Below are positions 1-64,000 of a stretch of DNA of 64,000 bases, one piece after another. The stretch lies in contig LGRX02027067.1 in the NCBI GenBank assembly GCA_001247695.2, positions 1 to 64,000 of the forward strand. The letters run 5' to 3'. Position numbers and translations under genes: made by a program. Source of the stretch: Cymbomonas tetramitiformis. Its lineage: Eukaryota; Chlorophyta; Pyramimonadophyceae; Pyramimonadales; Pyramimonadaceae. Below the pieces are notes generated by a model. That model made no database searches and was not told the origin of the DNA. It saw only the letters and a program-made list of their open reading frames with translations. Position 1 is the first letter of the stretch. Each line of letters starts with the position of its first letter.

Positions 1-115
1 GAGGCCGAAAGCGTTCATTATTAGCTAATGAACGCCTTCCGCCCCGGTCCAGGCGCGCGTTTCCAGGCGGAAGGCGTTCATTAGCTAATGAACGCCTTCC
101 GCCCATGGACAGGCT
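1..115. repeat. Palindromic repeat pair (GTTCAT..ATGAAC)
   Basis: Two copies of a palindrome whose core is GTTCATTAGCTAATGAAC lie here, each set between GGAAGGC/GCCTTCC arms so the stem is longer than the core. The first copy has a small insertion in the core (ATTATTAGCTAAT). The same core heads every unit of the minisatellite at 1706-2360, so both belong to one repeat family. Function is unknown. Confidence 0.75.
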
Positions 116-1022
116 CAAGACGCGAAAGGGACGTACCGTAGCCTGTACAACAGGTATCTCGCCACCACTGCCGAGGTCATCAATCACTGGCGCTGGCCTC
201 CTGCTTTGCCAGAGAGCAGCTGTAATCGACGCTTTCCACGCCACGTTTACATAGCTCGCTATATAGAATTCCTTGCTTTTTCCTTCTTGTTCTGCCCTAC
301 TTCTCAAACTTTGAAAAGCCGAAAGCCGATTCGTGTGCCTTGGAAGGCTCAGGGTTTCCTCAAAGTTTGCGCTGTCCAGTTCGATTACAGTAAGCTTGTT
401 GTTCCTAAGAGCGACGAAATACAGAATTGGAGTCTGGTTTTCAATTATACTATACGCTACGCGTTTTTCTGGAAGGAGGCTACGTACTGTCTGCATTTAC
501 AGTCGGAGAGGTGTTTTGGGGAAAATTGTAAAACGCTTCTTCAGTCGTTTCGTTTGGGTCATCTGAGTGGATTATCAACTGCAAGGTGTCTGCAGGATCG
601 TCGGTTTCAAGCGTTTTAACAATGCTCCACTTGTTGCCAAGATGTTGCTGAAAAATATGATTATCCCTCAGTGCTTGAAATGTTTCTGCTGTCGCCATAC
701 TGAAATGAGAGAAATTGGCTGTCAACTGTGAAAGGGGTGTGTGTGAAAGAACTTTGAAAAAATGATGTAACTTTAGCAAAATATTGTAAGTCATTTCTGG
801 CGGCTGAAAATGACATGTCAAATATCGATGACAATTTTTGTCAAAAATGACATTTGCTGTCGCTTCCTGATTCGGTCTGTTCAGATCAAGGATATGATTT
901 GAAGATATCCTGGTGTCATTTGCGCTGAAATCGAGAATCGATCGATACAGTAAGATAGAAATTCTCCGTTGACTCGCAAGTCCATATCATTTTCAGAACG
1001 TAAAAAACGGCTTCATAAGCTA
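116..1022. other. No supported gene
   Basis: Open frames exist on both strands (about 206-619 and 480-821), but they overlap each other, have no recognisable domain and show no start context. Part of this stretch may be promoter, 5' UTR or an upstream exon of the DUF7869 gene that follows. I see nothing else here. Confidence 0.5.
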
Positions 1023-1705
1023 ATGACGGCTAATTTCGACGAAAATATGTTTTCTATTCCTTTTGATGAAGGTTGCGAGATTGTCTGCAAACCGTGCCCG
1101 GGAATAGATATTGAAGATTCTATGGAAATAGGGGCTGACTTTTTCAATCATGAGCCAATTCCAAGCACAGCCCCGAGCGCAAATACGCAATTGGTCCTTT
1201 GGAACGCGCCTTTGACGTGTAGATCGGAAGTTAGCTCTAATTCTTCACGCGTTTCCGGGACACGCGCTTTGCGCGAAATTGACTTACAAGAGATAAAAAG
1301 CAGACTTGATACAGAATTTTCAGAGACAAGTTTGGACTTGAGGAATGAAGACCCTTTTGTTTGTTTAAATGGTGAAGTAAACAAGCAGATTGTCGTGCGC
1401 AAACCGTACGAATCCGACATACGCAAGAAACAATATACAGGCATAATTAGTATTAAGCAGCGACGTTTGCAGGCTGACAGTATATCAATGGCAGAAACCA
1501 TTAAGTGCAATTGCAAGTCGCACTGCTGTCTATCTTTCTCATCGGCAGATATTCAGTCTTTTCGCGAAAATATTTTCAGCATGTCGCAAAAAGATAGGAA
1601 GGAATACTTCGTGAAGGACTTGCTAAAAAACAGCTTTCGATCTGAGGACAAGTTCGACTTCAAATACTTTTTGGCCAAGAAGCAGGTATGTTTATTTTTG
1701 AACTC

Positions 1706-2360
1706 GTTCATTAGCTAATGAACGGCCTCTGGCCAAAGCGCGACTCACACATAGACACTTTGGCTGCGGGAACCGTTCATTAGCTAATGAACGGCCTCTG
1801 GCCAAAGCGCGACTCACACATAGACACTTTGGCTGCGGGAACCGTTCATTAGCTAATGAACGGCCTCTGGCTAAGGCGCGACTCACACAAAGACACTTTG
1901 GCTGCGGGAACCGTTCATTAGCTAATGAACGGCCTCTGGCCAAAGCGCGACTCACACATAGACACTTTGGCTGCAGGAACCGTTCATTAGCCAATGAACG
2001 GCCTCTGGCCAAAGCGCGACGCACTTATAGACACTTTGGCTGCGGGAACCGTTCATTAGCTAATGAACGGCCTCTGGCCAAAGCGCGACTCACACATAGA
2101 CACTTTGGCTGCGGGAACCGTTCATTAGCTAATGAACGGCCTCTGGCTAAGGCGCGACTCAAACATAGGCACTTTGGCTGCGGGAACCGTTCATTAGCTA
2201 ATGAACGGCCTCTGGCCAAAGCGCGACTCACACATAGACACTTTGGCTGCGGGAACCGTTCATTAGCTAATGAACGGCCTCTGGCCAAAGCGCGACCCAC
2301 ACACAGACACTTTTGCTGCGGGAACCGTTCATTAGCTAATGAACGGCCTCTGGTCAAAGC
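1706..2360. repeat. 69-bp minisatellite inside intron 1
   Basis: Nine full units and one partial unit recur every 69 bp, with starts at 1706, 1775, 1844, 1913, 1982, 2051, 2120, 2189, 2258 and 2327. Each begins with the palindrome GTTCATTAGCTAATGAAC, followed by a conserved GC-rich stretch. Units differ by only one to four bases, so the array is recent or homogenised. It lies wholly in the first intron of the DUF7869 gene. Because 69 is a multiple of three, long minus-strand frames run through it; I take these as artefacts. Confidence 0.95.
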
Positions 2361-2473
2361 GAAATTTTTCTTGGACCTTGTGATAGATTGTGTATTTAAT
2401 CTTGTTCATCACAGGATTGTGGAATATTGTATCATAAATTTCTATCTAAATTTCATAAAGTACACATTCATGA

Positions 2474-2547
2474 CGTTGGTCGAGTTGGTACGGCGCTAGG
2501 CTATGAACCTCGCACTCGTGGGTTCGATTCCCACTAAGGGTGTAGGT
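2474..2547 (+). repeat. tRNA-like sequence, possible SINE head
   Basis: This holds an A-box-like TGGTCGAGTTGG and a perfect B box GGTTCGATTCC at tRNA spacing. The T arm has a 5-bp GTGGG/CCCAC stem, and an anticodon-like loop reads CTATGAA. The acceptor stem does not pair (CATGACG against TAAGGGT), so it is not a functional tRNA. It sits in intron 1 of the DUF7869 gene directly after the minisatellite. A degenerate tRNA-derived SINE or tRNA pseudogene is the best reading. Confidence 0.45.
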
Positions 2548-5315
2548 TGCGCAGATTTAAGGCGTGGTTTGGAGAGTGCGGACGAGCACGCGACGGCCGT
2601 CCCGCCTGCAGACGTGCAGTGCTGGGGGTGTCTCCCAAGCGTCTTAGATCCAGCCAACCTATAAAAACCCTTATGCGTTTCCTTGGATAATTTGTTAATA
2701 ATTTTTGAGTGACGGTGTCTTTTGTTTTGTAACAGGTGTGCTTTAAGTTCTACTATATGGCTTACGGCATCAGCTACGGGTATCTTCACGACTGTCGGAC
2801 ACGCGTGCTCGAGGGCCGACACACGTTTGTTCATGGATTGACGTACGAGGAGGACAACCGCAAGATTTCCCTGAAACGCGAGTCGGTCGTTGCATGGCTC
2901 AAGAAATACGCCGACGAATACGGACAACACCAACCTGACAAAGAACCGATTCATCTTTCGGATGGATTGACCATCGAAGAGCTGTGGGACGAGTACAACG
3001 AGGGCTTGCAAGAGAATGAGGAGAGGAAAAAATGCTCTCTCAGTTACTTCTACAAAATATTTGACGAAGATTGCAGGAAGTGGCTCAAGATTCCATCGAC
3101 GAACCGATTTTCTCAGTGCGATGTTTGCGCGTCCTTCAAGTTATTGAAGGAAGGCTTAACCAAATCTCAAAAAGGTGAATATTCATGAATAGCTTTGTGA
3201 TGTGTTTATATGCTTATGTAATTTGTTCACTGACCCGAACTTGTGTATCTTGCACAGCGCAATACAACGGGCCTCTCAACAAACATCATGCAATCGCACG
3301 AGCGGAGCGCCAGAAGTTCTACAAACATGGTCGTAAAAAAGCGAATATGACCAAGAGCATTACCATGAACAAATAAACTTGGCATAAGTATGCCTCGGTG
3401 ATCATCGATGGCATGACGCAGTGGACCACCCGACTGCCACACTTTCGACGTATCCCTAAACATCTGGACTCTAATGACTTCCTTGACGTGCACAACATGG
3501 GGAGCATGATCGAGAACGTGGGCCGCTTCATGGATTTCAACTACGCCAACTTCAAGGACGATGCGAACTTCCTTTTCAACGTTTTGCACCGGGATATCCT
3601 CCGCATTCAAGAGCATCGACGCAACGGGGACGGGGAAATTTCATACCCGATGCCGGAAGTATTGTATGTACAGCTTGACAATGTGAGCACCAACAAGAGC
3701 AAGTTGATGTTGGCATACGCAGCTTGGCTGGTGCACACGGACGTCTTTCGCAAGGTGAAACTCAACTTTCTGTTGGTGGGACATACGCACGAGAACATTG
3801 ACCAGATGTTTTCACGCTTCTCCGTGCGTCTACGACGCAAGCAAGCTTGGACGCTCGACGAGATGATAGAGGTCGCACAAGAATGCTTTACGGATGGTGT
3901 AATATGCGAGCACACCGAGAAGATCTTCGACTTCAGCTCTTGGTTTGATGGTCACGTCTTCGATTGCCACAATATTTTGGCACGGCAGGCTTTTAAGTTC
4001 AAGAAGAACGAGCACGGCGAAGTGGGCATGCAGTACAAACAGCATTCCATTTCACCCAAATGGTTACCCGAGACTCCATTGCCAAAGCTTGTTTCTACAC
4101 CCCCTGTCACGGGGCCTGGATACATCAAGCCGATTCCTTTTACCGAAGAAGGCATCGAAAAGCTTGAGCATACGTTACAGGCGTTGAAGGACATTTTGGG
4201 CACAAAGCTCACGGAGGTGCACGAAACGTTTTGGCGCGAGGATGTCATCGAGAAACAGCGCCACCTAACTGCTGGTGGAGAATGTCAAGCGCCCGCGATA
4301 CCCTTCCAGCATCCCGAGAAAATCGCCATCGAGCGCAATGCCACCTTGGTTCGACTGATAGAGGCGCCCGCGTTGGCGATAGAAGCTGCCGGGGCTGCCG
4401 CCGTCCCCGCTATACCGGTGCGCATCCAACGCCGAATTGATCGAGCGCCGATAGAAGTGTACAACGGTAAACGGAAACACCAAGGTCGAGCCCAAAAGCG
4501 AGCAGAGCAGTACGTGGACAACGCCCAGTGGGAGGTCACCTACGGCCAGATGACAGTCGGCAGCTTTGCGGTGGCTCTCGCGGTGGAATCTGAAAACGAC
4601 AAGTTCGCGTTCCGCGTACAACTGAAGCGAAGCGAATGGTCGGATCCGTTGTACTTGGTGAAGGTGGAGGCGCGCTATCCGTCAACTCAACAGCTGCTAT
4701 ATCGCTATTTCCAACCCAAAAAGCACACCGACACCAAGAAGAAGCACCTCGGCAAGCAGCTTGCGAGTCACCCAGGAGCTTTCGCAGCGCCACCGGGGCA
4801 CCGACCGTCTACCGAGACTTTCGATAAGAATGAAATAGTGCTGGCATGGAATGTGGATGCGAATGACCCCGAACGGAGTATACCGAACGAGCAATACGCG
4901 CAGATAGTCGTCGCTTTGCTTGCACAACAATCCAAACGCACGCGCAAGGACCTAGGTGACTTGAATGAATCGGATGATTCCGATGAAGACGAAGCTTTTG
5001 ATAATTGCGTAGCGGTAGCGGTAGCACCTGAAGTGGACGCGTAAAGCAAGACGAAAAAAAAACATGTAAATAATATGTGTATAACGTGTATATAGATTCT
5101 GAGTCAAAAGTTCTTTGCGTTTTCACTCCTCCTAGATTTCGAAAAAGTGCATTTGACCTCAATTTTGTACCATAAAAACCATTAAATCTAATGCACAACC
5201 TGCACTTGCATGTTCTTGACTGTTAAAATGCGGCTTTTTAATCCTATCATGAGGTAAATAAGGCAATATCATTTTCACATGAGAATATCATTTTCATCGA
5301 ATAGTGTGTTAGTAC

Positions 5316-8219
5316 TTGGAGGGGGTATACAGCGATCGGCCGTTGACGTCGCCCTGCAACACCGAGCGTCACCTCAGCGACGGCGACGTCATCGAAGTGC
5401 GCGCCGCTTACGTCAGATGCGAGACGGGGGATCGGACAGACACGCACGTCGCGTACCTCGTGGACGGGGAGGCTCACGCGCGGCTGGTTATGTACGTGGG
5501 GGATCAACACAGTACACCATCCGGATGCACCGCAGCACCTCGCGCAACCCTCTGTACTCGGTAGGCGAAAACATCGTCGGCCGGGCGCTGATCTTCCCTC
5601 TCGCCGAAGATGCCTGGCACGGCGCGGAGCGTACCGATTCTCGGGTGCTGCTGGTAGGATGATTCCGGGATGCACATACCGACTGGAATGCGGGGCGATC
5701 TGAACGGATCGGAGTGGACCAACTGCACCATAAATCTGCAGAACGCGATGATGCGGACGACGGACGGCGCGGTCCGCCCCTTGTCGGCCAGGACGTTGCT
5801 GCGTCAATTTGCCAGCGACCTCGCCAGCGATACCTGCGCGGAGAGCTCCCAAACCTGTTGCGGGTCCATCCTCTCGCAGGCGTTCGGCGGGCCGTCCGTG
5901 ATCACCAGCGATGTTGCGTACGTCTGCGCGGACCCGATCACCCAGGACACCATCGTGGAGAAGGACGCGAACGAGCTGCTCGCGTATCACGGCATACCTT
6001 ACGGCTGCGAGTTGTACAACACGCACCCCCAAACGATGTACGCATGCAGCGCCGCATGCTCCGATGTCCGCTCGCCGCCTCCGCCGTCGCGACCGCCGCC
6101 CTCGTCGCCGCCACCCTACCCCCCCTTGGCACCCGTCCCGCGACCGCCCCCGACTATCCGTCACCGCCGCCCCCTCGACGTCGCCGCCGTCACCCGCGCC
6201 CGTCGCGCCTTCGCCGCCGCCCGTGCCACCGCCCTCCACGCTCGCGTACCCTTCCGATCCGGCCGTACCGTCTCCGTCGCCCGGCTCGCATCCGCCGCCT
6301 TTGCCGTACCCTCCCCCTTCCAAACCGTCGTTATGGTCCCATCCACCCGAGCCGCCCGTACCATCACCGCCGCCGCGCCCTTCGATACCGGGCGCGCCGC
6401 CACCGCCGCCACCGCCGCCTCCTGCGCCTCCCCGCGCCGCCGCTCCCCCGCCGTGCCCTCCTTACACCTTCCCCCCCTTTCCGCCTTCGCCACCGCCCAG
6501 TGCGCACGCTCCGCCGCCGCGTCATCCCGCGCGCCCTCCGCCCGCGAGCCCGCCATTTTGGCCACCACCGCCTTTTCCGCCACCGACATCTCCGCCATCC
6601 CCTCCGCCCAACACCGAAAAGTGCGCCGTGGGGTCGTCCGGTCGTACATCGAGCGCTTGCGCCGCGGAGCAGTACCGTTTCGACGAGGCGCGTTTATGCA
6701 CGGATTCGCGCGTGATGATGGGATCGCGCGTACCGCTGCGAGCCGAGTATGCGGACGCGAAGACCGAAGGCATGGGGGGCGAGATGGTGCTGTTTCTGAC
6801 CCGTGGTTCGAATCTCGCTACGGCACCGCAGCCTGTTGTCGTGAACACCACCGAGGAGCACGCCATCAAAAACTCCATGTTCGCGGACGCGGTGGCCAAT
6901 CTCGTTGTGAACGGCAGTTTCGAAGAGGAGGCCGAGTTCGAAGGCGAGAACGCTAAACGGAGCATCGAACGCACTTGGATGAACGATTTTTGGAACATCA
7001 GCGTGAGCATGGGCGGCGAGTACCATATGCTGCACAACGCGCTCTACCACAATTCCGCGGGAGCCGCCGGCGTATTTTTCGACGCCTACCTGCCGGGCGC
7101 TTCGGACTTTGCGAAGCACTCCATCAGAATGTACGCCAACGCCCTGCGTGCCTGCGAGCGGTGATCATCGGTGTCGCGTACACGGGCAATCGGGTGACGC
7201 AGGGCAAGCATTTGGAGAAGAGCACGTTATGGGGGCTCATCGAACCCGTCATCGAGGAGCAGATGGCCTCCGCGCATAGCGTGTACGAGGTGGCCCACAT
7301 GTTCATGTACGGGCCGGTAAGCGCGGTGCAGGCCTACAAGGACAAGACCACCAGAATCACGCATGTGCGACAAATCTGATATACAAAACAACGTGATGCG
7401 CGAAACGCTCAAGATCGTGCACGCCGTTTCCGGGTGAGCCGACCCTATACTTGTCTTACCCGTTTGTTGCGCCACCTCGGTCTCACGCGCTCACTCGCTC
7501 GACGGTGCAGGTTCGCTCAATTCCCAAACCCGCTGGACGGCAGCTCCATCGGCTGCGATCCGCTATCCGCCGATTGCTCCGCGGGGCCGTACGAGATTGA
7601 CACGTCGCTCAACCTGAACCCGGTGTGCGGCATCACGTACATGCTCAACAGTCCGCGGACCATGGGAACCAAGATCGAAACCGTGTTCGAACAGCAGGAG
7701 ACGGTCGTGAAAAACTTGTTCGGGAAGGCGTCCCCTTCCGTGCTGTCCGACTTGATCGCCGAGTACGACGTGCAGGCGAAACCGACTTCGGTTCTCAAGC
7801 AGGCGGTGACCAAACACATGCTGCTAACGGGAATCACCGCCCCGGATGTGCGCGGACTCGAGACATCGCTGGAACTGCTGGTCAACTTTGTGGTGGACGT
7901 ATCGAACTGCATGACCGATCTTTTCAACATGGGCGTGGGTCAAACCCAGGAGGGTCGCGACTACGAACGCGTGATGGACGACCTGCTGTGGCCGACGGCC
8001 ATCGTCACGCGACATCATGGTCGGAGCACAAGTCTGCGATGCAATACGTTCTTGTCTTGGAAGTTGCGAGCAGTTGGAATGCTTAGAGATGCATGGTCAG
8101 AGAGGACTCGACGTGTCGAAGAGGTTCGGATACAACTCACTATTGTACCGTATTGTGTCCACACTCCACGGGTTAGGTGCGCAAGTGTCACAGTGTCCAC
8201 CGTATGTCGATATCGTCTC
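5316..8219 (+). pseudogene. Proline-rich (SPPP, pherophorin-like) gene, multiply frameshifted
   Basis: A protein can be followed left to right only by changing frame. One segment covers about 5370-5515, the next about 5515-5660, then 5670-6165 (Cys-rich, ending in SPPPPSRPPP). A proline-rich tract follows in two frames to about 6620. An acidic/Asn-rich domain runs 6620-7160, with further pieces at 7165-7350 and 7366-7433. A GT-AG intron lies at 7434-7510 (phase 2, frames agree). The rest is 7511-8010 and, in another frame, 8011-8219. At least six frame changes are needed. The (S)PPP spacer between Cys-containing flanks is typical of algal extracellular-matrix proteins of the pherophorin type; the flanking domains I do not recognise. 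It may be a decayed host gene or sequence with uncorrected indels. Confidence 0.5.
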
Positions 8220-8395
8220 AAGCGCTAGCGGGGCGGGGCAAAAACAAGGCACCCGCGCGCGCGCCAGCCACGGGCGGGGCGATAAAATTTTCCCAGGCCC
8301 GCCAACCGCTGACGAGGCGGAGGGTCAGTCAAAAGTAGCGCCGGCGGCCCATCCGCCGGCGCGCCCGCGCGCTGATTTGCATCCTTGTTCCGGAT

Positions 8396-8458
8396 CCCGG
8401 TTCCCGGATTAAGGATTCCGGATGCTGGATTCCGGAATTCTGGATTCCGGATTCCGTA
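8396..8458. repeat. Degenerate GGATTCCG simple repeat
   Basis: About seven imperfect units of GGATTCCG(G) or its reverse complement alternate over 63 bp. It is a local simple repeat with no evident role. Confidence 0.8.
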
Positions 8459-8493
8459 TCATCATCATTAGAATTACGTCTGAACGTTATGAC

Positions 8494-8595
8494 GTATCGG
8501 CCAGTTCTCTCGCCCGGTTCTTGAAAATGCAATACAACCGTTAGATATCTCCATCCAACGGCATATAACTGGCCGATAAAAGAACTGGCCGATAC
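8494..8595. repeat. 102-bp inverted repeat, MITE-like
   Basis: The ends are perfect 15-bp inverted copies: GTATCGGCCAGTTCT at 8494-8508 and its reverse complement at 8581-8595. A third partial copy lies inside at about 8567. No clean target duplication flanks it, so a MITE is only a possibility; a transcribed hairpin is another. Confidence 0.55.
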
Positions 8596-9042
8596 CTTGA
8601 CGAGTCACCCAAAACAGTTTAAGGGTAGGGGTGAAGGTTTTTAGGTGAAGTCTTCGAGGTTAGGTGAGTCAAAGAAGTAAAGTTTTCGAGAGCTGCAATC
8701 GAGGTGACCTGAGGCCCGAACTCACCTGTGCTAGTGCTGCTGCTGGTTGAGCTGTCAGAAAACTTTAAGGTTCCTGCGCATCGTTTGCGCGGATGTTTGA
8801 ATGCTGCGGAACTTGTCTGTCAGATGTGCCGCTGCACCGTGCTATTTCTCCATTGACCCTTCTCACGCTAAGCGGTTTCCGAAACTCCGTCCTACCAACC
8901 AAGCAGTCATCTCTGCGGAAAGGTGAGCGTAAGGAGACGTGTGTATCGTTGAGCAGGTGCCTCAAGTGCTCTCTATTCAACTTCAACGACTCTAGTATAC
9001 CGAACTTCCGTTGAAGCTCCAATTTGGTTTCCGTTCGAACCA

Positions 9043-10723
9043 ATGACGTCAACCTTTCGAGGAGTATCTGTGCTCTGCGCGTTCGCACTATTTGTGCAGG
9101 CAGTGAACTGCAAGGTGTCCGTGAGTGGAGATACCTTCGAGTACGAATCCTCGGGTCCAAGTAGGCTCACTTTCAGCGACGGGAATACAGTGGTGCAGGG
9201 TGTTGGGGAGAATGCTCAGCATACTTGGAACGTAGCGTACGGAACCAAGGAAGTGGAAGCTAACTCTGGTATTCATGAGTGGAAGGTTAAAATTCTTGAA
9301 TACTACGACGCGGATAACGCGAACGGCTTTGAAGTGGCTATTGGAATCTGTGACCACCGGAGCCATCCGCATGATAGCGGAGCTTTCTGGGGCAGCGCAG
9401 AGTCGTACGCAGTTGTTAGTCAGCTAGGCTGGGCAGTTGCAACTACAGCGCACCGTGATGACATGTCAAAGGAAGCTAACGAAGAAACGGGCTTTAACAG
9501 AGAGTATGGTATGACTTATGGGAAGGATGATGAAATAACTGTCACTCTGGACACAGACGCAAAGACGGTTTCTTTTGCCAAGAACGGTGTTGGCTCTGGA
9601 CTCGTTGGTACAGGCCTCGGTGCCGGTCCTTTTCACTTGGCTGTGGCTCTTGGCGATAGTCTCGAGACTGTCTCCGTGGGCCCTGGCACAGAAGACACTC
9701 CCACGCCCTCCCCTCCGCAAGCTGTTTGGACAGACTACGAAGATGTCGTGTGCAAGATGAAAGGAGGTGACTCTAGCAAAAATGATGATGGAACATATTT
9801 TCGGTACAAAGGCATCTCTCCAAACACCTTGGACGAGTGCAAGCGCCGTTGTCTAGACGCCATAGAACAGCTTACGGACTGCAAAGGTGTTGAATACTAC
9901 GAGGCAACCGGGCGTTGTGACCTCTTCACTGAGAGCTTCACTCACAGCAAATCAAAGTCTGGCAGAACGTGCTCCGCTCTCACCTGTAAGTTTCTTGTGC
10001 TTTTGACCACTCTTCTCGATGCATATATTTTCTAAACGTGTTGTGTTTTGAACAGCCATGTACGTGTACCATAGAGTTGGCATGATAGTTGCTTTTTAAC
10101 CTTAGGTTATGTTAGTTTGTCACAGTTATCACTTGTCGATTACTCCTGCTCTTGCTGTTGATGGTTCATTGTGTGTTCCGATGCAGGGGACGGCGAAGGG
10201 AAATCCTTGGAGTCATACAAATCCGCGTATTCCGCATCCGGCTCATATTCTCTTCTGCTGCAAGGGTCGATTGGAGTCATCGCCGCAGTGTGTGTGATCG
10301 TTGCGGTTGGGTTGCGTCATCGTCGTTTCCCAGCTGAGGATTCCTCCAACGGGTGAGAAAATGCTGCTGCTAGAGCACTGAGTAGGCTGTTACTTGCCTG
10401 AACATGCACTTAACCCACCTGTGAATTTTGTGGCGTATGATAACATTTTTGGAGAGGGTGCGCCTGGCTTCCGACAAGATGGTAGTTGTGTCCCAGATGC
10501 CTACATGCTACACGCTGTCGGGACCAGAGTTGATCACTAGCTCAATTTTACGTATACCAAAACATCTGAGAGATTTCTGACTGACCTGTCAACTGCATAT
10601 GTGCTCCTTTGAACTTGTTGTGCCAAGTGTGGAAGTTGAGCAGTGCAACTGCGGGCTAACTATTTTTTGTTTTGCAGACTCTTCAAAACTGTTTTCGACG
10701 TGGATGAGGACAGTCATATCTGA
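9043..10723 (+). CDS. Signal peptide-SPRY-PAN-transmembrane protein
   Basis: Exons are 9043-9985, 10187-10352 and 10678-10723, with ACCT|GTAAGT, GCAG|, GG|GTGAGA and TTGCAG| junctions and matching phases. If the last intron is retained, an in-frame TGA at 10354 ends the protein. Residues 1-23 are a signal peptide. Residues about 25-210 look like a SPRY/B30.2-type domain (HEWKVKILEY, FEVAIGICD, VSFAKNGVG). A Thr/Pro linker follows, then a PAN/apple-type domain about 228-312 with conserved cysteines (LDECKRRCLD, GRCDLF). Exon 2 gives one transmembrane helix (SIGVIAAVCVIVAVGL) and a short basic tail. It should be a type I surface protein binding a carbohydrate or protein ligand. This is the only clearly intact host-type gene here. 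Confidence 0.8.
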
Positions 10724-10742
10724 AATATGCAGGAGTCGTCTT

Positions 10743-10747
10743 TGTAA
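10743..10747 (+). terminator. TGTAA poly(A) signal
   Basis: TGTAA lies 20 bp after the stop of the SPRY-PAN gene, the position and sequence expected of a green-algal polyadenylation signal. A second lies at 5065-5069, about 20 bp after the DUF7869 stop. The motif is short and could occur by chance; its position in both genes is the argument. Confidence 0.5.
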
Positions 10748-10749
10748 CT

Positions 10750-12370
10750 CAAAAGTCGGGACGGATTTGTTGGTGTCGCTATTTTTTAATGATTTTGTTG
10801 TATTTGAATGTTGCGTGATCGGGACCCTTTAGTAAGCTTGCGACAGACTGAGAGGGCGGACTCGAGACTTTTTCTGGGCTAGTTCAAACTGAACCCAGAA
10901 TACAAAATGAAAGATCTCAAACTACAACCCCTCGGTATCTTAATTACACCCTAAAGGGTGACATCCTGAGCACAATCTCACATGTTTACACCACTTTACT
11001 GAAGTTGCCTGTAGTTACTGATTAGTGACAGCGTTTTGTGTGCATTTTGCTGCCAGTTACCAATCATCCAAAAATTGAAAAATATCATCGAGTTGCAATC
11101 CGAATGGAGGCTAGTTGCTCCCCACTCATATTCTAGTGCATACTTAGAAACGACTCGAAATGCATATTACGATTAGAATACATTCGGATATATTCTTATC
11201 GTATGAGATGTTTGCAACAAACACCGGCTTCTCGTGGTATTGGAGCCGGGTTTTCGCTGGTGACAGACGTAGCAGTATTCAGGAGATGAGACAGGCGCTG
11301 CATTTTGCCGTTGTATGACAAGGAAGTCATGACAGGTCTCATGATAGAGATAATATTATTGATGAAAAGATGGCTTGTCTGTGACAGTTACAGAAGAGTC
11401 ACAGTCTTGGCCGCATGAATCGTAGTTTGTTAAGTATCGGATGAGGTGTCTTCGCGCGCTCAGAGCTTATTGGCTGTCCGTACCGGACAGAAGATTGTGC
11501 TATGCAGAGAGGATGATAGATGTGATGACAGTTACTAGTCGGACCGTTAAGTACCCTGCGCTCGTGGGACTTCGCTAACAAGGCCGACGAGATCTTCTTC
11601 AACTTGTCTCGCTCAGTTGATGAGAATACTAATATCTAGTAGGCTCAAGTAAAGTATATGAAATGTGCAATAAACATCTGTAAGACATAATGTGCACGAA
11701 AGAAGCTCTGCAAAGGCTCAGTATCGAACAGGAACGGAGGGACGAGAGGCACTGCTGAAAAGCCTTACTGTGGCAGTCAGCAGTGTCATCATGAGTGTCT
11801 GTCACAAGTACTGGTCGCGCGTCGAGAGATGTCACTATCTTATCGGAAATCGTGGAACGGACTACCGGGTACGAACTACTGTATCGCAGCGCAGTCGATT
11901 GTGTCATCACGGCCTACTGTATGCGAATGCGTACTACGGCAGTCTGTGTGAAAGTCCGAACCTCATGACACCACCACATCACGTGGACGTGTGAGGTGTG
12001 CTAGTGCAGGCAAATAAATAAGTACATAACCCATGATGGGCAAGCTAAAGCTAGTAAAGCAAGCTAGGCATGTCAAATGATCCATATAGTTGGCGAAGTA
12101 GTTGACCAGAATAGGTAAAAAATAGTCATAACCATAAGTAAACAGTGCTTAAACAGTGCTGTCCAGAATAACCAATAGTAAGTAAGTAATGCAGGATAGT
12201 GGCGTTGTTGTCAAAGTAGTTGATGCGATGAAATATGTGGCGGAGACAGAACCTCTAATTGGTGCCTCCGGGTCATCAGAAATAGCATGCAATAGCAGCG
12301 GCCACCTTCCCTCGCCTCAGGTCACCCTATCAGGTTCTGCCTCCGAAGTGATGCAAGAATGAGCTGGTCA
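10750..12370. other. No supported gene; probable copia 3' end at right
   Basis: No open frame in this 1.6 kb resembles a known protein. The right part (about 12,000-12,370) is likely the 3' end or LTR of the copia remnant whose RNase H lies at 13,322-13,520, because the TRIM splits that sequence at 12,370. I could not define an LTR there. Confidence 0.4.
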
Positions 12371-12657
12371 TGTTACGGATCGAAGATTAGAAGACGCCCG
12401 CAGTCGCGATGTTGGTACGTCATCGTCGATGTCACGATAAATCCTCGATCGGTAATCATCTGAGTTGTACGAGTACCACTAAAATGCGCGAAGATATCAT
12501 CAATAGCTTCGCGTAGCTCAGTGGTCAGAGCGTCGCACTAGAGAAGCGAACGTCGCGGGTTCAAATCCCGTCGTGGAGCATTTTCGCCCCATGACGATAT
12601 ATGATTTGACCCGGCTCGTACAGCGAAAATCCCCGCACCGATTTTCAGACCGTAACA
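12371..12657 (+). repeat. TRIM 5' LTR
   Basis: 287 bp, TGTTACGG...CCGTAACA with 8-bp inverted ends. It carries the tRNA-like gene at 12507-12579 and directly abuts the primer-binding site. Confidence 0.92.
12507..12579 (+). tRNA. tRNA-like gene inside the 5' LTR
   Basis: A full cloverleaf can be drawn. The acceptor stem is 7 bp (CTTCGCG with CGTGGAG, two wobbles). The D stem is GCTC/GAGC with a loop holding TGG. The anticodon stem is 5 bp with one A-A mismatch and the loop CTAGAGA. The variable loop is 5 nt and the T stem is GCGGG/CCCGT with loop TTCAAAT. A box TAGCTCAGTGG and B box GGTTCAAATCC fit RNA polymerase III promoters. The anticodon position reads AGA (serine), but the short variable arm does not fit a serine tRNA and the discriminator is C, so charging is doubtful. 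An extra G at 12506 could pair with C12579. The likeliest role is an internal Pol III promoter. Confidence 0.7.
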
Positions 12658-12675
12658 TTGGTATCGAAGCGACGG
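12658..12675 (+). promoter_or_regulatory. TRIM primer-binding site
   Basis: TTGGTATCGAAGCGACGG starts at the first base after the 5' LTR. TGGTATC.. is the usual complement of the 3' end of initiator-Met tRNA; the match becomes imperfect after about 8 bases, so the exact primer is uncertain. Confidence 0.65.
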
Positions 12676-12971
12676 TTCGGAAACCGCCTCGGATGTAACG
12701 GCATAAGGCACACGATGTGACCTGCGCTAAGATCGCGTATGCTCGGGCACGATGATGTGACCTGCGCTACGATCGCGTATGCATGGGCACGATGTGACCC
12801 GCGCCGATGACGTGGATTCGGGCCGCACCCCAAGAATTGCGATGCACCGCCTTCGGTGCGATGGGCTGCATCCCAAGAACTGCTATTCGGCTCATAGAGC
12901 TGCCACGTCATCACATCCGAGGTCGGACCTCTGAAAAGTAACTCGACACGAATGTCGTGAGGTCACGACAC

Positions 12972-12988
12972 TTTAAAGAGGGGAGATA
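12972..12988 (+). promoter_or_regulatory. TRIM polypurine tract
   Basis: A purine run AAAGAGGGGAGA ends 2 bases before the 3' LTR, the expected place for priming plus-strand DNA synthesis. Confidence 0.75.
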
Positions 12989-13275
12989 TGTTACGGATCG
13001 AAGATTAGAAGACGCCCGCAGTCGCGATGTTGGTACGTCATCGTCGATGTCACGATAAATCCTCGATCGGTAATCATCTGAGGTGTACGAGTACCACTAA
13101 AATACGCGAAGATATCATCAATAGCTTCGCGTAGCTCAGTGGTCAGAGCGTCGCACTAGAGAAGCGAACGTCGCGGGTTCAAATCCCGTCGTGGAGCATT
13201 TTCGCCCCATGACGATATATGATTTGACCCGGCTCGTACAGCGAAAATCCCCGCACCGATTTTCAGACCGTAACA
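12989..13275 (+). repeat. TRIM 3' LTR
   Basis: 287-bp copy of the 5' LTR with about two substitutions (near 13084 and 13103). It is followed by the GGTCA target duplication. Confidence 0.92.
13117..13190 (+). tRNA. tRNA-like gene inside the 3' LTR
   Basis: Same sequence as the copy at 12507-12579: A and B boxes intact and the same AGA anticodon loop. The copies have stayed identical, as expected when both LTRs are copied from one template at insertion. Confidence 0.68.
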
Positions 13276-13321
13276 GGTCATGTGCCTGTTATTTCTGCAA
13301 CTGCTGTTCTGAGGCTCTGAG

Positions 13322-13520
13322 CTTTTGGGCTGCTGCTGTCTGAAGCTGTTCCCTAAGCTTAACTGCTCTCTCTCTCCTATATCCAATAATCTAGCAGTGA
13401 ACTTATCTATGATGTGGACTCCGTGTTTGGTGGTGGGGAGGGACTTAATGAAAATGTCAGCAAGATTCTCATCTGTGGGAATCCATACTGGGCGAAACAG
13501 TTTGAGAGGACCTTTGTCAC
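13322..13520 (-). pseudogene. Ty1/copia RNase H fragment
   Basis: On the minus strand the translation contains RPVWIPTDENLADIFIKSLP followed by KHG..IIDKF. This is the C-terminal signature of Ty1/copia RNase H (IPT..NLADIFTK.LP..KH). Only this tail is recognisable; upstream the frame turns into unrelated GC-rich sequence. The TRIM sits just 3' of it, so it inserted near the end of this older copia element. No reverse transcriptase or integrase remains. Confidence 0.75.
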
Positions 13521-13639
13521 AACTTCGCACACCCATCGTACAGACCCCCCTTACGAACCCGCAACCCCCCTGCGGGGGGGGGAGCACAACTGCTCCTAGT
13601 TCCCACGCCACGCTGCCCACGCTACAGGTCGCTGCCTGT

Positions 13640-14600
13640 AAAGCCTCGCCCCTTCGCAACCTCCCATGCCCACGCCACGCACTTATACCCGCCCACAGAT
13701 TCCCCACCGTTACAGTTCCCGAAAAATCACGCGAAGCCGCAAGCCCCCCCAGGTCAGTCCGATCAGATTGCGATCACGATCGCCGCTCCCCCGTAACCGC
13801 TCCGTTTATATCCCCTCAATTACACGCAGTTATAACCACCGCACGTACTCGCAAAGGCACTCTCCACGTCAGTTTCCCCGCCCTGCAGAGTCGTCGACCA
13901 ATAAGAGAACCCGCAGACAGATCCGATCAGATCGCCCACGCGCCCCCAGTTAATTACAGACTCGGTCAGCACGACAACTTTGTCTTTCACTTTCCCATTC
14001 CACTCCAACTTTGCAGAACCCACTGCCCGACAGTCACCCAAGTCTGCACAGCTGCCAGTCGCACATCAAGCAGGAACGGCGCCAGCAAGGCGCACAGCGC
14101 AACCGCAGCCGCGACCGTCTGATCAGGCTCAGCCCATCAAGACGCCGCCGCCGGCGCCTGATTGGCCGATGTGAACGCCCGGCAGTCGCAAAGGCACGAA
14201 CTGGTACAGGGGGAGATGGAACGACAAGGCTGCCCGCCTGACGGTCAAGCTACCCCGCGATACGCACAAGAGCTCCCGCGCAGCGACTGCCCGTTGTCGC
14301 TTCGCCTGTCTCGCTTTTGATGTCGCGGCAGAGCTGTCACGGTAGCATGACAGTCGTTCTGGCTACCCCGCATGACAGGTTGCACCAGGCAGGTCATCGG
14401 CGGAAAACCCCGAAACTGTACATGAACAATCTGGCGTACGATCAGCGCACTGACGCTTGAGCTATCTCGATCTAGCGGCAGATACGAACAGGCACTTTGA
14501 AAGTTCGCGAAGTAGCAGAAGGCATTGACACCGCGACTGCCCGCACGGCGGTCCGCGTGCGGAGAAAACAGCTACTGGGGCGCATTCTTTTGCGGTTCAA
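13640..14600. other. No supported gene
   Basis: GC-rich sequence with several overlapping short frames, Arg/Pro-rich in all of them and without recognisable domains. It may be the 5' part (LTR or leader) of the gag-type element that follows, but I found no direct repeat to define one. Confidence 0.4.
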
Positions 14601-14603
14601 GAC

Positions 14604-15797
14604 GTGGAGGGCGACTTCTGCGCCGCTGCCTTCCAGCACGCCATCGACAGCAACGACGCCGACCGCTTCGACGCGCTACTATGCTTCTTGGCGGGCGGCA
14701 AGCCCGTAATGCTCGAGGACCTCTCCGCCGCCTCCTTCTGTGTGGGCGACACTGTTGAGACTCACGCCATCGACGAGTATCTGGGGTGCTGCCAACCCGC
14801 TGACACCCGCTTCGGGGTCTGCGCGGTTGGTGGTGCCATGAACGTCAACAACTTCCAGGTCCACGACAAGATCCTTGACGGCGCTTTGGTCGTGCCGCCG
14901 CCGCCAGCACCGCCTGCCGCTCCGCAGTCGGCGGTGTCCGACGAGGGCATGTACCTAGTTAGCGCACTGCACGCCCACGAGCCGGACACGTCCTTCATGG
15001 ACACGTTTGCGGTGAGACTTGAGCTCACTAACCCTGACCCGCCCCTCGCGATGCATTGCATGGGGCCCGTGGCACCCGTTGATTCGGTTTCAGTGACTGG
15101 GGAGGAGTCCGAGGATGACGACGAGGGTAGTCCGCCGCCGCGGCAGGCTTTGGGCTGCGGCAGACCGCCGTTGGGCTTTGGGTATTCCGCCCTGACGTCA
15201 CTCGCGGTTTGCATGTTTTTCATCGTGCGTGCCGCTGCTGTACCGTCGGCCGCTTCAGCCTTCGGTGGTGTTAGCATGGGCGCCGAGGCGGCTCCACCGG
15301 TCGGTGGTGTCGTTCACGGGCAGCCGGGAATGCTTCTGGCGCCGACAACAGCCTTACGCACATCTTCAATCGACAATCGAGGTTTGGGTTCTACCCACAA
15401 TTGCCCCACGCATGATTTATCAGCAGCGCCGGAGCACAGCGACGACGAGGTCGGTGGTGCTGATGTGCTATCACCCGCAGCTATCCTACCGTTCCGGTAT
15501 TGGCAGCCGGCGGGGTGGTACTTAAATTTGCATGGTGATTACCCTGGCTGGCTTTGCCTTTGGCACCCGGGTCCCTCGCAGCCGCATGTGGCTGCTCCGA
15601 CCCTTCCGATGCCACCCTCGCCACGCAGGTGGTGCTCCGCCATCGCCGTCGCCGGACTACTGTATGCCCCACCCGCCTCGGACGAGGGGGGCGAGGGTGG
15701 ACCCTCTTCGATCGGGCGCAGAGATCGGCTGGTTACACCGGGCGCAATTGACAACAACAACATCGGAGCTTTCTCATTTTGCTCCACGCACGCATGA
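14604..15797 (+). CDS. Retroelement ORF with C-terminal gag-like TM segment
   Basis: An open frame of 397 codons. The first codon is GTG, so the true start may be at 14709 (ATG) or further upstream. Around residues 180-215 it carries GCGRPPLGF followed by a hydrophobic helix (SLAVCMFFIVRAAA). The intact gag-type protein at 45942-48233 has GCGKPPWGF plus a transmembrane helix near its C-terminus, so I infer a common family. The rest (Asp/Glu patches, Pro tracts) matches nothing I know. It lies just upstream of a decayed gag copy at 16401-18312 and is probably part of the same or a related element. Confidence 0.45.
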   Translation: MEGDFCAAAFQHAIDSNDADRFDALLCFLAGGKPVMLEDLSAASFCVGDTVETHAIDEYLGCCQPADTRFGVCAVGGAMNVNNFQVHDKILDGALVVPPPPAPPAAPQSAVSDEGMYLVSALHAHEPDTSFMDTFAVRLELTNPDPPLAMHCMGPVAPVDSVSVTGEESEDDDEGSPPPRQALGCGRPPLGFGYSALTSLAVCMFFIVRAAAVPSAASAFGGVSMGAEAAPPVGGVVHGQPGMLLAPTTALRTSSIDNRGLGSTHNCPTHDLSAAPEHSDDEVGGADVLSPAAILPFRYWQPAGWYLNLHGDYPGWLCLWHPGPSQPHVAAPTLPMPPSPRRWCSAIAVAGLLYAPPASDEGGEGGPSSIGRRDRLVTPGAIDNNNIGAFSFCSTHA

Positions 15798-15834
15798 AAC
15801 CTCAGACAGTGCAGACACCGACTATGTTTCGGAG

Positions 15835-15902
15835 GACAGTGGTACCAGCTCTCCTGGGCGCTGTGACAGTGGTACCGGCTCTCCCGGGCGCTGTGAAAGT
15901 GG
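15835..15902 (+). repeat. 30-bp tandem repeat
   Basis: About 2.3 units of a 30-bp sequence beginning GACAGTGGTACC, differing by two or three bases. It lies downstream of the preceding ORF's stop. Confidence 0.85.
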
Positions 15903-16400
15903 CTAGTGCTGACGTGATTGAGATTAACCTGCCTTCAGTTTGAGATGCTGTAGGTGCATGTTGCCCCAAGATGGGCTCTGTTTCGGGTTTTCGGTGTATC
16001 AGAATTCGGCAGTAGAAAGTAGTGGCACAGCTGCTGCACTGCCTGTTCGGGAAAGGGGGCCTGGCCAGTATGAGCACAGTGCCTCCTGACCCACTAGCAC
16101 TGACTTTTCTGCCTCCCGGTAGGCATTTGTTTCCTGTTTCGGCTACCTAGTTTGGTCCCCACACTAGGTGGTGTGCTGGATTTGGCACAGCGACACCTAA
16201 AATATGTCACCTGCCTCATCCTAGAGTAGTCTGGGTGACCGTCACTCGTAGGTCGAAACCTAATCCCTGCACTTAAAGTCAGGTATATGTTTATCTGTTT
16301 TATCTCATCAATGCGACCGTTCTGATATCGAAACCCTATCTTAGGGTATAACGACACATAGATATATATCGGCCCTGTATATCTAGCAACAAGAAACAAA

Positions 16401-18312
16401 ACGACTCGACGTAAGCTTTTGAAGGAGTCCGATTTGGACTCCTCCATCAGGCTCTCCGACGCGGTGCGTGACTCCCCAACGTGCCGCACGCCACCAGTCC
16501 CTATCCCTCCTCCACGGGCAGAGCATGAGACGGACGCTGTCCGCATTGCTCGTGAAGGGTATGCGTCGGCTAAGGACATTGTGACGACCATCTACTCCAA
16601 AGGGAAACATCGGAAATGGGCGAAAGCTGTCCGTCAACACCAGCTTGGTGGTGAATATTTCGGCGATGCGACGGACGTGTCCAAGCTGGCGAAGGTGGTC
16701 ATCGCAATCAAGTCCGAGATCTCTACAACAGCTGGACTTAGTTGCGACGTCTTTGACCTTGACAACCCTACTCTTGGCGTCCAACGGGCAATTCTCTACG
16801 ACACGCTCACCTATGTCGTCGAGCCTGACTCAGTGGCCTACGGTTACTTACTGGGCACCGACTCCGCGACGGACCGGGGTGGGCGACGGGCCCTCATCGA
16901 CCTCATTAAAGGTCGTGTCCCCCCCCCGCAATTCGTCAGAAGCACCAAGCGGAGCACTCAGCTTTAAGGTATCCCGCCCAAGTGGGCCCACGGCCGGTGT
17001 TGGCCATGGAGCAGCGCCTGGTTCGTGAGAACCGCGCCGAGGACTGGACCCCACAGCTGCTACGCGTAAAGCGCAGCTGTGGGAGAGCCTTGACCCCGTT
17101 TTCTACGCGGCGGTCAAGGTGAAATTTCCTAGGTTGCAAGACCTAGCGCATGTCTCATTGGCGGAATTGTCTGACTTGGTTTCTTCAATTTACGTGTCTT
17201 GGCAGCAGTACGCGGGCGGTACCCCTGGAACCGCTGCAGCGGTGGGGGTACTTGGCGACGAGAAGCCCGACCGCGACGACATTCTTGGGAAGCTACTCGC
17301 GAGGCTAGACAAAATCGAGGCCTTCATTGAAACCCAACGGCTTGGAGGTGCGGCGGCGGCTCCCCCCAAGCGGCATCGCAAGGGACTCGACGGGTTCCGC
17401 GTCGGGACGCACACCGACCCTCGTGTTGGGTTTGATCCCGGCGCGAAGAAGGCCATGGTCCCGAAGTGCCCAAGGTGCCCCACGGCCGGTGACGGTCATC
17501 GTTACCACTCGTGGGCGGATTGCCCCTTAGGGGGTAAGCGGCAGCCGGCGGATTCCACGGCGGCTTACTGCCAGCCGGTGGAGGAGTGCACTCCGGAGGA
17601 GGTGCACACCCTCGCCCTGTGCCAGGTGTTCCGGGCGGCTGCAGAGGATGGGGCATCGGCGTTTGCGGCTGCGGTGGAGTTGCATGGCGCGCCCGCGGTT
17701 GTGGGGGTGGGTGCGGCGGCTGGTAGCGTCGACATCTCGGCGTACGGCTTCTCCACAGGGGCTTCCGGTGCTTCTGGTGACGACGACATCGACGTCCATG
17801 AGGAGCTTCGTGGCCATCGTCAACAAGTTGGTACGGCAATCTCCATGGGGCAGGTATCTGTTCCTCCCGGGCAGAGACTCTCTTTTGCGGGTGTCTCTGC
17901 GGAGCCGCAGGGTCCGATTGTGCCTTCGGCTGGTGGTGGCCAGCCTGCGTTCGTGGGACATCTGCTCACTCCGACGGAGGAGTTCCCTGGCAGGATTGAG
18001 TTGGTTCCTGTGCGGCATCACGTGCCGACGGTGCCGATTGACCCGCCGGTGTCAGCGGTGGCATGCTCTTTCCAGCGGGAGGCGGCATCATTCGTGGAGC
18101 CCGGGGAGAAATCTCGGGCTCCGATCGACGACTTGTTCTCAGGCATGAACGAGGAGGATTCACCTCCTCCAATCGACGGAGGGCCACGTGCGGCGACACC
18201 TTGCCGTGTCTCGGCGGTGCGCCCTCAACAGGTGGTGGGCTGCGGTGTCAAAGGAACGTTGCCCAATCTTGAGAGCGGGGTACTTGGCTTGAAACCTCCT
18301 ATATATTACTAG
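16401..18312 (+). pseudogene. Gag-type protein, decayed copy
   Basis: Homologous along its length to the intact gag at 45942-48233. Matching landmarks are an N-terminal TTRR..SDLDSSIRL, then GTDSATDRGGRRALIDLIKG, AALRYP/SALRYP, DPVFYAAVKV and GFRVGTHTDPRVGFD. A zinc knuckle C-X2-C-X9-H-X4-C (about 17467-17522) and DISAYGF complete the set. The start ATG has become ACG. Two frameshifts are needed: one in a C run at about 16918-16928 and one near 17050. Pieces are open at 16419-16967 and 17119-18312. It represents an older insertion of the same LTR retrotransposon family. Confidence 0.75.
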
Positions 18313-19501
18313 TTGAGAGGCTTTCAACCAATGTTTGCTCACGAACTCCCTCGGTGTTCTCAAAGCACCGGTGTATGTTGGGGTCACGTGCCAACACGAC
18401 GTCCTTTTTGCAAGGACTAACTCGAGTGTTGTCCGGGTGCAACCAAAAAGCTCTAACAAGAGCACAAGTCGCCATTGTCAAGCATCGGGTAGACAATCTC
18501 CGTTCCGCAAGCATCACGCCCTCCCAAAAAAGGCCACGACGCCCTCTCTCCGCAGTTGCCATGTGTGCCCCCTCCCTCAAGTTTGCATTTCCGACCACCC
18601 CAAGCGTTCCAACGCGTTGATGCACACCAAGCATCGTGCAAGCCGTACGCACCAAGTTATCCTCGGCCAAGTTGCTCCCAAATGCCGCAGCCGCTATCCC
18701 CTTCGTTAGACTAACGTTCGCACGTGTGTTTCGTCGTGCTAAGCGTGATAACGCGTCCCTCAAATTCGCCACAACACAATTCTTCACCGTCTCCACGCGC
18801 CGGTCACCTAACGACACCAATGCCGCTTTGCACTCCTTGTGCACCTCCGAACTCAAGCCCGCCGGAAGGGACTCGATATACGCCCTCACCGCACCCGCAA
18901 TGCGGTGAGGGCTTCTCCCAAATGCCGTTCGCGTCTTCTCGATCCACCAACCCTTATTCCCGCGCGTCAACTCCTCAAAACCGTCACTTACTTGCGGCAA
19001 TTGACCTCTAGGACGTTCGTGCGTTTCCTCATCTCCACCTTGCAACTCGTCTGACATTTCCACATCGTCACAAACCTCCTCTGAGTGAGCGTGATTAACA
19101 TCACCTTGTCCTTTTGCTGATGTCCAGGCCTCGCACAACAAATCTATCTTCCCCACCAACGTGTAAAGCGTATCCATATCATCATCTTTCAGGGGCCACA
19201 CTCCAAGAGGTATAATGCGAGCGGAATCCCCAACCTCTACGAGAAGGGGTAACAAGTCTATAAGAACGGGAGGAATATCCCAATTCGGTCCCGGATTGTA
19301 GGCAGCGTCGGAGCCACACAACGCCAAGAAAACGCTCACTGCAAGCAGCGCAATGTGGAGAGTCGTACATAACACCCCAAATAGCCACGATCGTTGATCC
19401 CGCACGAGCGTGACGTTCAATAACCCTTCCCCGATATGCGTCCCTGTCACCAAACAATCTAGTAAGACATACGTAAACCCTTCCTTGACGCGAAGTCTCA
19501 C
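18299..19501 (-). CDS. Unknown ORF with N-terminal hydrophobic segment and NPGP
   Basis: 400 codons are open from a GTG. The first ATG is at 19178, but coding character extends upstream of it. Near the N-terminus a hydrophobic stretch (LHIALLAVSVFLALCG) is followed by SDAAYNPGP, which resembles the 2A-like / LINE-type NPGP motif. The key E of DxExNPGP is A, so skipping is doubtful. The remainder is helical and basic with no family I recognise. It is divergent from the PHD gene at 20283 and shares the 104-bp repeat region as a likely bidirectional promoter. A mobile-element gene is plausible. Confidence 0.45.
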   Translation of the reverse strand: MRLRVKEGFTYVLLDCLVTGTHIGEGLLNVTLVRDQRSWLFGVLCTTLHIALLAVSVFLALCGSDAAYNPGPNWDIPPVLIDLLPLLVEVGDSARIIPLGVWPLKDDDMDTLYTLVGKIDLLCEAWTSAKGQGDVNHAHSEEVCDDVEMSDELQGGDEETHERPRGQLPQVSDGFEELTRGNKGWWIEKTRTAFGRSPHRIAGAVRAYIESLPAGLSSEVHKECKAALVSLGDRRVETVKNCVVANLRDALSRLARRNTRANVSLTKGIAAAAFGSNLAEDNLVRTACTMLGVHQRVGTLGVVGNANLREGAHMATAERGRRGLFWEGVMLAERRLSTRCLTMATCALVRAFWLHPDNTRVSPCKKDVVLARDPNIHRCFENTEGVREQTLVESLSTSNI

Positions 19502-19722
19502 AGCAGCACAATCACATGTGTATTGTACACACGTTTCGGGGTGTAGATATTCATACCGTTAAAGCTTGTGGGATTGGGGCGCCGCTTCGTGCTGCCACCC
19601 ATATTCGCGCCCTCCGACAACGTTTGCTCCGATTCCAAGACATATCGCGTATGCATATCCATAGTAATATATACAAGTTTGTCTTTCTCTTCAAGCATTT
19701 TCACATACTTACTTCCACGAAA

Positions 19723-20200
19723 TGCTTGGGCGGTTTTGTCCGCGATTCATACTGAGCTGACGTCACACGTGCATGCACATTTCTCGTATGTCGGATCCGA
19801 TCCCAGATCCATCGACGTACGAGAAATGCTTGGGCGGTTTTGTCCTCGATTTATAATGAGCTGACGTCACACGCGCATGCACATTTCTCGTTTGTCGGAT
19901 CCGATCCCAGATCCATCGACGTACGAGAAATGCTTGGGCGGTTTTGTCCTCGATTTATACTGAGCTGACGTCAAACGTGCATGAACATTTCTCGTATGTC
20001 GGATCCGATCCCAGATCCATCGACGTACGAGAAATGCTTGGGCGGTTTTGTCCTCGATTTATAATAGCTGACGTCAACGTGCATGAACTTTTCTCGTATG
20101 TCGGATCCGATCCCGGATCCATCGACGTACCCGAAATGCTTGGGCGGTTTTGTCCTCGATTTATACTGAGCTGACGTCACACATGCATGCGCAGTTACTG
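19723..20200. repeat. Five 104-bp tandem repeats with TGACGTCA
   Basis: Units start at 19723, 19827, 19931, 20035 and 20137, giving steps of 104, 104, 104 and 102. Each carries a TGACGTCA palindrome (or a one-base variant), the bZIP/CRE core, and GGATCCGATCCCAGATCC. The array fills the space between two divergent genes, ending 80 bp before the start at 20283. Conservation of the bZIP core in nearly every unit points to a regulatory array. Confidence 0.9.
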
Positions 20201-20282
20201 CGTCTCCGCGCCTTAGTTGGTGCAAGCGAGCGGAAACCATTCTTGAAGAACACTTCTTAGAGCTAGCACTTCGGAAACTGCA

Positions 20283-22680
20283 ATGACCTCAAGAAACCGA
20301 GGCGGAAACAACGCGCCTGCCAAAACCTGTGGGGGGAAAATGCCCCGAAACGCCCCTGAATACCACCGCTGCCATGTCGATGGATGCGACAGTAAACTAA
20401 TTCCAGCGCAGACTTGTAGGGTTTGCAATAGGAGCTTTCACTTTAGCTGCGCGAATAAAAAGTATCCGGCGATGCAGTGTGGTGCATGTAAAGAGGTACT
20501 TCCGGAAGATAGGTGTTGCTATTGTGATAAGGGGGCTTTCGTGGTGTGCGAGTTGCGCTACCACCCAAAGTGTCAAGAGGGAAGAGGGCTAAAGAGAAAT
20601 TTGTTTAACTGCGGTCGCAAGGAATGCGTCGAGCCTAGCGGAGGAAGATCGGAACCCACTGTCGTGAACATGCACGGCATGCAGGCGACGAAACAACTGG
20701 GGGAGCTGCCAGGTCCGAAGACCGCTGTGAGGAAAGCTTTAGATTGGAATGCTTTCGAGCATGCCCTCACAATAGCATACGATAGATGCTATAAAGGTCA
20801 TGAAGATGGTGAGCACCTTTTCGAAGCACTATTCACATGTTGGGAGAAGCTATAGTCATGCGTATGGATAATGCCTGAACCGTTTGCTTGTGTAAACGCG
20901 CATGCATGGTTTTGGTGTTGTATGAATTAGGTGGGCTCGCCATGCAACTGCCTCCTCCGCCCTCACCCCCACCGCCAGCACCTGAAGAGTGCTGCTTCAT
21001 CTGCGAGAAGAATGATGGACGTGGAGTGCACAGGTGCTCGCACTGCGGTGCGCAGTACCACAACGTGTACCTTTTGAGCAAGGGCATTGAAGAGGTGAGA
21101 TGCTGTGGTAGGCCGGAGTGCATGGCGAAACGCACGGTCTACCCAACCTCGCAAGCGGAGAAAGACACTCTGGCAAAAAAAGGCGCCCTGCTGCTGGACG
21201 AACCCTGGAAGGCGCGTTCCAGCAGAGTTTGCCGTGGCCACCGCCCCTTGAAGCGGCCACACCCCCCGAGGTTGGTGAGGGGGATGTTGAAGCGCCGTCG
21301 GGAGCGGCGGAGCAACCCGCGGACGCTCCCGCCCCCACGAGCACGGAGGTTCTCGCGGCGGGAGAGCCCGCACCGGCGGAGGTGGTGGTGGATCCGCCCC
21401 CAATCTCAGGGAGCCCCGCGGCGGGAGAGCTCGCACTTGCGGAGGTGGTCGTGGAGGAGGCCGCAATCACAAAGGGTCCCGCGGCGGGAGAGCCCGCACC
21501 GGCGGAGGTGGTGGTGGATCCGCCCCCAATCTCAGGGAGCCCCGCGGCGGGAGAGCTCGCACTTGCGGAGGTGGTCGTGGAGGAGGCCGCAATCACAAAG
21601 GGTCCCGCGGCGGGAGAGCCCGCACCGGCGGAGGTGGTGGTGGATCCGCCCCCAATCACAGGGAGCCCCGCGGCGGGAGAGCCCGCACCTGCGGAGGTGG
21701 TCGTGGAGGATGCCGCAATCACAAAGGGTCCCGCGGCGGGAGAGCCCGCACCGGCGGAGGTGGTCGTCGATCCGCCCCCAATCACGGGTAGCCCCGCGGC
21801 GGGAGAGCCCGCACCTGCGGAGGTGGTCGTGGAGCCGCCCGCATCCGCGGATTGGCCGGGGTGGGCGAAGGCCACCTTGGAGCAACGTGTTGCTTTTTAT
21901 CCACGTTGGGTTCATCATTGTGATCTGCCGCGGTGCGCACCGGTGGTGTACGTGGCAGCGGGTGGGGTGCATGGGAAGGAGGGATACACGGCAAGGTCGA
22001 AGGGGCGTTTTGAGAGGGGATCCGTGGTGTATCACCAAGGGCACAAGGGCGCCTATATTGCGGGGACGATCTTGCACGTACGAGATCGTGGGTGGTTCAC
22101 CATATGCGGAGGGGCTATCGACGGCAGAAACGCCACCCCGCATCTTACGCACATCTTCCGCATGAACAGGCTCAACCAGGGCAGCACGGATAAGGCCCGT
22201 GGGGCCGCACACTTCAAGACTGAAGAGGGGTCCGACATTGTGTACGAGTGCGCGAGGGTGTTCTTCCCGAAGCTCATCAACCTTCATAAGTACAAAGCCT
22301 TGGAAAACGGTATGACATGATCTTTGTTTGTGTGAAGCGGTACTCTTGCGGGGCGATGCTGAGCATGCTTGCGGTGAAATTCCTTGTGTAGTCTAAGTGC
22401 TAGCCCCCAACTTCATTTTGACAAGCTCGACGTCCGATTGTGGGCTCTTCACAGGTGTCTCTTTGCCTCCGATCGTGCGGCAGCTGACAGCAAAGGATCT
22501 TCAGGGTGGCACCTTTGCCTCGCCGAACTACACGCAGGATGACTACGTCTTCGTGGGCATGCTAGCTCGGAGGGAAGTGGGTGCGAATGCAGAGCCGGAG
22601 GGTGGTGCGTCGGCGATTGCCGTCCCGGCGGAGGACGAGGGCGCGAGGACGTGGACACCCTACGGTCCTAGGAAACTGTA
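20283..22680 (+). CDS. PHD/RING-like zinc-finger protein with 21-residue repeats
   Basis: Exons are 20283-20808, 20931-22309 and 22455-22680; introns of 122 and 145 bp have matching phases. Exon 1 encodes several Cys/His clusters (CHVDGC, CRVC..FHFSC, CGAC, CCYC). Exon 2 adds a PHD-like CCFICEKND..HRCSHCGAQYH. Then about eight 21-residue repeats (AAGEPAPAEVVV) and a globular region follow. A frameshift is required near 21176-21182, in a run of seven A, to pass from the zinc finger to the repeats. Exon 3 runs into the left terminal repeat of the 5.3-kb element, which supplies the last residues and the stop, so the natural C-terminus has been cut off. The role is probably chromatin or DNA binding, perhaps for a transposon. 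Confidence 0.6.
21352..21840 (+). repeat. 63-bp coding minisatellite
   Basis: About eight units of 63 bp, each encoding a 21-residue AAGEP(A)PAEVVV unit, alternate between two subtypes (VDPPP-ending and VEEAA-ending). The alternation implies expansion by 126-bp double units. Confidence 0.9.
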
Positions 22681-22689
22681 GTATGTGTA

Positions 22690-25280
22690 CTAACGGTAAC
22701 CTAACGGCATACTAACAGCAGTATATGTAGGCAAGTTAGTATGCCTTTAGTATGTGTTTAGGATACCGTTATGGTACCTACTACGTGAGACTAGATGCTA
22801 ACGGCATACTAACGCCATACGTCTTAACGACCCGTTAGTACGTGCATATGATGCCGTTAGGACACCCCTAACACATGCATCTTAACTGGTTTTAGGATGC
22901 CGCTATGATGTACATAGGACGACGTTAGGACATACTAACATATGCATATTAACAGGCGTTAGGATGCCATTATGATGCTCATAGGACGACGTTAGGACAT
23001 ACTAACACCGACACCCTAGAGGCGTCCTAACGACATGCTATCGGGGGCATAATAAAGGCATACTAACGTTGGTTTTAGCATAGCTTTAGTGTGTTAGGAC
23101 GCATACTAAACGCATACTAACTATGCCATAACTGCACAAGCAGTCAAACGCGAACGTTGCGAGTATTCATATCGGTGGAAGCTTGATGCGAAGGCATATG
23201 CATTATGAGGTGCGAGATACATTGTGATTGGTGAGTGTGATGCACAACAAGTGTGATAAACAAGTGTGATGCACAACAAAGCATATGCGTGGTTGAATGC
23301 ACTTTGACAAGTCTAGAAACGTTAATAATTTTACTATCCACACTACAATCCAATCGTAAGTAAGGCTGCCCCATTCGTAGCCTAATTCGCTCAAAACAAG
23401 GCTCTAGTCCGAAAATTGCCTCTAGGGAATCAACCTAATCTCTTTAAAACAACGTGCAACAAGCGAGAAATCTCGGCGTTGGTCTTGGAGTAAAACCTTC
23501 CGAGATTTTCCACTCGCCCATTCTCATTCGATCTGAAAAAGCAAGTGGAACAATAAACCAACACTTAGTCAAGTGAGAAACTTCACACAAAAGCACAACA
23601 ACTTAGGTTCTAACTTAGAAAGGGTATAGCGTTTACCTTAAGTCTTGGCGTTGGTCATGGGCTGAAAATTTGCTTTCTCTACTCGCTCCTTTTCAACCGA
23701 TCTGAAAAATAAAGCGCAACAAAGAAACCCACGCTTAGTAAAGCAAGCACATAACACAAACGCGCAAATTCTTATGTACCAACCTAGGAAAGATAGCGCA
23801 CACACCTTAGGTCTTGGTGTTGGTCATGGGCTGAAAATTAGTTCTTTCCACTCGCTCATTTTCAGCCGATCTGAAAAACAACGCGCAACTCAAAACCAAT
23901 GGATAGTAAAGCGCAAAAATATCATAAGATGAAATATAAGAGTAGCAAAGGAAAATAAGAAGGCCAAGTGGGGTGAGTTGGAATTTAACCAACTTCATCT
24001 AGTTCATACGACTAGCGAGAACTTACTTCTCGTTCACCCCTCAATTCGATGCTAAGCACACCGACATGCGCGCAGAAAAATTACAGTAGCACTCGCATTC
24101 ACTATGAATATGTAGCGTAGTGCAGTATTTTTATGATACCAAGAACAAACATAAAACAGCACCCACTACCCGATAACTCTGCGTTCACCGCTGCCTTTGA
24201 CTTGTGAATACTTAAAGTTTCTTTATTGTAGTTCGATGGACACAGTGTTGAGTGTATTCCACTTCAACGTTCACCTTCCCCTTCGCTTGATCTTCAACTC
24301 GAACTGGTCGTCGCGGGCTCGCGGCAGCGGCAGCGGCATCCCGCATCACTCGAGTCGCAGTCGACTGTCGCGTGTCACCTGTGTCACAGTATGAGTATCG
24401 GAGTATGAGTATCAGTAGCGTGAATCGATGTCGCTGTCGTTCGGCTGTCCCTGTCCCTGTCGCGTCGCTGTCGTCTCGAGTGACCAGCGCAGGTCGGCGC
24501 AGGTCGGTCTGTCTCGGACACGCGACGCGACGGTGCGGTGCGGTGCGGTGAGAACTTTTAATTTTACTTTTTTGTTTTGTTTATATTTATTTTTTTGCTC
24601 CTGCGCATTTTGAAAAAATCGTGCGCACAAAATGCTTCATATCTATGGCAAAAAAAACAAAACCAACATTTTGCTTGGAGGGGTGTGTTCCCTTCAACTT
24701 GCCCATTTCCCTGCCAAATCTTTGTTTTTTTTTGTTTTTTCGCTATTTTTGGGTCTTATAGCTTATGTCATACAAATCATATGACGTTAGTACCCCTTTA
24801 GCATGCTATGTACATTGCGCGGATATTATGCCGGTAGCATGCTCGTATTATGCCTATAGTATACTAACGCCATATTTGCAGTTTTTTTTTGTTTTTTTTT
24901 TGTTAGCATGCGATTTGTGTACCCATAAGGTACCTACTATCCTACGTGAGACTAGATGCTAACGGCACCATATAGCACGCCATTAGTGGCGTACTAGGTG
25001 AGACTAGCCACCGTTAACATGCTAACGCCACGCGTGCTAAAGGCGTGCTAACTACATGCTAACGGCGACAACATGTTACAGGTGTCCTAAGGGCGTGCTA
25101 TGTGGTGCACATCTTAACAGGCCTAGAGGAATATTCCTCAAAAGATTCCCTGGTTAGGACACCTTTAGGAGGCCTTTAGGATGCCTGTAGTACGCCCACC
25201 CTAACGTGTGGTTGTAGTACTCCTTTATAACGTACTAACCGCGTCTTAACAGGCCTATGGGGGGGGGGCGCCGGGTCACA
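22690..25280. other. Repeat-filled left half of the TIR element
   Basis: No supported gene. 22690-23130 and 24780-25250 are dominated by motifs related to CTAACGGCATACTAACG in both orientations. 23450-23920 holds a tandem repeat. 24000-24760 is AT-rich with poly-T runs and a short CGGTGCGGTG repeat near 24530. Frames in this region are shadows of repeats. Confidence 0.7.
23470..23900. repeat. About 170-bp tandem repeat, three copies
   Basis: Units centred on GTCTTGGCGTTGGTCATGGG, followed by a conserved CCGATCTGAAAAA about 55 bp later, occur at about 23476, 23642 and 23811. Copies have diverged by several per cent. Confidence 0.75.
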
Positions 25281-25288
25281 GGCCTGCG

Positions 25289-27346
25289 ATGCCCCGTAAA
25301 GCACTTCGCCCCGGAGAGCATTTCTCCGCGCTACGTGAACAATGGACTCGCCAAGTTCCCCCCAATGCATCCGATGACCAGTTCGTGCAGGCGTCCGCAA
25401 GTACACCCCGTGCGGCCCCGGGTCACCGTGGGCTTTCCCTCCAACGACAAGAACGACCGGTGGCCAAAACACGTGCGCCACGACTAGCCCGAATGGCCAT
25501 GTGTCACCCAGCACCTCACCCAGTACCCTTGGCACCACAGCGTGGTCCGGTGAATATTGCCACCTCCGCACCATCAAGTCCGGCGGTACCACTTGCTGCC
25601 GATACCGTTGGTTGTCCGGAGGTTTTCCGGTTGGGTCAACATTTCGAGGAGCACACGAAGAAGTTTCGAGTTAGCCAATGGGCGGAAACCACTGTGGCGT
25701 GCGTGAATGATGCAAGGTGAGTGATTTCGTTTTTTCAAGGACCCTTTGAAAGATAGTGCCCTAACTTTCATTTGGACTCTTGAATCACAATCGTCCATTT
25801 GGACCTTCGCAGGACTGTCGCACACATATGATGCCGTTAGCATGTTAAACACTTTGTAACGACGTACTAACGACATCTTAACCGCACTCTAACGTGGCAG
25901 GTGCCAAACGGAAGACATGATGCGTGCTCTTTGTCACGTAACCGCTTGTAGATTGGAAGCGCGTAAGTGGAGAAACGTCGGCATGGTTCAGATTTACACT
26001 TGTCGCCATCGCAAGGACGAACCAACTTGCATGACTCATCCCCGCGACTTTCATCGTTGCGCCCAAGACATGCTAACGACCCTACGGTACCCGTCATGGT
26101 TGCCGAAGTATGAATGGTGCCTTTAGGGTCATACATGACGGGTGTCAAGGTGTGTCAAAATCCGACAGGTATGCTAGTAGCACGTCGTTAGGTTGGCGTT
26201 AGGATGTACTTAAAGGCGTGCTACCCTAAAGGCGTGCTACCCTAAAGGTATGCATGGTAGACCACTCCACCCGGATGCCGGCGGCCGTGACCATGGGGAG
26301 CCGCGGGGCAATTGCGGTTGAGGTATCGGCTAGGGGGGAACGTGCGGTCTCGCGAGATGATGACATTAAGGCCTTGAAGGTTTGGATGCGGACTGAATTG
26401 CCGGCTTTTTGAGAGCTGGTGGAGAAGTGGGAGAAGTATGTGGAAAACGCGCGCAGGTGATTTGTGGCCCTATTCCTGTACAATTCCCCGAGCGGTTGGT
26501 TATGCCCTTATGACGCCGGTATTGCATATTTAGGACGCGTCTAACGTACTAACGGTATCGTATCGCTGTGCACAGTTGGAATGCACGGATGCGACTGCGA
26601 AACAAGCTGTACCGGAACGCGGTGTGTGCAAGGGAGGGCAAACCTGAGCACATACGCGAGCCCCCATTTGGAGCGTACGCGGATCCTACGGAATGGTTGG
26701 GCCGAAAGTTCACCAAGTACGAGATGTTGCTCATGGCGGGGCCGACACCGGTTCGCTATAACTTCAAGCACGTCAAGATCGGCGACGCTGATTACGACCG
26801 CACGGCTACGACCGATCGGAACAAGCGCACCGTACACAGCTACTTTCGCACTTTCTTCGCGAGTGAGGAAGTGGACGAGCACGGTGAGCCAAAATCCGTG
26901 GCAAGGTGAGAAAGGAGCACGCAGTATTCTACCTTTAACATGTCTTTAGGATGTCGTTGTCGCTCGATTAGGATGCGCATAATGTGCTAACGACATACAC
27001 AATCATGGGCTTGGTGATATGCAGGCACGGCCGTATTACGAGAATATTGCGGGTGGAGATTGCAGGAAAGGTCTACATCTTACTGAAATGCGATTGGTTC
27101 GCTAAGCCGACCGACGAACAGATCAAGGAGTACCGTCGACGTCACTCCATTCTCGGCCCGGATAACTTGACCAAGACGGTATATACCTTCAACCCGCACG
27201 TAGACCGCTCGGCCTTTGACAACATGGAGCCATTCATATTAGCCAATAGAGTAGAACAGCAGGTTGTTATTGTACCACATCCGTGCATGGAGACCGCGGT
27301 CATTCTCGACCCAACGGCCGACTTCTTCGAGGGATCAAGGACATAG
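25289..27346 (+). pseudogene. EnSpm/CACTA-like transposon gene, exons
   Basis: Exon-like blocks with splice signals are: 25289-25716 (then GTGAGT); about 25899-26100 (after GGCAG); about 26261-26456 (TAG| to CAG|GTGATT); about 26572-26906 (CACAG| to |GTGAGA); about 27024-27346 (TGCAG| to stop). The fourth includes PPFGAYADPTEWLGRKFTK. The last includes GRITRILRV..YILLKCDWF followed by PFILANRVEQQVVIVPHP, the pattern of the DUF4216-like C-terminus of EnSpm transposon proteins. An in-frame TGA at about 26410 interrupts the third block. No catalytic transposase core is visible, so the element is probably non-autonomous. Confidence 0.5.
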
Positions 27347-27945
27347 GACGACGACGAGGTCGATGTATGAGACATGAATCGCTGCTAGTTTATTTTTGCT
27401 TGCCACATGCCATGCAGGCAGTTGCAAATTGTGACCTTGGTAACGACCCCTGCAGTAGTACAACTAACGCATACTTTATAAGGCGCAGTGCCGCTAGAGT
27501 GCCATTAGCGTATTAACTTTGCCTACGAGCATCCTAACTACGTCCTAACGCCAACCTCCTAATGACATCCTAGAGGCATGCTAACGCCATCCTAACGTCC
27601 CTACCTTTCCGAGAAACTCCGCCCGCGTACTACTTTCCCCGAATCCCACCATACTCCGCGGAATAAACTTCCCCTGGCCTTCTAGTCACCATAAAACGCC
27701 ATCTCAGTGATCTGCACACCCACACGTGCCCCACCACTCACCCTGCTCCAGTTGGTGCCAACGCATACTTAAGGCGCAGTGCCGTTAGGACGCCTGTAGT
27801 ACGCGCATCTTAACAGGCCAATATGGCGTTAGTATGCCTGTAATATACTATACTACCGGCATACTAACGCCCATACGTCCTAACTGGCCTTTCCTATGCC
27901 TTTAGTACACCTTTAGTACACATACGACATACTACAGTTTCCTAG

Positions 27946-28581
27946 GACCGTAGGGATACCGCCAATTCCCCACCGAGGAAGAAGTTGAGGAGCCAACTCG
28001 CGGATAAAGGATACCCGTGGGCGGAGAGCTTGACGCAGCAGCCGGCGGGTAAGGGCACGAGTAAGGGCGGTAAGGGCATGAGTAAGGGCGGCAAGGGCAT
28101 GAGCTTGGGTGGCGGTGGCCCTCAAACTTCATCAAAGGGTACTAGCCAAAAAAGGAGGAGATCATCTGCTGGCAGCGGAAGCATGCCGGCCTCGGGGCGT
28201 GCGTCAACGAGGGGCGCGGCGCCGGCATCGTCGGCCCGCACTGTGGCCCCCCCTCAACCGCTAGAGGAACCTCGGTCGGAGGTTACCGAGGCTGCCCAGC
28301 CGGTTAGGGGAATCACCGTGGAGGAGCTAACGGCGGTGTTATTGAGGCAGGAGGAGGCGAGTCAGAAAATGCTCAAGCGGCAGGAGGAGCACTTCACGCA
28401 GCGGCTGAAGCTGTCGGAGGAACGACAGCTGCGGGCCTTGGAGCGCCAAGTGGCTGACTTTATGGCAAGCCCAGGGGAAGATGCGGCCAGCGCGCCGACA
28501 GCGGAGGCACCACCTACCCTCCCCCCCCAGCAGCAAACCCCTCAGCAGCAACCAATGCCGCAACCTCAGGCGGTGCCGATG
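27946..28581 (+). pseudogene. Gln/Pro-rich protein gene, 5' part, split by MULE
   Basis: The open frame encodes a Lys/Gly repeat (KGTSKGGKGMSKGG), a helical Arg/Glu-rich coiled-coil-like segment (RQEEASQKMLKRQEEHF) and a Gln/Pro tail ending PQPQAVPM. At that point the Mutator-like element begins. The reading frame resumes in the same phase at 36749. The left side abuts the 5.3-kb TIR element, so this piece may once have continued the PHD gene at 20283-22657. That join is inference; the frames do not match without a shift. Confidence 0.6.
28573..28581. repeat. Left 9-bp target-site duplication of the MULE
   Basis: GTGCCGATG, repeated exactly at 36749-36757. Nine bases is the typical duplication length for Mutator-like elements. 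Confidence 0.92.
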
Positions 28582-28685
28582 GGTAGGCTATTTAATTTAG
28601 ATTATTTCTTCATGATTTTAGATTAACCCATTTTCATGTTGATTTTAGATTAAGTTTTTTTTATCTCATCCGGCTATTACCGGTG
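28582..28685 (+). repeat. MULE left terminal inverted repeat
   Basis: Begins GG and is AT-rich with GATTTTAGATTAA repeats. It ends in the block ATCCGGCTATTACCGGTG-like, shared with the right end. Inverted match to 36646-36748 at roughly 85%. Confidence 0.88.
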
Positions 28686-28752
28686 CATGCATCCATGCCA
28701 TCGAAATATTACACAAAACAGTTGTTGCGTAGCCAAACCAGAGGAAAGTAAC

Positions 28753-30773
28753 ATGGTTGAGCCCGACGGCTTTGAGTTCACAAGCCCGGGAAAAAATGTG
28801 GAGGATATATATCATTCGGATGAAGAGGATGAAGAGGAATTCCTCGTTAAACACATGGAAAAGTCGAAACGTATCCGTGTCCCCTTAGTGTGGAGTACCG
28901 TCCTCAATGGTGTATCGTATGTAGAGTGCACAGAGAAGATGGAAACCTTGAGCCTCGAGGGTGTGACCAAGTCTGGCAAGGATTATAGGTCGAAAAAAAA
29001 CGGTTCCGTGACTCAAAACTTCAGGTGTGCTTTACAGCATACACACGGTTGTCAAGTTTACTATAAAATTGTCAAGGGAACGACCTTATGCCCTACTATT
29101 CCATGCGACTTGTACACCCGTGGGACACACGACCATACTAATTTCAAAGGAAAGGGTATGTCGAAAGATTTAAAGGACAAGTGTAAGGATGCGATCAAGG
29201 AAAAGCTTCCGCCTAAAGCCATTTTTAAGAAGCTTAGTACCGCAGTCACCACAGCCATGGAAGCCGATGACGACGTTGAGTACAAGGTCATAAAGAACTT
29301 TGTGTACAACAATCGCAAACAAATCTTGGGGCTTAAAACCATAAAGACTTGCGGTCAGTTCATGGAGGTTTGCCAGACCTCCAACTTGTTGGCCATCCCC
29401 GTGACCGATCGCAAAACGGCGGGGACGCTTTGCATGTTTGAAGGACAAGTACTCCAACCGAGCGGCTTCGTAACCGTGGAACATTACGCCGAGAATTCCG
29501 CGAACACCCTGCCTCCTATTCCATCACGCATGTCCTAGAGCATTTGAGGTTACCTACGAACCTCTGTACACTTGTCGCGGAAGAGATTACGCAAGGGATA
29601 TGTTGGTCGCATTGCATGATGAAGCTTAACGAGAAGACCGCGCTATTCAACGACGCTCATAACGTTAACGGCTTCAAGCATGGCGTTACGGAAATACACA
29701 ACATCACCATCGTTGGTGCTCGTGATAGTGCATTCAAGCTCTTCATCGAACTATACAAGCGTGATGAAGAGTATATTTGCAACTGGTTCGTGGAGACTTG
29801 GTGGGGCAAGTGGGGTGGGTGGGTTCTCGGCTTCATGCCAGAAGGGATCCAATCTACGCAGAATAGTCCCGAGTGCGTGAATAGACACGTGAAAGACGAG
29901 ATGACCCTGCGTAAGCAACTCCAACTCGAGGTATTCCATCCTTCTGCGCTAAAATACATGCACGAGGAGACGATCTACGACGGGCAACACCCAATACCTA
30001 CGACTCCAGTTATTACACAAGCTATTTGGCGGGAGGCGCTACTTATGATTGACAACAACATGCTCGAGCTTATGACGCGCACGACCGGCGTCTTGGGGGT
30101 TACAGACAGTCCTTCCTATGTCGTTCCCTCCCTTAAGACCTTCGAGAAGTTGAGTGCTTCCACTATCGCGGATAAAAGGAAAGAGATTGCTCCCCTTGTG
30201 GTAAAGTTCCTCGCCCTTATGCGCGACCCTGAACACCCTCCAGCGACGGTTGTCACCTTCGAGCAGTTCATGGACACCTACAAGTCTTTTGTGATCTTAC
30301 GACCATTGGACGCTAATAACGTCACCGAATTTGGGCACCACTGGTGTATGTGCCCTATCTACGCGGAGAGCGTCACGTGTGCATGTAGTATTGCTGTTGG
30401 CTTATTCAAAGGGAAGTTTAAGGCGCCTCTTGAAAAACATCTCGACATAATTGGCCGACACCCACAAGTGGGACGCCCGAGAAAACCGGTTGGCGCCTTG
30501 AAAAGGCAACCCCTTGGGAAGATCACCGCGAAACTGAAACGGGAAGCATCCAAGCGAGCGCGCGAGGTGGTAGAGCTAGACATGGAAGCTAGATGCTCGC
30601 AGCAAGTTCCTAAAAGTTTATCGTGCGAACTGTGCGGTGAAGAAGACAACGGAGATGAAATGCTGTTATGCGACGTGTGCAATAAGGGCTTCCATATTTT
30701 TTGCTTGCGTCCAAGCCTAAGCAAGATCCCAGCAGGAACATGGTTGTGCGGACTATGCGTAGCTAAGGAATAG
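28753..30773 (+). CDS. MULE transposase with PHD finger, split by a frameshift
   Basis: The first frame runs 28753-29538. It holds an acidic N-terminus, then a FLYWCH/WRKY-GCM1-like zinc finger (FRCALQHTHGC..HDH at about residues 90-130) typical of MULE transposases. The second frame (about 29480-30773) holds the late part of the transposase domain: CWSHCMMKLNE (the C..H motif), WGKWGGWVLGF and NSPECVNRHVK with the presumed catalytic Glu. A SWIM-like CMCPIY..VTCACSIA follows, then a C-terminal C4HC3 PHD finger (CELCGEEDNGDEMLLCDVC to WLCGLC). The frames overlap near 29490-29540 and need a one-base shift. The early catalytic Asp region is not obvious, so an internal deletion is possible. The PHD finger may bind histone tails. 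Confidence 0.8.
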
Positions 30774-30886
30774 ACAATTTTCTTAAGGTGTACATACGTG
30801 TAATAGCAAGTATTAATATTTTGTGTACACACTATTCTCAAGTATTTTTTTGAATCAATCTAGCAACCTCTGTACTTTGCTTTACT

Positions 30887-31171
30887 TTATAAAAATTCCC
30901 ACTTGGCCCAGGAGGTGAAGTAAATATCCGTGGTAGCATGTGGTAGCCAAATGTTCTTGAAGCAACTTTTGCAAGTGAGCCGGTCAGGTTGTGGCAAGGG
31001 AATATCGGCTAGGTCCCTACCCACTACCGCCCACCTTGCAAGGAACCGCTCGTGGTCGGGGTACCCTTCAAAATTGTTGGCGAAAGATTGTTGCAGGTCT
31101 TGCAAGTCCCGGTTGAACCGAGCGCGGAGCCACGCTTTCCGTTCGCAGTGGTCGCAACATGGTTGGGGCAT
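30887..31171 (-). CDS. Small Cys-rich protein (MULE cargo)
   Basis: About 94 residues from the ATG at 31171; the frame is open to 31279. Two Cys pairs, CCDHC near the N-terminus and CKSC at about residue 70, could bind one zinc. The centre is helical and rich in Trp/Arg. It is convergent with the transposase gene, about 110 bp apart. I do not recognise a family. Confidence 0.5.
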   Translation of the reverse strand: MPQPCCDHCERKAWLRARFNRDLQDLQQSFANNFEGYPDHERFLARWAVVGRDLADIPLPQPDRLTCKSCFKNIWLPHATTDIYFTSWAKWEFL

Positions 31172-31368
31172 ACTTGTTTCGTACTTTAACAAAGTTTCCT
31201 TGGGTCGATAAGTGATGGTAAGATGCGAACACAAGGGAGTATGTATGCGAACAACGTGATATGTTATTATATAGTACACGCTATACGATATCTTATACCA
31301 TATACGTTATAGACGCTATTGTATTTGACTAAACCTATTTGACTAAGTCTTAGCCCGCAAATAAAAAA

Positions 31369-31869
31369 ATGAACAGAGTAATAAATAGGGACGAGGACTA
31401 TCAATCTTCCAGAGGCTACCTACCCGCCCCGTACAATTGCCTTTGGCAAAAGCACGTCGTGGTCCGCGGGCAAGACGAGAACCCTACGAAGGATCCCCAC
31501 TATGGACTCACTCGCCCCAACAAGCGGTGCGAGTTGCATAAGGTCCTCATATGCATGGTTGAGTATGGGGAGGCTGGCGTTTGGCCATTAGAGTTTCCTT
31601 TCGATTGTTTCCCAATGCTCGACCACTACGCTGTCGACAACCGCAAGCAGGGTGCGTGGGTGTGGTGCGAGGAGATCGCAACCACTCGCATTGTTTTCCA
31701 CGACCATGGAAACGACGACGATGGAAAATTCACCTCCCTTGTGTCGTACAAGTTGTGCAGCAAGTGCGCTAAAACTTGTCAGAGGATGGTGGTGCCTCTC
31801 GAGAGGCACGAGCGCAATGCAAGTTTGAATATTTCTGAACGTTTGAACGTCGAGTTCGAGCTTATATAG
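31369..31869 (+). CDS. Cys/His-containing protein (MULE cargo), unknown
   Basis: 166 residues from ATG 31369, with two Cys clusters: C..HK..IC in the middle and CSKCAKTC near the C-terminus. Acidic HDHGNDDDGK lies between them. The layout (Trp-rich body, then a C-x2-C pair) recalls the minus-strand protein at 35828-36568, and both may be zinc-binding accessory proteins of this element. No known family. Confidence 0.55.
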   Translation: MNRVINRDEDYQSSRGYLPAPYNCLWQKHVVVRGQDENPTKDPHYGLTRPNKRCELHKVLICMVEYGEAGVWPLEFPFDCFPMLDHYAVDNRKQGAWVWCEEIATTRIVFHDHGNDDDGKFTSLVSYKLCSKCAKTCQRMVVPLERHERNASLNISERLNVEFELI

Positions 31870-32045
31870 GATAGTAAATTAGCAAAGACTAGTAGCGATA
31901 ACGAGCAAGTACAACAAACAAATATTATTTGATTGCCAAAACAAGTAATGATATATATCAACTTGTAAATGTAAATGTTTTTTTCACGTGGCTAAGCATG
32001 GCATACACGTATTGTACCCCTATTTCACTAAGCCTAATCTAATAC
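31870..32045. other. AT-rich spacer between convergent genes
   Basis: Short AT-rich spacer separating the Cys/His protein and the dioxygenase gene, which converge here. It probably contains both 3' ends; no clear poly(A) signal can be assigned. Confidence 0.5.
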
Positions 32046-33286
32046 TTATCTCCTACCACGCTTCCGCGCACCCTCCGCTTCACGCCTTCGCTTGTTCGTG
32101 ACTTTGTCCAAGCACTTCATAACGTCTGCCCCCAAAGTATTGAGCACTTTCACGTTGGCATCGTCCACCGTGGGGGCGAGGTCCGTGCCCGCGAGGAAGT
32201 ACTTGACGTACTCCTTGGCAGCGAAGTCGAGAAAACCCCAGTGGATGGGCGAGTTGACTGGGTTAAGCTGCACATCCGGGTCGTATGAGGCCACGTCCTT
32301 CAAGGCCAAGTTGGCGGAGAACACTATTCGGGGCGTGCCATCCGCATTGGACACCCCTTGGTGAACCCCCCCCACAACGGCGCACTCGCCCAACTCCACT
32401 TTCTCCTTCCCCCCAACGTTCACCGCGAAGGCGTCGAGGGTTTCTTTCGGGAGCATTAGAGCGCGCTGCTCACGGAAAGCTGTATCGCAGTTCAGCCTCA
32501 AGTTCTCTTGCGTCGATTGGCCTAATAGGTCAATCGACGCTTCCAACGACGGGGTTGGCGCAGAGCACACCCTTGTTGGGGAACATGGGCCCAAGTAGGC
32601 GACGATCGCCAAGTGCTGGGCGGGCGCGGTGAGGGGCTGGTTCAACGGCTGGTCAAGATGCCAAGGTTGCCACCCCCTTAGGGACGAGAGGACCTTCCCC
32701 GAATTCTCTGCAACCAGGTCGTCGTTGATTAAAAACGCTTTGTTCTCGACGGTGTACGAGTTACGTAGCTTTTCTAATACTTGCGTCTCCACCTCGTTGA
32801 CGAAGACGTTCAAGTGCTTCCGATCTTCGTCGTCGAGGAAGTTGTCGTAGAAGTCCGTCAATATTCCCCCCCCCCGTGTTTCGCGGTTTCATGAAACACC
32901 TCTAGCTTTCCTCCGGTAAGGGTTACGATTCCGCTAGGAAGTTTGTCCCAATCCGGCACCTTGTGCAAGGCTTCCCGCCACATAAGCGAATAGCGCCTTT
33001 CCAGATGTTGTCGCGACTCTTCGGGTAAAGACACCACGAAGTTGTTTGCGAAGCCTATTGCTCGCGTACGATCGAAGTCGTCCAAATATTTTTCTTTGCC
33101 TCTTGCGGGTTTCTTTGACTGTCCGCTGCATTTTGCGCATCGCAGCTCGCCCTTGCCTCTTTTTATCCGGGTGCAGCGTTTGCCCTCGTGGTCCATAGTC
33201 GACGGGTCTTGCTTGCATTCAATGAGCTTTCCCTTCTTGTTTAACTGTCCGCATTCGCAGATCTCGGCAAGTGTTGATTGTTCCAT
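32046..33286 (-). CDS. Zinc-finger + 2-oxoglutarate/Fe(II) dioxygenase-like protein
   Basis: Two minus-strand frames abut: 33286-32858 (from ATG) and 32861-32046 (no ATG). They are separated only by a run of ten C at 32866-32875, and a one-base difference there would join them into about 413 residues. The N-terminal part has a Cys cluster (CECG..C..C..CAKC). The C-terminal part has the facial-triad pattern of a double-stranded beta-helix dioxygenase. In 32861-frame numbering this is H68-x-D70 in WQPWHLDQ, H167 in GGVHQGVSN and R178 in TPRIVFSANL, which would bind 2-oxoglutarate. It should be an Fe(II)-dependent oxidase, substrate unknown; DNA, RNA or histone are plausible in this setting. It is divergent from the methyltransferase gene across the palindromes. 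Confidence 0.6.
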
Positions 33287-33363
33287 AGTCGTTACGATTT
33301 ACGTTCGGGTTATAATAAATTTCAACTTTCACTAAAGGAAATAAAAGCGCCACTAACTTGCAT

Positions 33364-33727
33364 ATTCACGGCCGTGAATTCCAGATTCACGGCCGTGAAT
33401 TCCATATTCCGAATGGAACCAAAAACCGTTCGATTTTAATCGAACGGTTTTTGGTTACATTCGGAAAGATTCACGGCCGTGAATGACAGGGATATATGAC
33501 CGACCTGTTTTCATCTCATGCCCTTCACACGGGTGCTGTGTCACGCGACGGGGAGTTCGGGACGACGGCGATAAACGGTGCATGCGCCCGCCTTACCCCT
33601 TCCAGATTCATGGCCGTGAATTCCATATGTCCGAATGGAACCAAAAACCGTTAGATTTTAATCGAACGGTTTTTGGTTCCATTCGGAAAGATTCACGGCC
33701 GTGAATCTAAAATTCACGGCCGTGAAT
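33364..33727. repeat. Duplicated ~100-bp palindrome between divergent genes
   Basis: Two near-identical blocks (33385-33484 and 33606-33706) are each an almost perfect palindrome. ATTCACGGCCGTGAAT marks both edges, and the middle is a 54-nt inverted repeat around CCGTTCGATTTTAATCGAACGG. Extra ATTCACGGCCGTGAAT copies flank the pair (33364-33379 and 33712-33727). The array lies between the start codons of the minus-strand dioxygenase (33286) and the plus-strand methyltransferase (33827), where a bidirectional promoter or operator would sit. Confidence 0.92.
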
Positions 33728-33826
33728 AACTGGGATACCGTTTCTGGCGCGACTCGGAAAGTTGCAAGGGGGAAGTATTTTGAGAAACAAGTTGCCGATT
33801 TACGACCGATTGTGACTAACTAAAAG

Positions 33827-35149
33827 ATGCCTCGTGATAAGTGCGGTGTATGCTGTCCGAAAGCACCTAGCAAGCAAGATTTACGGCGAGTAGTGGCAAT
33901 GATATTGGGACCGTATGCAAAGCTCGAAGAGATACGCCCAATTTACTGGCCTGCGCAATTCGAGTCCATAGGCGGAAGAAATGGGTATTCGCAATATAAA
34001 GTTGGAGAGCTCTTGATTTTGTTGAAATCATATTTCGTACATATCTTAGGGAGTGAGAATGCAATTAAAGAAGGTCAACTTGCTTTATTTTTTTCCGCGT
34101 TAGCTTCAATCCGGCCTACGAACAGCGGGCTCGAAGTGTGCTGTGATAGGCATAATACAATGGTAGCTTACGACGCATGGGTGGACGAAATCTTTTTTTC
34201 AAACCAGTCGCCAACACTCTCCGATGTATGCCAACCTACTGAACCCATAGGGCAAAACAATGTGAACGCGGAGATTGCGACATGCGACGAGATTGAACCG
34301 TATGAAACAACGGAGCGCGTTGTGGACAACAATGCGAACGACAATGCAAACGACGACAACGCGAGGAAGTTGTTTCCGAAACGAAAACGGAGTGCGTTGT
34401 CAACGAGGTGTGCTCCTATGAAAAATTTACCATTTAAAATAACGATACCAAGGGTATGTGATAAAGGCACTAGTTTTTATCCCACAATCGCACAACAATA
34501 CACGCCTCTATTAGCAGTTATTGGCAGTTTGTTTCACGGAAAAAAAATTGGGGATTTTTGCTGTGGTAAGGGACCTCGCTACGTTTACAACAACCTAGTT
34601 CGGTTCAAACCGAAGACGATCTTTCTGAGCGATAAGCATCCTGCGCAAGGCATAAGACGCCTAGACTTAGAGAAAATCAAGTGGGAAGAATTCAACCCGC
34701 AAGTAGACATCATAATATCGTCCTTGCCATATGCAAGAGGGAAGTGCGAACCTTTGTTAGCTGCGTGTCTTCAATCCAACGCCTCGATCGTGTGTTTGAA
34801 GCTATTGCATTCGTTCGAACGTCCTGTGGTTGGGGATAGTAGAGCTAGTGCGTTCCAAAGACTTGGCTTAAAGATTTTGCTACCGCCTGCAAAGTATCCG
34901 GGGTTCGACCGTAGTTTAGGAGAAGTTGAAGCCTGGTATATTTTTTTCAACTCAGCGACAACAAAAGTTTTACTAAAGAAAAGTGTTAGTGAGTTTCACA
35001 AATTGCTGTACAAAGACAGAGGATACCCGGAAAGTGCTGGGAGCGTACCTTTTATTTATGATGGCGTAGAGCACAACGTTGCATCTTTCAAGGATCGAGG
35101 ACTTATTTTGTGGGATTCGCGGAAACAGGCGGCCGGTGCTCATAAGTGA
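33827..35149 (+). CDS. DNA methyltransferase-like protein (MULE cargo)
   Basis: 440 residues. A Cys-containing N-terminus (CGVCC) is followed by a helical region and a low-complexity Asn/Asp linker (about residues 165-182). Then comes a Rossmann-type half: IGDFCCGKGP at 241-250 (motif I, SAM binding), FLSDKHPA at 266-273, and DIIISSLPYA at 294-303. The last is at the place of the catalytic [DNS]PPY motif but reads SLPY. The order I before IV fits adenine-type methyltransferases. The altered catalytic motif means activity is uncertain. The stop lies inside the region where the next frame already looks coding, so the two may be one fused protein. Confidence 0.55.
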   Translation: MPRDKCGVCCPKAPSKQDLRRVVAMILGPYAKLEEIRPIYWPAQFESIGGRNGYSQYKVGELLILLKSYFVHILGSENAIKEGQLALFFSALASIRPTNSGLEVCCDRHNTMVAYDAWVDEIFFSNQSPTLSDVCQPTEPIGQNNVNAEIATCDEIEPYETTERVVDNNANDNANDDNARKLFPKRKRSALSTRCAPMKNLPFKITIPRVCDKGTSFYPTIAQQYTPLLAVIGSLFHGKKIGDFCCGKGPRYVYNNLVRFKPKTIFLSDKHPAQGIRRLDLEKIKWEEFNPQVDIIISSLPYARGKCEPLLAACLQSNASIVCLKLLHSFERPVVGDSRASAFQRLGLKILLPPAKYPGFDRSLGEVEAWYIFFNSATTKVLLKKSVSEFHKLLYKDRGYPESAGSVPFIYDGVEHNVASFKDRGLILWDSRKQAAGAHK

Positions 35150-35294
35150 TAACCAAAGGCTAAAGGTGCTACTCACGGAATTTGAAGCAACGTTGCATGC
35201 ACAAACGTGCAAGATAATAGAGCGTGGCTGCGCAAACGAGGCAAAAGGCAAGAAAGGAGGGAAGGAGGGATGGAATGTTGGGTGGTGGTTTAAC

Positions 35295-35831
35295 ATGGGG
35301 AGAACAGTGCAGCAAGAGGGGTTTGCCCCTAAGCTAGATGGCACATGTGCTTTCGGGACGCCCCACCCTTGGCACAAGAAAAAAGGAGTTTACATGGACG
35401 ATCCGCTAACAAGTGCAAGCAAGCCGTATTGGAAGAAAGAGCTTTACATCCTAGCAGGTCAAATCTTAGAAATAATAGACGCGGATTACAAGCGAGACGG
35501 CGATTGGTGCTTGTATGTGTCGTGCATGCTAGCCGGGAAGTGCGAAGTGAAGCGACACGAGGACAGAAAAGATGTGTCACATCAATACATAATTTTTCTT
35601 GGAAACTACAAGAACGCGGTTCTGGAGATGGAGTCGCCTAGAGAGGATAGCAAGGGCACCCTTCTCCAATTCTCTGAAAGCCATAAGGTTTTAAAGTGCG
35701 ATGCGCGGTGCAAACATAGAGTAGCTTCTGAAGGTTTTGAGGGAGTGCGCTATTGCGTTACTTTATACAAAATGTATGATAGGCGTCTAAGCAAACCAGC
35801 CCCGGTGTATTGGCCACCACATTATATTTAA
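35295..35831 (+). CDS. Second 2OG/Fe(II) dioxygenase-like protein (TET/JBP-like?)
   Basis: From the first ATG (35295) it is 178 residues, but coding character extends upstream in the same frame to about 35125, overlapping the end of the methyltransferase frame. The dioxygenase pattern is clear: H88-x-D90 in VKRHEDRKDVSHQY, then IIFLGNYKNAVLEM, LLQFSESHKV, H141 in CKHRV and R152 in GVRYCVTLY. The sequence type resembles small viral and TET/JBP-like dioxygenases that oxidise methylated bases. That substrate is inference from its neighbour and from known transposon-borne TET/JBP genes in other eukaryotes. It converges on the Cys-rich gene at 35828. Confidence 0.65.
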   Translation: MGRTVQQEGFAPKLDGTCAFGTPHPWHKKKGVYMDDPLTSASKPYWKKELYILAGQILEIIDADYKRDGDWCLYVSCMLAGKCEVKRHEDRKDVSHQYIIFLGNYKNAVLEMESPREDSKGTLLQFSESHKVLKCDARCKHRVASEGFEGVRYCVTLYKMYDRRLSKPAPVYWPPHYI

Positions 35832-36568
35832 CGTACAACAGTGCAAGGTAAGAACTCCTCTGCGAAATCAGGAGAGTCAACCATAACGTATTTGCATAGA
35901 CTCACCCCCGTAGGTGATGAAGCACACCATTCGTGCCTTAAATCGTACCCCCTATTGTGCACAGTTAGTTCTGAAGCACAACTTGCACAAAGTTTGCCAA
36001 TAGTGTTTCCACATTGCCTAATTGTAAGCATAGCGCCCGCTGAGCAATGGTGGACGCTACGGTGCTCCCTAGTAGCTAATAGTGATAACCAATACAAGAA
36101 TCGAGCCATGTATGACATGTTTCTTTCCCGGTTGTATAACACCGATAAGAAAGTTTGCAAAATATCGTCGAGTTGCCACCCTGCAACATGGTTAGTGTAG
36201 TGAAACAAGGGAAACGACCCAGAGAACAAGTGTCGCTGGCACGGTGAATATCCCCAGTTCCCACGTGAAGGTACAACCCCTCCCCAAGGCATACCCTCCG
36301 TGTATTCGAGATACACATAGCGGTTACGAAAGTCCCATATAGGGTTACCGTCACTATCGTCACTCTCCCATAGGTTCACAGTGTCTGTATACTTTAGCCG
36401 GAAGCCAGTTTGGACATACGCGTCGAATACAGTGCCTTTGAAAGCTGTGGGTTGATAGTGGGGGGCCTTATTTTCAAGCAGAACACGCCGGGAGTGTCTA
36501 TTACAACGGCGCCCACCATTATCACAAGTGAGACAAACCTTCTTGAAGCTTTTTGGAGGCTTCCTCAT
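35828..36568 (-). CDS. Cys-rich protein (MULE cargo), unknown
   Basis: 246 residues from ATG 36568, ending four bases inside the stop of the convergent dioxygenase gene. An N-terminal CLTCDNGGRRCNRH cluster and a later CGNTIGKLCASC could each bind zinc. The middle is rich in aromatic residues (WGGVV, YVYLEYTEG). No family recognised. Its start lies 80 bp inside the right terminal repeat. Confidence 0.6.
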   Translation of the reverse strand: MRKPPKSFKKVCLTCDNGGRRCNRHSRRVLLENKAPHYQPTAFKGTVFDAYVQTGFRLKYTDTVNLWESDDSDGNPIWDFRNRYVYLEYTEGMPWGGVVPSRGNWGYSPCQRHLFSGSFPLFHYTNHVAGWQLDDILQTFLSVLYNRERNMSYMARFLYWLSLLATREHRSVHHCSAGAMLTIRQCGNTIGKLCASCASELTVHNRGYDLRHEWCASSPTGVSLCKYVMVDSPDFAEEFLPCTVVR

Positions 36569-36645
36569 GATGGCAAGCGGGAACTACAGCGTTTGACCTG
36601 TGTGCACATTATTTGAACACTTTGAACACGAGTCGTGAAAAGGAC

Positions 36646-36748
36646 CACCGGTAATAGCCGGATGACATAAAGAAAACTTAATCTAAATTCACAAGAAATT
36701 GAGTTAATCTAAAATCACAAAGAAATAATCTAATTTAATTATTTTTCC
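36646..36748 (-). repeat. MULE right terminal inverted repeat
   Basis: Inverted counterpart of 28582-28685. It ends in CC directly before the GTGCCGATG duplication at 36749-36757. Confidence 0.88.
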
Positions 36749-37130
36749 GTGCCGATGCTCCAAATAGGACAGGAAGCGTATCAAGCGCCTCAGTTGCCTC
36801 AAACCTCCCAGCCTCCGTTGTTGCAGCAAACCTTCCAGCCTATGCAACCGCAGCAACCCCAGCCCTTCTTGCTCCAACAACCCCAGCGGTTACGGCGGCA
36901 GAGCGGCTCCGGCATTGCAGGCGGCTCAGCTCCAGCAGACCCGGCCCGGCGCAACACCTTCTCGCAAGCTCCCGCACTTTGCATGCAGTGCCCCCATGCT
37001 CCTTCGGCAACCACAGGCCCGACAGCTCCAGCAACTCCAGCAGCTCCAGCAGCTCCAGCAACTCCAGCAACTGCAGCCCACGCCATTGAATACCATGACC
37101 TCTGACTTGGGTACAACACTTGCGCTGCAA
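36749..37130 (+). pseudogene. Gln/Pro-rich protein gene, 3' part, split by MULE
   Basis: Begins with the second copy of the GTGCCGATG duplication and continues the frame of 27946-28581. The residues across the excised junction would read ..AVPM followed by LQIGQEAYQAPQ. The sequence is Gln/Pro-rich (QPMQPQQPQPF), then changes frame between about 36880 and 36920 to a QLQQLQQLQQ tract with a (CAGCTC)n-like repeat at 37030-37075, ending at 37133. Probably a disordered regulatory or structural protein, now split by 8.2 kb. Confidence 0.6.
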
Positions 37131-37133
37131 TGA

Positions 37134-38116
37134 CTGTCAGCTTGAGCAGTGGCGCCTTTCGACACATTACAACGTGCGCAACATGGAACGTGGAAGAAGA
37201 GACCATGGGTTCGCCAGTTGGCGCTTCGTTCGTCGCACCCGGTCTCTTTTAGTTTTTGAATTGATGGCGCGCGATGGAGAATACCCCGACCGTGCTGGTA
37301 ACCAGTGGATTACCCCGCGGACCATGATTGTGCCTGCAGACATTCCTGGCGGGACTCCAGGCTCTCATTGGACGCTTTTTTATATGCTCGAGTGTCCCCG
37401 CCGCTGGACTCAGCCGACCTGTAACTGTTGTAGGCCGTTCGGTAACTCTGAACGTTTTGAGCAACTCGCTACCGCATGCAGTTGTGAGACGTCCGGTCTC
37501 ATTTAGTTTTTAAATTGGTGGAGCGCGATGAAGACTACCCGGACCGTGCTGGTGACCTTTATATATATAGTTTGTAGATAAACTTTACATTCAACCACTA
37601 GTCTTTCGTATATTACAAGTTGTCGTTATTGAGAACTGGTATACTTGATGTGCTTATTTTCTTGCCGTAGAAAAGTGTGTAAGTGTTTATTCTTGCCGTG
37701 TTCATGACGAGTGTGTGGACATCTCGAATCTTGCCATTAAACAAACCTTTATAACACCCTGATTCAACTTACACCCTAAATGTGCTAAAGGAAATATTTC
37801 CGTCATCGTTTATAAATAAACTTTTCGCTCTTAGCATCACATGAAATATAAAGCTTCAAATCAATATTCAAAACAAAGTTACCGGCGCGCATGTTTTGCC
37901 TCCAGAGTTTAACACGACTTCACCTTTTCTAGTGCCCTTCGCCCCATCGCCTACTCGTCTTCGTGCATTGACCAACTACGTTCTCCATTGGTTTTTCACG
38001 TGCTTTCGCGGACCACTACTAACCACAAGTCCGGGTGGCCGGCCCCCCAGTTAGGTTCAAAACATACTTCTTTCCCCGCCAAGATCCCTAACTAACTTTC
38101 ACTAACTTTCGATGTT
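37134..38116. other. No supported gene; imperfect direct repeat
   Basis: Two imperfect copies of a roughly 80-bp sequence (about 37226-37305 and 37486-37560) share TTTAGTTTTTGAATTG-like and GACCGTGCTGGT blocks. An open frame at 37120-37506 runs over the first copy and has no recognisable domain. 37560-38116 is AT-rich and appears non-coding. Confidence 0.55.
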
Positions 38117-41100
38117 CTACTTCACGTTTGTCACTTTCATCTTCCGGTACGGCTCACCCAATCCAAGATCCCCCACATGGCGCTTCGCGCAGCAAAACAC
38201 CGCGTGAGATAAATAGTGCACCGCGCTCATGAAGTTTGCACGCTTCATCTCCACGCCGATGAAGGCGCGTCCCATGCGAAGCGCTCCAATCCCAGTGGTT
38301 CCTGCGACACACGTAATATCATTCAATACCCCGGCGTGTCCCTCGCGGCAAAACCAATGCATCCACAATGACACGCACCACTTCCCATGAACGGGTCCAA
38401 CACCACCATGTCGATGTCGGTTGTGTACCGCTCCACCAACAGCTCCATGAGCTCCACCTTTTTCTGTCCCACCACCAAGGTCTTGCCATGCTCTTCGCAG
38501 GGCTTACCGCCCTTCAAGCATCCCACTACGGCGCAATCATGCTTGAAGGTATCCTGCACTTGAACGGCTTGGAAAGGTCGTGCCTGATGTTCTACCTCGG
38601 TCTCAACGATGTCCATCCTCTGCTCCTCATCCAATTGCCTGAAGCTGACTTCCCAGCTCGCAGCCAGGTGGCTTTCCAAGGCCTTCTCAAAAGCCTTCAC
38701 CTCTTGGTAACTTAGGGCACGCAAAATGTTTCCAGTCCAACAATTCACCGGGTAATAATCAAAGCAAAGGTCCTTACATTGCTGCCCCCTGGTTTGGATG
38801 CCGGTCTTAAAGTCCAACTTCGGAGCCTCCAGCTTCCGTGCAAAAGTCGTGTACTGGTGTCCCAAGGACTTTGGCGTGTTCGTGAAAGTCGCGTTGTTGC
38901 GGTTCCCCTCCGTCACGATGTACCCCGGCATTGTCTTGTACACCTGTGATCCTTCCCCCCTTTTCCCTCCCTTTCAGAAACGTACCAAAAAAGCAAAAAT
39001 AAAAGGGTGCCTTCAAAGCAACAAGTGTTACATTGATCATACCGGATGCTTCAACGCCTTCCAGCCCGCCTCCAAAGCTCGAAGGGCTTCACTGTCGCCT
39101 AAGGCACACACAATGGTGTCTCCGTCCACCTTCCCCAGATCGGCGTATTTATGAACCTCCGACATGCCATCGTTGTTCGCGCACAGCTCGTCCACCTTCA
39201 CCGCGAAAGCATCCCAATCCACCTTCGTGTTGTACCCGGTCTTGCTCTCATGGCCCCACGGAACATCCGTGATGACCGCCGCCACACAAAACTTATCTTC
39301 CGCCGCGTTGTGCGTGATGACGTCCATGGCCCCGAGAGCTTCGCCGAAGTACAGCTGCAACAGCGGGATGCCTTGGGAGTTCATGGCAACCGATGTCAAC
39401 ACCAACAACTTCTCAGCCTCGTCGTGTCCGTGTTGATGGATTAACTCCAAGATGTACTCCACCTTCTCATCCTTCACCTTCGTGCCCCGCGTCGTCTTCA
39501 TGTTCTTCACCGCTATTACCTTCGGCACCTCCACGGACACAATATTGTGCACATGATGCCGTACACCAGGCTTCAACGCCTCCTCATTCATCTTCAAGAA
39601 CTGCCCAATTTCAATGCTCTCCTTCACCGGTGCCTTCTGCCGCGTTCCATTTCGGAGCGTTCCGCCTGCCATCTTCCATTGTCGCAACCCTTCGTAGTCC
39701 GGGTTCCCTCGCGACACCCCAACCCAAGGCTTCATCCATTCCGGGCAGGGGGCCGGGCCGTCCTCCATGTCATGCTCATCCTTCTGTTTCTGTTCATCCA
39801 ACTCACGCCGCTCCTTGTCGCAAATCCAAGCCGCGTAAGCGGCATCCTCCTCCTCAAAGGCCTGCAACTCTTGACGTAGCTTCCCCATGTCCGCCCTCTT
39901 CTTAATTAGATCCTTTTTCTGCTTCTTTCCTCTTGGGACATGTCGCCCCGCATCCTCCGCCGCAAACCAATCCGCCACTTCCTGTCTCTTCCGCTTCCGA
40001 TCTTCACGTGTTTCACGAACCTCCTCCGACTCCTTTTCAAAGTCAAACTTTGCATCCTCCTCCTCATCGTCCTCCTCTTCCTCATCCTTCTCCTGACCAT
40101 CTTCCTCACCATCCGGTTCCTCACCATCTTCCTCACCCTTGTCTACCTCCTCATCCCCATCGCCTTCCCCGTCATCAACATCCCCATCCGACGCACCTTC
40201 CTCCTTCTCTTCCTTTTTCTCTTCAACATCCCCACCCGTGTCACCAGCAGCAACTTCCGCAAGGGTCCTGACGCCACTCTCCTGAGCCTCCGCAGCAGTC
40301 TCCTCCCACTCAACCAGCTCGTTAGTTGTGCTTCTTCAGCAAGTCCTGCACGACTTTCGGCTCGACATCCCGGTTCAGGCGAGCCAAGTTACTGGTCTTG
40401 GAGCAAGTCTCGTTGGCGTCGAAGAAAGTACCATCGTACCTGTAAACAAAAGTTTAACACCCATCACCTTTCCGCATAAAAAAATAGTTCACGGCTTTAA
40501 CCAAACCGTGGTAGGTGGACTTACTTTCCGGCGCTCAAGTCCTCCAAGAACTTGGACGCCTCTTCAGTTTTTTTCGCCTTCCCCTTAGAGCTTTGAAGCT
40601 CTAGCTGTGAGCGGACTTCTTGACGAAGCAGCACAAACGAACACAAGTCCGTGAACGCGCGTGTGGTTCCGACGAAGCCCAAAGTCGCGCATTGCTTCTT
40701 CTTCTTCAAGTGGAGCTCGCCATTCTCGTCCTTCACGGAGAACTTGACGTTCTCGTTCACCTTCAGGAAAACCTGAGACATGTGTTTGTCTTTAGGCGTG
40801 ATGGTTGCATATAACATAATAAAATAAAGACCGGCTTCGGCCGTACCTGATATCTTTGTGTCGGATTAAGACGCTGGAATTCCTTGTTGTCGAACAAGGA
40901 GTTGAAGCCGTAGGGGGAATCCTTCCCCAAAGCTTCGCAGTTCTCGCGAAGCAAGCCCTCCAGCCGCTCGTCGGGCCCGATCACCTTTTCGTGGATGTGG
41001 GCCATCCTCTTGAAGAACATCAACGAGTATAAAGAAGGGTCGATGTGAGAGAACAAAACAACCAGCTTCAGTGGTTTGGCCACGGCCTTGTCAATGGAGG

Positions 41101-41647
41101 ACATCAGCCATTTGAAGGAGGTGTAATCGTCGAAAAAAGTTTACAAGGAATACAAGGAAAACTAAGAAAAGCGCTCATCGATGAACGCTTTCTTAAAAAC
41201 AGTTTAAAATACTCAAGCTTCAGCAATAAAATAAAGAAAGCGTTCATCGATGAACACTTTTCTTTAAACCGGTCAAAACACTTGTTTCTTTAGCAGTGTT
41301 TTTTAAAAAGCGTTCATCGATGAACGCTTTTCCACACTTGTCTCCTCTAACTTTTGTCAGCGCAGTTCTTGAAGAAGGTTTAGTGAAACTTACCCGTGGG
41401 CCTTAGGATCTCCTTTTTTGGCGCGGCGCCAGATCATGGTTTGGGAAAGGTCGATGCCGTTTTTCTCAACGGACTTCTCCACGTTGAGACCGTTGTGGTT
41501 GTGGCCTCTTGGGTTGTCGCTAAAAGAGCAGTCAGCGAGTTTAAGCGTCTTCTGCTCAACAAAGCGTTGCTCCATGACGTCAGCGTATACCAATCTTTCG
41601 GTGTTGGAATCCCCGGACTTCTTTGTGCTTCCTTTCTTTGGAGGCAT
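38117..41647 (-). CDS. ParB-like + beta-class DNA methyltransferase, six exons
   Basis: Minus-strand exons are 41647-41394, about 41134-40847, 40772-40525, 40439-39043, 38943-38379 and 38301-38117; from exon 3 on the phases join. Exon 1 has a ParB-N-like stretch (SFSDNPRG..LNVEKSVEKNGI). Exon 4 carries a long Asp/Glu region, then the catalytic motif ITDVPWG (DPPW type). Exons 5 and 6 join to VLDPFMGSGTTGIGALRMGR, the SAM-binding motif I split by a 77-bp intron (38302-38378). Motif order IV then I marks the beta class (N6-adenine or N4-cytosine). ParB-like plus methyltransferase is a fusion known from phages and mobile elements. One frameshift near 40325 is needed in exon 4. The acceptor of exon 2 is not a standard AG. 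Confidence 0.75.
41172..41335. repeat. Three GCGTTCATCGATGAACGC palindromes
   Basis: Copies at about 41172, 41240 and 41308, spaced 68 bp, each with AAA/TTT arms around GCGTTCATCGATGAACGC; two carry one or two mismatches. They lie in or beside the first intron of the methyltransferase gene. The arms match those of the palindromes at the left edge of the window, with a different centre. Confidence 0.85.
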
Positions 41648-41920
41648 GTTTGCTTGTTTCTTTTGACTTTAAATCTTTGCGCTTTTTCTTTGGCGGCTAG
41701 AGTTCTTTACTACCTCTCAACTGTCTTCAGGTTTTCTTCGACTTCTCTTTCCGACACACGTCGACTCCTTTGGTCAGTGTCGTTCTCGACTTTATATTTT
41801 TCGCCTCGATATTTTTTTTCCAAATTTTCAAAGCTTCTCCTCGAGTCGAATATTTTCAAGGTTTCGCCTCGACTCGACACTCGACTCGATTTTTCCCTTT
41901 GCCTGCTCTTTCCGACACAG

Positions 41921-42037
41921 CACTACATGGGAAGCGTGTAGAGGGGGAGTATCCTTATTAAATACAACTGTATTCCTTAAGTACCTTCTGTATTTTGCCA
42001 GGATTTCCCAGTATTTCGGAACGCTTCCCATGTAGTG
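41921..42037. mobile_element. 117-bp CACTA-ended inverted-repeat element (MITE candidate)
   Basis: The ends are 17-bp perfect inverted repeats beginning CACTACATGGGAAGCGT (41921-41937 and 42021-42037). CACTA...TAGTG termini define the CACTA superfamily. No clear 3-bp target duplication is seen (CAG left, AGC right), so these could instead be ends of two adjacent elements or a hairpin. Confidence 0.5.
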
Positions 42038-42199
42038 AGCACCTACGGTTATCTATGGCAGATCTGCATAAGCCGACACTACAATCCTTGTTATTACCGC
42101 CGTACCTGCATCCCTCGCTAACATATATCATTGTGTGTATGTGTTCCAAAGTGAGAATATATTACATTAGTATTAATCCCCGGTTTGGAACACGGGATT

Positions 42200-42660
42200 C
42201 CTTGCCAATATCATATATTATATCATATATTACTGTTTTGGATACATTCCCCGTGATTTATAAGTCTATACGCTAATCCTTGCCAATATCATATATTATA
42301 TAACATATTACTGTTTTGGCAATATTCCCCGTGATTTATAAGTCTATACGGTAATCCTTGCCAATATCATATATTATATCATATATTACTGTTTTGGATA
42401 CATTCCCCGTGATCGGAGATTGTGTCATTTATAAGTCTATACGGGAATCCTTGCCAATATCATATATTATATAACATATTACTGTTTTGGATACATTCCT
42501 CGTGATCGGAAACAATCGGAGATTGTGTCATTTATAAGTCTATACGGCAATTGTTGCCCATATTGAATTATATTATATATATTATAGCAACAAAAGGAAC
42601 AATCGGAGATTGTTCCCGGAAAGAATGTTGCCGTTGTTTGGGATACATTTACCGTTTTTC
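42200..42660. repeat. AT-rich tandem repeat of the viral intergenic motif
   Basis: Four to five units of roughly 80 bp, each with GTCTATACG, CCTTGCCAATATCATATA and GTTTTGGATACATTCCCCGTG. The last unit carries the TTGAATTATATTATATATATTA core. The same sequence types occur upstream of the viral genes at 54373, 58799 and 62052. This links the left part to the Polinton-like element and places a promoter-like array directly before the gene at 42675. Confidence 0.85.
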
Positions 42661-42674
42661 TCTTCCGATATCTT

Positions 42675-43070
42675 ATGGAAACCCAAATATTCAACGCTGA
42701 TTGTTTTGATATTTTACCGAACATTGATAATAATTTAATAGATTTAGTTATATTAGATTTACCATATAATCAAACAGCATGCAAATTTGATAATCAGATT
42801 ATTGATTTAGATCGGTTATGGAAACAACTTAAACGTATCGGGAAACCCCGGACTGCATGTGTATTTTTTTGCACAACTCGGTTCGGACATAAGTTAATAT
42901 CCCGCAATGAAAGAATGTTCAAATATGATATTGTATGGCAGAAATCAATGAGTTCTGGATTCTATCATTGCAATCATCAACCACTCCGATCGCACGAAAT
43001 GTTATACATTGCTTATCGGACTTCGTTCGTATCTTATGACGACCCATATCGTTTTTGGGGGAGTCCATAA
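42675..43070 (+). CDS. DNA adenine methyltransferase, truncated
   Basis: 131 residues. LVILDLPYNQ at 24-33 is the catalytic DPPY-type motif IV (DLPY), followed by ACVFFCTT..FGHKLI and YDIVWQKS, the usual order of site-specific adenine methyltransferases (the MTase_N6_N4 family). The C-terminal DPFxGSGT motif I is absent; the frame stops after YRFWGSP where it would be expected about 60-80 residues later. The gene is therefore a 3'-truncated copy or is completed in trans. The upstream repeat array fits a viral promoter. Confidence 0.8.
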   Translation: METQIFNADCFDILPNIDNNLIDLVILDLPYNQTACKFDNQIIDLDRLWKQLKRIGKPRTACVFFCTTRFGHKLISRNERMFKYDIVWQKSMSSGFYHCNHQPLRSHEMLYIAYRTSFVSYDDPYRFWGSP

Positions 43071-44725
43071 TACATTATTAAAGTGTAAACTTCGCTTTTC
43101 ATCGTTGAAACATAAGATAGGCAACCCTAAAACGTGTATTTTACCAACGGACGTGTGCCCGATACGGTGAAAGTGTGCATGATTTATTTTTCATTTTTTA
43201 CACACCGTTTGCATTTATTTTGGCATTATTTTGCTAATTTCAGACGATGCCTCCCTCTGATTCGTTCGGGCGATTTAGTTTTGCTATTTTAATTCCGCGT
43301 GCTGGATAAAATTGTAAATCGTCAGATTTGTGTAGATATCTTGTGGTTTAAAATAAGTATGGTATAATATATAATTTTGGGGGAAATGTTAATGAAATAA
43401 ATATTTCGCGTTTGACGTCGTTTACACTTTATATTAAGACTGAAGTATAAGTTTATAAGAATTGTATATGTATATATTTAGAACCGATCATGTTATTACT
43501 ATTTATATATCTGTGAAATCGTCGTAACTAAAATTTATACGAATGTGTGATATAATTAAATTTTCGCATTTTGTCTGAAAATAAAATTCGGATATTTCTG
43601 AAAATATATATTTATTTTTTTGGTAGTAAGTGTATCGTTACATACTAATGATTCCAAATCATTTACACTATCATTTGAACAGTGAACGCTCAAAGTATTT
43701 ATATCCACAAAACGTTAACTGCGTGTGTAATTGTATCCGTCTGAAAATAAAATTCGGATATTTCTGTTAGCATATATATATATATATTTGGTAAGTGTAT
43801 CATTTATACTGTCATATGAACAATGAACGCTCAAAGTATTTATAACCACAAAACGTTAACTGCGTGTATAATTGTATCCGTCTGAAAATAAAAATTCGGA
43901 TATTTCTGCAAACATTTATTTAGATTTTTGGCAAGTTTATCGTTTATACTAATGATTTCAAAAAAATATTTACTGTCATATAAACAGTTAACGCTCAATG
44001 CATTTATAACGACAAAACGTGAATTGTGTTTATAATAATATCCATCTTGATATTCGTTTATAATACTGCACTACTATTTTATTCGCCACCATGTTTATAC
44101 CGTACTGCACTATTTATATTTTATGTTACTGCTGCACCTCGTTTTATATACTGCTGCACTACTATTTTGTACTGCTGCACCTCGTTTATACTGCTGCACC
44201 CCTATTTTCGTATTGTGTACTGCTGCACCACAAAGAGTGAAAGTCGGACTGAATAGAAAGATTTTGTTATTCTGTTACAAGTCACGCTGATTATTGTGCT
44301 CACCTACCTCGTCCACGTGCTCATCGTACCGCTCCTCTTCGGCACTGCCGGTCATCTACTGGTCGTCCTTCTGGTGACAGGCTGGTCGGATTATTATGAA
44401 GATCAAGATCTTACGACCGGAAGGTGACCAGAATTGCAAATGAGGAGCCGGAAGGTGAGCACGTGGATGAGATAATTTGCACAAAGGTGAGCACGTGGAT
44501 GAGATAATTTGCACGTAGATGACGACGTGTATGAGATTTTTTGAACGTAAGAGATGACGTGTATGAGATTTTTTGAACGTAAGAGATGACAATGATGACA
44601 AGATTTTTTCAGACTTTAAAAAAGGTAGAGAAAAAATGAAAACATTTCGCGATCTGCAGGCTGCAGTTTTTGACGTTTTAAGGCTCTGTTTTCGCCCATT
44701 TTTTGGCAGTATTTTTCGCGGGTGT
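43071..44725. other. AT-rich non-coding stretch with repeats
   Basis: No supported gene. Repeats near 43573, 43739 and 43880 share CTGAAAATAAAATTCGG and a later ACGCTCAAAGTATTTATA block. TACTGCTGCAC units recur at 44100-44235. Two pairs of direct repeats (GTGAGCACGTGGATGAG and GACGTGTATGAGATTTTTTG) occupy 44450-44585. This may be the eroded left end of the viral element. Confidence 0.7.
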
Positions 44726-44727
44726 CA

Positions 44728-45077
44728 TAAAGTGAGATTGATGTATATAGTAATATTAAGTTCCACTTTATGACAACCCCGTATGGGTCATTTAGGGTTA
44801 AAAATCTCCGGCTCAATTTTTTGCGATTTTGACATTTTAAAGTCATTTTTTGAGTTTTCCGATTATGTTTGAGCAACTTTTGGCTGTCTTTGGCGTCATT
44901 TGTCACAATTAGAGATTGATGTATATAGTAATATTAAGTTCCACTTTGTGACAAACCCTAATTGACCATTTCGGAGCAGAAAATCTTCGGCTCAATTTTT
45001 TGCGATTTTGACCTTAAGACCTTGTCACAATTAGAGATTGATGTATATAGTAAATCTAAGTCTCACTTTATGACAAA
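44728..45077 (+). repeat. Three hairpins with TGATGTATATAGTAATATT core
   Basis: Units at about 44728-44775, 44899-44954 and 45023-45076. Each begins GTCATAAAGTG or GTCACAATTAG and ends CACTTTATGAC or CACTTTGTGAC, enclosing GATGTATATAGTAATATTAAG. Two further copies in the opposite orientation follow the helicase gene (51760-51912). Position next to viral gene ends suggests termination or RNA-processing hairpins. Confidence 0.85.
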
Positions 45078-45101
45078 TAAATAACTTAAAGGTTATATTG
45101 C

Positions 45102-45302
45102 ATGTATATACCAATAATGGCTCGTAGCGAAGCCTTGAAAGTCGCCCAAAAGCGGTATAGAGACACCCATATAGATCAAGTGCGAGAGCTTGTAAAAAAG
45201 TCTTCAAGGAGATTTTACGCCCTACATAAGGATGAGATCAATGCCAAAAGACGAGAAATGTATAGACTGAAAAAAGAGGCAGAAAAAATCTTTAGAATAT
45301 AG
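45102..45302 (+). CDS. Small basic viral protein
   Basis: 66 residues; the second Met (MARSEALKV) may be the true start. Rich in Lys/Arg/Glu with a helical repeat-like pattern (KRYRDTH, RRFYALHKDEINAKRREMYR). Similar short basic helical ORFs are common in algal virus genomes; DNA binding is plausible. It lies just left of the LTR retrotransposon, so before that insertion it stood directly upstream of the primase gene. Confidence 0.6.
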   Translation: MYIPIMARSEALKVAQKRYRDTHIDQVRELVKKSSRRFYALHKDEINAKRREMYRLKKEAEKIFRI

Positions 45303-45359
45303 ATTTTTTCCATTTCGTCCATGTCTATAAACTACTTAAAGAAAAGAGAAGTACATGTA

Positions 45360-45622
45360 TACTGGAATATCCAAGTTCACAGATAATAGTGTGTGCTGTG
45401 AAACTGATGTAGATAAACTCTTATAATAAATAAACCCTAAGCTAGATATACCCCGAACGGTGACAGAGTCGGAACGGCTACGGTCCTAGCTACCTGTGAC
45501 ACCTTGGTGTGTCACAGTACGGGCTTACGGTCAGTCACAGGTCCAGTGTTGGCTACCTAGTAATCTGTCATAGGGGCCTGCACCGGGACTCCCGGTCAGG
45601 GCTGCCTACACAGATTTCAGCA
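45360..45622 (-). repeat. LTR (3' LTR of the minus-strand element)
   Basis: 263 bp, one difference from the copy at 48637-48899. Contains a GTGACACCTTGGTGTGTCAC hairpin. Confidence 0.92.
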
Positions 45623-45941
45623 CACCACCCCAGCACTGTGGGTGGTGACTGACAGGCAAGTCCGAGATACCAAATAAGTTAGGGCAGGAGCTAGGGTGAC
45701 AAGCCTAACTGCTATACCAACTGTGCAATTCTGATACACAAATGGAAACCCTCTAGCCGGCACAAGTGCAGAAACATACAGGCATACAGGTCCTGCTAAA
45801 CTACTGAAAGGCACGGTGCCAGCAAGTCAGATTAACGGATATAAGGAGTCAAAGTAAAAGCCAATTGAAGACCATGTTGAGGTCAAAGCACATCTCAGCA
45901 CACCACCAGAAGGTGGTGCACTGCCAGAACCAGGAATAAAA

Positions 45942-48233
45942 CTACTCGGGGTCAAAGATTAGAGGAGCACCGTCACCACATTGATCACCGCAGCAGCCCG
46001 CAGCACTGCCCTCCAGCGGGTCAGGCGGCAGTAGCACTGCCGCAGCACCCAGGGAGTGCAGCACCGCATCCAGTGTGACGGGGTCCAGCTCGGAGATACC
46101 AGAGTAGATGCACAAGTCCCCCCTGCACAGCACAGGCTGCGGAGCAGCCTGACCCGATACCTGCACAGATCCGACGTCATTGGCCGCCGTGTAGGCGGCG
46201 GTCCCCACTCCCATGATAGAAATCAAGAGAATAAAGGAGAGCATAAAAGGCATTCCCCACAAGCCAGCGTGGGCAGGGAATCCCCACGGAGGCTTCCCAC
46301 AGCCGTAGCTGCGGGGAGCACCGGCATGCCAGTCACCCAGAGCACCACCAGAGCTAGGTGCCTGGGTCGCAGGTGTAGATGAGAGATTTGCCGAGACGTC
46401 TGAAGCCCGTGGCTTTACCGTGAATGTGCCGTCGGCAAGGTCTTCATAGTCGTCGGTGTTGTAACCCGTGAGGTCAATGGGTTGGACGGCGGCGTGGTTG
46501 ACAGTATGAACGAACCCAGCAAATTCACCGTCCGTGTCCGCCGTGGCGGTCAACTTCGCCGATTGCAGTAGCTCGGGTGCGGCATCCTCCCCCTGGAAGA
46601 CAGGCATAGCAGGGGCCGGCACGGCGGACGCCGATGCCGCCGCACCACCTGCCGGAACCTGCTCCTCCGGTGCGGCCACCGTTGCGGCGGACTCACACAC
46701 CAGAGCCGAAGCCTCCTGTCCAATGTTGGCAGGAGGCGGGAAGGAGGCATGGGTGTAGTGCACCTGCGGATTGGCTGCGGAGTGAACCTCCGCAGCAAGA
46801 TCGTCGAGTCGTTGGAGAATGGAGTCCCCCTCGGAAGTCGGCTGTTGCTCCACGGTGAACCCGTAGGCGGAGACGTCAATGCCGCCCACCGCACCCGCAG
46901 AAAGCACCGCAGGAGGCCCGTACGCAGCCGCAGCACGTGCGAAGGCTTCCGCTCCATCATCCGCAGCGTGCTGGAACACCGCACACATTGCCAGAGCGTG
47001 CACCCCGTCCGCATCCTCCTCGTCGATAGGGATGCAGAATGCCGCCGCAGAGTTGGGCGGGTGCTGACGGCCACCCAACGGGCAGTCGCGGTAAAAGTGA
47101 TAGTGCTCACCTTTGCCCGCCTTTTTGCATTTTCCGCAGAATGGCTTCGCCCGCTGCTCATCGCGGTCGAATCCCACTGGCGGGGCCTTGTGGGTGCCTA
47201 CACGGAAACCCCGCGGATGTGGGGACTTCTGCTGTTGCTGCTTCTGCTGAACCCTCTCCCGCTGCTGCCGTACCACCGGAGCGGTCTCACCGTGCTGCCG
47301 CTGCACCAGCTCCTTCAGCTCCGTAATCTTCTGCAGCAGCGAGTCATATTCGCTGCTGGACAGATGCGCGGAGATTCCGCCCGCACCAGAAGCCGCCTTG
47401 CCCCCATCCGTTTGCGCCCAAGACTGATAAATTTCGACAACCAAGGAACGAAGAGAAGCAAGGGACACGTGGGACAGGTCAGCAGCCATGGGATAGCGGA
47501 CCTTCACCGCCGCGTAAAACACGGGGTCGAGGCGGGTGTAGAGGGATAATTTTCGTGTTGCCTCGGTCGGAGTCCAGTCTGAAGTCCTGTTATACCGCAC
47601 CAAACGCTGCTCCTTAGCCAAAATCGGCTGCGGGTCAACGTTTGCGGGATAACGCAAGGCCGCATGCTCCTCCTGCTGCGATTCCCGCAGCGCCACCGGT
47701 ACAGAGCCCTTGATGATGTCGACAAGAGCACGCCGTCCGTCTCGGTCAGCCGAGGAGTCAGTGCCAGTCAGCCAGACATACGCGTTGCTGTGCTTCTCCA
47801 CCACGAGAGCCAGAACGTCGTACAGCAGCCCATTAACCCTGCCGACTACGGGCACCAGAGGGTCCTCGAGGTCGAAGGCCCGCAGCTCCAAACCGGCAGA
47901 CTGAAACTCTGTGCGCAGCTGCACCACCAGGTCGGACAGGAGGCCAGAGTCGTCCGTACCGCGAAAATGGTGCTTCTTGTCGCCAAGAATATCCTCACGG
48001 ATACTCTTGGCCCAAGCCCGATGCAAGCGCGCCTTGTAAATCTCGTCGACCAACTTGGACTGCTCCTGCAAATAACGTCTGACGGCCACGTCCGCGTCCA
48101 CGTTCGATGCAGGGTTGGGAGTGGGAACCACAGGTGTAGCAGCTGTTGGAGTGTTCCGCACCTCGTCGATGAGCCGTAAGGAGGCGTCTATATCGCTGTC
48201 CCTCGTGAGGGACTTCTTAGATCGTGTTGTCAT
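45942..48233 (-). CDS. Gag-type polyprotein with zinc knuckle and TM helix
   Basis: 763 residues from the ATG at 48233 (MTTRSKK); the frame is open with an ATG to 48485, but the decayed copy at 16401 supports the shorter start. A capsid-like helical part includes GTDSSADRDGRRALVDIIKG and DPVFYAAVKV. A coiled Gln-rich segment follows, then a zinc knuckle C-X2-C-X9-H-X4-C (CGKCKKAGKGEHYHFYRDC), a Pro/Ala-rich region, GCGKPPWGF and a hydrophobic helix (FMLSFILLISIMGVG). It should form the particle that packages element RNA. A transmembrane helix in a gag is unusual and might direct assembly to a membrane. No enzymatic domain is present. Confidence 0.8.
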   Translation of the reverse strand: MTTRSKKSLTRDSDIDASLRLIDEVRNTPTAATPVVPTPNPASNVDADVAVRRYLQEQSKLVDEIYKARLHRAWAKSIREDILGDKKHHFRGTDDSGLLSDLVVQLRTEFQSAGLELRAFDLEDPLVPVVGRVNGLLYDVLALVVEKHSNAYVWLTGTDSSADRDGRRALVDIIKGSVPVALRESQQEEHAALRYPANVDPQPILAKEQRLVRYNRTSDWTPTEATRKLSLYTRLDPVFYAAVKVRYPMAADLSHVSLASLRSLVVEIYQSWAQTDGGKAASGAGGISAHLSSSEYDSLLQKITELKELVQRQHGETAPVVRQQRERVQQKQQQQKSPHPRGFRVGTHKAPPVGFDRDEQRAKPFCGKCKKAGKGEHYHFYRDCPLGGRQHPPNSAAAFCIPIDEEDADGVHALAMCAVFQHAADDGAEAFARAAAAYGPPAVLSAGAVGGIDVSAYGFTVEQQPTSEGDSILQRLDDLAAEVHSAANPQVHYTHASFPPPANIGQEASALVCESAATVAAPEEQVPAGGAAASASAVPAPAMPVFQGEDAAPELLQSAKLTATADTDGEFAGFVHTVNHAAVQPIDLTGYNTDDYEDLADGTFTVKPRASDVSANLSSTPATQAPSSGGALGDWHAGAPRSYGCGKPPWGFPAHAGLWGMPFMLSFILLISIMGVGTAAYTAANDVGSVQVSGQAAPQPVLCRGDLCIYSGISELDPVTLDAVLHSLGAAAVLLPPDPLEGSAAGCCGDQCGDGAPLIFDPE

Positions 48234-48636
48234 TCCCATTCTCAGATAAGCCTGAGGGGAGGCGGTACGCTGCAGCACGTTTGGGTAGCTCTGTGAGGAG
48301 AACGAGACGTCACAAATACGGTGGGAACAGCCGAGCCATGCAAGCGAGGGGCAAAGGAGGATGTCGTCGAGGTCAAAGGTGCCAAGGCCACCAGCCCAAA
48401 ATTCGGTAGCAAGCGTGATCAAAGCATGCACAGAACCGAAAACGGACATTGCAACGAGTAATCCAAACCCAAGCCGGTACCCCATAGCCGCGGCCCAAAG
48501 CTGCTTACCGTAAGCTGCTCATCTCATAATTCACACAATACCCAAACGCGCAAACGCGCACCACCTCTCCGAGCGGCCCTTTAGCCAATCATGGCCAAAA
48601 TAGCTAGTGGAATAAAGCGTGGATGGGGCCACGACC

Positions 48637-48899
48637 TACTGGAATATCCAAGTTCACAGATAATAGTGTGTGCTGTGAAACTGATATAGATAAACTCTTA
48701 TAATAAATAAACCCTAAGCTAGATATACCCCGAACGGTGACAGAGTCGGAACGGCTACGGTCCTAGCTACCTGTGACACCTTGGTGTGTCACAGTACGGG
48801 CTTACGGTCAGTCACAGGTCCAGTGTTGGCTACCTAGTAATCTGTCATAGGGGCCTGCACCGGGACTCCCGGTCAGGGCTGCCTACACAGATTTCAGCA
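48637..48899 (-). repeat. LTR (5' LTR of the minus-strand element)
   Basis: 263-bp copy, followed on the plus strand by the ATGTA duplication that contains the primase start codon. Confidence 0.92.
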
Positions 48900-49463
48900 A
48901 TGTATATAAGAAAGATGTCCCACCAAAGTGTTGTCACTATGTATGATGATACTCGTCCCCTTCAAGATATGATCAAGATCAAATTGAATCCCAATTCTAA
49001 ATCACCAACGAGCGATAGCATAGGTTTCTATAAAGATACAAGCAAGCAATATAAAGGCATAGAACCAAACAAAAAATATAATGTTGGCATCCTTGGTGGT
49101 AAAGTCAACGATATGATTGTGGTAGATTTGGATACCAATAAGTGGGATATGGATAATCATCCATGGACTCTTGCTTTTGGAAAAGATCCAAGGGTGTTCA
49201 ATACCTATACCGCTCAATCTTGTAGAGGAGGATTTCACTTGTATTTTAAATATGACAAGGATTTTGCCCGTTCAAGGAGTGCCCATGAAATTGACATCAT
49301 CTCAAATAGAAGATACATTGTAGCACCACATTCACACATATATGATATAGATAAAGGAATCATTCACAAGGATTACACCGTTTACCATGATACATCCATC
49401 AAGGAAATGCCCGAGACGGTGAAGCAATTCTTGTTGGAACACATTTACACATCCACTTCTTAA
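48900..49463 (+). CDS. Viral primase-polymerase (AEP, PrimPol) domain
   Basis: 187 residues from ATG 48900 (MYIRKMS; a second Met follows at once). The archaeo-eukaryotic primase pattern is present: NVGILGG, then VVDLD at about 74-78 (metal-binding DxD), SCRGGFHLYF at about 107-116 (the sGGxH motif) and EIDIISNRRYIVAPHS. It would prime viral DNA synthesis. An in-frame TAA at 49461-49463 ends it; the same frame then stays open for a further 763 codons of helicase. The start codon lies in the 5-bp duplication made by the LTR element, so the natural promoter is now 3.5 kb away. Confidence 0.8.
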   Translation: MYIRKMSHQSVVTMYDDTRPLQDMIKIKLNPNSKSPTSDSIGFYKDTSKQYKGIEPNKKYNVGILGGKVNDMIVVDLDTNKWDMDNHPWTLAFGKDPRVFNTYTAQSCRGGFHLYFKYDKDFARSRSAHEIDIISNRRYIVAPHSHIYDIDKGIIHKDYTVYHDTSIKEMPETVKQFLLEHIYTSTS

Positions 49464-51752
49464 AAAAATGAAAAAACCGGAAAGTTTGAGATCAAGCCTC
49501 AAGAGGAATACACTCAAGAAGGAGAGGTGTATTATGACTTAAGCGATAAAGACATTGATAACATATTGAGCATGCTACCTCATAACATCATTGATACATA
49601 CCAAGATTTTCGGCTCTTTACCAATGCCATGAAGGGATTGAATCAAAATACAAAATGGGATGAATTTTCAAAGACCAAACCAAAGTATGATCATGATAAC
49701 AACATCAAGATATGGAATGCATGCAAACCCAATGAGTTCGATTCAATCACGTGGCTACTTTCCAAAGCAAAGAGGAAGATAGCCGTCAATCATCATAAAA
49801 TGAAAAGACTTCCAAGGAACAAGATCAAACCTCATAAGGCCATAAGACGTCCCAAATTACAAGAGAATCAAGGATCGGACATTTTAGCACGCGATACATC
49901 ATACATCATCAAGTCGGGTTGTGGGACCGGCAAGACGACAACTTTCATGGATCACGTCAAAGCCAATCTTCAAAAGCGAAATGGAATGAAGATCATTAGC
50001 ATTGTATCAAGAGTAGTTTTAGCGGAAAAGCATTATGATGACTTTAATCAAGCCGGAATTAGTTGCAAAATCTACAAGGATAAGGATGTGTCATTGAAGC
50101 AAGGAGACAACATCGTCATTACCATAGATAGCTTGTCAAATTTACTTCTTTTAAAATTTGATTTTAAAGACTACACAATTTTCATGGATGAGTGGAATTC
50201 AATATATGATCATTTAATCGGAACTGAAACATTGAATACCGTTAGAGCAAGTCTTTACTATTATCTAAAACATGATGTGCTCAACAAATGTAAAAATTAC
50301 ATAGCGGTTGATCAAGATATATGTGACGATTCTATTGAGTTCTTAAACAAAGTGAATAAGGAATACACATTTATCTACAACAAGCACAAACATTTTTCGG
50401 GCGTTCCGATCTATGAGATTGAAAAGGAGGAAGACTTTAAAAAGTTGATATTAAAACACGAGAAATACTTGGTACCAATGGACTCCGCCAGCTTGGCCAA
50501 AGAATTGTATGCTTATCTAAAACCACACCATCCCGATTTAGAATTAGTCACAAAAGAAACCGACAAGATACCTAATTTTAACACTACCAATAGGATCATC
50601 TATAGTCCCAAAGTAGTCTATGGAATAGATAGCAACACCGATATGAAACGACCTGTGTTTGCACTATACAAAGAACATACCATCAACCCATTAGGCATGG
50701 CCCAACAAGTAATGAGAGAAAGAAACCCGACATGTGTATATGTCTTCTTTTATAAACAACAATACGAAGCAAACCCGAGTACATTAGATGATGTAAGGAA
50801 ACAATTACAAGATACAAAAAAAATGGGGATTCAATATTTCAATGTGTCGGCATATCCCAAGGATATGACCGATGAATATTTAGAATGTCTTGCAAGGTTT
50901 GAGTATAAGAAGCTTTGTTACGAGACTAATAAACGAGCTCACTTCATTAACATAATGAGAAATCAGGGGTTCGTATTTGAGAACCAATATCTTAAAGCAC
51001 AAAGGTTGAGGAAACCAATAGAAGATGAAACCGAGGTTCCACAAGAATTTGACCCTATGTCATGTGAGGTTTACCAAAGAATTCATGAGATGTTGGTAGT
51101 GCCCAAGGATGACCTACAAACCTTTAGGAAATACTACGAAGCTGACCACTTATTGAAGAAGCACTTCAATGTCGCTCGCTACTTTTACATATATGACCAA
51201 GTACAAATGAAAGAAAAGGTAGAGAATGGAGATGACTTTCTTGTGAATCTAGTACGATCTGATCAAGCAAAGGTGTGGTGGTTACAAAGGTTTCAAGAAA
51301 TGGTTGGGAACTTAGATAAGAATGCCATTGATTCAAAAAAGACTTTGACACAAGAGGAGAGTGACACATGCAATGAAGAGTATTTCAACATGTTTCCGAC
51401 AAAGAAAGCAAAGGGGTACGATCTGACTCAAAAGAAAGATATTGATGCATTGCTGGGCAAGATCTATCACCACTTGTTCGGAGATGGATTTACTATAGGT
51501 AAGCAAGTGAGATACAAAGACAAGCGAGGATACACCTATGAGGTTGTACCGGAGATTTTGGAGGAACACAAAACGTTGTTGGGATTTAGAAAACCTCAGC
51601 TCTTCAAGAACTTTGGATTGTTCAATGGAGAATACCAATTTATTGACGAGGATGAATCGGAGGAGGAAATTAAATCAAGGAGAAGGGTTGAGCTTTGGGA
51701 TAATTTGGTGAGTGTAGCATTTTGGAAAAAGCTAAAGCCATTAGTATTGTAG
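49464..51752 (+). CDS. Viral SF2 helicase (origin-binding-protein-like)
   Basis: Same frame as the primase, directly after its TAA; no ATG occurs until MLPHNII at about 49572. Walker A is SGCGTGKTTT (about 49912-49941) and Walker B is FMDEWNS (about 50181), followed by helicase core blocks such as IVSRVVLA. The layout PrimPol plus this helicase type matches replication proteins of algal viruses and Polinton-like viruses, usually one polypeptide. I read the two frames as one gene broken by a nonsense codon, or a case of readthrough. The C-terminal 200 residues are charged and unassigned. Confidence 0.75.
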   Translation, partial: KNEKTGKFEIKPQEEYTQEGEVYYDLSDKDIDNILSMLPHNIIDTYQDFRLFTNAMKGLNQNTKWDEFSKTKPKYDHDNNIKIWNACKPNEFDSITWLLSKAKRKIAVNHHKMKRLPRNKIKPHKAIRRPKLQENQGSDILARDTSYIIKSGCGTGKTTTFMDHVKANLQKRNGMKIISIVSRVVLAEKHYDDFNQAGISCKIYKDKDVSLKQGDNIVITIDSLSNLLLLKFDFKDYTIFMDEWNSIYDHLIGTETLNTVRASLYYYLKHDVLNKCKNYIAVDQDICDDSIEFLNKVNKEYTFIYNKHKHFSGVPIYEIEKEEDFKKLILKHEKYLVPMDSASLAKELYAYLKPHHPDLELVTKETDKIPNFNTTNRIIYSPKVVYGIDSNTDMKRPVFALYKEHTINPLGMAQQVMRERNPTCVYVFFYKQQYEANPSTLDDVRKQLQDTKKMGIQYFNVSAYPKDMTDEYLECLARFEYKKLCYETNKRAHFINIMRNQGFVFENQYLKAQRLRKPIEDETEVPQEFDPMSCEVYQRIHEMLVVPKDDLQTFRKYYEADHLLKKHFNVARYFYIYDQVQMKEKVENGDDFLVNLVRSDQAKVWWLQRFQEMVGNLDKNAIDSKKTLTQEESDTCNEEYFNMFPTKKAKGYDLTQKKDIDALLGKIYHHLFGDGFTIGKQVRYKDKRGYTYEVVPEILEEHKTLLGFRKPQLFKNFGLFNGEYQFIDEDESEEEIKSRRRVELWDNLVSVAFWKKLKPLVL

Positions 51753-51759
51753 ACTTGTC

Positions 51760-51912
51760 ATAAAGTGAAACTTAATATTACTATATACATCATTCTCTAA
51801 AAGTGACAAATCAAAAGCAACAATCTTCGATTGTTGCCGATCTAATGGTATTGTAAACTTGTCATAAAGTGAAAGTTAATATTACTATATACATCATTCT
51901 CTAAAAGTGACA
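51760..51912 (-). terminator. Two inverted copies of the viral hairpin
   Basis: Two copies, at about 51762-51813 and 51856-51911, read GTCATAAAGTGAAA, then TTAATATTACTATATACATCA, then AAAGTGAC. They are the reverse complement of the units at 44728-45077. They lie between the convergent helicase and C5-methyltransferase genes, where transcription of both would end. Confidence 0.6.
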
Positions 51913-52529
51913 AGAGTTATGATCAACTCGCGTGGTATGCTATACACATTCTCAACCTTCCCTCTCCCGATCCCATGGGATGCACATGAACTTTGACCAA
52001 ACTGAGCCGATTTCATATGCTTTCCATATAACTTCATCATAGGGCACGGTGTGCTGTGTTTGAAACACATCTTCAAATCTAACCCTTCCCGATTAGTCCA
52101 AATATTGCTAGCCTTCCGATATTCAAATCCATATCGACAATAGCAGCATGTGTGGATGTATTTATTCATGTGTTGCATCACAGGTCTATGTCTCATTAAG
52201 CCACCATCTGCTGGGTTCTCAATGAACCAATATGTAGGTTTCAAGTAGTCAATGATTTGCAATGTTCTCTCAACTATGGTATCAGCCAATTCCAGGTTTC
52301 GTGGTTGATATCTTTTGGCCTTGCTATATTCCGTGCATGGTGGACTTGCCCAGATCATATCAAAGTGCTTTGATGGATACACGGTATAATCCCAGCTTAG
52401 TATGTCCACGACATGAGTTGGATCATGATCGGGCAGTATGTCCACCGATACAATTTCGCAATTTTTATAGATTTCCTTAAGTACTTTGCTGACCGATGCC
52501 GTCCCGGAGAATAGCTCTAAAATAAACAT
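51894..52529 (-). CDS. DNA (cytosine-5) methyltransferase
   Basis: 211 residues. Motif I LELFSGTASVSK at 4-15 binds SAM. SVDILPDHDP at 28-37 is motif II. ASPPCTEYSKAK at 61-72 is motif IV with the catalytic Cys65. FIENPADGG at about 105 is an ENP-type motif VI. It is shorter than bacterial enzymes (over 300 residues) and has little room for a target-recognition domain, like small phage-type enzymes. It probably protects or marks viral DNA. Its 3' end overlaps one hairpin of the terminator region. Confidence 0.85.
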   Translation of the reverse strand: MFILELFSGTASVSKVLKEIYKNCEIVSVDILPDHDPTHVVDILSWDYTVYPSKHFDMIWASPPCTEYSKAKRYQPRNLELADTIVERTLQIIDYLKPTYWFIENPADGGLMRHRPVMQHMNKYIHTCCYCRYGFEYRKASNIWTNREGLDLKMCFKHSTPCPMMKLYGKHMKSAQFGQSSCASHGIGRGKVENVYSIPRELIITLVTFRE

Positions 52530-52690
52530 TGTTCAGAAGTTGAATTACATTATAGTATAATAAAATCTTGGTTTAGAACAAAGCATGTCGCGGTTAAAGC
52601 GGACACCGTGTGAAGCTTACAAAAAATGTTAAGAAGGGTGCCGAGATCTTCGTTCCGTATGGAAAAGATTATTGGAATAGATAGTATCTG

Positions 52691-52843
52691 ATGCCAACCA
52701 CATTTAATGATTTACCAAAAGAACTTCAAGATAAAATATATTTTATGAAATATCAATTAGAGCTCAAGGATCGCCCGACAATTGACATTGAAGAGCTTAA
52801 AATATGGCGGGATTTTTTTGGTCTTCTTGACTTGGAAGAATAA
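52691..52843 (+). CDS. Small ORF with F-box-like helix
   Basis: 50 residues from ATG 52691 to TAA 52843, too short to stand out by length. The N-terminus TFNDLPKELQDKIYFMKYQ resembles an F-box core (LP.EL..KI). Similar very short ORFs recur in algal viruses. Its last 47 bases overlap the 3' end of the convergent ATPase gene. An F-box role is a guess. Confidence 0.5.
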   Translation: MPTTFNDLPKELQDKIYFMKYQLELKDRPTIDIEELKIWRDFFGLLDLEE

Positions 52844-53741
52844 ACTCATTGAAGTTTCTTCGGAACATACTCGGGTGACACTCCTTCTTTGCCAAATCGA
52901 TAAAGAGAAAGTCATATCTATCTTGGACTGCTTGATTGAAGACATCATAAAATTGGTCCGGGGAAACCTCACCGCCAAGCTCTTGAGAAATCTGTTTCAG
53001 CTCATCTTGATTTTTTGTCTTCATAAGTAAGATGTGGGTAAGATTTGACCGTATAGCACGTTGTAGTCCCGCCCCGTTGCTCGTGTATGCTTGGGTTGCG
53101 AACAACAGGGAGCAGCCTATACTGCGCATATTCTTTGTTTTACCTTTGTGTCTATGACTAATGACAAATCTTCCCAATCCCGATTTGGGCCTGAACACGG
53201 GGCTGTCTAAACAATCATCGAAGAATATTGCTACAGATGGTGGTCTATTGGTAACCTTGTATTTGTATTGTGGCGGTGCAATGTTATCGTTTTCGTCGGC
53301 AAACTCCAAAAGTAAATCAGCGGGTATTTCGTATACACTCATCTCGCTTTTGTGCAACATGTCCATGAGTCTTTTATAACGTTTTGTTTTTTCAACATAT
53401 GATTCATATTCAAGGGCTTCTTCATCTAAAATGTTTTCAATCTGAGGAATAACATCTATCTCCGGTTCAAGGACATCGTTCTCGTCTAAAGGAAGGTCTT
53501 CGAAATAGTGTTTGTTATTCTCATATGTCGGCGACACCAATATAATTCTCTCCAATGCATTATTGTATTGCATAAGACGTAGTAGATGAGTAAGGCTTGT
53601 TGTTTTAGCACCACCGCGTTTGGAATTTGCAAGTGTTACCATCGGTAATTGAATAAAGTCGTCCGGAGTCTCGATCGGAAAAGCACTCTTCTTCGGAATC
53701 TTAATATTGTAATTCTTATCTTTCAGTCTTTGGAACTGCAT
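52797..53741 (-). CDS. A32-type genome-packaging ATPase
   Basis: 314 residues. A Walker A variant lies in LANSKRGGAKTTSLTHLL (about 38-54). Walker B is PSVAIFFDDCLDSP (about 168-181), followed by RFVISHRHKGK and SIGCSLLFATQA (a sensor-like Gln). This is the FtsK/HerA-A32 pattern used by Polintons, virophages and large DNA viruses to pump DNA into capsids. It supports a virus-like rather than purely transposon identity. Confidence 0.88.
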   Translation of the reverse strand: MQFQRLKDKNYNIKIPKKSAFPIETPDDFIQLPMVTLANSKRGGAKTTSLTHLLRLMQYNNALERIILVSPTYENNKHYFEDLPLDENDVLEPEIDVIPQIENILDEEALEYESYVEKTKRYKRLMDMLHKSEMSVYEIPADLLLEFADENDNIAPPQYKYKVTNRPPSVAIFFDDCLDSPVFRPKSGLGRFVISHRHKGKTKNMRSIGCSLLFATQAYTSNGAGLQRAIRSNLTHILLMKTKNQDELKQISQELGGEVSPDQFYDVFNQAVQDRYDFLFIDLAKKECHPSMFRRNFNEFILPSQEDQKNPAIF

Positions 53742-53744
53742 ATA

Positions 53745-54221
53745 CTATAACGATAGAAATAGACTAGAGTAAGCCTTATCATAACCCGGGTCCATTTCCG
53801 CGTCTTTCTTACGAGGTGGTGATTGAGATGCAACTCGGCTTTGCTTTCGTCTAGTAGACTTCCTAACGATTACTTCAGGTTCTTCTTCCGATTGAGAGCT
53901 ATCAGATTCAACGATGACTACCTGCTTTTTGGGTCTCTTTTTGACAGCTTTTGGTTTCTTGACAACGATACGTTCCACTTCGGGTTCGGGGGGGTCGGGT
54001 TCGGAATCTGGCTGAGGTTCTGGCTGAGGAGATTTTGTCGTAGCTTTCTTAATGGTCTCTTGGGCTTCGGTAACTTTTTGAGATTCCTTAAGTTGATTGG
54101 CAATCTTGATATCTTGTTTCTGTTTGGCTTTTTCTTGGCGAACAGCAAGTGCACGTTCCCTCATTTTCGCCAATCTGTCAAGTGTTGCACTATCGGTAAT
54201 CTTCTCTCCTTTAACTGGCAT
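53745..54221 (-). CDS. Charged, disordered viral protein
   Basis: 158 residues, three bases upstream of the ATPase gene on the same strand, so likely co-transcribed. It has a Lys/Gln/Glu-rich N-terminal helix, a Pro/Glu/Asp stretch (PEPQPDSEPDPPEPE) and Lys/Arg clusters (KRPKKQ, RKSTRRKQ) with SPPRKK near the end. Low complexity; no domain. Perhaps DNA-binding or scaffold. Confidence 0.65.
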   Translation of the reverse strand: MPVKGEKITDSATLDRLAKMRERALAVRQEKAKQKQDIKIANQLKESQKVTEAQETIKKATTKSPQPEPQPDSEPDPPEPEVERIVVKKPKAVKKRPKKQVVIVESDSSQSEEEPEVIVRKSTRRKQSRVASQSPPRKKDAEMDPGYDKAYSSLFLSL

Positions 54222-54289
54222 TAAGTAATTATAAGATACCCTAAGAAAATAAATTTCTTGATCTGACCCACTACAATCAAAAAAACGTT

Positions 54290-54352
54290 AAATGTTTCCA
54301 GAATTGAATTATATTATATATATTAGTGATCGGGATACATTTAACGCTATTT
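54290..54352 (+). promoter_or_regulatory. Viral intergenic inverted repeat, copy A
   Basis: CGTTAAATGTTTCC at the left and GATACATTTAACG at the right form an inverted repeat around TTGAATTATATTATATATAT. It lies 20 bp before the start at 54373, between divergent genes. See the related copies at 58700 and 61965. Confidence 0.75.
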
Positions 54353-54372
54353 TATATTAGTATAGTATATAC

Positions 54373-54825
54373 ATGACCAAGGAGGCTTGGATTACAAAAC
54401 TAAGGCAATGTGCTCAAGAATATAGACAAGAACATGGGATTAAAAAGAGACCGGGTAAGATGACACAAGGTGAAAAGCTTAAAAGCTTACGAGGTCGTCC
54501 GGTTGTCAAGAAGACAACTGCTAACAAAAATAGAACCGCCTTAGATCATGGTACCCCATCAGGACAACCGGTGTATCAACAGCCCGTCAAAGACCCCGCT
54601 CTCCCATCTAAAGCACCTCGTAGGATAGCTCCTATCATGGTAGCACCTTTAGACCAAACAAGCACTGGTACAATCAGCGGTGACTCAGTATTTCAACGAC
54701 CTACCCCAGAGTTTACCGGTGTAAATACTTTCCGCAACTCTATAGCTAATATTGAAAAACGGGAAAAGATGAAAAAACATATGAGGCGTGAAAAACGTCG
54801 AAAAGCGGACGTCACAAAAATATAA
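54373..54825 (+). CDS. Basic viral protein, unknown
   Basis: 150 residues, rich in Lys/Arg/Pro/Thr, with a helical N-terminus (TKEAWITKLRQCAQEYRQEHG) of the kind seen in short viral DNA-binding proteins and a very basic C-terminus (KKHMRREKRRKADVTK). It ends 17 bp before the polymerase gene, so the two are likely one transcript. Not recognised. Confidence 0.65.
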   Translation: MTKEAWITKLRQCAQEYRQEHGIKKRPGKMTQGEKLKSLRGRPVVKKTTANKNRTALDHGTPSGQPVYQQPVKDPALPSKAPRRIAPIMVAPLDQTSTGTISGDSVFQRPTPEFTGVNTFRNSIANIEKREKMKKHMRREKRRKADVTKI

Positions 54826-54842
54826 TTTATATAGTATAGGAG

Positions 54843-57800
54843 ATGCCCCCTAAATTGAGAAAGCAAAATCCTGAGGCACGCCATAAGCTCACTGCTGCAG
54901 ATTGGGAAAATTTACAAAGTAGAAACCTAACCGGTGATGATAGAGCCAAAGCTATACGTGATTACAAGAAGAACTATCGGAAATCGAAAGAGAAGGTTGA
55001 GAAAGTCACCAGGCGACAATGGACCAAGATAGGTAAAAAGCCTGCCAAAGAACAAAGTAGACTTGATGAAATCAATAAGTATACCGTCGGAGATTCTAAA
55101 AGACATATCAAGAAATTCAGTACCGATGTTGAAAAACTTAAGGTACCATTCACAACGTTTTTACAAAGAGCAGCACCTGATGGTAGCAGTCTTAACTATT
55201 GGTTACCCGAAAAGACAAAGGGAATCGAACAAATTTCATTGAGAGCTGTGTTCGAGGATGGGACCACATCCAAGTGGGTCAAAGGTTCAGATCGCGAAGA
55301 TGTGATGGTGAAATTTGACGAAATGTTACAGTCACCCAAAGGCGGTGATAGCAGCAAAAAGTCTGTCGAGGTTGCCAAAGATATCGAAGTTGAATATTAC
55401 TCTTCTAAACCACCAGAAGGTAAAGGCTCTCGTTGCATGGCAGCACCCAGGAATGGTGTAGATTTACGATTGAAGCAATGTGTGATTAAGATAGAATCTC
55501 GCAACAATTGTGGTATCAAATCGATAGAACTTTTGCACCGCAAACGAAAATTAGATAAGATGTTGAGTGATAATCTCATTAAAAAGAATCAATATGAAAA
55601 TAAATGGAAGCAACTCAAAAGAGATGCAAGCAATCATAAAGGGAATATTACAACGATATCTAATCAGCTGCGTTTGAAATTGTTTCCGAAAAAGGATGAA
55701 AATGGAATCAATATAGAAGACTTTTCTATTTTAGAAAAGCATTATGAAATTAACATATTTGTGTGGGGTATCACTGAAAGACTTGGCGGTGATCCAATCA
55801 TGTATTACCCGCCGTACTTTAACGAACACAATGACTATTCAAGTTATAATGATAGTTATCACATACTCTTACATGACAATCACTATGAACCGATTACACG
55901 TATCGATTGTTTTCGAGGCAAGACTTATCGACCATCGTGTCCACAATGCAAGTCTCAAAGATGTATCTTTGCAAACAAAGAAACACGATTAACACCTGGA
56001 AACAAACAATGGCATCATTGTGAAATTTGCAATCGTAAATTCATGAATCAGGACTGCTACAATCTTCATACCGAACTGATAACATGTGATAAGGTTCACA
56101 AATGTAAGATGTGCAATGTTATATTTAATCCCAATGAGAAACATATATGTGGGTACAAGTCATGTCCTAATTGTAAGATCGTTTGTAACCTACATGAGCA
56201 CAAGTGTTACATGACAAAAGTTCAACCGAAACCCATATTGGACTATAAAACCATTGTCTGTTTTGATTTTGAAACAATGAATGACAACGGCAGATTGACT
56301 GTTAATCATTGCGAGAGCCAATATCACGACGGTTCGTTTGTCATTCACAAAACAATAGATGACTTTCTGGAATGGGTATATCTCAAAAAACATGATAATC
56401 ATACCTTCGTTGCCCATTGCGGTTCAAAATTCGATTTCCGATTAATAGTAGAACACATCATCAATGTCCAAAGAAAGCCTCCACAAGATATATTATATAC
56501 AGGTGCAGGCATTCTATGTATGAGAATTGGAAATGTAAGATTTATTGATTCATATATGTTTATGACAAGACCATTGCATTCCCTTCCGGAAATGTTCGGC
56601 TTTGAACATGAAATCACGAAGGGATATTATCCACATCTTTTCAATACAAAAGCGAACGAACACTACATGGGTCTTTATCCCGATATCAAATATTACAATC
56701 CAGAAATCTTACAACCTGAAGCTTATACAAAGTTATATCATTGGTGGTTTGAGAGAAAGAGTAAATGTTGTATTTTTGAACATCCAAAAGAGCTTGCGAG
56801 ATATTGTCACGATGATGTTACGATTCTTCGACGAGCTGTCTTCGATTTCAGAGATTGTTTTCTTAAAATCACCGATAATAAGTTCGATCCTTTTAGTTAT
56901 CTAACATTGGCTCAATTGGCTGTGAACATATGGAGAAATGAATGCATGCCGGAGAATTCTGTGGGTATTCTTCAATCATTGACCAAATCTCAAAATGCAT
57001 CGATCAAAGAGAATCAATGGTTGGATTATATAGTTCATACAACGTCGGCGAAGCTTGTTATAGATTTGGATGGTAAACGAAACTATAAACTCAAAGATTT
57101 ACATATATATGTTGATGGTTATGATAAGGATACGAACACTGTTTATGAATTTCTTGGTAGTTGGTTTCACGCCGATCTTACAAAGTATCATAAAGATGAT
57201 ATTCAATATCAACAAGGTCGGCGATCGGGTATGACATTCAAAGAAGTCAATCGTCAAACCATGAAACGATTAGAGGATATACGGGCAGCTGGCTATAATC
57301 TTGTATATATATGGGAATCGGAATGGGATTCACAAGTTGCTCAATTGAAAACTTCACATGTTGGAAATGCATTCTTAGATAGACAAATTTTAGCTTCTCC
57401 CATTCATGATAGAGACTCCTATCATGGTGCAAGAGTTGATTTAGGCAAGTTGTTTTATAAATGCAAAGACAATGAATATCTCAGATATCAAGACTTCAAC
57501 TCTATGTATCCTTCGGTAATGAAGACCAAACGGTTCCCGAAAGGGCATCCAGAAATCATTAGAGATGTTAAATCCCTTGATATTCATGGATACTTTGGTA
57601 TAGTGAAATGCAAAATATTACCAAATAAACATTTGAAGTTTGGTGTGCTACCACACGTGACCAATAAATTGATCTTTCCGTTGTATGAAATGGTCGGAAC
57701 ATGGACCACGGTGGAATTGGGGAAGGCTATTGAAAAGGGATATGAGATTCTTGACATCTATGAAATTAAACATTGGAAGGAGACTACAACTGATTTGTTC

Positions 57801-58700
57801 GGTGCATACATTGATAAGTTTTTGAAACTTAAGACTGAATCGTCGGGACCACCTGAGGGTGACATCGATACATTCATAAAAGACTTTGAATTTCATGAAG
57901 GTATCAAGTTAGACAAACGAAACATCAAATACAATCCAGGTATGAGACAAGTTGCTAAAGACATGCAAAATATATTATATGGAAAACTCGGTGAACGATC
58001 AAACAAATCTAAAAGTAAGGTCATTCAGAACCCAGGTGAGTTCTACAATACAATCAGTAATAAGAGGTACGATTGTAAATATGAGTTTATTGGATCTGAA
58101 GAGAATGAGATGGTATTGATGAATTTTACTGAGAATTCTGATGTGTATGCCGACACACGGTTTTCAACAAACGAGGTGTTGGCCTCGTTCATAACCAGCT
58201 ATGGACGATTGAAATTGTACGAGCTGATAGAAGCCACCGGGTTCTCAAACGTATTATACTTTGATACTGATTCTATTATATATATAGAAACAAAAGAGAA
58301 TCATCATATATATCACGGTACTGGTTATCGACAACCATGGTTAGGTTATCTTAAGTGTGAGCTTCAAGGATTGGAAAAAGAACATGGTAAGTGTATTGAA
58401 TTCCTGAGCACTGGACCAAAGTCATACAGCCTGAAGTTCGCCGATGAATATTGTATGACCAAGATAAAAGGTTTCTCTTTGAGTGTTGATAATTTACAAC
58501 ATATCAATCATGATGTAATGAAGGATATGATTTTGAATCAAAGGAACAATCCAGTTAAAATGAATAACCTTGTTATCAGACATGCACCAAACTCGTTAGG
58601 ATTGGAAACAAGATCGGAATCGAAAACATTCAATTTCAGTTACGACAAAGGAAACATTGATTGGAAAACATGGGAGATTTTACCATTGCGTGATTTATAA
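54843..58700 (+). CDS. pPolB: Protein-primed family B DNA polymerase
   Basis: 1,285 residues. The exonuclease motifs are CFDFETM at about 473-479 (Exo I), AHCGSKFDFR at about 522-531 (Exo II) and RYCHDDVTIL at about 653-662 (Exo III). Polymerase motif A is YQDFNSMYPSV at about 881-891. Motif B is DMQNILYGK at about 1039-1047, with N replacing part of the usual NS. Motif C is YFDTDSII at about 1137-1144. Four or more CxxC/H pairs at about 366-458 form zinc fingers before the exonuclease. The N-terminal 330 residues are basic and unassigned, perhaps holding the priming function. Length and layout fit Polinton-type polymerases. The gene is intact and so probably recently active. Confidence 0.93.
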   Translation: MPPKLRKQNPEARHKLTAADWENLQSRNLTGDDRAKAIRDYKKNYRKSKEKVEKVTRRQWTKIGKKPAKEQSRLDEINKYTVGDSKRHIKKFSTDVEKLKVPFTTFLQRAAPDGSSLNYWLPEKTKGIEQISLRAVFEDGTTSKWVKGSDREDVMVKFDEMLQSPKGGDSSKKSVEVAKDIEVEYYSSKPPEGKGSRCMAAPRNGVDLRLKQCVIKIESRNNCGIKSIELLHRKRKLDKMLSDNLIKKNQYENKWKQLKRDASNHKGNITTISNQLRLKLFPKKDENGINIEDFSILEKHYEINIFVWGITERLGGDPIMYYPPYFNEHNDYSSYNDSYHILLHDNHYEPITRIDCFRGKTYRPSCPQCKSQRCIFANKETRLTPGNKQWHHCEICNRKFMNQDCYNLHTELITCDKVHKCKMCNVIFNPNEKHICGYKSCPNCKIVCNLHEHKCYMTKVQPKPILDYKTIVCFDFETMNDNGRLTVNHCESQYHDGSFVIHKTIDDFLEWVYLKKHDNHTFVAHCGSKFDFRLIVEHIINVQRKPPQDILYTGAGILCMRIGNVRFIDSYMFMTRPLHSLPEMFGFEHEITKGYYPHLFNTKANEHYMGLYPDIKYYNPEILQPEAYTKLYHWWFERKSKCCIFEHPKELARYCHDDVTILRRAVFDFRDCFLKITDNKFDPFSYLTLAQLAVNIWRNECMPENSVGILQSLTKSQNASIKENQWLDYIVHTTSAKLVIDLDGKRNYKLKDLHIYVDGYDKDTNTVYEFLGSWFHADLTKYHKDDIQYQQGRRSGMTFKEVNRQTMKRLEDIRAAGYNLVYIWESEWDSQVAQLKTSHVGNAFLDRQILASPIHDRDSYHGARVDLGKLFYKCKDNEYLRYQDFNSMYPSVMKTKRFPKGHPEIIRDVKSLDIHGYFGIVKCKILPNKHLKFGVLPHVTNKLIFPLYEMVGTWTTVELGKAIEKGYEILDIYEIKHWKETTTDLFGAYIDKFLKLKTESSGPPEGDIDTFIKDFEFHEGIKLDKRNIKYNPGMRQVAKDMQNILYGKLGERSNKSKSKVIQNPGEFYNTISNKRYDCKYEFIGSEENEMVLMNFTENSDVYADTRFSTNEVLASFITSYGRLKLYELIEATGFSNVLYFDTDSIIYIETKENHHIYHGTGYRQPWLGYLKCELQGLEKEHGKCIEFLSTGPKSYSLKFADEYCMTKIKGFSLSVDNLQHINHDVMKDMILNQRNNPVKMNNLVIRHAPNSLGLETRSESKTFNFSYDKGNIDWKTWEILPLRDL

Positions 58701-58790
58701 GTCTATACGTTAAATGTTGCCAATATCATATATTATATAACATATTACTGTTTTGGAAACATTCCCCGTGTATACTATATGTAAGACTAT
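58700..58790 (+). promoter_or_regulatory. Viral intergenic inverted repeat, copy B
   Basis: Contains GTCTATACG, CGTTAAATGTTGCC, CAATATCATATATTATATAA and GTTTTGGAAACATTCCCCGTG. It matches the units at 42200-42660 and is intermediate with copies A and C. It ends about 10 bp before the integrase start. Confidence 0.75.
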
Positions 58791-58798
58791 TATATAGT

Positions 58799-60112
58799 AT
58801 GACAAGTAAACCGATATCTGAGAGTAGACTTCAAGAATTATACCTGGACCCGAAGATTGGAATGAGCGGTGCCAATGCATTCACCAAAAAGCTCAAGGCT
58901 CAAGGCTACAAGGTCACCGAGTCTCAGGTCAAGGCTGCCATATCAAAGACTGAAACATCACAAGTTTTGGCACAACCTAAAAGGGTATCTCGTAAGGATT
59001 ATTTTCCAATCTACGCACCTGTTGGGAAAAACAGCATCCAAGCCGATCTCGCGTTTCTGCCAAAAGAAAAGTCGGTGAACAAAGGGAACGCCGTGATTCT
59101 CACTGCGATTAACATTAACACAAACAAAGCTTATGCCATTCCATTAAAAAGTAAAACGGTGAGGGATAAAAACAATAAAAGATCGGAGAACGTTGAAGGC
59201 ATAGTTCCCGCTATGAAACGATTGATAACCGAAACCAAAATGAAAACCCTTACAACCGATTTAGGATCTGAATTTACAAACAAACCAGTTCAAGAACTAT
59301 TGAAACAAAAGGGTATCAAACATTACACGTCTCAAGCTGAGGACCACTCTCGGCAAGGAAAGATTGAAAGATTCAATAGGACATTAAAAAGCAAATTGCA
59401 AAAGGTTTTTGCATCCACTGGCAAGAGCAATTGGGTGAACTATATAGATGATATCGTGGATAACTACAATGGAACAACAAACCAAGGTAATATCAACGAC
59501 ACTCCACCCGATGACATGAATAAGAATCGTGTTATCAGAAGTGTCTTGTTGAAACGCAATCAAACTGCCAAACTATTACAAAAATTAGATATCAAGCCCG
59601 GTGATCGAGTTCGATTGCGTGTGACTAAGAAGACATTTGATAAAGAGAGTCAAACATGGTCTACACAGGTGTATAAAGTTCGAAGTAGAAAGGGCTTGTC
59701 TTTCGTGATAGAGGACGGTGACGGTGATACCTTAAGCCGACAGTATAAGCCGCGAGAATTGAAAGAGGTTCAAGGACCTGTTTCCAAACCATCCAAAGAA
59801 ACTCGTGGGACCAAGACTGACAGTGAAAGCAAGCAGGCCGCAAAATCTGAGCGTGCATTGAAGAAAGAGGGTATAGAAGGTAATACTGCTTCCAAGACAT
59901 CTAGAAACTATGACAACTATGAAGTTAATGTGTTCATTAGCGATAAGAAATCGCCAAACTATCAAAAGACTTTGAAAGGATATCTTAAGCTCAATCGATC
60001 AAGGAAAAGTAAACGTAAGTATCAGTTGATATTCTATGACAAATCGGAAGAGAATGAGTTCGTTGATATACCTGACCCTGAAATTAAATTGTTGAAAAAA
60101 AGAAACCTTTAA
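58799..60112 (+). CDS. Retroviral-like (rve) DDE integrase
   Basis: 437 residues. The catalytic triad is D82 (IQADLAF), D154 (TTDLGSEF) and E190 (GKIERFNR). Exactly 35 residues lie between the last two, the D,D(35)E signature of retroviral and Polinton integrases. The N-terminal 60 residues form a helical domain without a clear HHCC finger. A chromodomain/SH3-like part follows (PGDRVRLRV..YKVRSRKGLSFVIED), then a basic tail. It would insert the linear viral genome into host DNA. Intact. Confidence 0.93.
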   Translation: MTSKPISESRLQELYLDPKIGMSGANAFTKKLKAQGYKVTESQVKAAISKTETSQVLAQPKRVSRKDYFPIYAPVGKNSIQADLAFLPKEKSVNKGNAVILTAININTNKAYAIPLKSKTVRDKNNKRSENVEGIVPAMKRLITETKMKTLTTDLGSEFTNKPVQELLKQKGIKHYTSQAEDHSRQGKIERFNRTLKSKLQKVFASTGKSNWVNYIDDIVDNYNGTTNQGNINDTPPDDMNKNRVIRSVLLKRNQTAKLLQKLDIKPGDRVRLRVTKKTFDKESQTWSTQVYKVRSRKGLSFVIEDGDGDTLSRQYKPRELKEVQGPVSKPSKETRGTKTDSESKQAAKSERALKKEGIEGNTASKTSRNYDNYEVNVFISDKKSPNYQKTLKGYLKLNRSRKSKRKYQLIFYDKSEENEFVDIPDPEIKLLKKRNL

Positions 60113-60118
60113 TATATA

Positions 60119-60745
60119 ATGAGAACGATATTGACCGATGAGGTCGGAAGACGCAATTGTATGAAAATGATGGGAATTGCCAACGGCTCAAGTTCCGACA
60201 ATCTGTTCCGAGGATATGGTAAACTCGCTAAAAACAACTACGTGATAACGATGCCGAGTCAAAACAGTGCGGTATTCTACAATAGTTTGAGAAATTCAAT
60301 CATAAACACGGAACCATTAGTAAGAGACATTCAGGATTATAGCAGTGGTATTGATACAACCAGGCCTACTCCTATAATGACAAGCACACAAGAAGACATA
60401 AATCAACAGGCTTTAGAACGTATTGAGAGTAGTCGACAAGTAAGAGACACACCGATTGATCAAGAAATTCAGGAAATCAACAAAGAAATACCACCAAACA
60501 CTCCGGAAGCTGGATCGTCACTCGATTCTGGACCGGGTGCAAATCTGCGAAAGGAAGCAAAAGCATTATTACAAGGCGATATTATGGCTTCTCCAAGCAG
60601 GTTTGGAACGTTTGCATCTACGAGAGTAACAACAAGAAGTATGGCGGCGGGTCCAATGAGTCCTTTCCAAAAAGTTAGAAGTTTTATCGCCGGAGACGAT
60701 TTAGCACCATATGTACCACCAGCACCAAAATCAAAAACTCCTTAA
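60119..60745 (+). CDS. Viral protein, unknown
   Basis: 208 residues, 6 bp after the integrase stop and 5 bp before the lipase gene, so part of one dense gene cluster. The N-terminal 60 residues look folded (GRRNCMKMMGI, GKLAKNNYVITMPSQNSAVFY). The rest is polar and probably disordered, with conserved-looking Pro/Ser patches. By position it may be a virion protein. Not recognised. Confidence 0.65.
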   Translation: MRTILTDEVGRRNCMKMMGIANGSSSDNLFRGYGKLAKNNYVITMPSQNSAVFYNSLRNSIINTEPLVRDIQDYSSGIDTTRPTPIMTSTQEDINQQALERIESSRQVRDTPIDQEIQEINKEIPPNTPEAGSSLDSGPGANLRKEAKALLQGDIMASPSRFGTFASTRVTTRSMAAGPMSPFQKVRSFIAGDDLAPYVPPAPKSKTP

Positions 60746-60750
60746 TAGTA

Positions 60751-61968
60751 ATGCAAGTTCCTTGTAATCAAAGCTATCAATCGAACGTTTATTGTAGACC
60801 AATGGATGCATCTTTCAAAACAATTGGTAACTTTTTCACAAGCAAAAATGAAGATAAACCCATACTTTCCGAGACATCCAAAGGTTACTTTGTACAATCA
60901 TCATCATTACCCACGATGACTGCACTATTTCGTGAAAGCGTCAACTTACAACCTTCTGAAATTGAACAACAGTTCACACCAGAACTCCGAGAAAAAGCTT
61001 TACATGTTCAAACATCTGGATATTTAGGGTCACGAGAATATCAACCTGATTTGTACTATCCAAATTCGTTTGAGGACCAAACTATATCCAATGCACAACG
61101 ATTTGTCAACAACGAGATTCCAAACAATAACTTTGCATTAGATCGGGAGCTATCAAATTATGATGCTGCCGTTCTTGTCAATCCTGATGCCAACAGAGTG
61201 CATGTTGCTTACCATGGGGCATCCAGCAATCCTATGTATAGAAATGAGGATGTCACTGACATCAAGTCAGTACTGCGTGGCCAAGAATCAAATAGACCGT
61301 CATTCTTGCGTGCTGAAGATGTGTTTGATAAAGTAAGACAGAAATATCCAAATCACAACATTGAACCAATGGGATATTCTCTAGGAGGTGCCAAGGCCGT
61401 GCATGTGGCCGATAAGTTTAAATTAAAGAGTACTACATTTAATCCTTTCTTATCGCCGTTATCACATCAAGTTGGTGGTGGACGTCATGACATTCATAGA
61501 ACCGTCACAGATTCTACAACGGCCGGTGCTCTTTACAAACCTGCAAACTCACAAAGAAATATATTTCATTACTTTCCTGAGAAAAGACAATCAACGTTAT
61601 CATCGTATGTGCCTGATCAACATAGCTTGTCGCAGTTCTTTCAATATCCAACTAACAATAAAGTGAATAAACTAAATCTTATGAAATCTATAGGGAATGT
61701 ATTGAGCACTGGTTTAGATGTCGTGCAAGGTGCTTTTGCAGCTGACCATGGTCTTCGTATGGCAAGACGAAACACAGAACCATCAACATTTTCAAACGCT
61801 ATAAGTGAAGATTTGAATCCCTATGGCATTTTTGGAGTCAATATAGACCCAGATTATAAATTGACTTACGACACGGCTCCGCCGGAAGCTAGATTCCTAG
61901 CCGATGCCATTAATGGTAGAGATTCCGATAGAATGACGAGTTTTGAACGACAATCGGAAAGACGTTAA
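60751..61968 (+). CDS. Lipase-like alpha/beta hydrolase
   Basis: 405 residues. The middle holds a lipase class 3-like core: VHVAYHGASS (strand and oxyanion loop, about 148-158) and IEPMGYSLGGAKAVHVAD with the GxSxG nucleophile elbow (Ser at about 212), followed by STTFNPF. A His-containing GRHDIHRTVTDS could supply the rest of the triad. Flanks of about 140 residues on each side are virus-specific. Lipases occur in Polinton-like viruses and may help membrane passage during entry or exit. Confidence 0.8.
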   Translation: MQVPCNQSYQSNVYCRPMDASFKTIGNFFTSKNEDKPILSETSKGYFVQSSSLPTMTALFRESVNLQPSEIEQQFTPELREKALHVQTSGYLGSREYQPDLYYPNSFEDQTISNAQRFVNNEIPNNNFALDRELSNYDAAVLVNPDANRVHVAYHGASSNPMYRNEDVTDIKSVLRGQESNRPSFLRAEDVFDKVRQKYPNHNIEPMGYSLGGAKAVHVADKFKLKSTTFNPFLSPLSHQVGGGRHDIHRTVTDSTTAGALYKPANSQRNIFHYFPEKRQSTLSSYVPDQHSLSQFFQYPTNNKVNKLNLMKSIGNVLSTGLDVVQGAFAADHGLRMARRNTEPSTFSNAISEDLNPYGIFGVNIDPDYKLTYDTAPPEARFLADAINGRDSDRMTSFERQSERR

Positions 61969-62030
61969 ATGTTGCCAATATTGAATTATATTATATATAT
62001 TAGTGTTTGGGAAACATTTAACGCTTTCAA
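61965..62030 (+). promoter_or_regulatory. Viral intergenic inverted repeat, copy C
   Basis: CGTTAAATGTTGCC and GGAAACATTTAACG are near-perfect inverted arms around AATATTGAATTATATTATAT. It starts at the lipase stop and ends 20 bp before the start at 62052. Confidence 0.78.
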
Positions 62031-62051
62031 ATTTATTCTCTATATATTACA

Positions 62052-62264
62052 ATGGATCGTCAAGAATTGATACGCTTAGCCAAACTTCAATATCCCGATA
62101 TTAAAGATGCTCATGTACAATTGCTTGTAGATGATTATATCAAACGTCCAGAATTTTACGATGACCTTTGTACTGGAAACATTGAAGAACCAATTCATTT
62201 AGATCGGGATACTGTTGATTCCATAAAAGATAATTGTTATATTAATATAGATGAGCGTAATTAG
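62052..62264 (+). CDS. Small acidic viral protein
   Basis: 70 residues, helical N-terminus (MDRQELIRLAKLQYPDI) and acidic throughout. It overlaps the start of the penton gene by 14 bp, implying coupled expression. Size and position directly before the capsid genes are typical of Polinton-like virus accessory genes. Not recognised. Confidence 0.65.
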   Translation: MDRQELIRLAKLQYPDIKDAHVQLLVDDYIKRPEFYDDLCTGNIEEPIHLDRDTVDSIKDNCYINIDERN

Positions 62265-63258
62265 CACAAGAACACTATTCTTGTCTTCCGAAGACAACAG
62301 CAATGGAGACGCACGTGTTTTGCAAATGAATATACCCACCCAGCTGATAAATTATCGAGCACAAACCAAACTGAGATTGACTTTGAATACTTTCTCATGT
62401 GCAAAGACATGGTATAGTATCAACGAGACCAATGGCATCTTCTATGTAGGTGATACCGTTGCCAATACTTTGACGGAAGTACAAATACCTTATGCAAATT
62501 ATACGGAGTTGGATCAATTCACATCTGAATTGGCGACCGCAATAAAAACTGCCATCGGTGGTACTATACAAACAGTTACTATCACTTACAATAAAGATCA
62601 GAATGAGGTTATTGATTACCAGAACAAATTTCGTATAGTATTAGCACCAGCCCAGCCCAATATCAAACTTGTATCGTTTAGCGTCAGCGGTGATTTTCAA
62701 GCTTTACCTGGAAGTAACCTACAAAATGCCTTAAATTCAGTTTCCACTGCTGGAAAATACAACGACTCAGATCAGGTTTTGGGTGGAAGAGTCAACAGAA
62801 CTACAGCCGGTTTGGCTGAGATATCTCAACTTATAGACTTGTTTGAAATTAAATATTTAGTAGCTAACACAACATGCACGTCAATATATCCATGTAACAT
62901 TCAAACCAACGATGCATTGTACCTTAGGATAACATCGTTACCAACACACAATATTGAATCAACCAATCTTTCTACTTTTACAAACACCAACGAAATGATA
63001 AGTTCTGATATCTGGGCGAAAATACTATTGCCTAGTGACACAACGACAGACTTCATACGATATATAGACCCAAACGACAACTTTGTTATTGAAGTGTCTG
63101 GGTCTCAATTTACTTCATTTAGAATCACACTTACAGATTCCAAAGCAAGATTAATCACATTGGCATCTCCGACTCAAGCGTCAGACGGTTCTATCAATTA
63201 TTCTTTAAGTATTAAAGTTGAAGAATTGTCACCTGCTGGTCTCTCAGATATTTTATAA
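62251..63258 (+). CDS. Minor capsid (penton-like) protein
   Basis: 335 residues, no Cys-rich or enzymatic motif, dominated by alternating beta-strand patterns (TKLRLTLNTFSCAKTWYSIN, TVTITYNKD, LYLRITSLPTHNIEST). It lies directly before the major capsid gene and has the length of the single jelly-roll penton proteins of Polinton-like viruses. The call rests on position, length and fold pattern rather than on a sequence signature. Confidence 0.7.
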   Translation: MSVISTRTLFLSSEDNSNGDARVLQMNIPTQLINYRAQTKLRLTLNTFSCAKTWYSINETNGIFYVGDTVANTLTEVQIPYANYTELDQFTSELATAIKTAIGGTIQTVTITYNKDQNEVIDYQNKFRIVLAPAQPNIKLVSFSVSGDFQALPGSNLQNALNSVSTAGKYNDSDQVLGGRVNRTTAGLAEISQLIDLFEIKYLVANTTCTSIYPCNIQTNDALYLRITSLPTHNIESTNLSTFTNTNEMISSDIWAKILLPSDTTTDFIRYIDPNDNFVIEVSGSQFTSFRITLTDSKARLITLASPTQASDGSINYSLSIKVEELSPAGLSDIL

Positions 63259-63280
63259 TCTTTATAATATATATACAAAA

Positions 63281-64000
63281 ATGAGCCTCCCCATGTCATT
63301 GGCCTACGGCTTATCGAAAATGAATTCATATTCAACTAATTACTTCAGATTGGAAACAACAAACTTGACGGAAGCGTCACGATATTCAACCATAACTTTG
63401 AATCTACCTGTGAATTCAATTGTAAACATGAAGAGCCTCTCAATGCATTGTTTAGGTTCCTGTACAACGCCTTTAGCTTTACAAACGACCTTAATGTTGC
63501 TGATGAACTTATCACGACGCTCCCCAATGGCATCGAGAAATTAATTCAAAGGATGGAAATTTTCGCAGGAGGCCAGCAGGTGACGACTGGTTTTCAAAGT
63601 TACAACACGGTCAGTTGCGTACTTGATACTATCAAAACCACTCTTAGCAAAGAAATGACTTATCAAAGGGTTTTGAAAAACCAAGAAATAAATACAACTG
63701 AAAACTTCTACAGTACCCCGCGTCCATACATTTTGAATCAATGGCTATCCTTTTTAGGGGAAGCTGAACCATCCTACATTGATACGAGTCTACTTCCTCC
63801 AATCCAAATAAGGCTATACCTTGCAGGTCCCGAGGTCTTAGGTTGTTGGCAAAAATCATTAACGCCTGGTGCAGCAATTGACACAAAAGCCCAAGAAGAA
63901 TTAGTATCGAAAGGCAATTTTAAATTGGACAAACTTTACTTTACCGTTGAGACGATCACGTTTAGTTCAGGGGTCTACGACGCAGCGGTGGAATCAAAAT
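63281..64000 (+). CDS. Major capsid protein, N-terminal part, frameshifted
   Basis: Starts at ATG 63281 and runs off the window. The first frame gives MSLAYGLSKMNSYSTNYFRL and a beta-rich start. After about 63440 coding sense moves to another frame (FLYNAFSFTNDLNVADELI, then RMEIFAGGQQV and FYSTPRPYILNQWLSFLGEA). That frame stays open to 64000 and contains the strand-rich pattern of the double jelly-roll capsid protein. One one-base shift near 63437-63455 is required. The remaining two thirds lie beyond the edge. Confidence 0.75.

Follow-up and report, generated by a model that had tools for sequence, protein, structure and literature searches.

A putative Mutator-like element with a methyltransferase-like and a candidate dioxygenase gene in the green alga Cymbomonas tetramitiformis

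Transposons with single epigenetic effectors are already known (fungal TET/JBP, retrotransposon DNMTs, MULE VANC and SET proteins, according to the parts of the literature cited below), and the locus described here raises the question of whether one DNA transposon can carry a methylating and an oxidising enzyme together. We address it for a single element within the window, by which we mean the whole 64,000-nucleotide stretch of DNA that was analysed (contig LGRX02027067.1, positions 1 to 64,000, Cymbomonas tetramitiformis). A first-pass annotation made from the letters alone had proposed that a Mutator-like transposon here holds a PHD-finger transposase, a Rossmann-fold methyltransferase-like protein and two different dioxygenase-like proteins.

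The element spans positions 28582-36748 and is bounded by a perfect 9-bp target site duplication (TSD; Table 1), within the 8-11 bp, typically 9, of MULEs. Also as in MULEs, its terminal inverted repeats are long, aligning over 97 columns at 88.7%, while their outermost 7 bp have little in common except GG; the earlier length of 104 bp counts these 7 unaligned bp. The proposed bounds and duplication are retained. Deletion of the element together with one TSD copy reconstructs an empty site in which a single open frame is recovered. By its duplication, its inverted repeats and this restored frame, the element bounded by 28582-36748 is real.

Table 1. Features located in and immediately around the element, in window coordinates.
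Feature	Coordinates	Strand	Basis or remarks
TSD, left copy, GTGCCGATG	28573..28581		Perfect 9 bp
Left terminal inverted repeat	28582..28685	+	Aligned part 28589-28685; 88.7% over 97 columns vs right end
Transposase ORF1, N-terminal part	28753..29538	+	C..C..HxH zinc-knuckle-like stretch (by eye); 83% to CYMTET_47465 residues 1-259
Transposase ORF2	29442..30773	+	CWSHC; candidate catalytic E (PECVNR) region; C-terminal PHD finger at about 30624-30758
Deletion junction, about 198 codons missing vs CYMTET_47465, frame change	29520..29523	+	Alignment to relatives
139-aa ORF, stop to stop, two CxxC pairs	30887..31306	-	Length not beyond chance
171-aa ORF, stop to stop, cysteine-containing	31354..31869	+	Length not beyond chance
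Candidate second dioxygenase-like gene, two frames (32858-33298, 32046-32888)	32046..33286	-	Motif only
366-bp foldback, six TTCACGGCCGTGAA-type palindromes and two long hairpins	33363..33728		Between divergent cargo genes; z -17.9
Methyltransferase-like protein, 440 aa	33827..35149	+	Motif I-like DFCCGKG, acidic LSD, motif IV-like SSLPY
Candidate GT-AG intron fusing methyltransferase-like and dioxygenase-like frames	34936..35128	+	Junction same as gene model CYMTET_30269
Dioxygenase-like ORF, stop to stop	35070..35831	+	H163xD165, H216, R227; overlaps methyltransferase-like ORF
Cysteine-containing ORF, no family assigned	35828..36568	-	251 aa stop to stop 35828-36583; ORF this long in 1/200 shuffles
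Right terminal inverted repeat	36646..36748	-	Aligned part 36646-36741
TSD, right copy	36749..36757		Perfect 9 bp

Comparison with two relatives shows that the transposase is internally deleted. P0009 (CYMTET_47465) matches it as residues 1-259 and then 458-699, the second segment with 98.8% identity to ORF2 across 242 aa, and P0010 matches it as residues 1-258 and then 457-818. The 198 aa absent here hold two candidate catalytic aspartates in both relatives (D376/377 and D443 in P0009), in which a D..D..CxxH..E layout can be seen by eye, and the element copy is left without both. Because the deleted segment carries both candidate catalytic aspartates, the transposase of this copy is very probably dead. 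Its PHD finger is matched by PF00628 in Pfam (E 3.2e-12), a feature of Rehavkus-type MULEs, and a Pfam scan that admitted E values as high as 1 matched no MULE-type domain in any window ORF, in P0009 or in P0010. Assignment to the Mutator-like elements is of moderate strength. The earlier description keeps its PHD finger, which is confirmed, but has to accommodate the deletion with frame change and the missing Pfam MULE domain.

Among the cargo, the methyltransferase-like protein is the better defined. The canonical motif IV of amino-methyltransferases is [DNS]PP[YFW]; the protein shows stretches resembling motifs I and IV of this class (N6A/N4C) in order, DFCCGKG followed by SSLPY, but in the latter L stands for the first P, a departure that counts against the assignment. 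In alignment A3, from which P0006 was excluded as its gene model is without the core motif stretch, SSLPY is invariant in six of six rows and DFCCGKG changes at its second and last residues only (DVCCGKS, DFCCGKA). A Foldseek search with the low-confidence predicted model (mean pLDDT 42.7) lists class-I SAM methyltransferases in 48 of 50 rows, none at E <= 0.001, and BFVD matches of this model are mixed. We conclude that the ORF probably encodes a class-I SAM methyltransferase, with moderate strength for the predicted fold; the motif I-like stretch and SLPY of the first-pass annotation are borne out, and its Rossmann fold is favoured to that same moderate degree.

Profile searches of the cargo, which had been proposed as a check, produced no credible family match: Pfam, PHROGs and NCBIfam returned weak unrelated rows only (the strongest being PBP_sp32, E 0.0063, in 2/7 members), PDB sequence searches gave nothing credible, and no relatives were found in IMG/VR or GTDB genomes. 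When the methyltransferase and dioxygenase alignments were compared by hhalign with 56 proteins chosen from annotated E. coli CDS (short, cut and some other CDS omitted; RlmJ partial), KsgA came 12th and Dam, RsmJ, RlmJ and AlkB were not among the best 12, so that neither these four methyltransferases nor the dioxygenase AlkB stood above decoys. Homology among the element's own proteins was also considered and rejected (best blastp E 0.71; best phmmer 0.18 among the matches listed).

The dioxygenase-like ORF (35070-35831, noted earlier as the 35125 ORF) has its first in-frame ATG not before 35295. In alignment A5, which comprises four sequences (window, P0001, P0002 and P0004), the HxD..H triad and downstream R are invariant in all four. 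This invariance is not striking alone, because 94 of the 182 residues at 72-253 are invariant, and it leaves room for the most serious of the competing explanations, namely that neither candidate is an Fe(II)/2OG enzyme and that the H..D..H..R residues are coincidental. The loose HxD..H..R pattern is indeed common by chance, occurring in 16 of the 69 window ORFs of >= 150 aa, both candidates among them, and in 1190/5000 and 601/5000 shuffles of the two candidate proteins, which rules it out as proof of a dioxygenase by itself. No family profile matches either candidate, including TET/JBP in Pfam, which is without a match in four of four members of the 35070 ORF family at E up to 10, and Foldseek of the low-confidence 35070 model (mean pLDDT 38.7) against the PDB found nothing. 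Against coincidence, a tighter pattern, HxD..Hx[VIL]..R[YFW], chosen post hoc, is present in the 35070 ORF and in only 37/20000 shuffles and 3/69 window ORFs, itself included, and three ACC-oxidase entries head a structure comparison of its model with 39 chains. Coincidence is a minority alternative that nonetheless deserves weight, and the 35070 ORF plausibly encodes an Fe(II)/2OG dioxygenase, judged from its motif and model, with weaker support for the double-stranded beta-helix fold of such enzymes than for the methyltransferase fold of its neighbour.

The second candidate (32046-33286) fares less well. Its protein is interrupted at a 10-base C run (32866-32875), and HLD, H and R lie at residues 77/79, 176 and 187 of the second piece (32046-32888). 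It fails the tighter pattern; another post hoc pattern fits it, found in 96/20000 shuffles and in 4/69 ORFs that include both candidates. Searches of Pfam, PHROGs and PDB sequences, and of NCBIfam for the second piece only, gave nothing credible. Its identity as a dioxygenase is not established beyond the motif, so that of the two dioxygenase-like proteins once proposed, one is upheld at moderate strength.

The methyltransferase-like and dioxygenase-like frames are joined in gene model CYMTET_30269, and the pair is probably also together on one other contig, of 3504 bp. The candidate intron is not itself proof of fusion, as 152 of the 830 GT-AG pairs in the region yield open joins. A +1 frameshift at the methyltransferase stop was considered as another possible link between the frames. 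We propose, at roughly even odds (about 0.5), that the element is a transposase-defective MULE copy in which this conserved pair modifies DNA or associated nucleic acid for the element. The copy would have inserted recently, would belong to a Mutator-like family whose host is Cymbomonas tetramitiformis or an alga very near to it, and could move only with transposase supplied in trans by an intact relative. Its cargo core would be an amino-type SAM methyltransferase-like protein and, encoded in a frame that overlaps it, a protein resembling Fe(II)/2OG dioxygenases; a base amino group might be methylated, and the methyl there, or a host methyl mark, then oxidised, so that host silencing or DNA-binding proteins would read the element differently. 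The adjacency of the pair fits methylate-then-oxidise equally well as write-versus-erase. Action on DNA, catalysis and an anti-silencing purpose are what we infer, and the first-pass wording, that the element can write and erase base modifications to escape or steer silencing, has the same standing, the more so as this copy has a disabled transposase.

The substrates of the pair might instead be RNA, protein or small molecules, the two genes being passengers of Pack-MULE-like capture that have no role for the element. The structural matches of the methyltransferase-like model span DNA, rRNA, tRNA, protein and small-molecule enzymes with no clear preference, and MULEs are known to capture host gene fragments, according to the relevant passage of Dupeyron et al. 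2019 (PMC6446971). Random captured fragments, however, would not be expected to recur jointly as this pair does in CYMTET_30269 and probably on the 3504-bp contig, nor to keep a methyltransferase core but not its linker in more distant relatives, and we regard this alternative as rather unlikely. Still less probable is a composite origin, in which the cargo block, of mobile or viral descent, would sit as its own unit inside a Mutator-like element: the cargo genes do diverge around a foldback that itself resembles a nested element and has TA at each of its edges, and no cargo matches come from contigs of 180,702 bp (as P0009's) or 152,407 bp (as P0010's), but every cargo ORF lies inside one inverted-repeat pair and a repeat search of 28000-37500 found no second long terminal repeat set around the whole block.

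In the passages of PMC6446971 that treat them, MULEs share the element's 9-bp TSD, long inverted repeats and additional ORFs (mudrB, mutB, vanB/vanC, and SET in Phytophthora MULEs), and Rehavkus, the outgroup of the MULE table, shares the PHD finger, its row also giving a C-terminal minisatellite. The Cymbomonas element differs in its prasinophyte green algal host and in matching no Pfam MULE profile, and the words methyltransferase and dioxygenase have 0 occurrences each in that text. VANDAL/Hiun MULEs with VANC likewise combine a MULE with cargo, but VANC is described as an anti-silencing sequence-specific regulator, and the passages concerned (PMC6446971, PMC12730594) name no enzymes such as those here. 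The TET+ DNA transposons of fungi, as outlined by Kojima 2025 (PMC12730594), carry an Fe(II)/2OG dioxygenase that is believed to counteract silencing by methylation; their hosts are fungal, whereas no TET/JBP profile matches the algal protein and a methyltransferase-like gene adjoins it. De Mendoza et al. 2018 (PMC5890265) describe, in the sections consulted, dinoflagellate and charophyte retrotransposons that carry a DNMT, together with DIRS elements that carry Dam, and mention DNMT-encoding DNA transposons in marine viruses. The first two groups resemble the present element in pairing a transposable element with a DNA methyltransferase gene (methyltransferase-like here) but are retrotransposons with enzymes of cytosine-5 or Dam type, and TET has 0 occurrences in the text. 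Among the matches listed in a literature search of listings and abstract openings, no Mutator-like element with this cargo was found, in agreement with the earlier statement that no MULE is known to have been described with both a methylase and two dioxygenases.

If the proposed reading is true, a DNA transposon with methylating and oxidising enzymes would open to test the idea that transposons can place marks of their own on DNA and do not just remove those of the host, and it would add a divergent candidate DNA-modifying pair, missed by the profile libraries tried, in an endogenous-virus-rich green alga. A more speculative version, which we consider improbable, is a green algal Mutator-like family with self-contained base hypermodification, in which one locus yields both an amino-methyltransferase and a dioxygenase, perhaps fused by alternative splicing (34936-35128), and these methylate and then oxidise bases of transposon DNA. 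Phage methylate-then-oxidise pathways would then have a counterpart in a eukaryotic transposon, whose private mark would go unread by host silencing.

Base composition offers no clear footprint of cytosine methylation, which counts against the proposed modification: observed/expected CpG is 1.09 for the whole element vs 1.06 for the window and lower at the element's right end (0.85 at 35150-35831, 0.80 at 35832-36568), where TpG and CpA ratios are 1.15-1.19 (35150-36568). The two small ORFs at 30887-31306 and 31354-31869 were rejected as genes, the longest shuffle ORF reaching 139 aa in 141/200 and 171 aa in 54/200 cases. An Rfam search of the window returned two tRNA matches.

The element at 28582-36748 is best read as a defective Mutator-like copy bearing a conserved methyltransferase-dioxygenase pair, and it is almost certainly a genuine insertion. 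As the first-pass annotation had claimed, a perfect 9-bp target site duplication (TSD), GTGCCGATG, lies on both flanks, and joining these flanks at the TSD restores a single open frame through a Gln/Pro-rich stretch, which shows a real insertion into coding-like sequence. Of the 104-bp terminal inverted repeats (TIRs) described with it, 97 columns align at 88.7% identity, but the outermost 7 bp agree clearly only in the first GG. Within the window, blastn (E up to 0.01) located no further TIR copies, and the exact 19-bp inner-TIR string does not occur in IMG/VR.

The Mutator-like (MULE) transposase with a PHD finger was likewise recovered in part: the C-terminal finger is clear (PF00628, E 3.2e-12), but the gene is a deleted, frame-shifted copy, and Pfam MULE models match neither the window ORFs nor the two transposase relatives, CYMTET_47465 (P0009, 730 aa) and P0010 (831 aa, with a SWIM-type name in UniRef). 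Residues encoded by 29520-30245 are 98.8% identical to Cymbomonas tetramitiformis CYMTET_47465 over 242 aa, which assigns the window to this alga or to a very close species, whereas the N-terminal part reaches just 83% over 259 aa, such that the copies appear mosaic. A 198-aa stretch shared by both relatives and absent here contains DDTYKT and LDHS (from positions 376 and 442 of P0009), where the first two catalytic Asp are taken to lie, and is followed in P0009 by CWSHC (485) and PECVNR (574). The window transposase is therefore an internal-deletion, frame-shifted form that lacks both candidate Asp, and it is very probably inactive. As Pfam MULE models gave no match, superfamily assignment was built on the TSD, TIRs, PHD finger and a D-D-CxxH-E layout, the latter assigned by eye from what we take to be the family pattern; membership among Mutator-like elements is very likely on this basis. 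Rehavkus, the outgroup in a published MULE table, is also listed with a PHD finger and 9-bp TSDs (PMC6446971).

Within the pair, a methyltransferase fold is highly probable for the 440-aa plus-strand ORF at 33827-35149, and a dioxygenase fold is probable for the ORF at 35070-35831 (+), which overlaps it in a different frame and has its first possible in-frame ATG not before 35295. Their relatives P0001 and P0007 are 91% and 94% identical, respectively, and both lie on a 3504-bp contig, presumably one and the same. In gene model CYMTET_30269 the dioxygenase-like protein is fused to a portion of the methyltransferase-like one, at a junction that would correspond to a candidate intron here (table). 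As 152 of 830 GT-AG pairs nearby leave the frames open when joined, and this junction would cut into residues 370-375, which in the predicted model look like the final strand of the methyltransferase core, separate products or a frameshift are possible instead of splice fusion.

On this reading the pair would modify nucleic acid to the advantage of the element; we place DNA modification of this kind at a probability of about 0.4. A bolder version, in which an amino-methyltransferase and a dioxygenase would methylate and then oxidise bases on transposon DNA as a private mark, is modelled on phages, which often encode C5-methyltransferases, TET/JBP dioxygenases and glycosyltransferases acting jointly (PMC12730594). 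A methylation footprint is not clear from the CpG ratios (element 1.09, window 1.06), although the right end of the element is lower (0.80-0.85, with TpG and CpA at 1.15-1.19). TET/JBP genes occur in fungal DNA transposons of many lineages, MuDR not being among those named in the abstract (Kojima 2025, PMC12730594); retrotransposons carry DNMTs or Dam-like enzymes, and DNA transposons with DNMT are mentioned in marine viruses (PMC5890265). Known MULE cargo includes VANC (PMC6446971, PMC12730594) and, in Phytophthora, SET domains (PMC6446971); among the matches listed in the openly licensed literature, no Mutator-like element had methyltransferase-dioxygenase cargo.

A second dioxygenase, also claimed initially, is doubtful, though not far from even odds: for the minus-strand ORF at 32046-33286 the sole evidence is an HLD..H..R motif whose loose form occurs in 16 of 69 window ORFs. 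A post hoc motif retained 4 of 69, both dioxygenase candidates among them (96 of 20000 shuffles), while the tighter TET-like pattern was not satisfied, no family-profile or PDB sequence match was obtained, and scanning IMG/VR with the second piece of the protein returned no relatives. Its two frames join at a 10-base C run (32866-32875), either a true frameshift or an assembly error. The foldback between the divergent cargo genes holds two hairpins of ~60 nt each and six TTCACGGCCGTGAA palindromes, of which five are exact and the sixth has a single mismatch (none in 100 shuffles); it could be either a nested miniature element or a bidirectional control region.

Features within and around the element
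Feature	Position	Strand	Details
ORF built of a repeated unit	1702-2300		form NRSLANERPLAKARLTHRHFGCG
DUF7869 protein	3377-5044		E 2.1e-47
Two tRNA-Ser(AGA) genes	12506-13198		starts separated by 618 bp
366-bp foldback	33363-33728		between divergent cargo genes; palindromes and hairpins, z -17.9; TA at each edge
Candidate GT-AG intron	34936-35128	+	same junction as CYMTET_30269 fusion; spliced product 603 aa
Two adjacent ORFs	38323-40335		near right end of transposon
Putative Polinton-like or related viral element	48777-63258		Pfam, five ORFs scanned: Prim-Pol, PriCT-2 helicase, viral family-B DNA polymerase

C. tetramitiformis, a green alga of the Pyramimonadales, has a 914-Mb long-read assembly with 68% interspersed repeats and is rich in endogenous viral elements (PMC10675990). 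The viral-like element of the window includes a C5 cytosine methylase-like gene (51894-52532, PF00145 E 9.7e-6). The two adjacent ORFs, both on the minus strand, form a third methylase-like stretch of the 64-kb window: the first (38323-38973) has VLDPFMGSG and a weak N6/N4 DNA methylase match below the curated cut-off (PF01555, E 2.3e-4), and the second, with no Pfam match, carries a DVPW motif.
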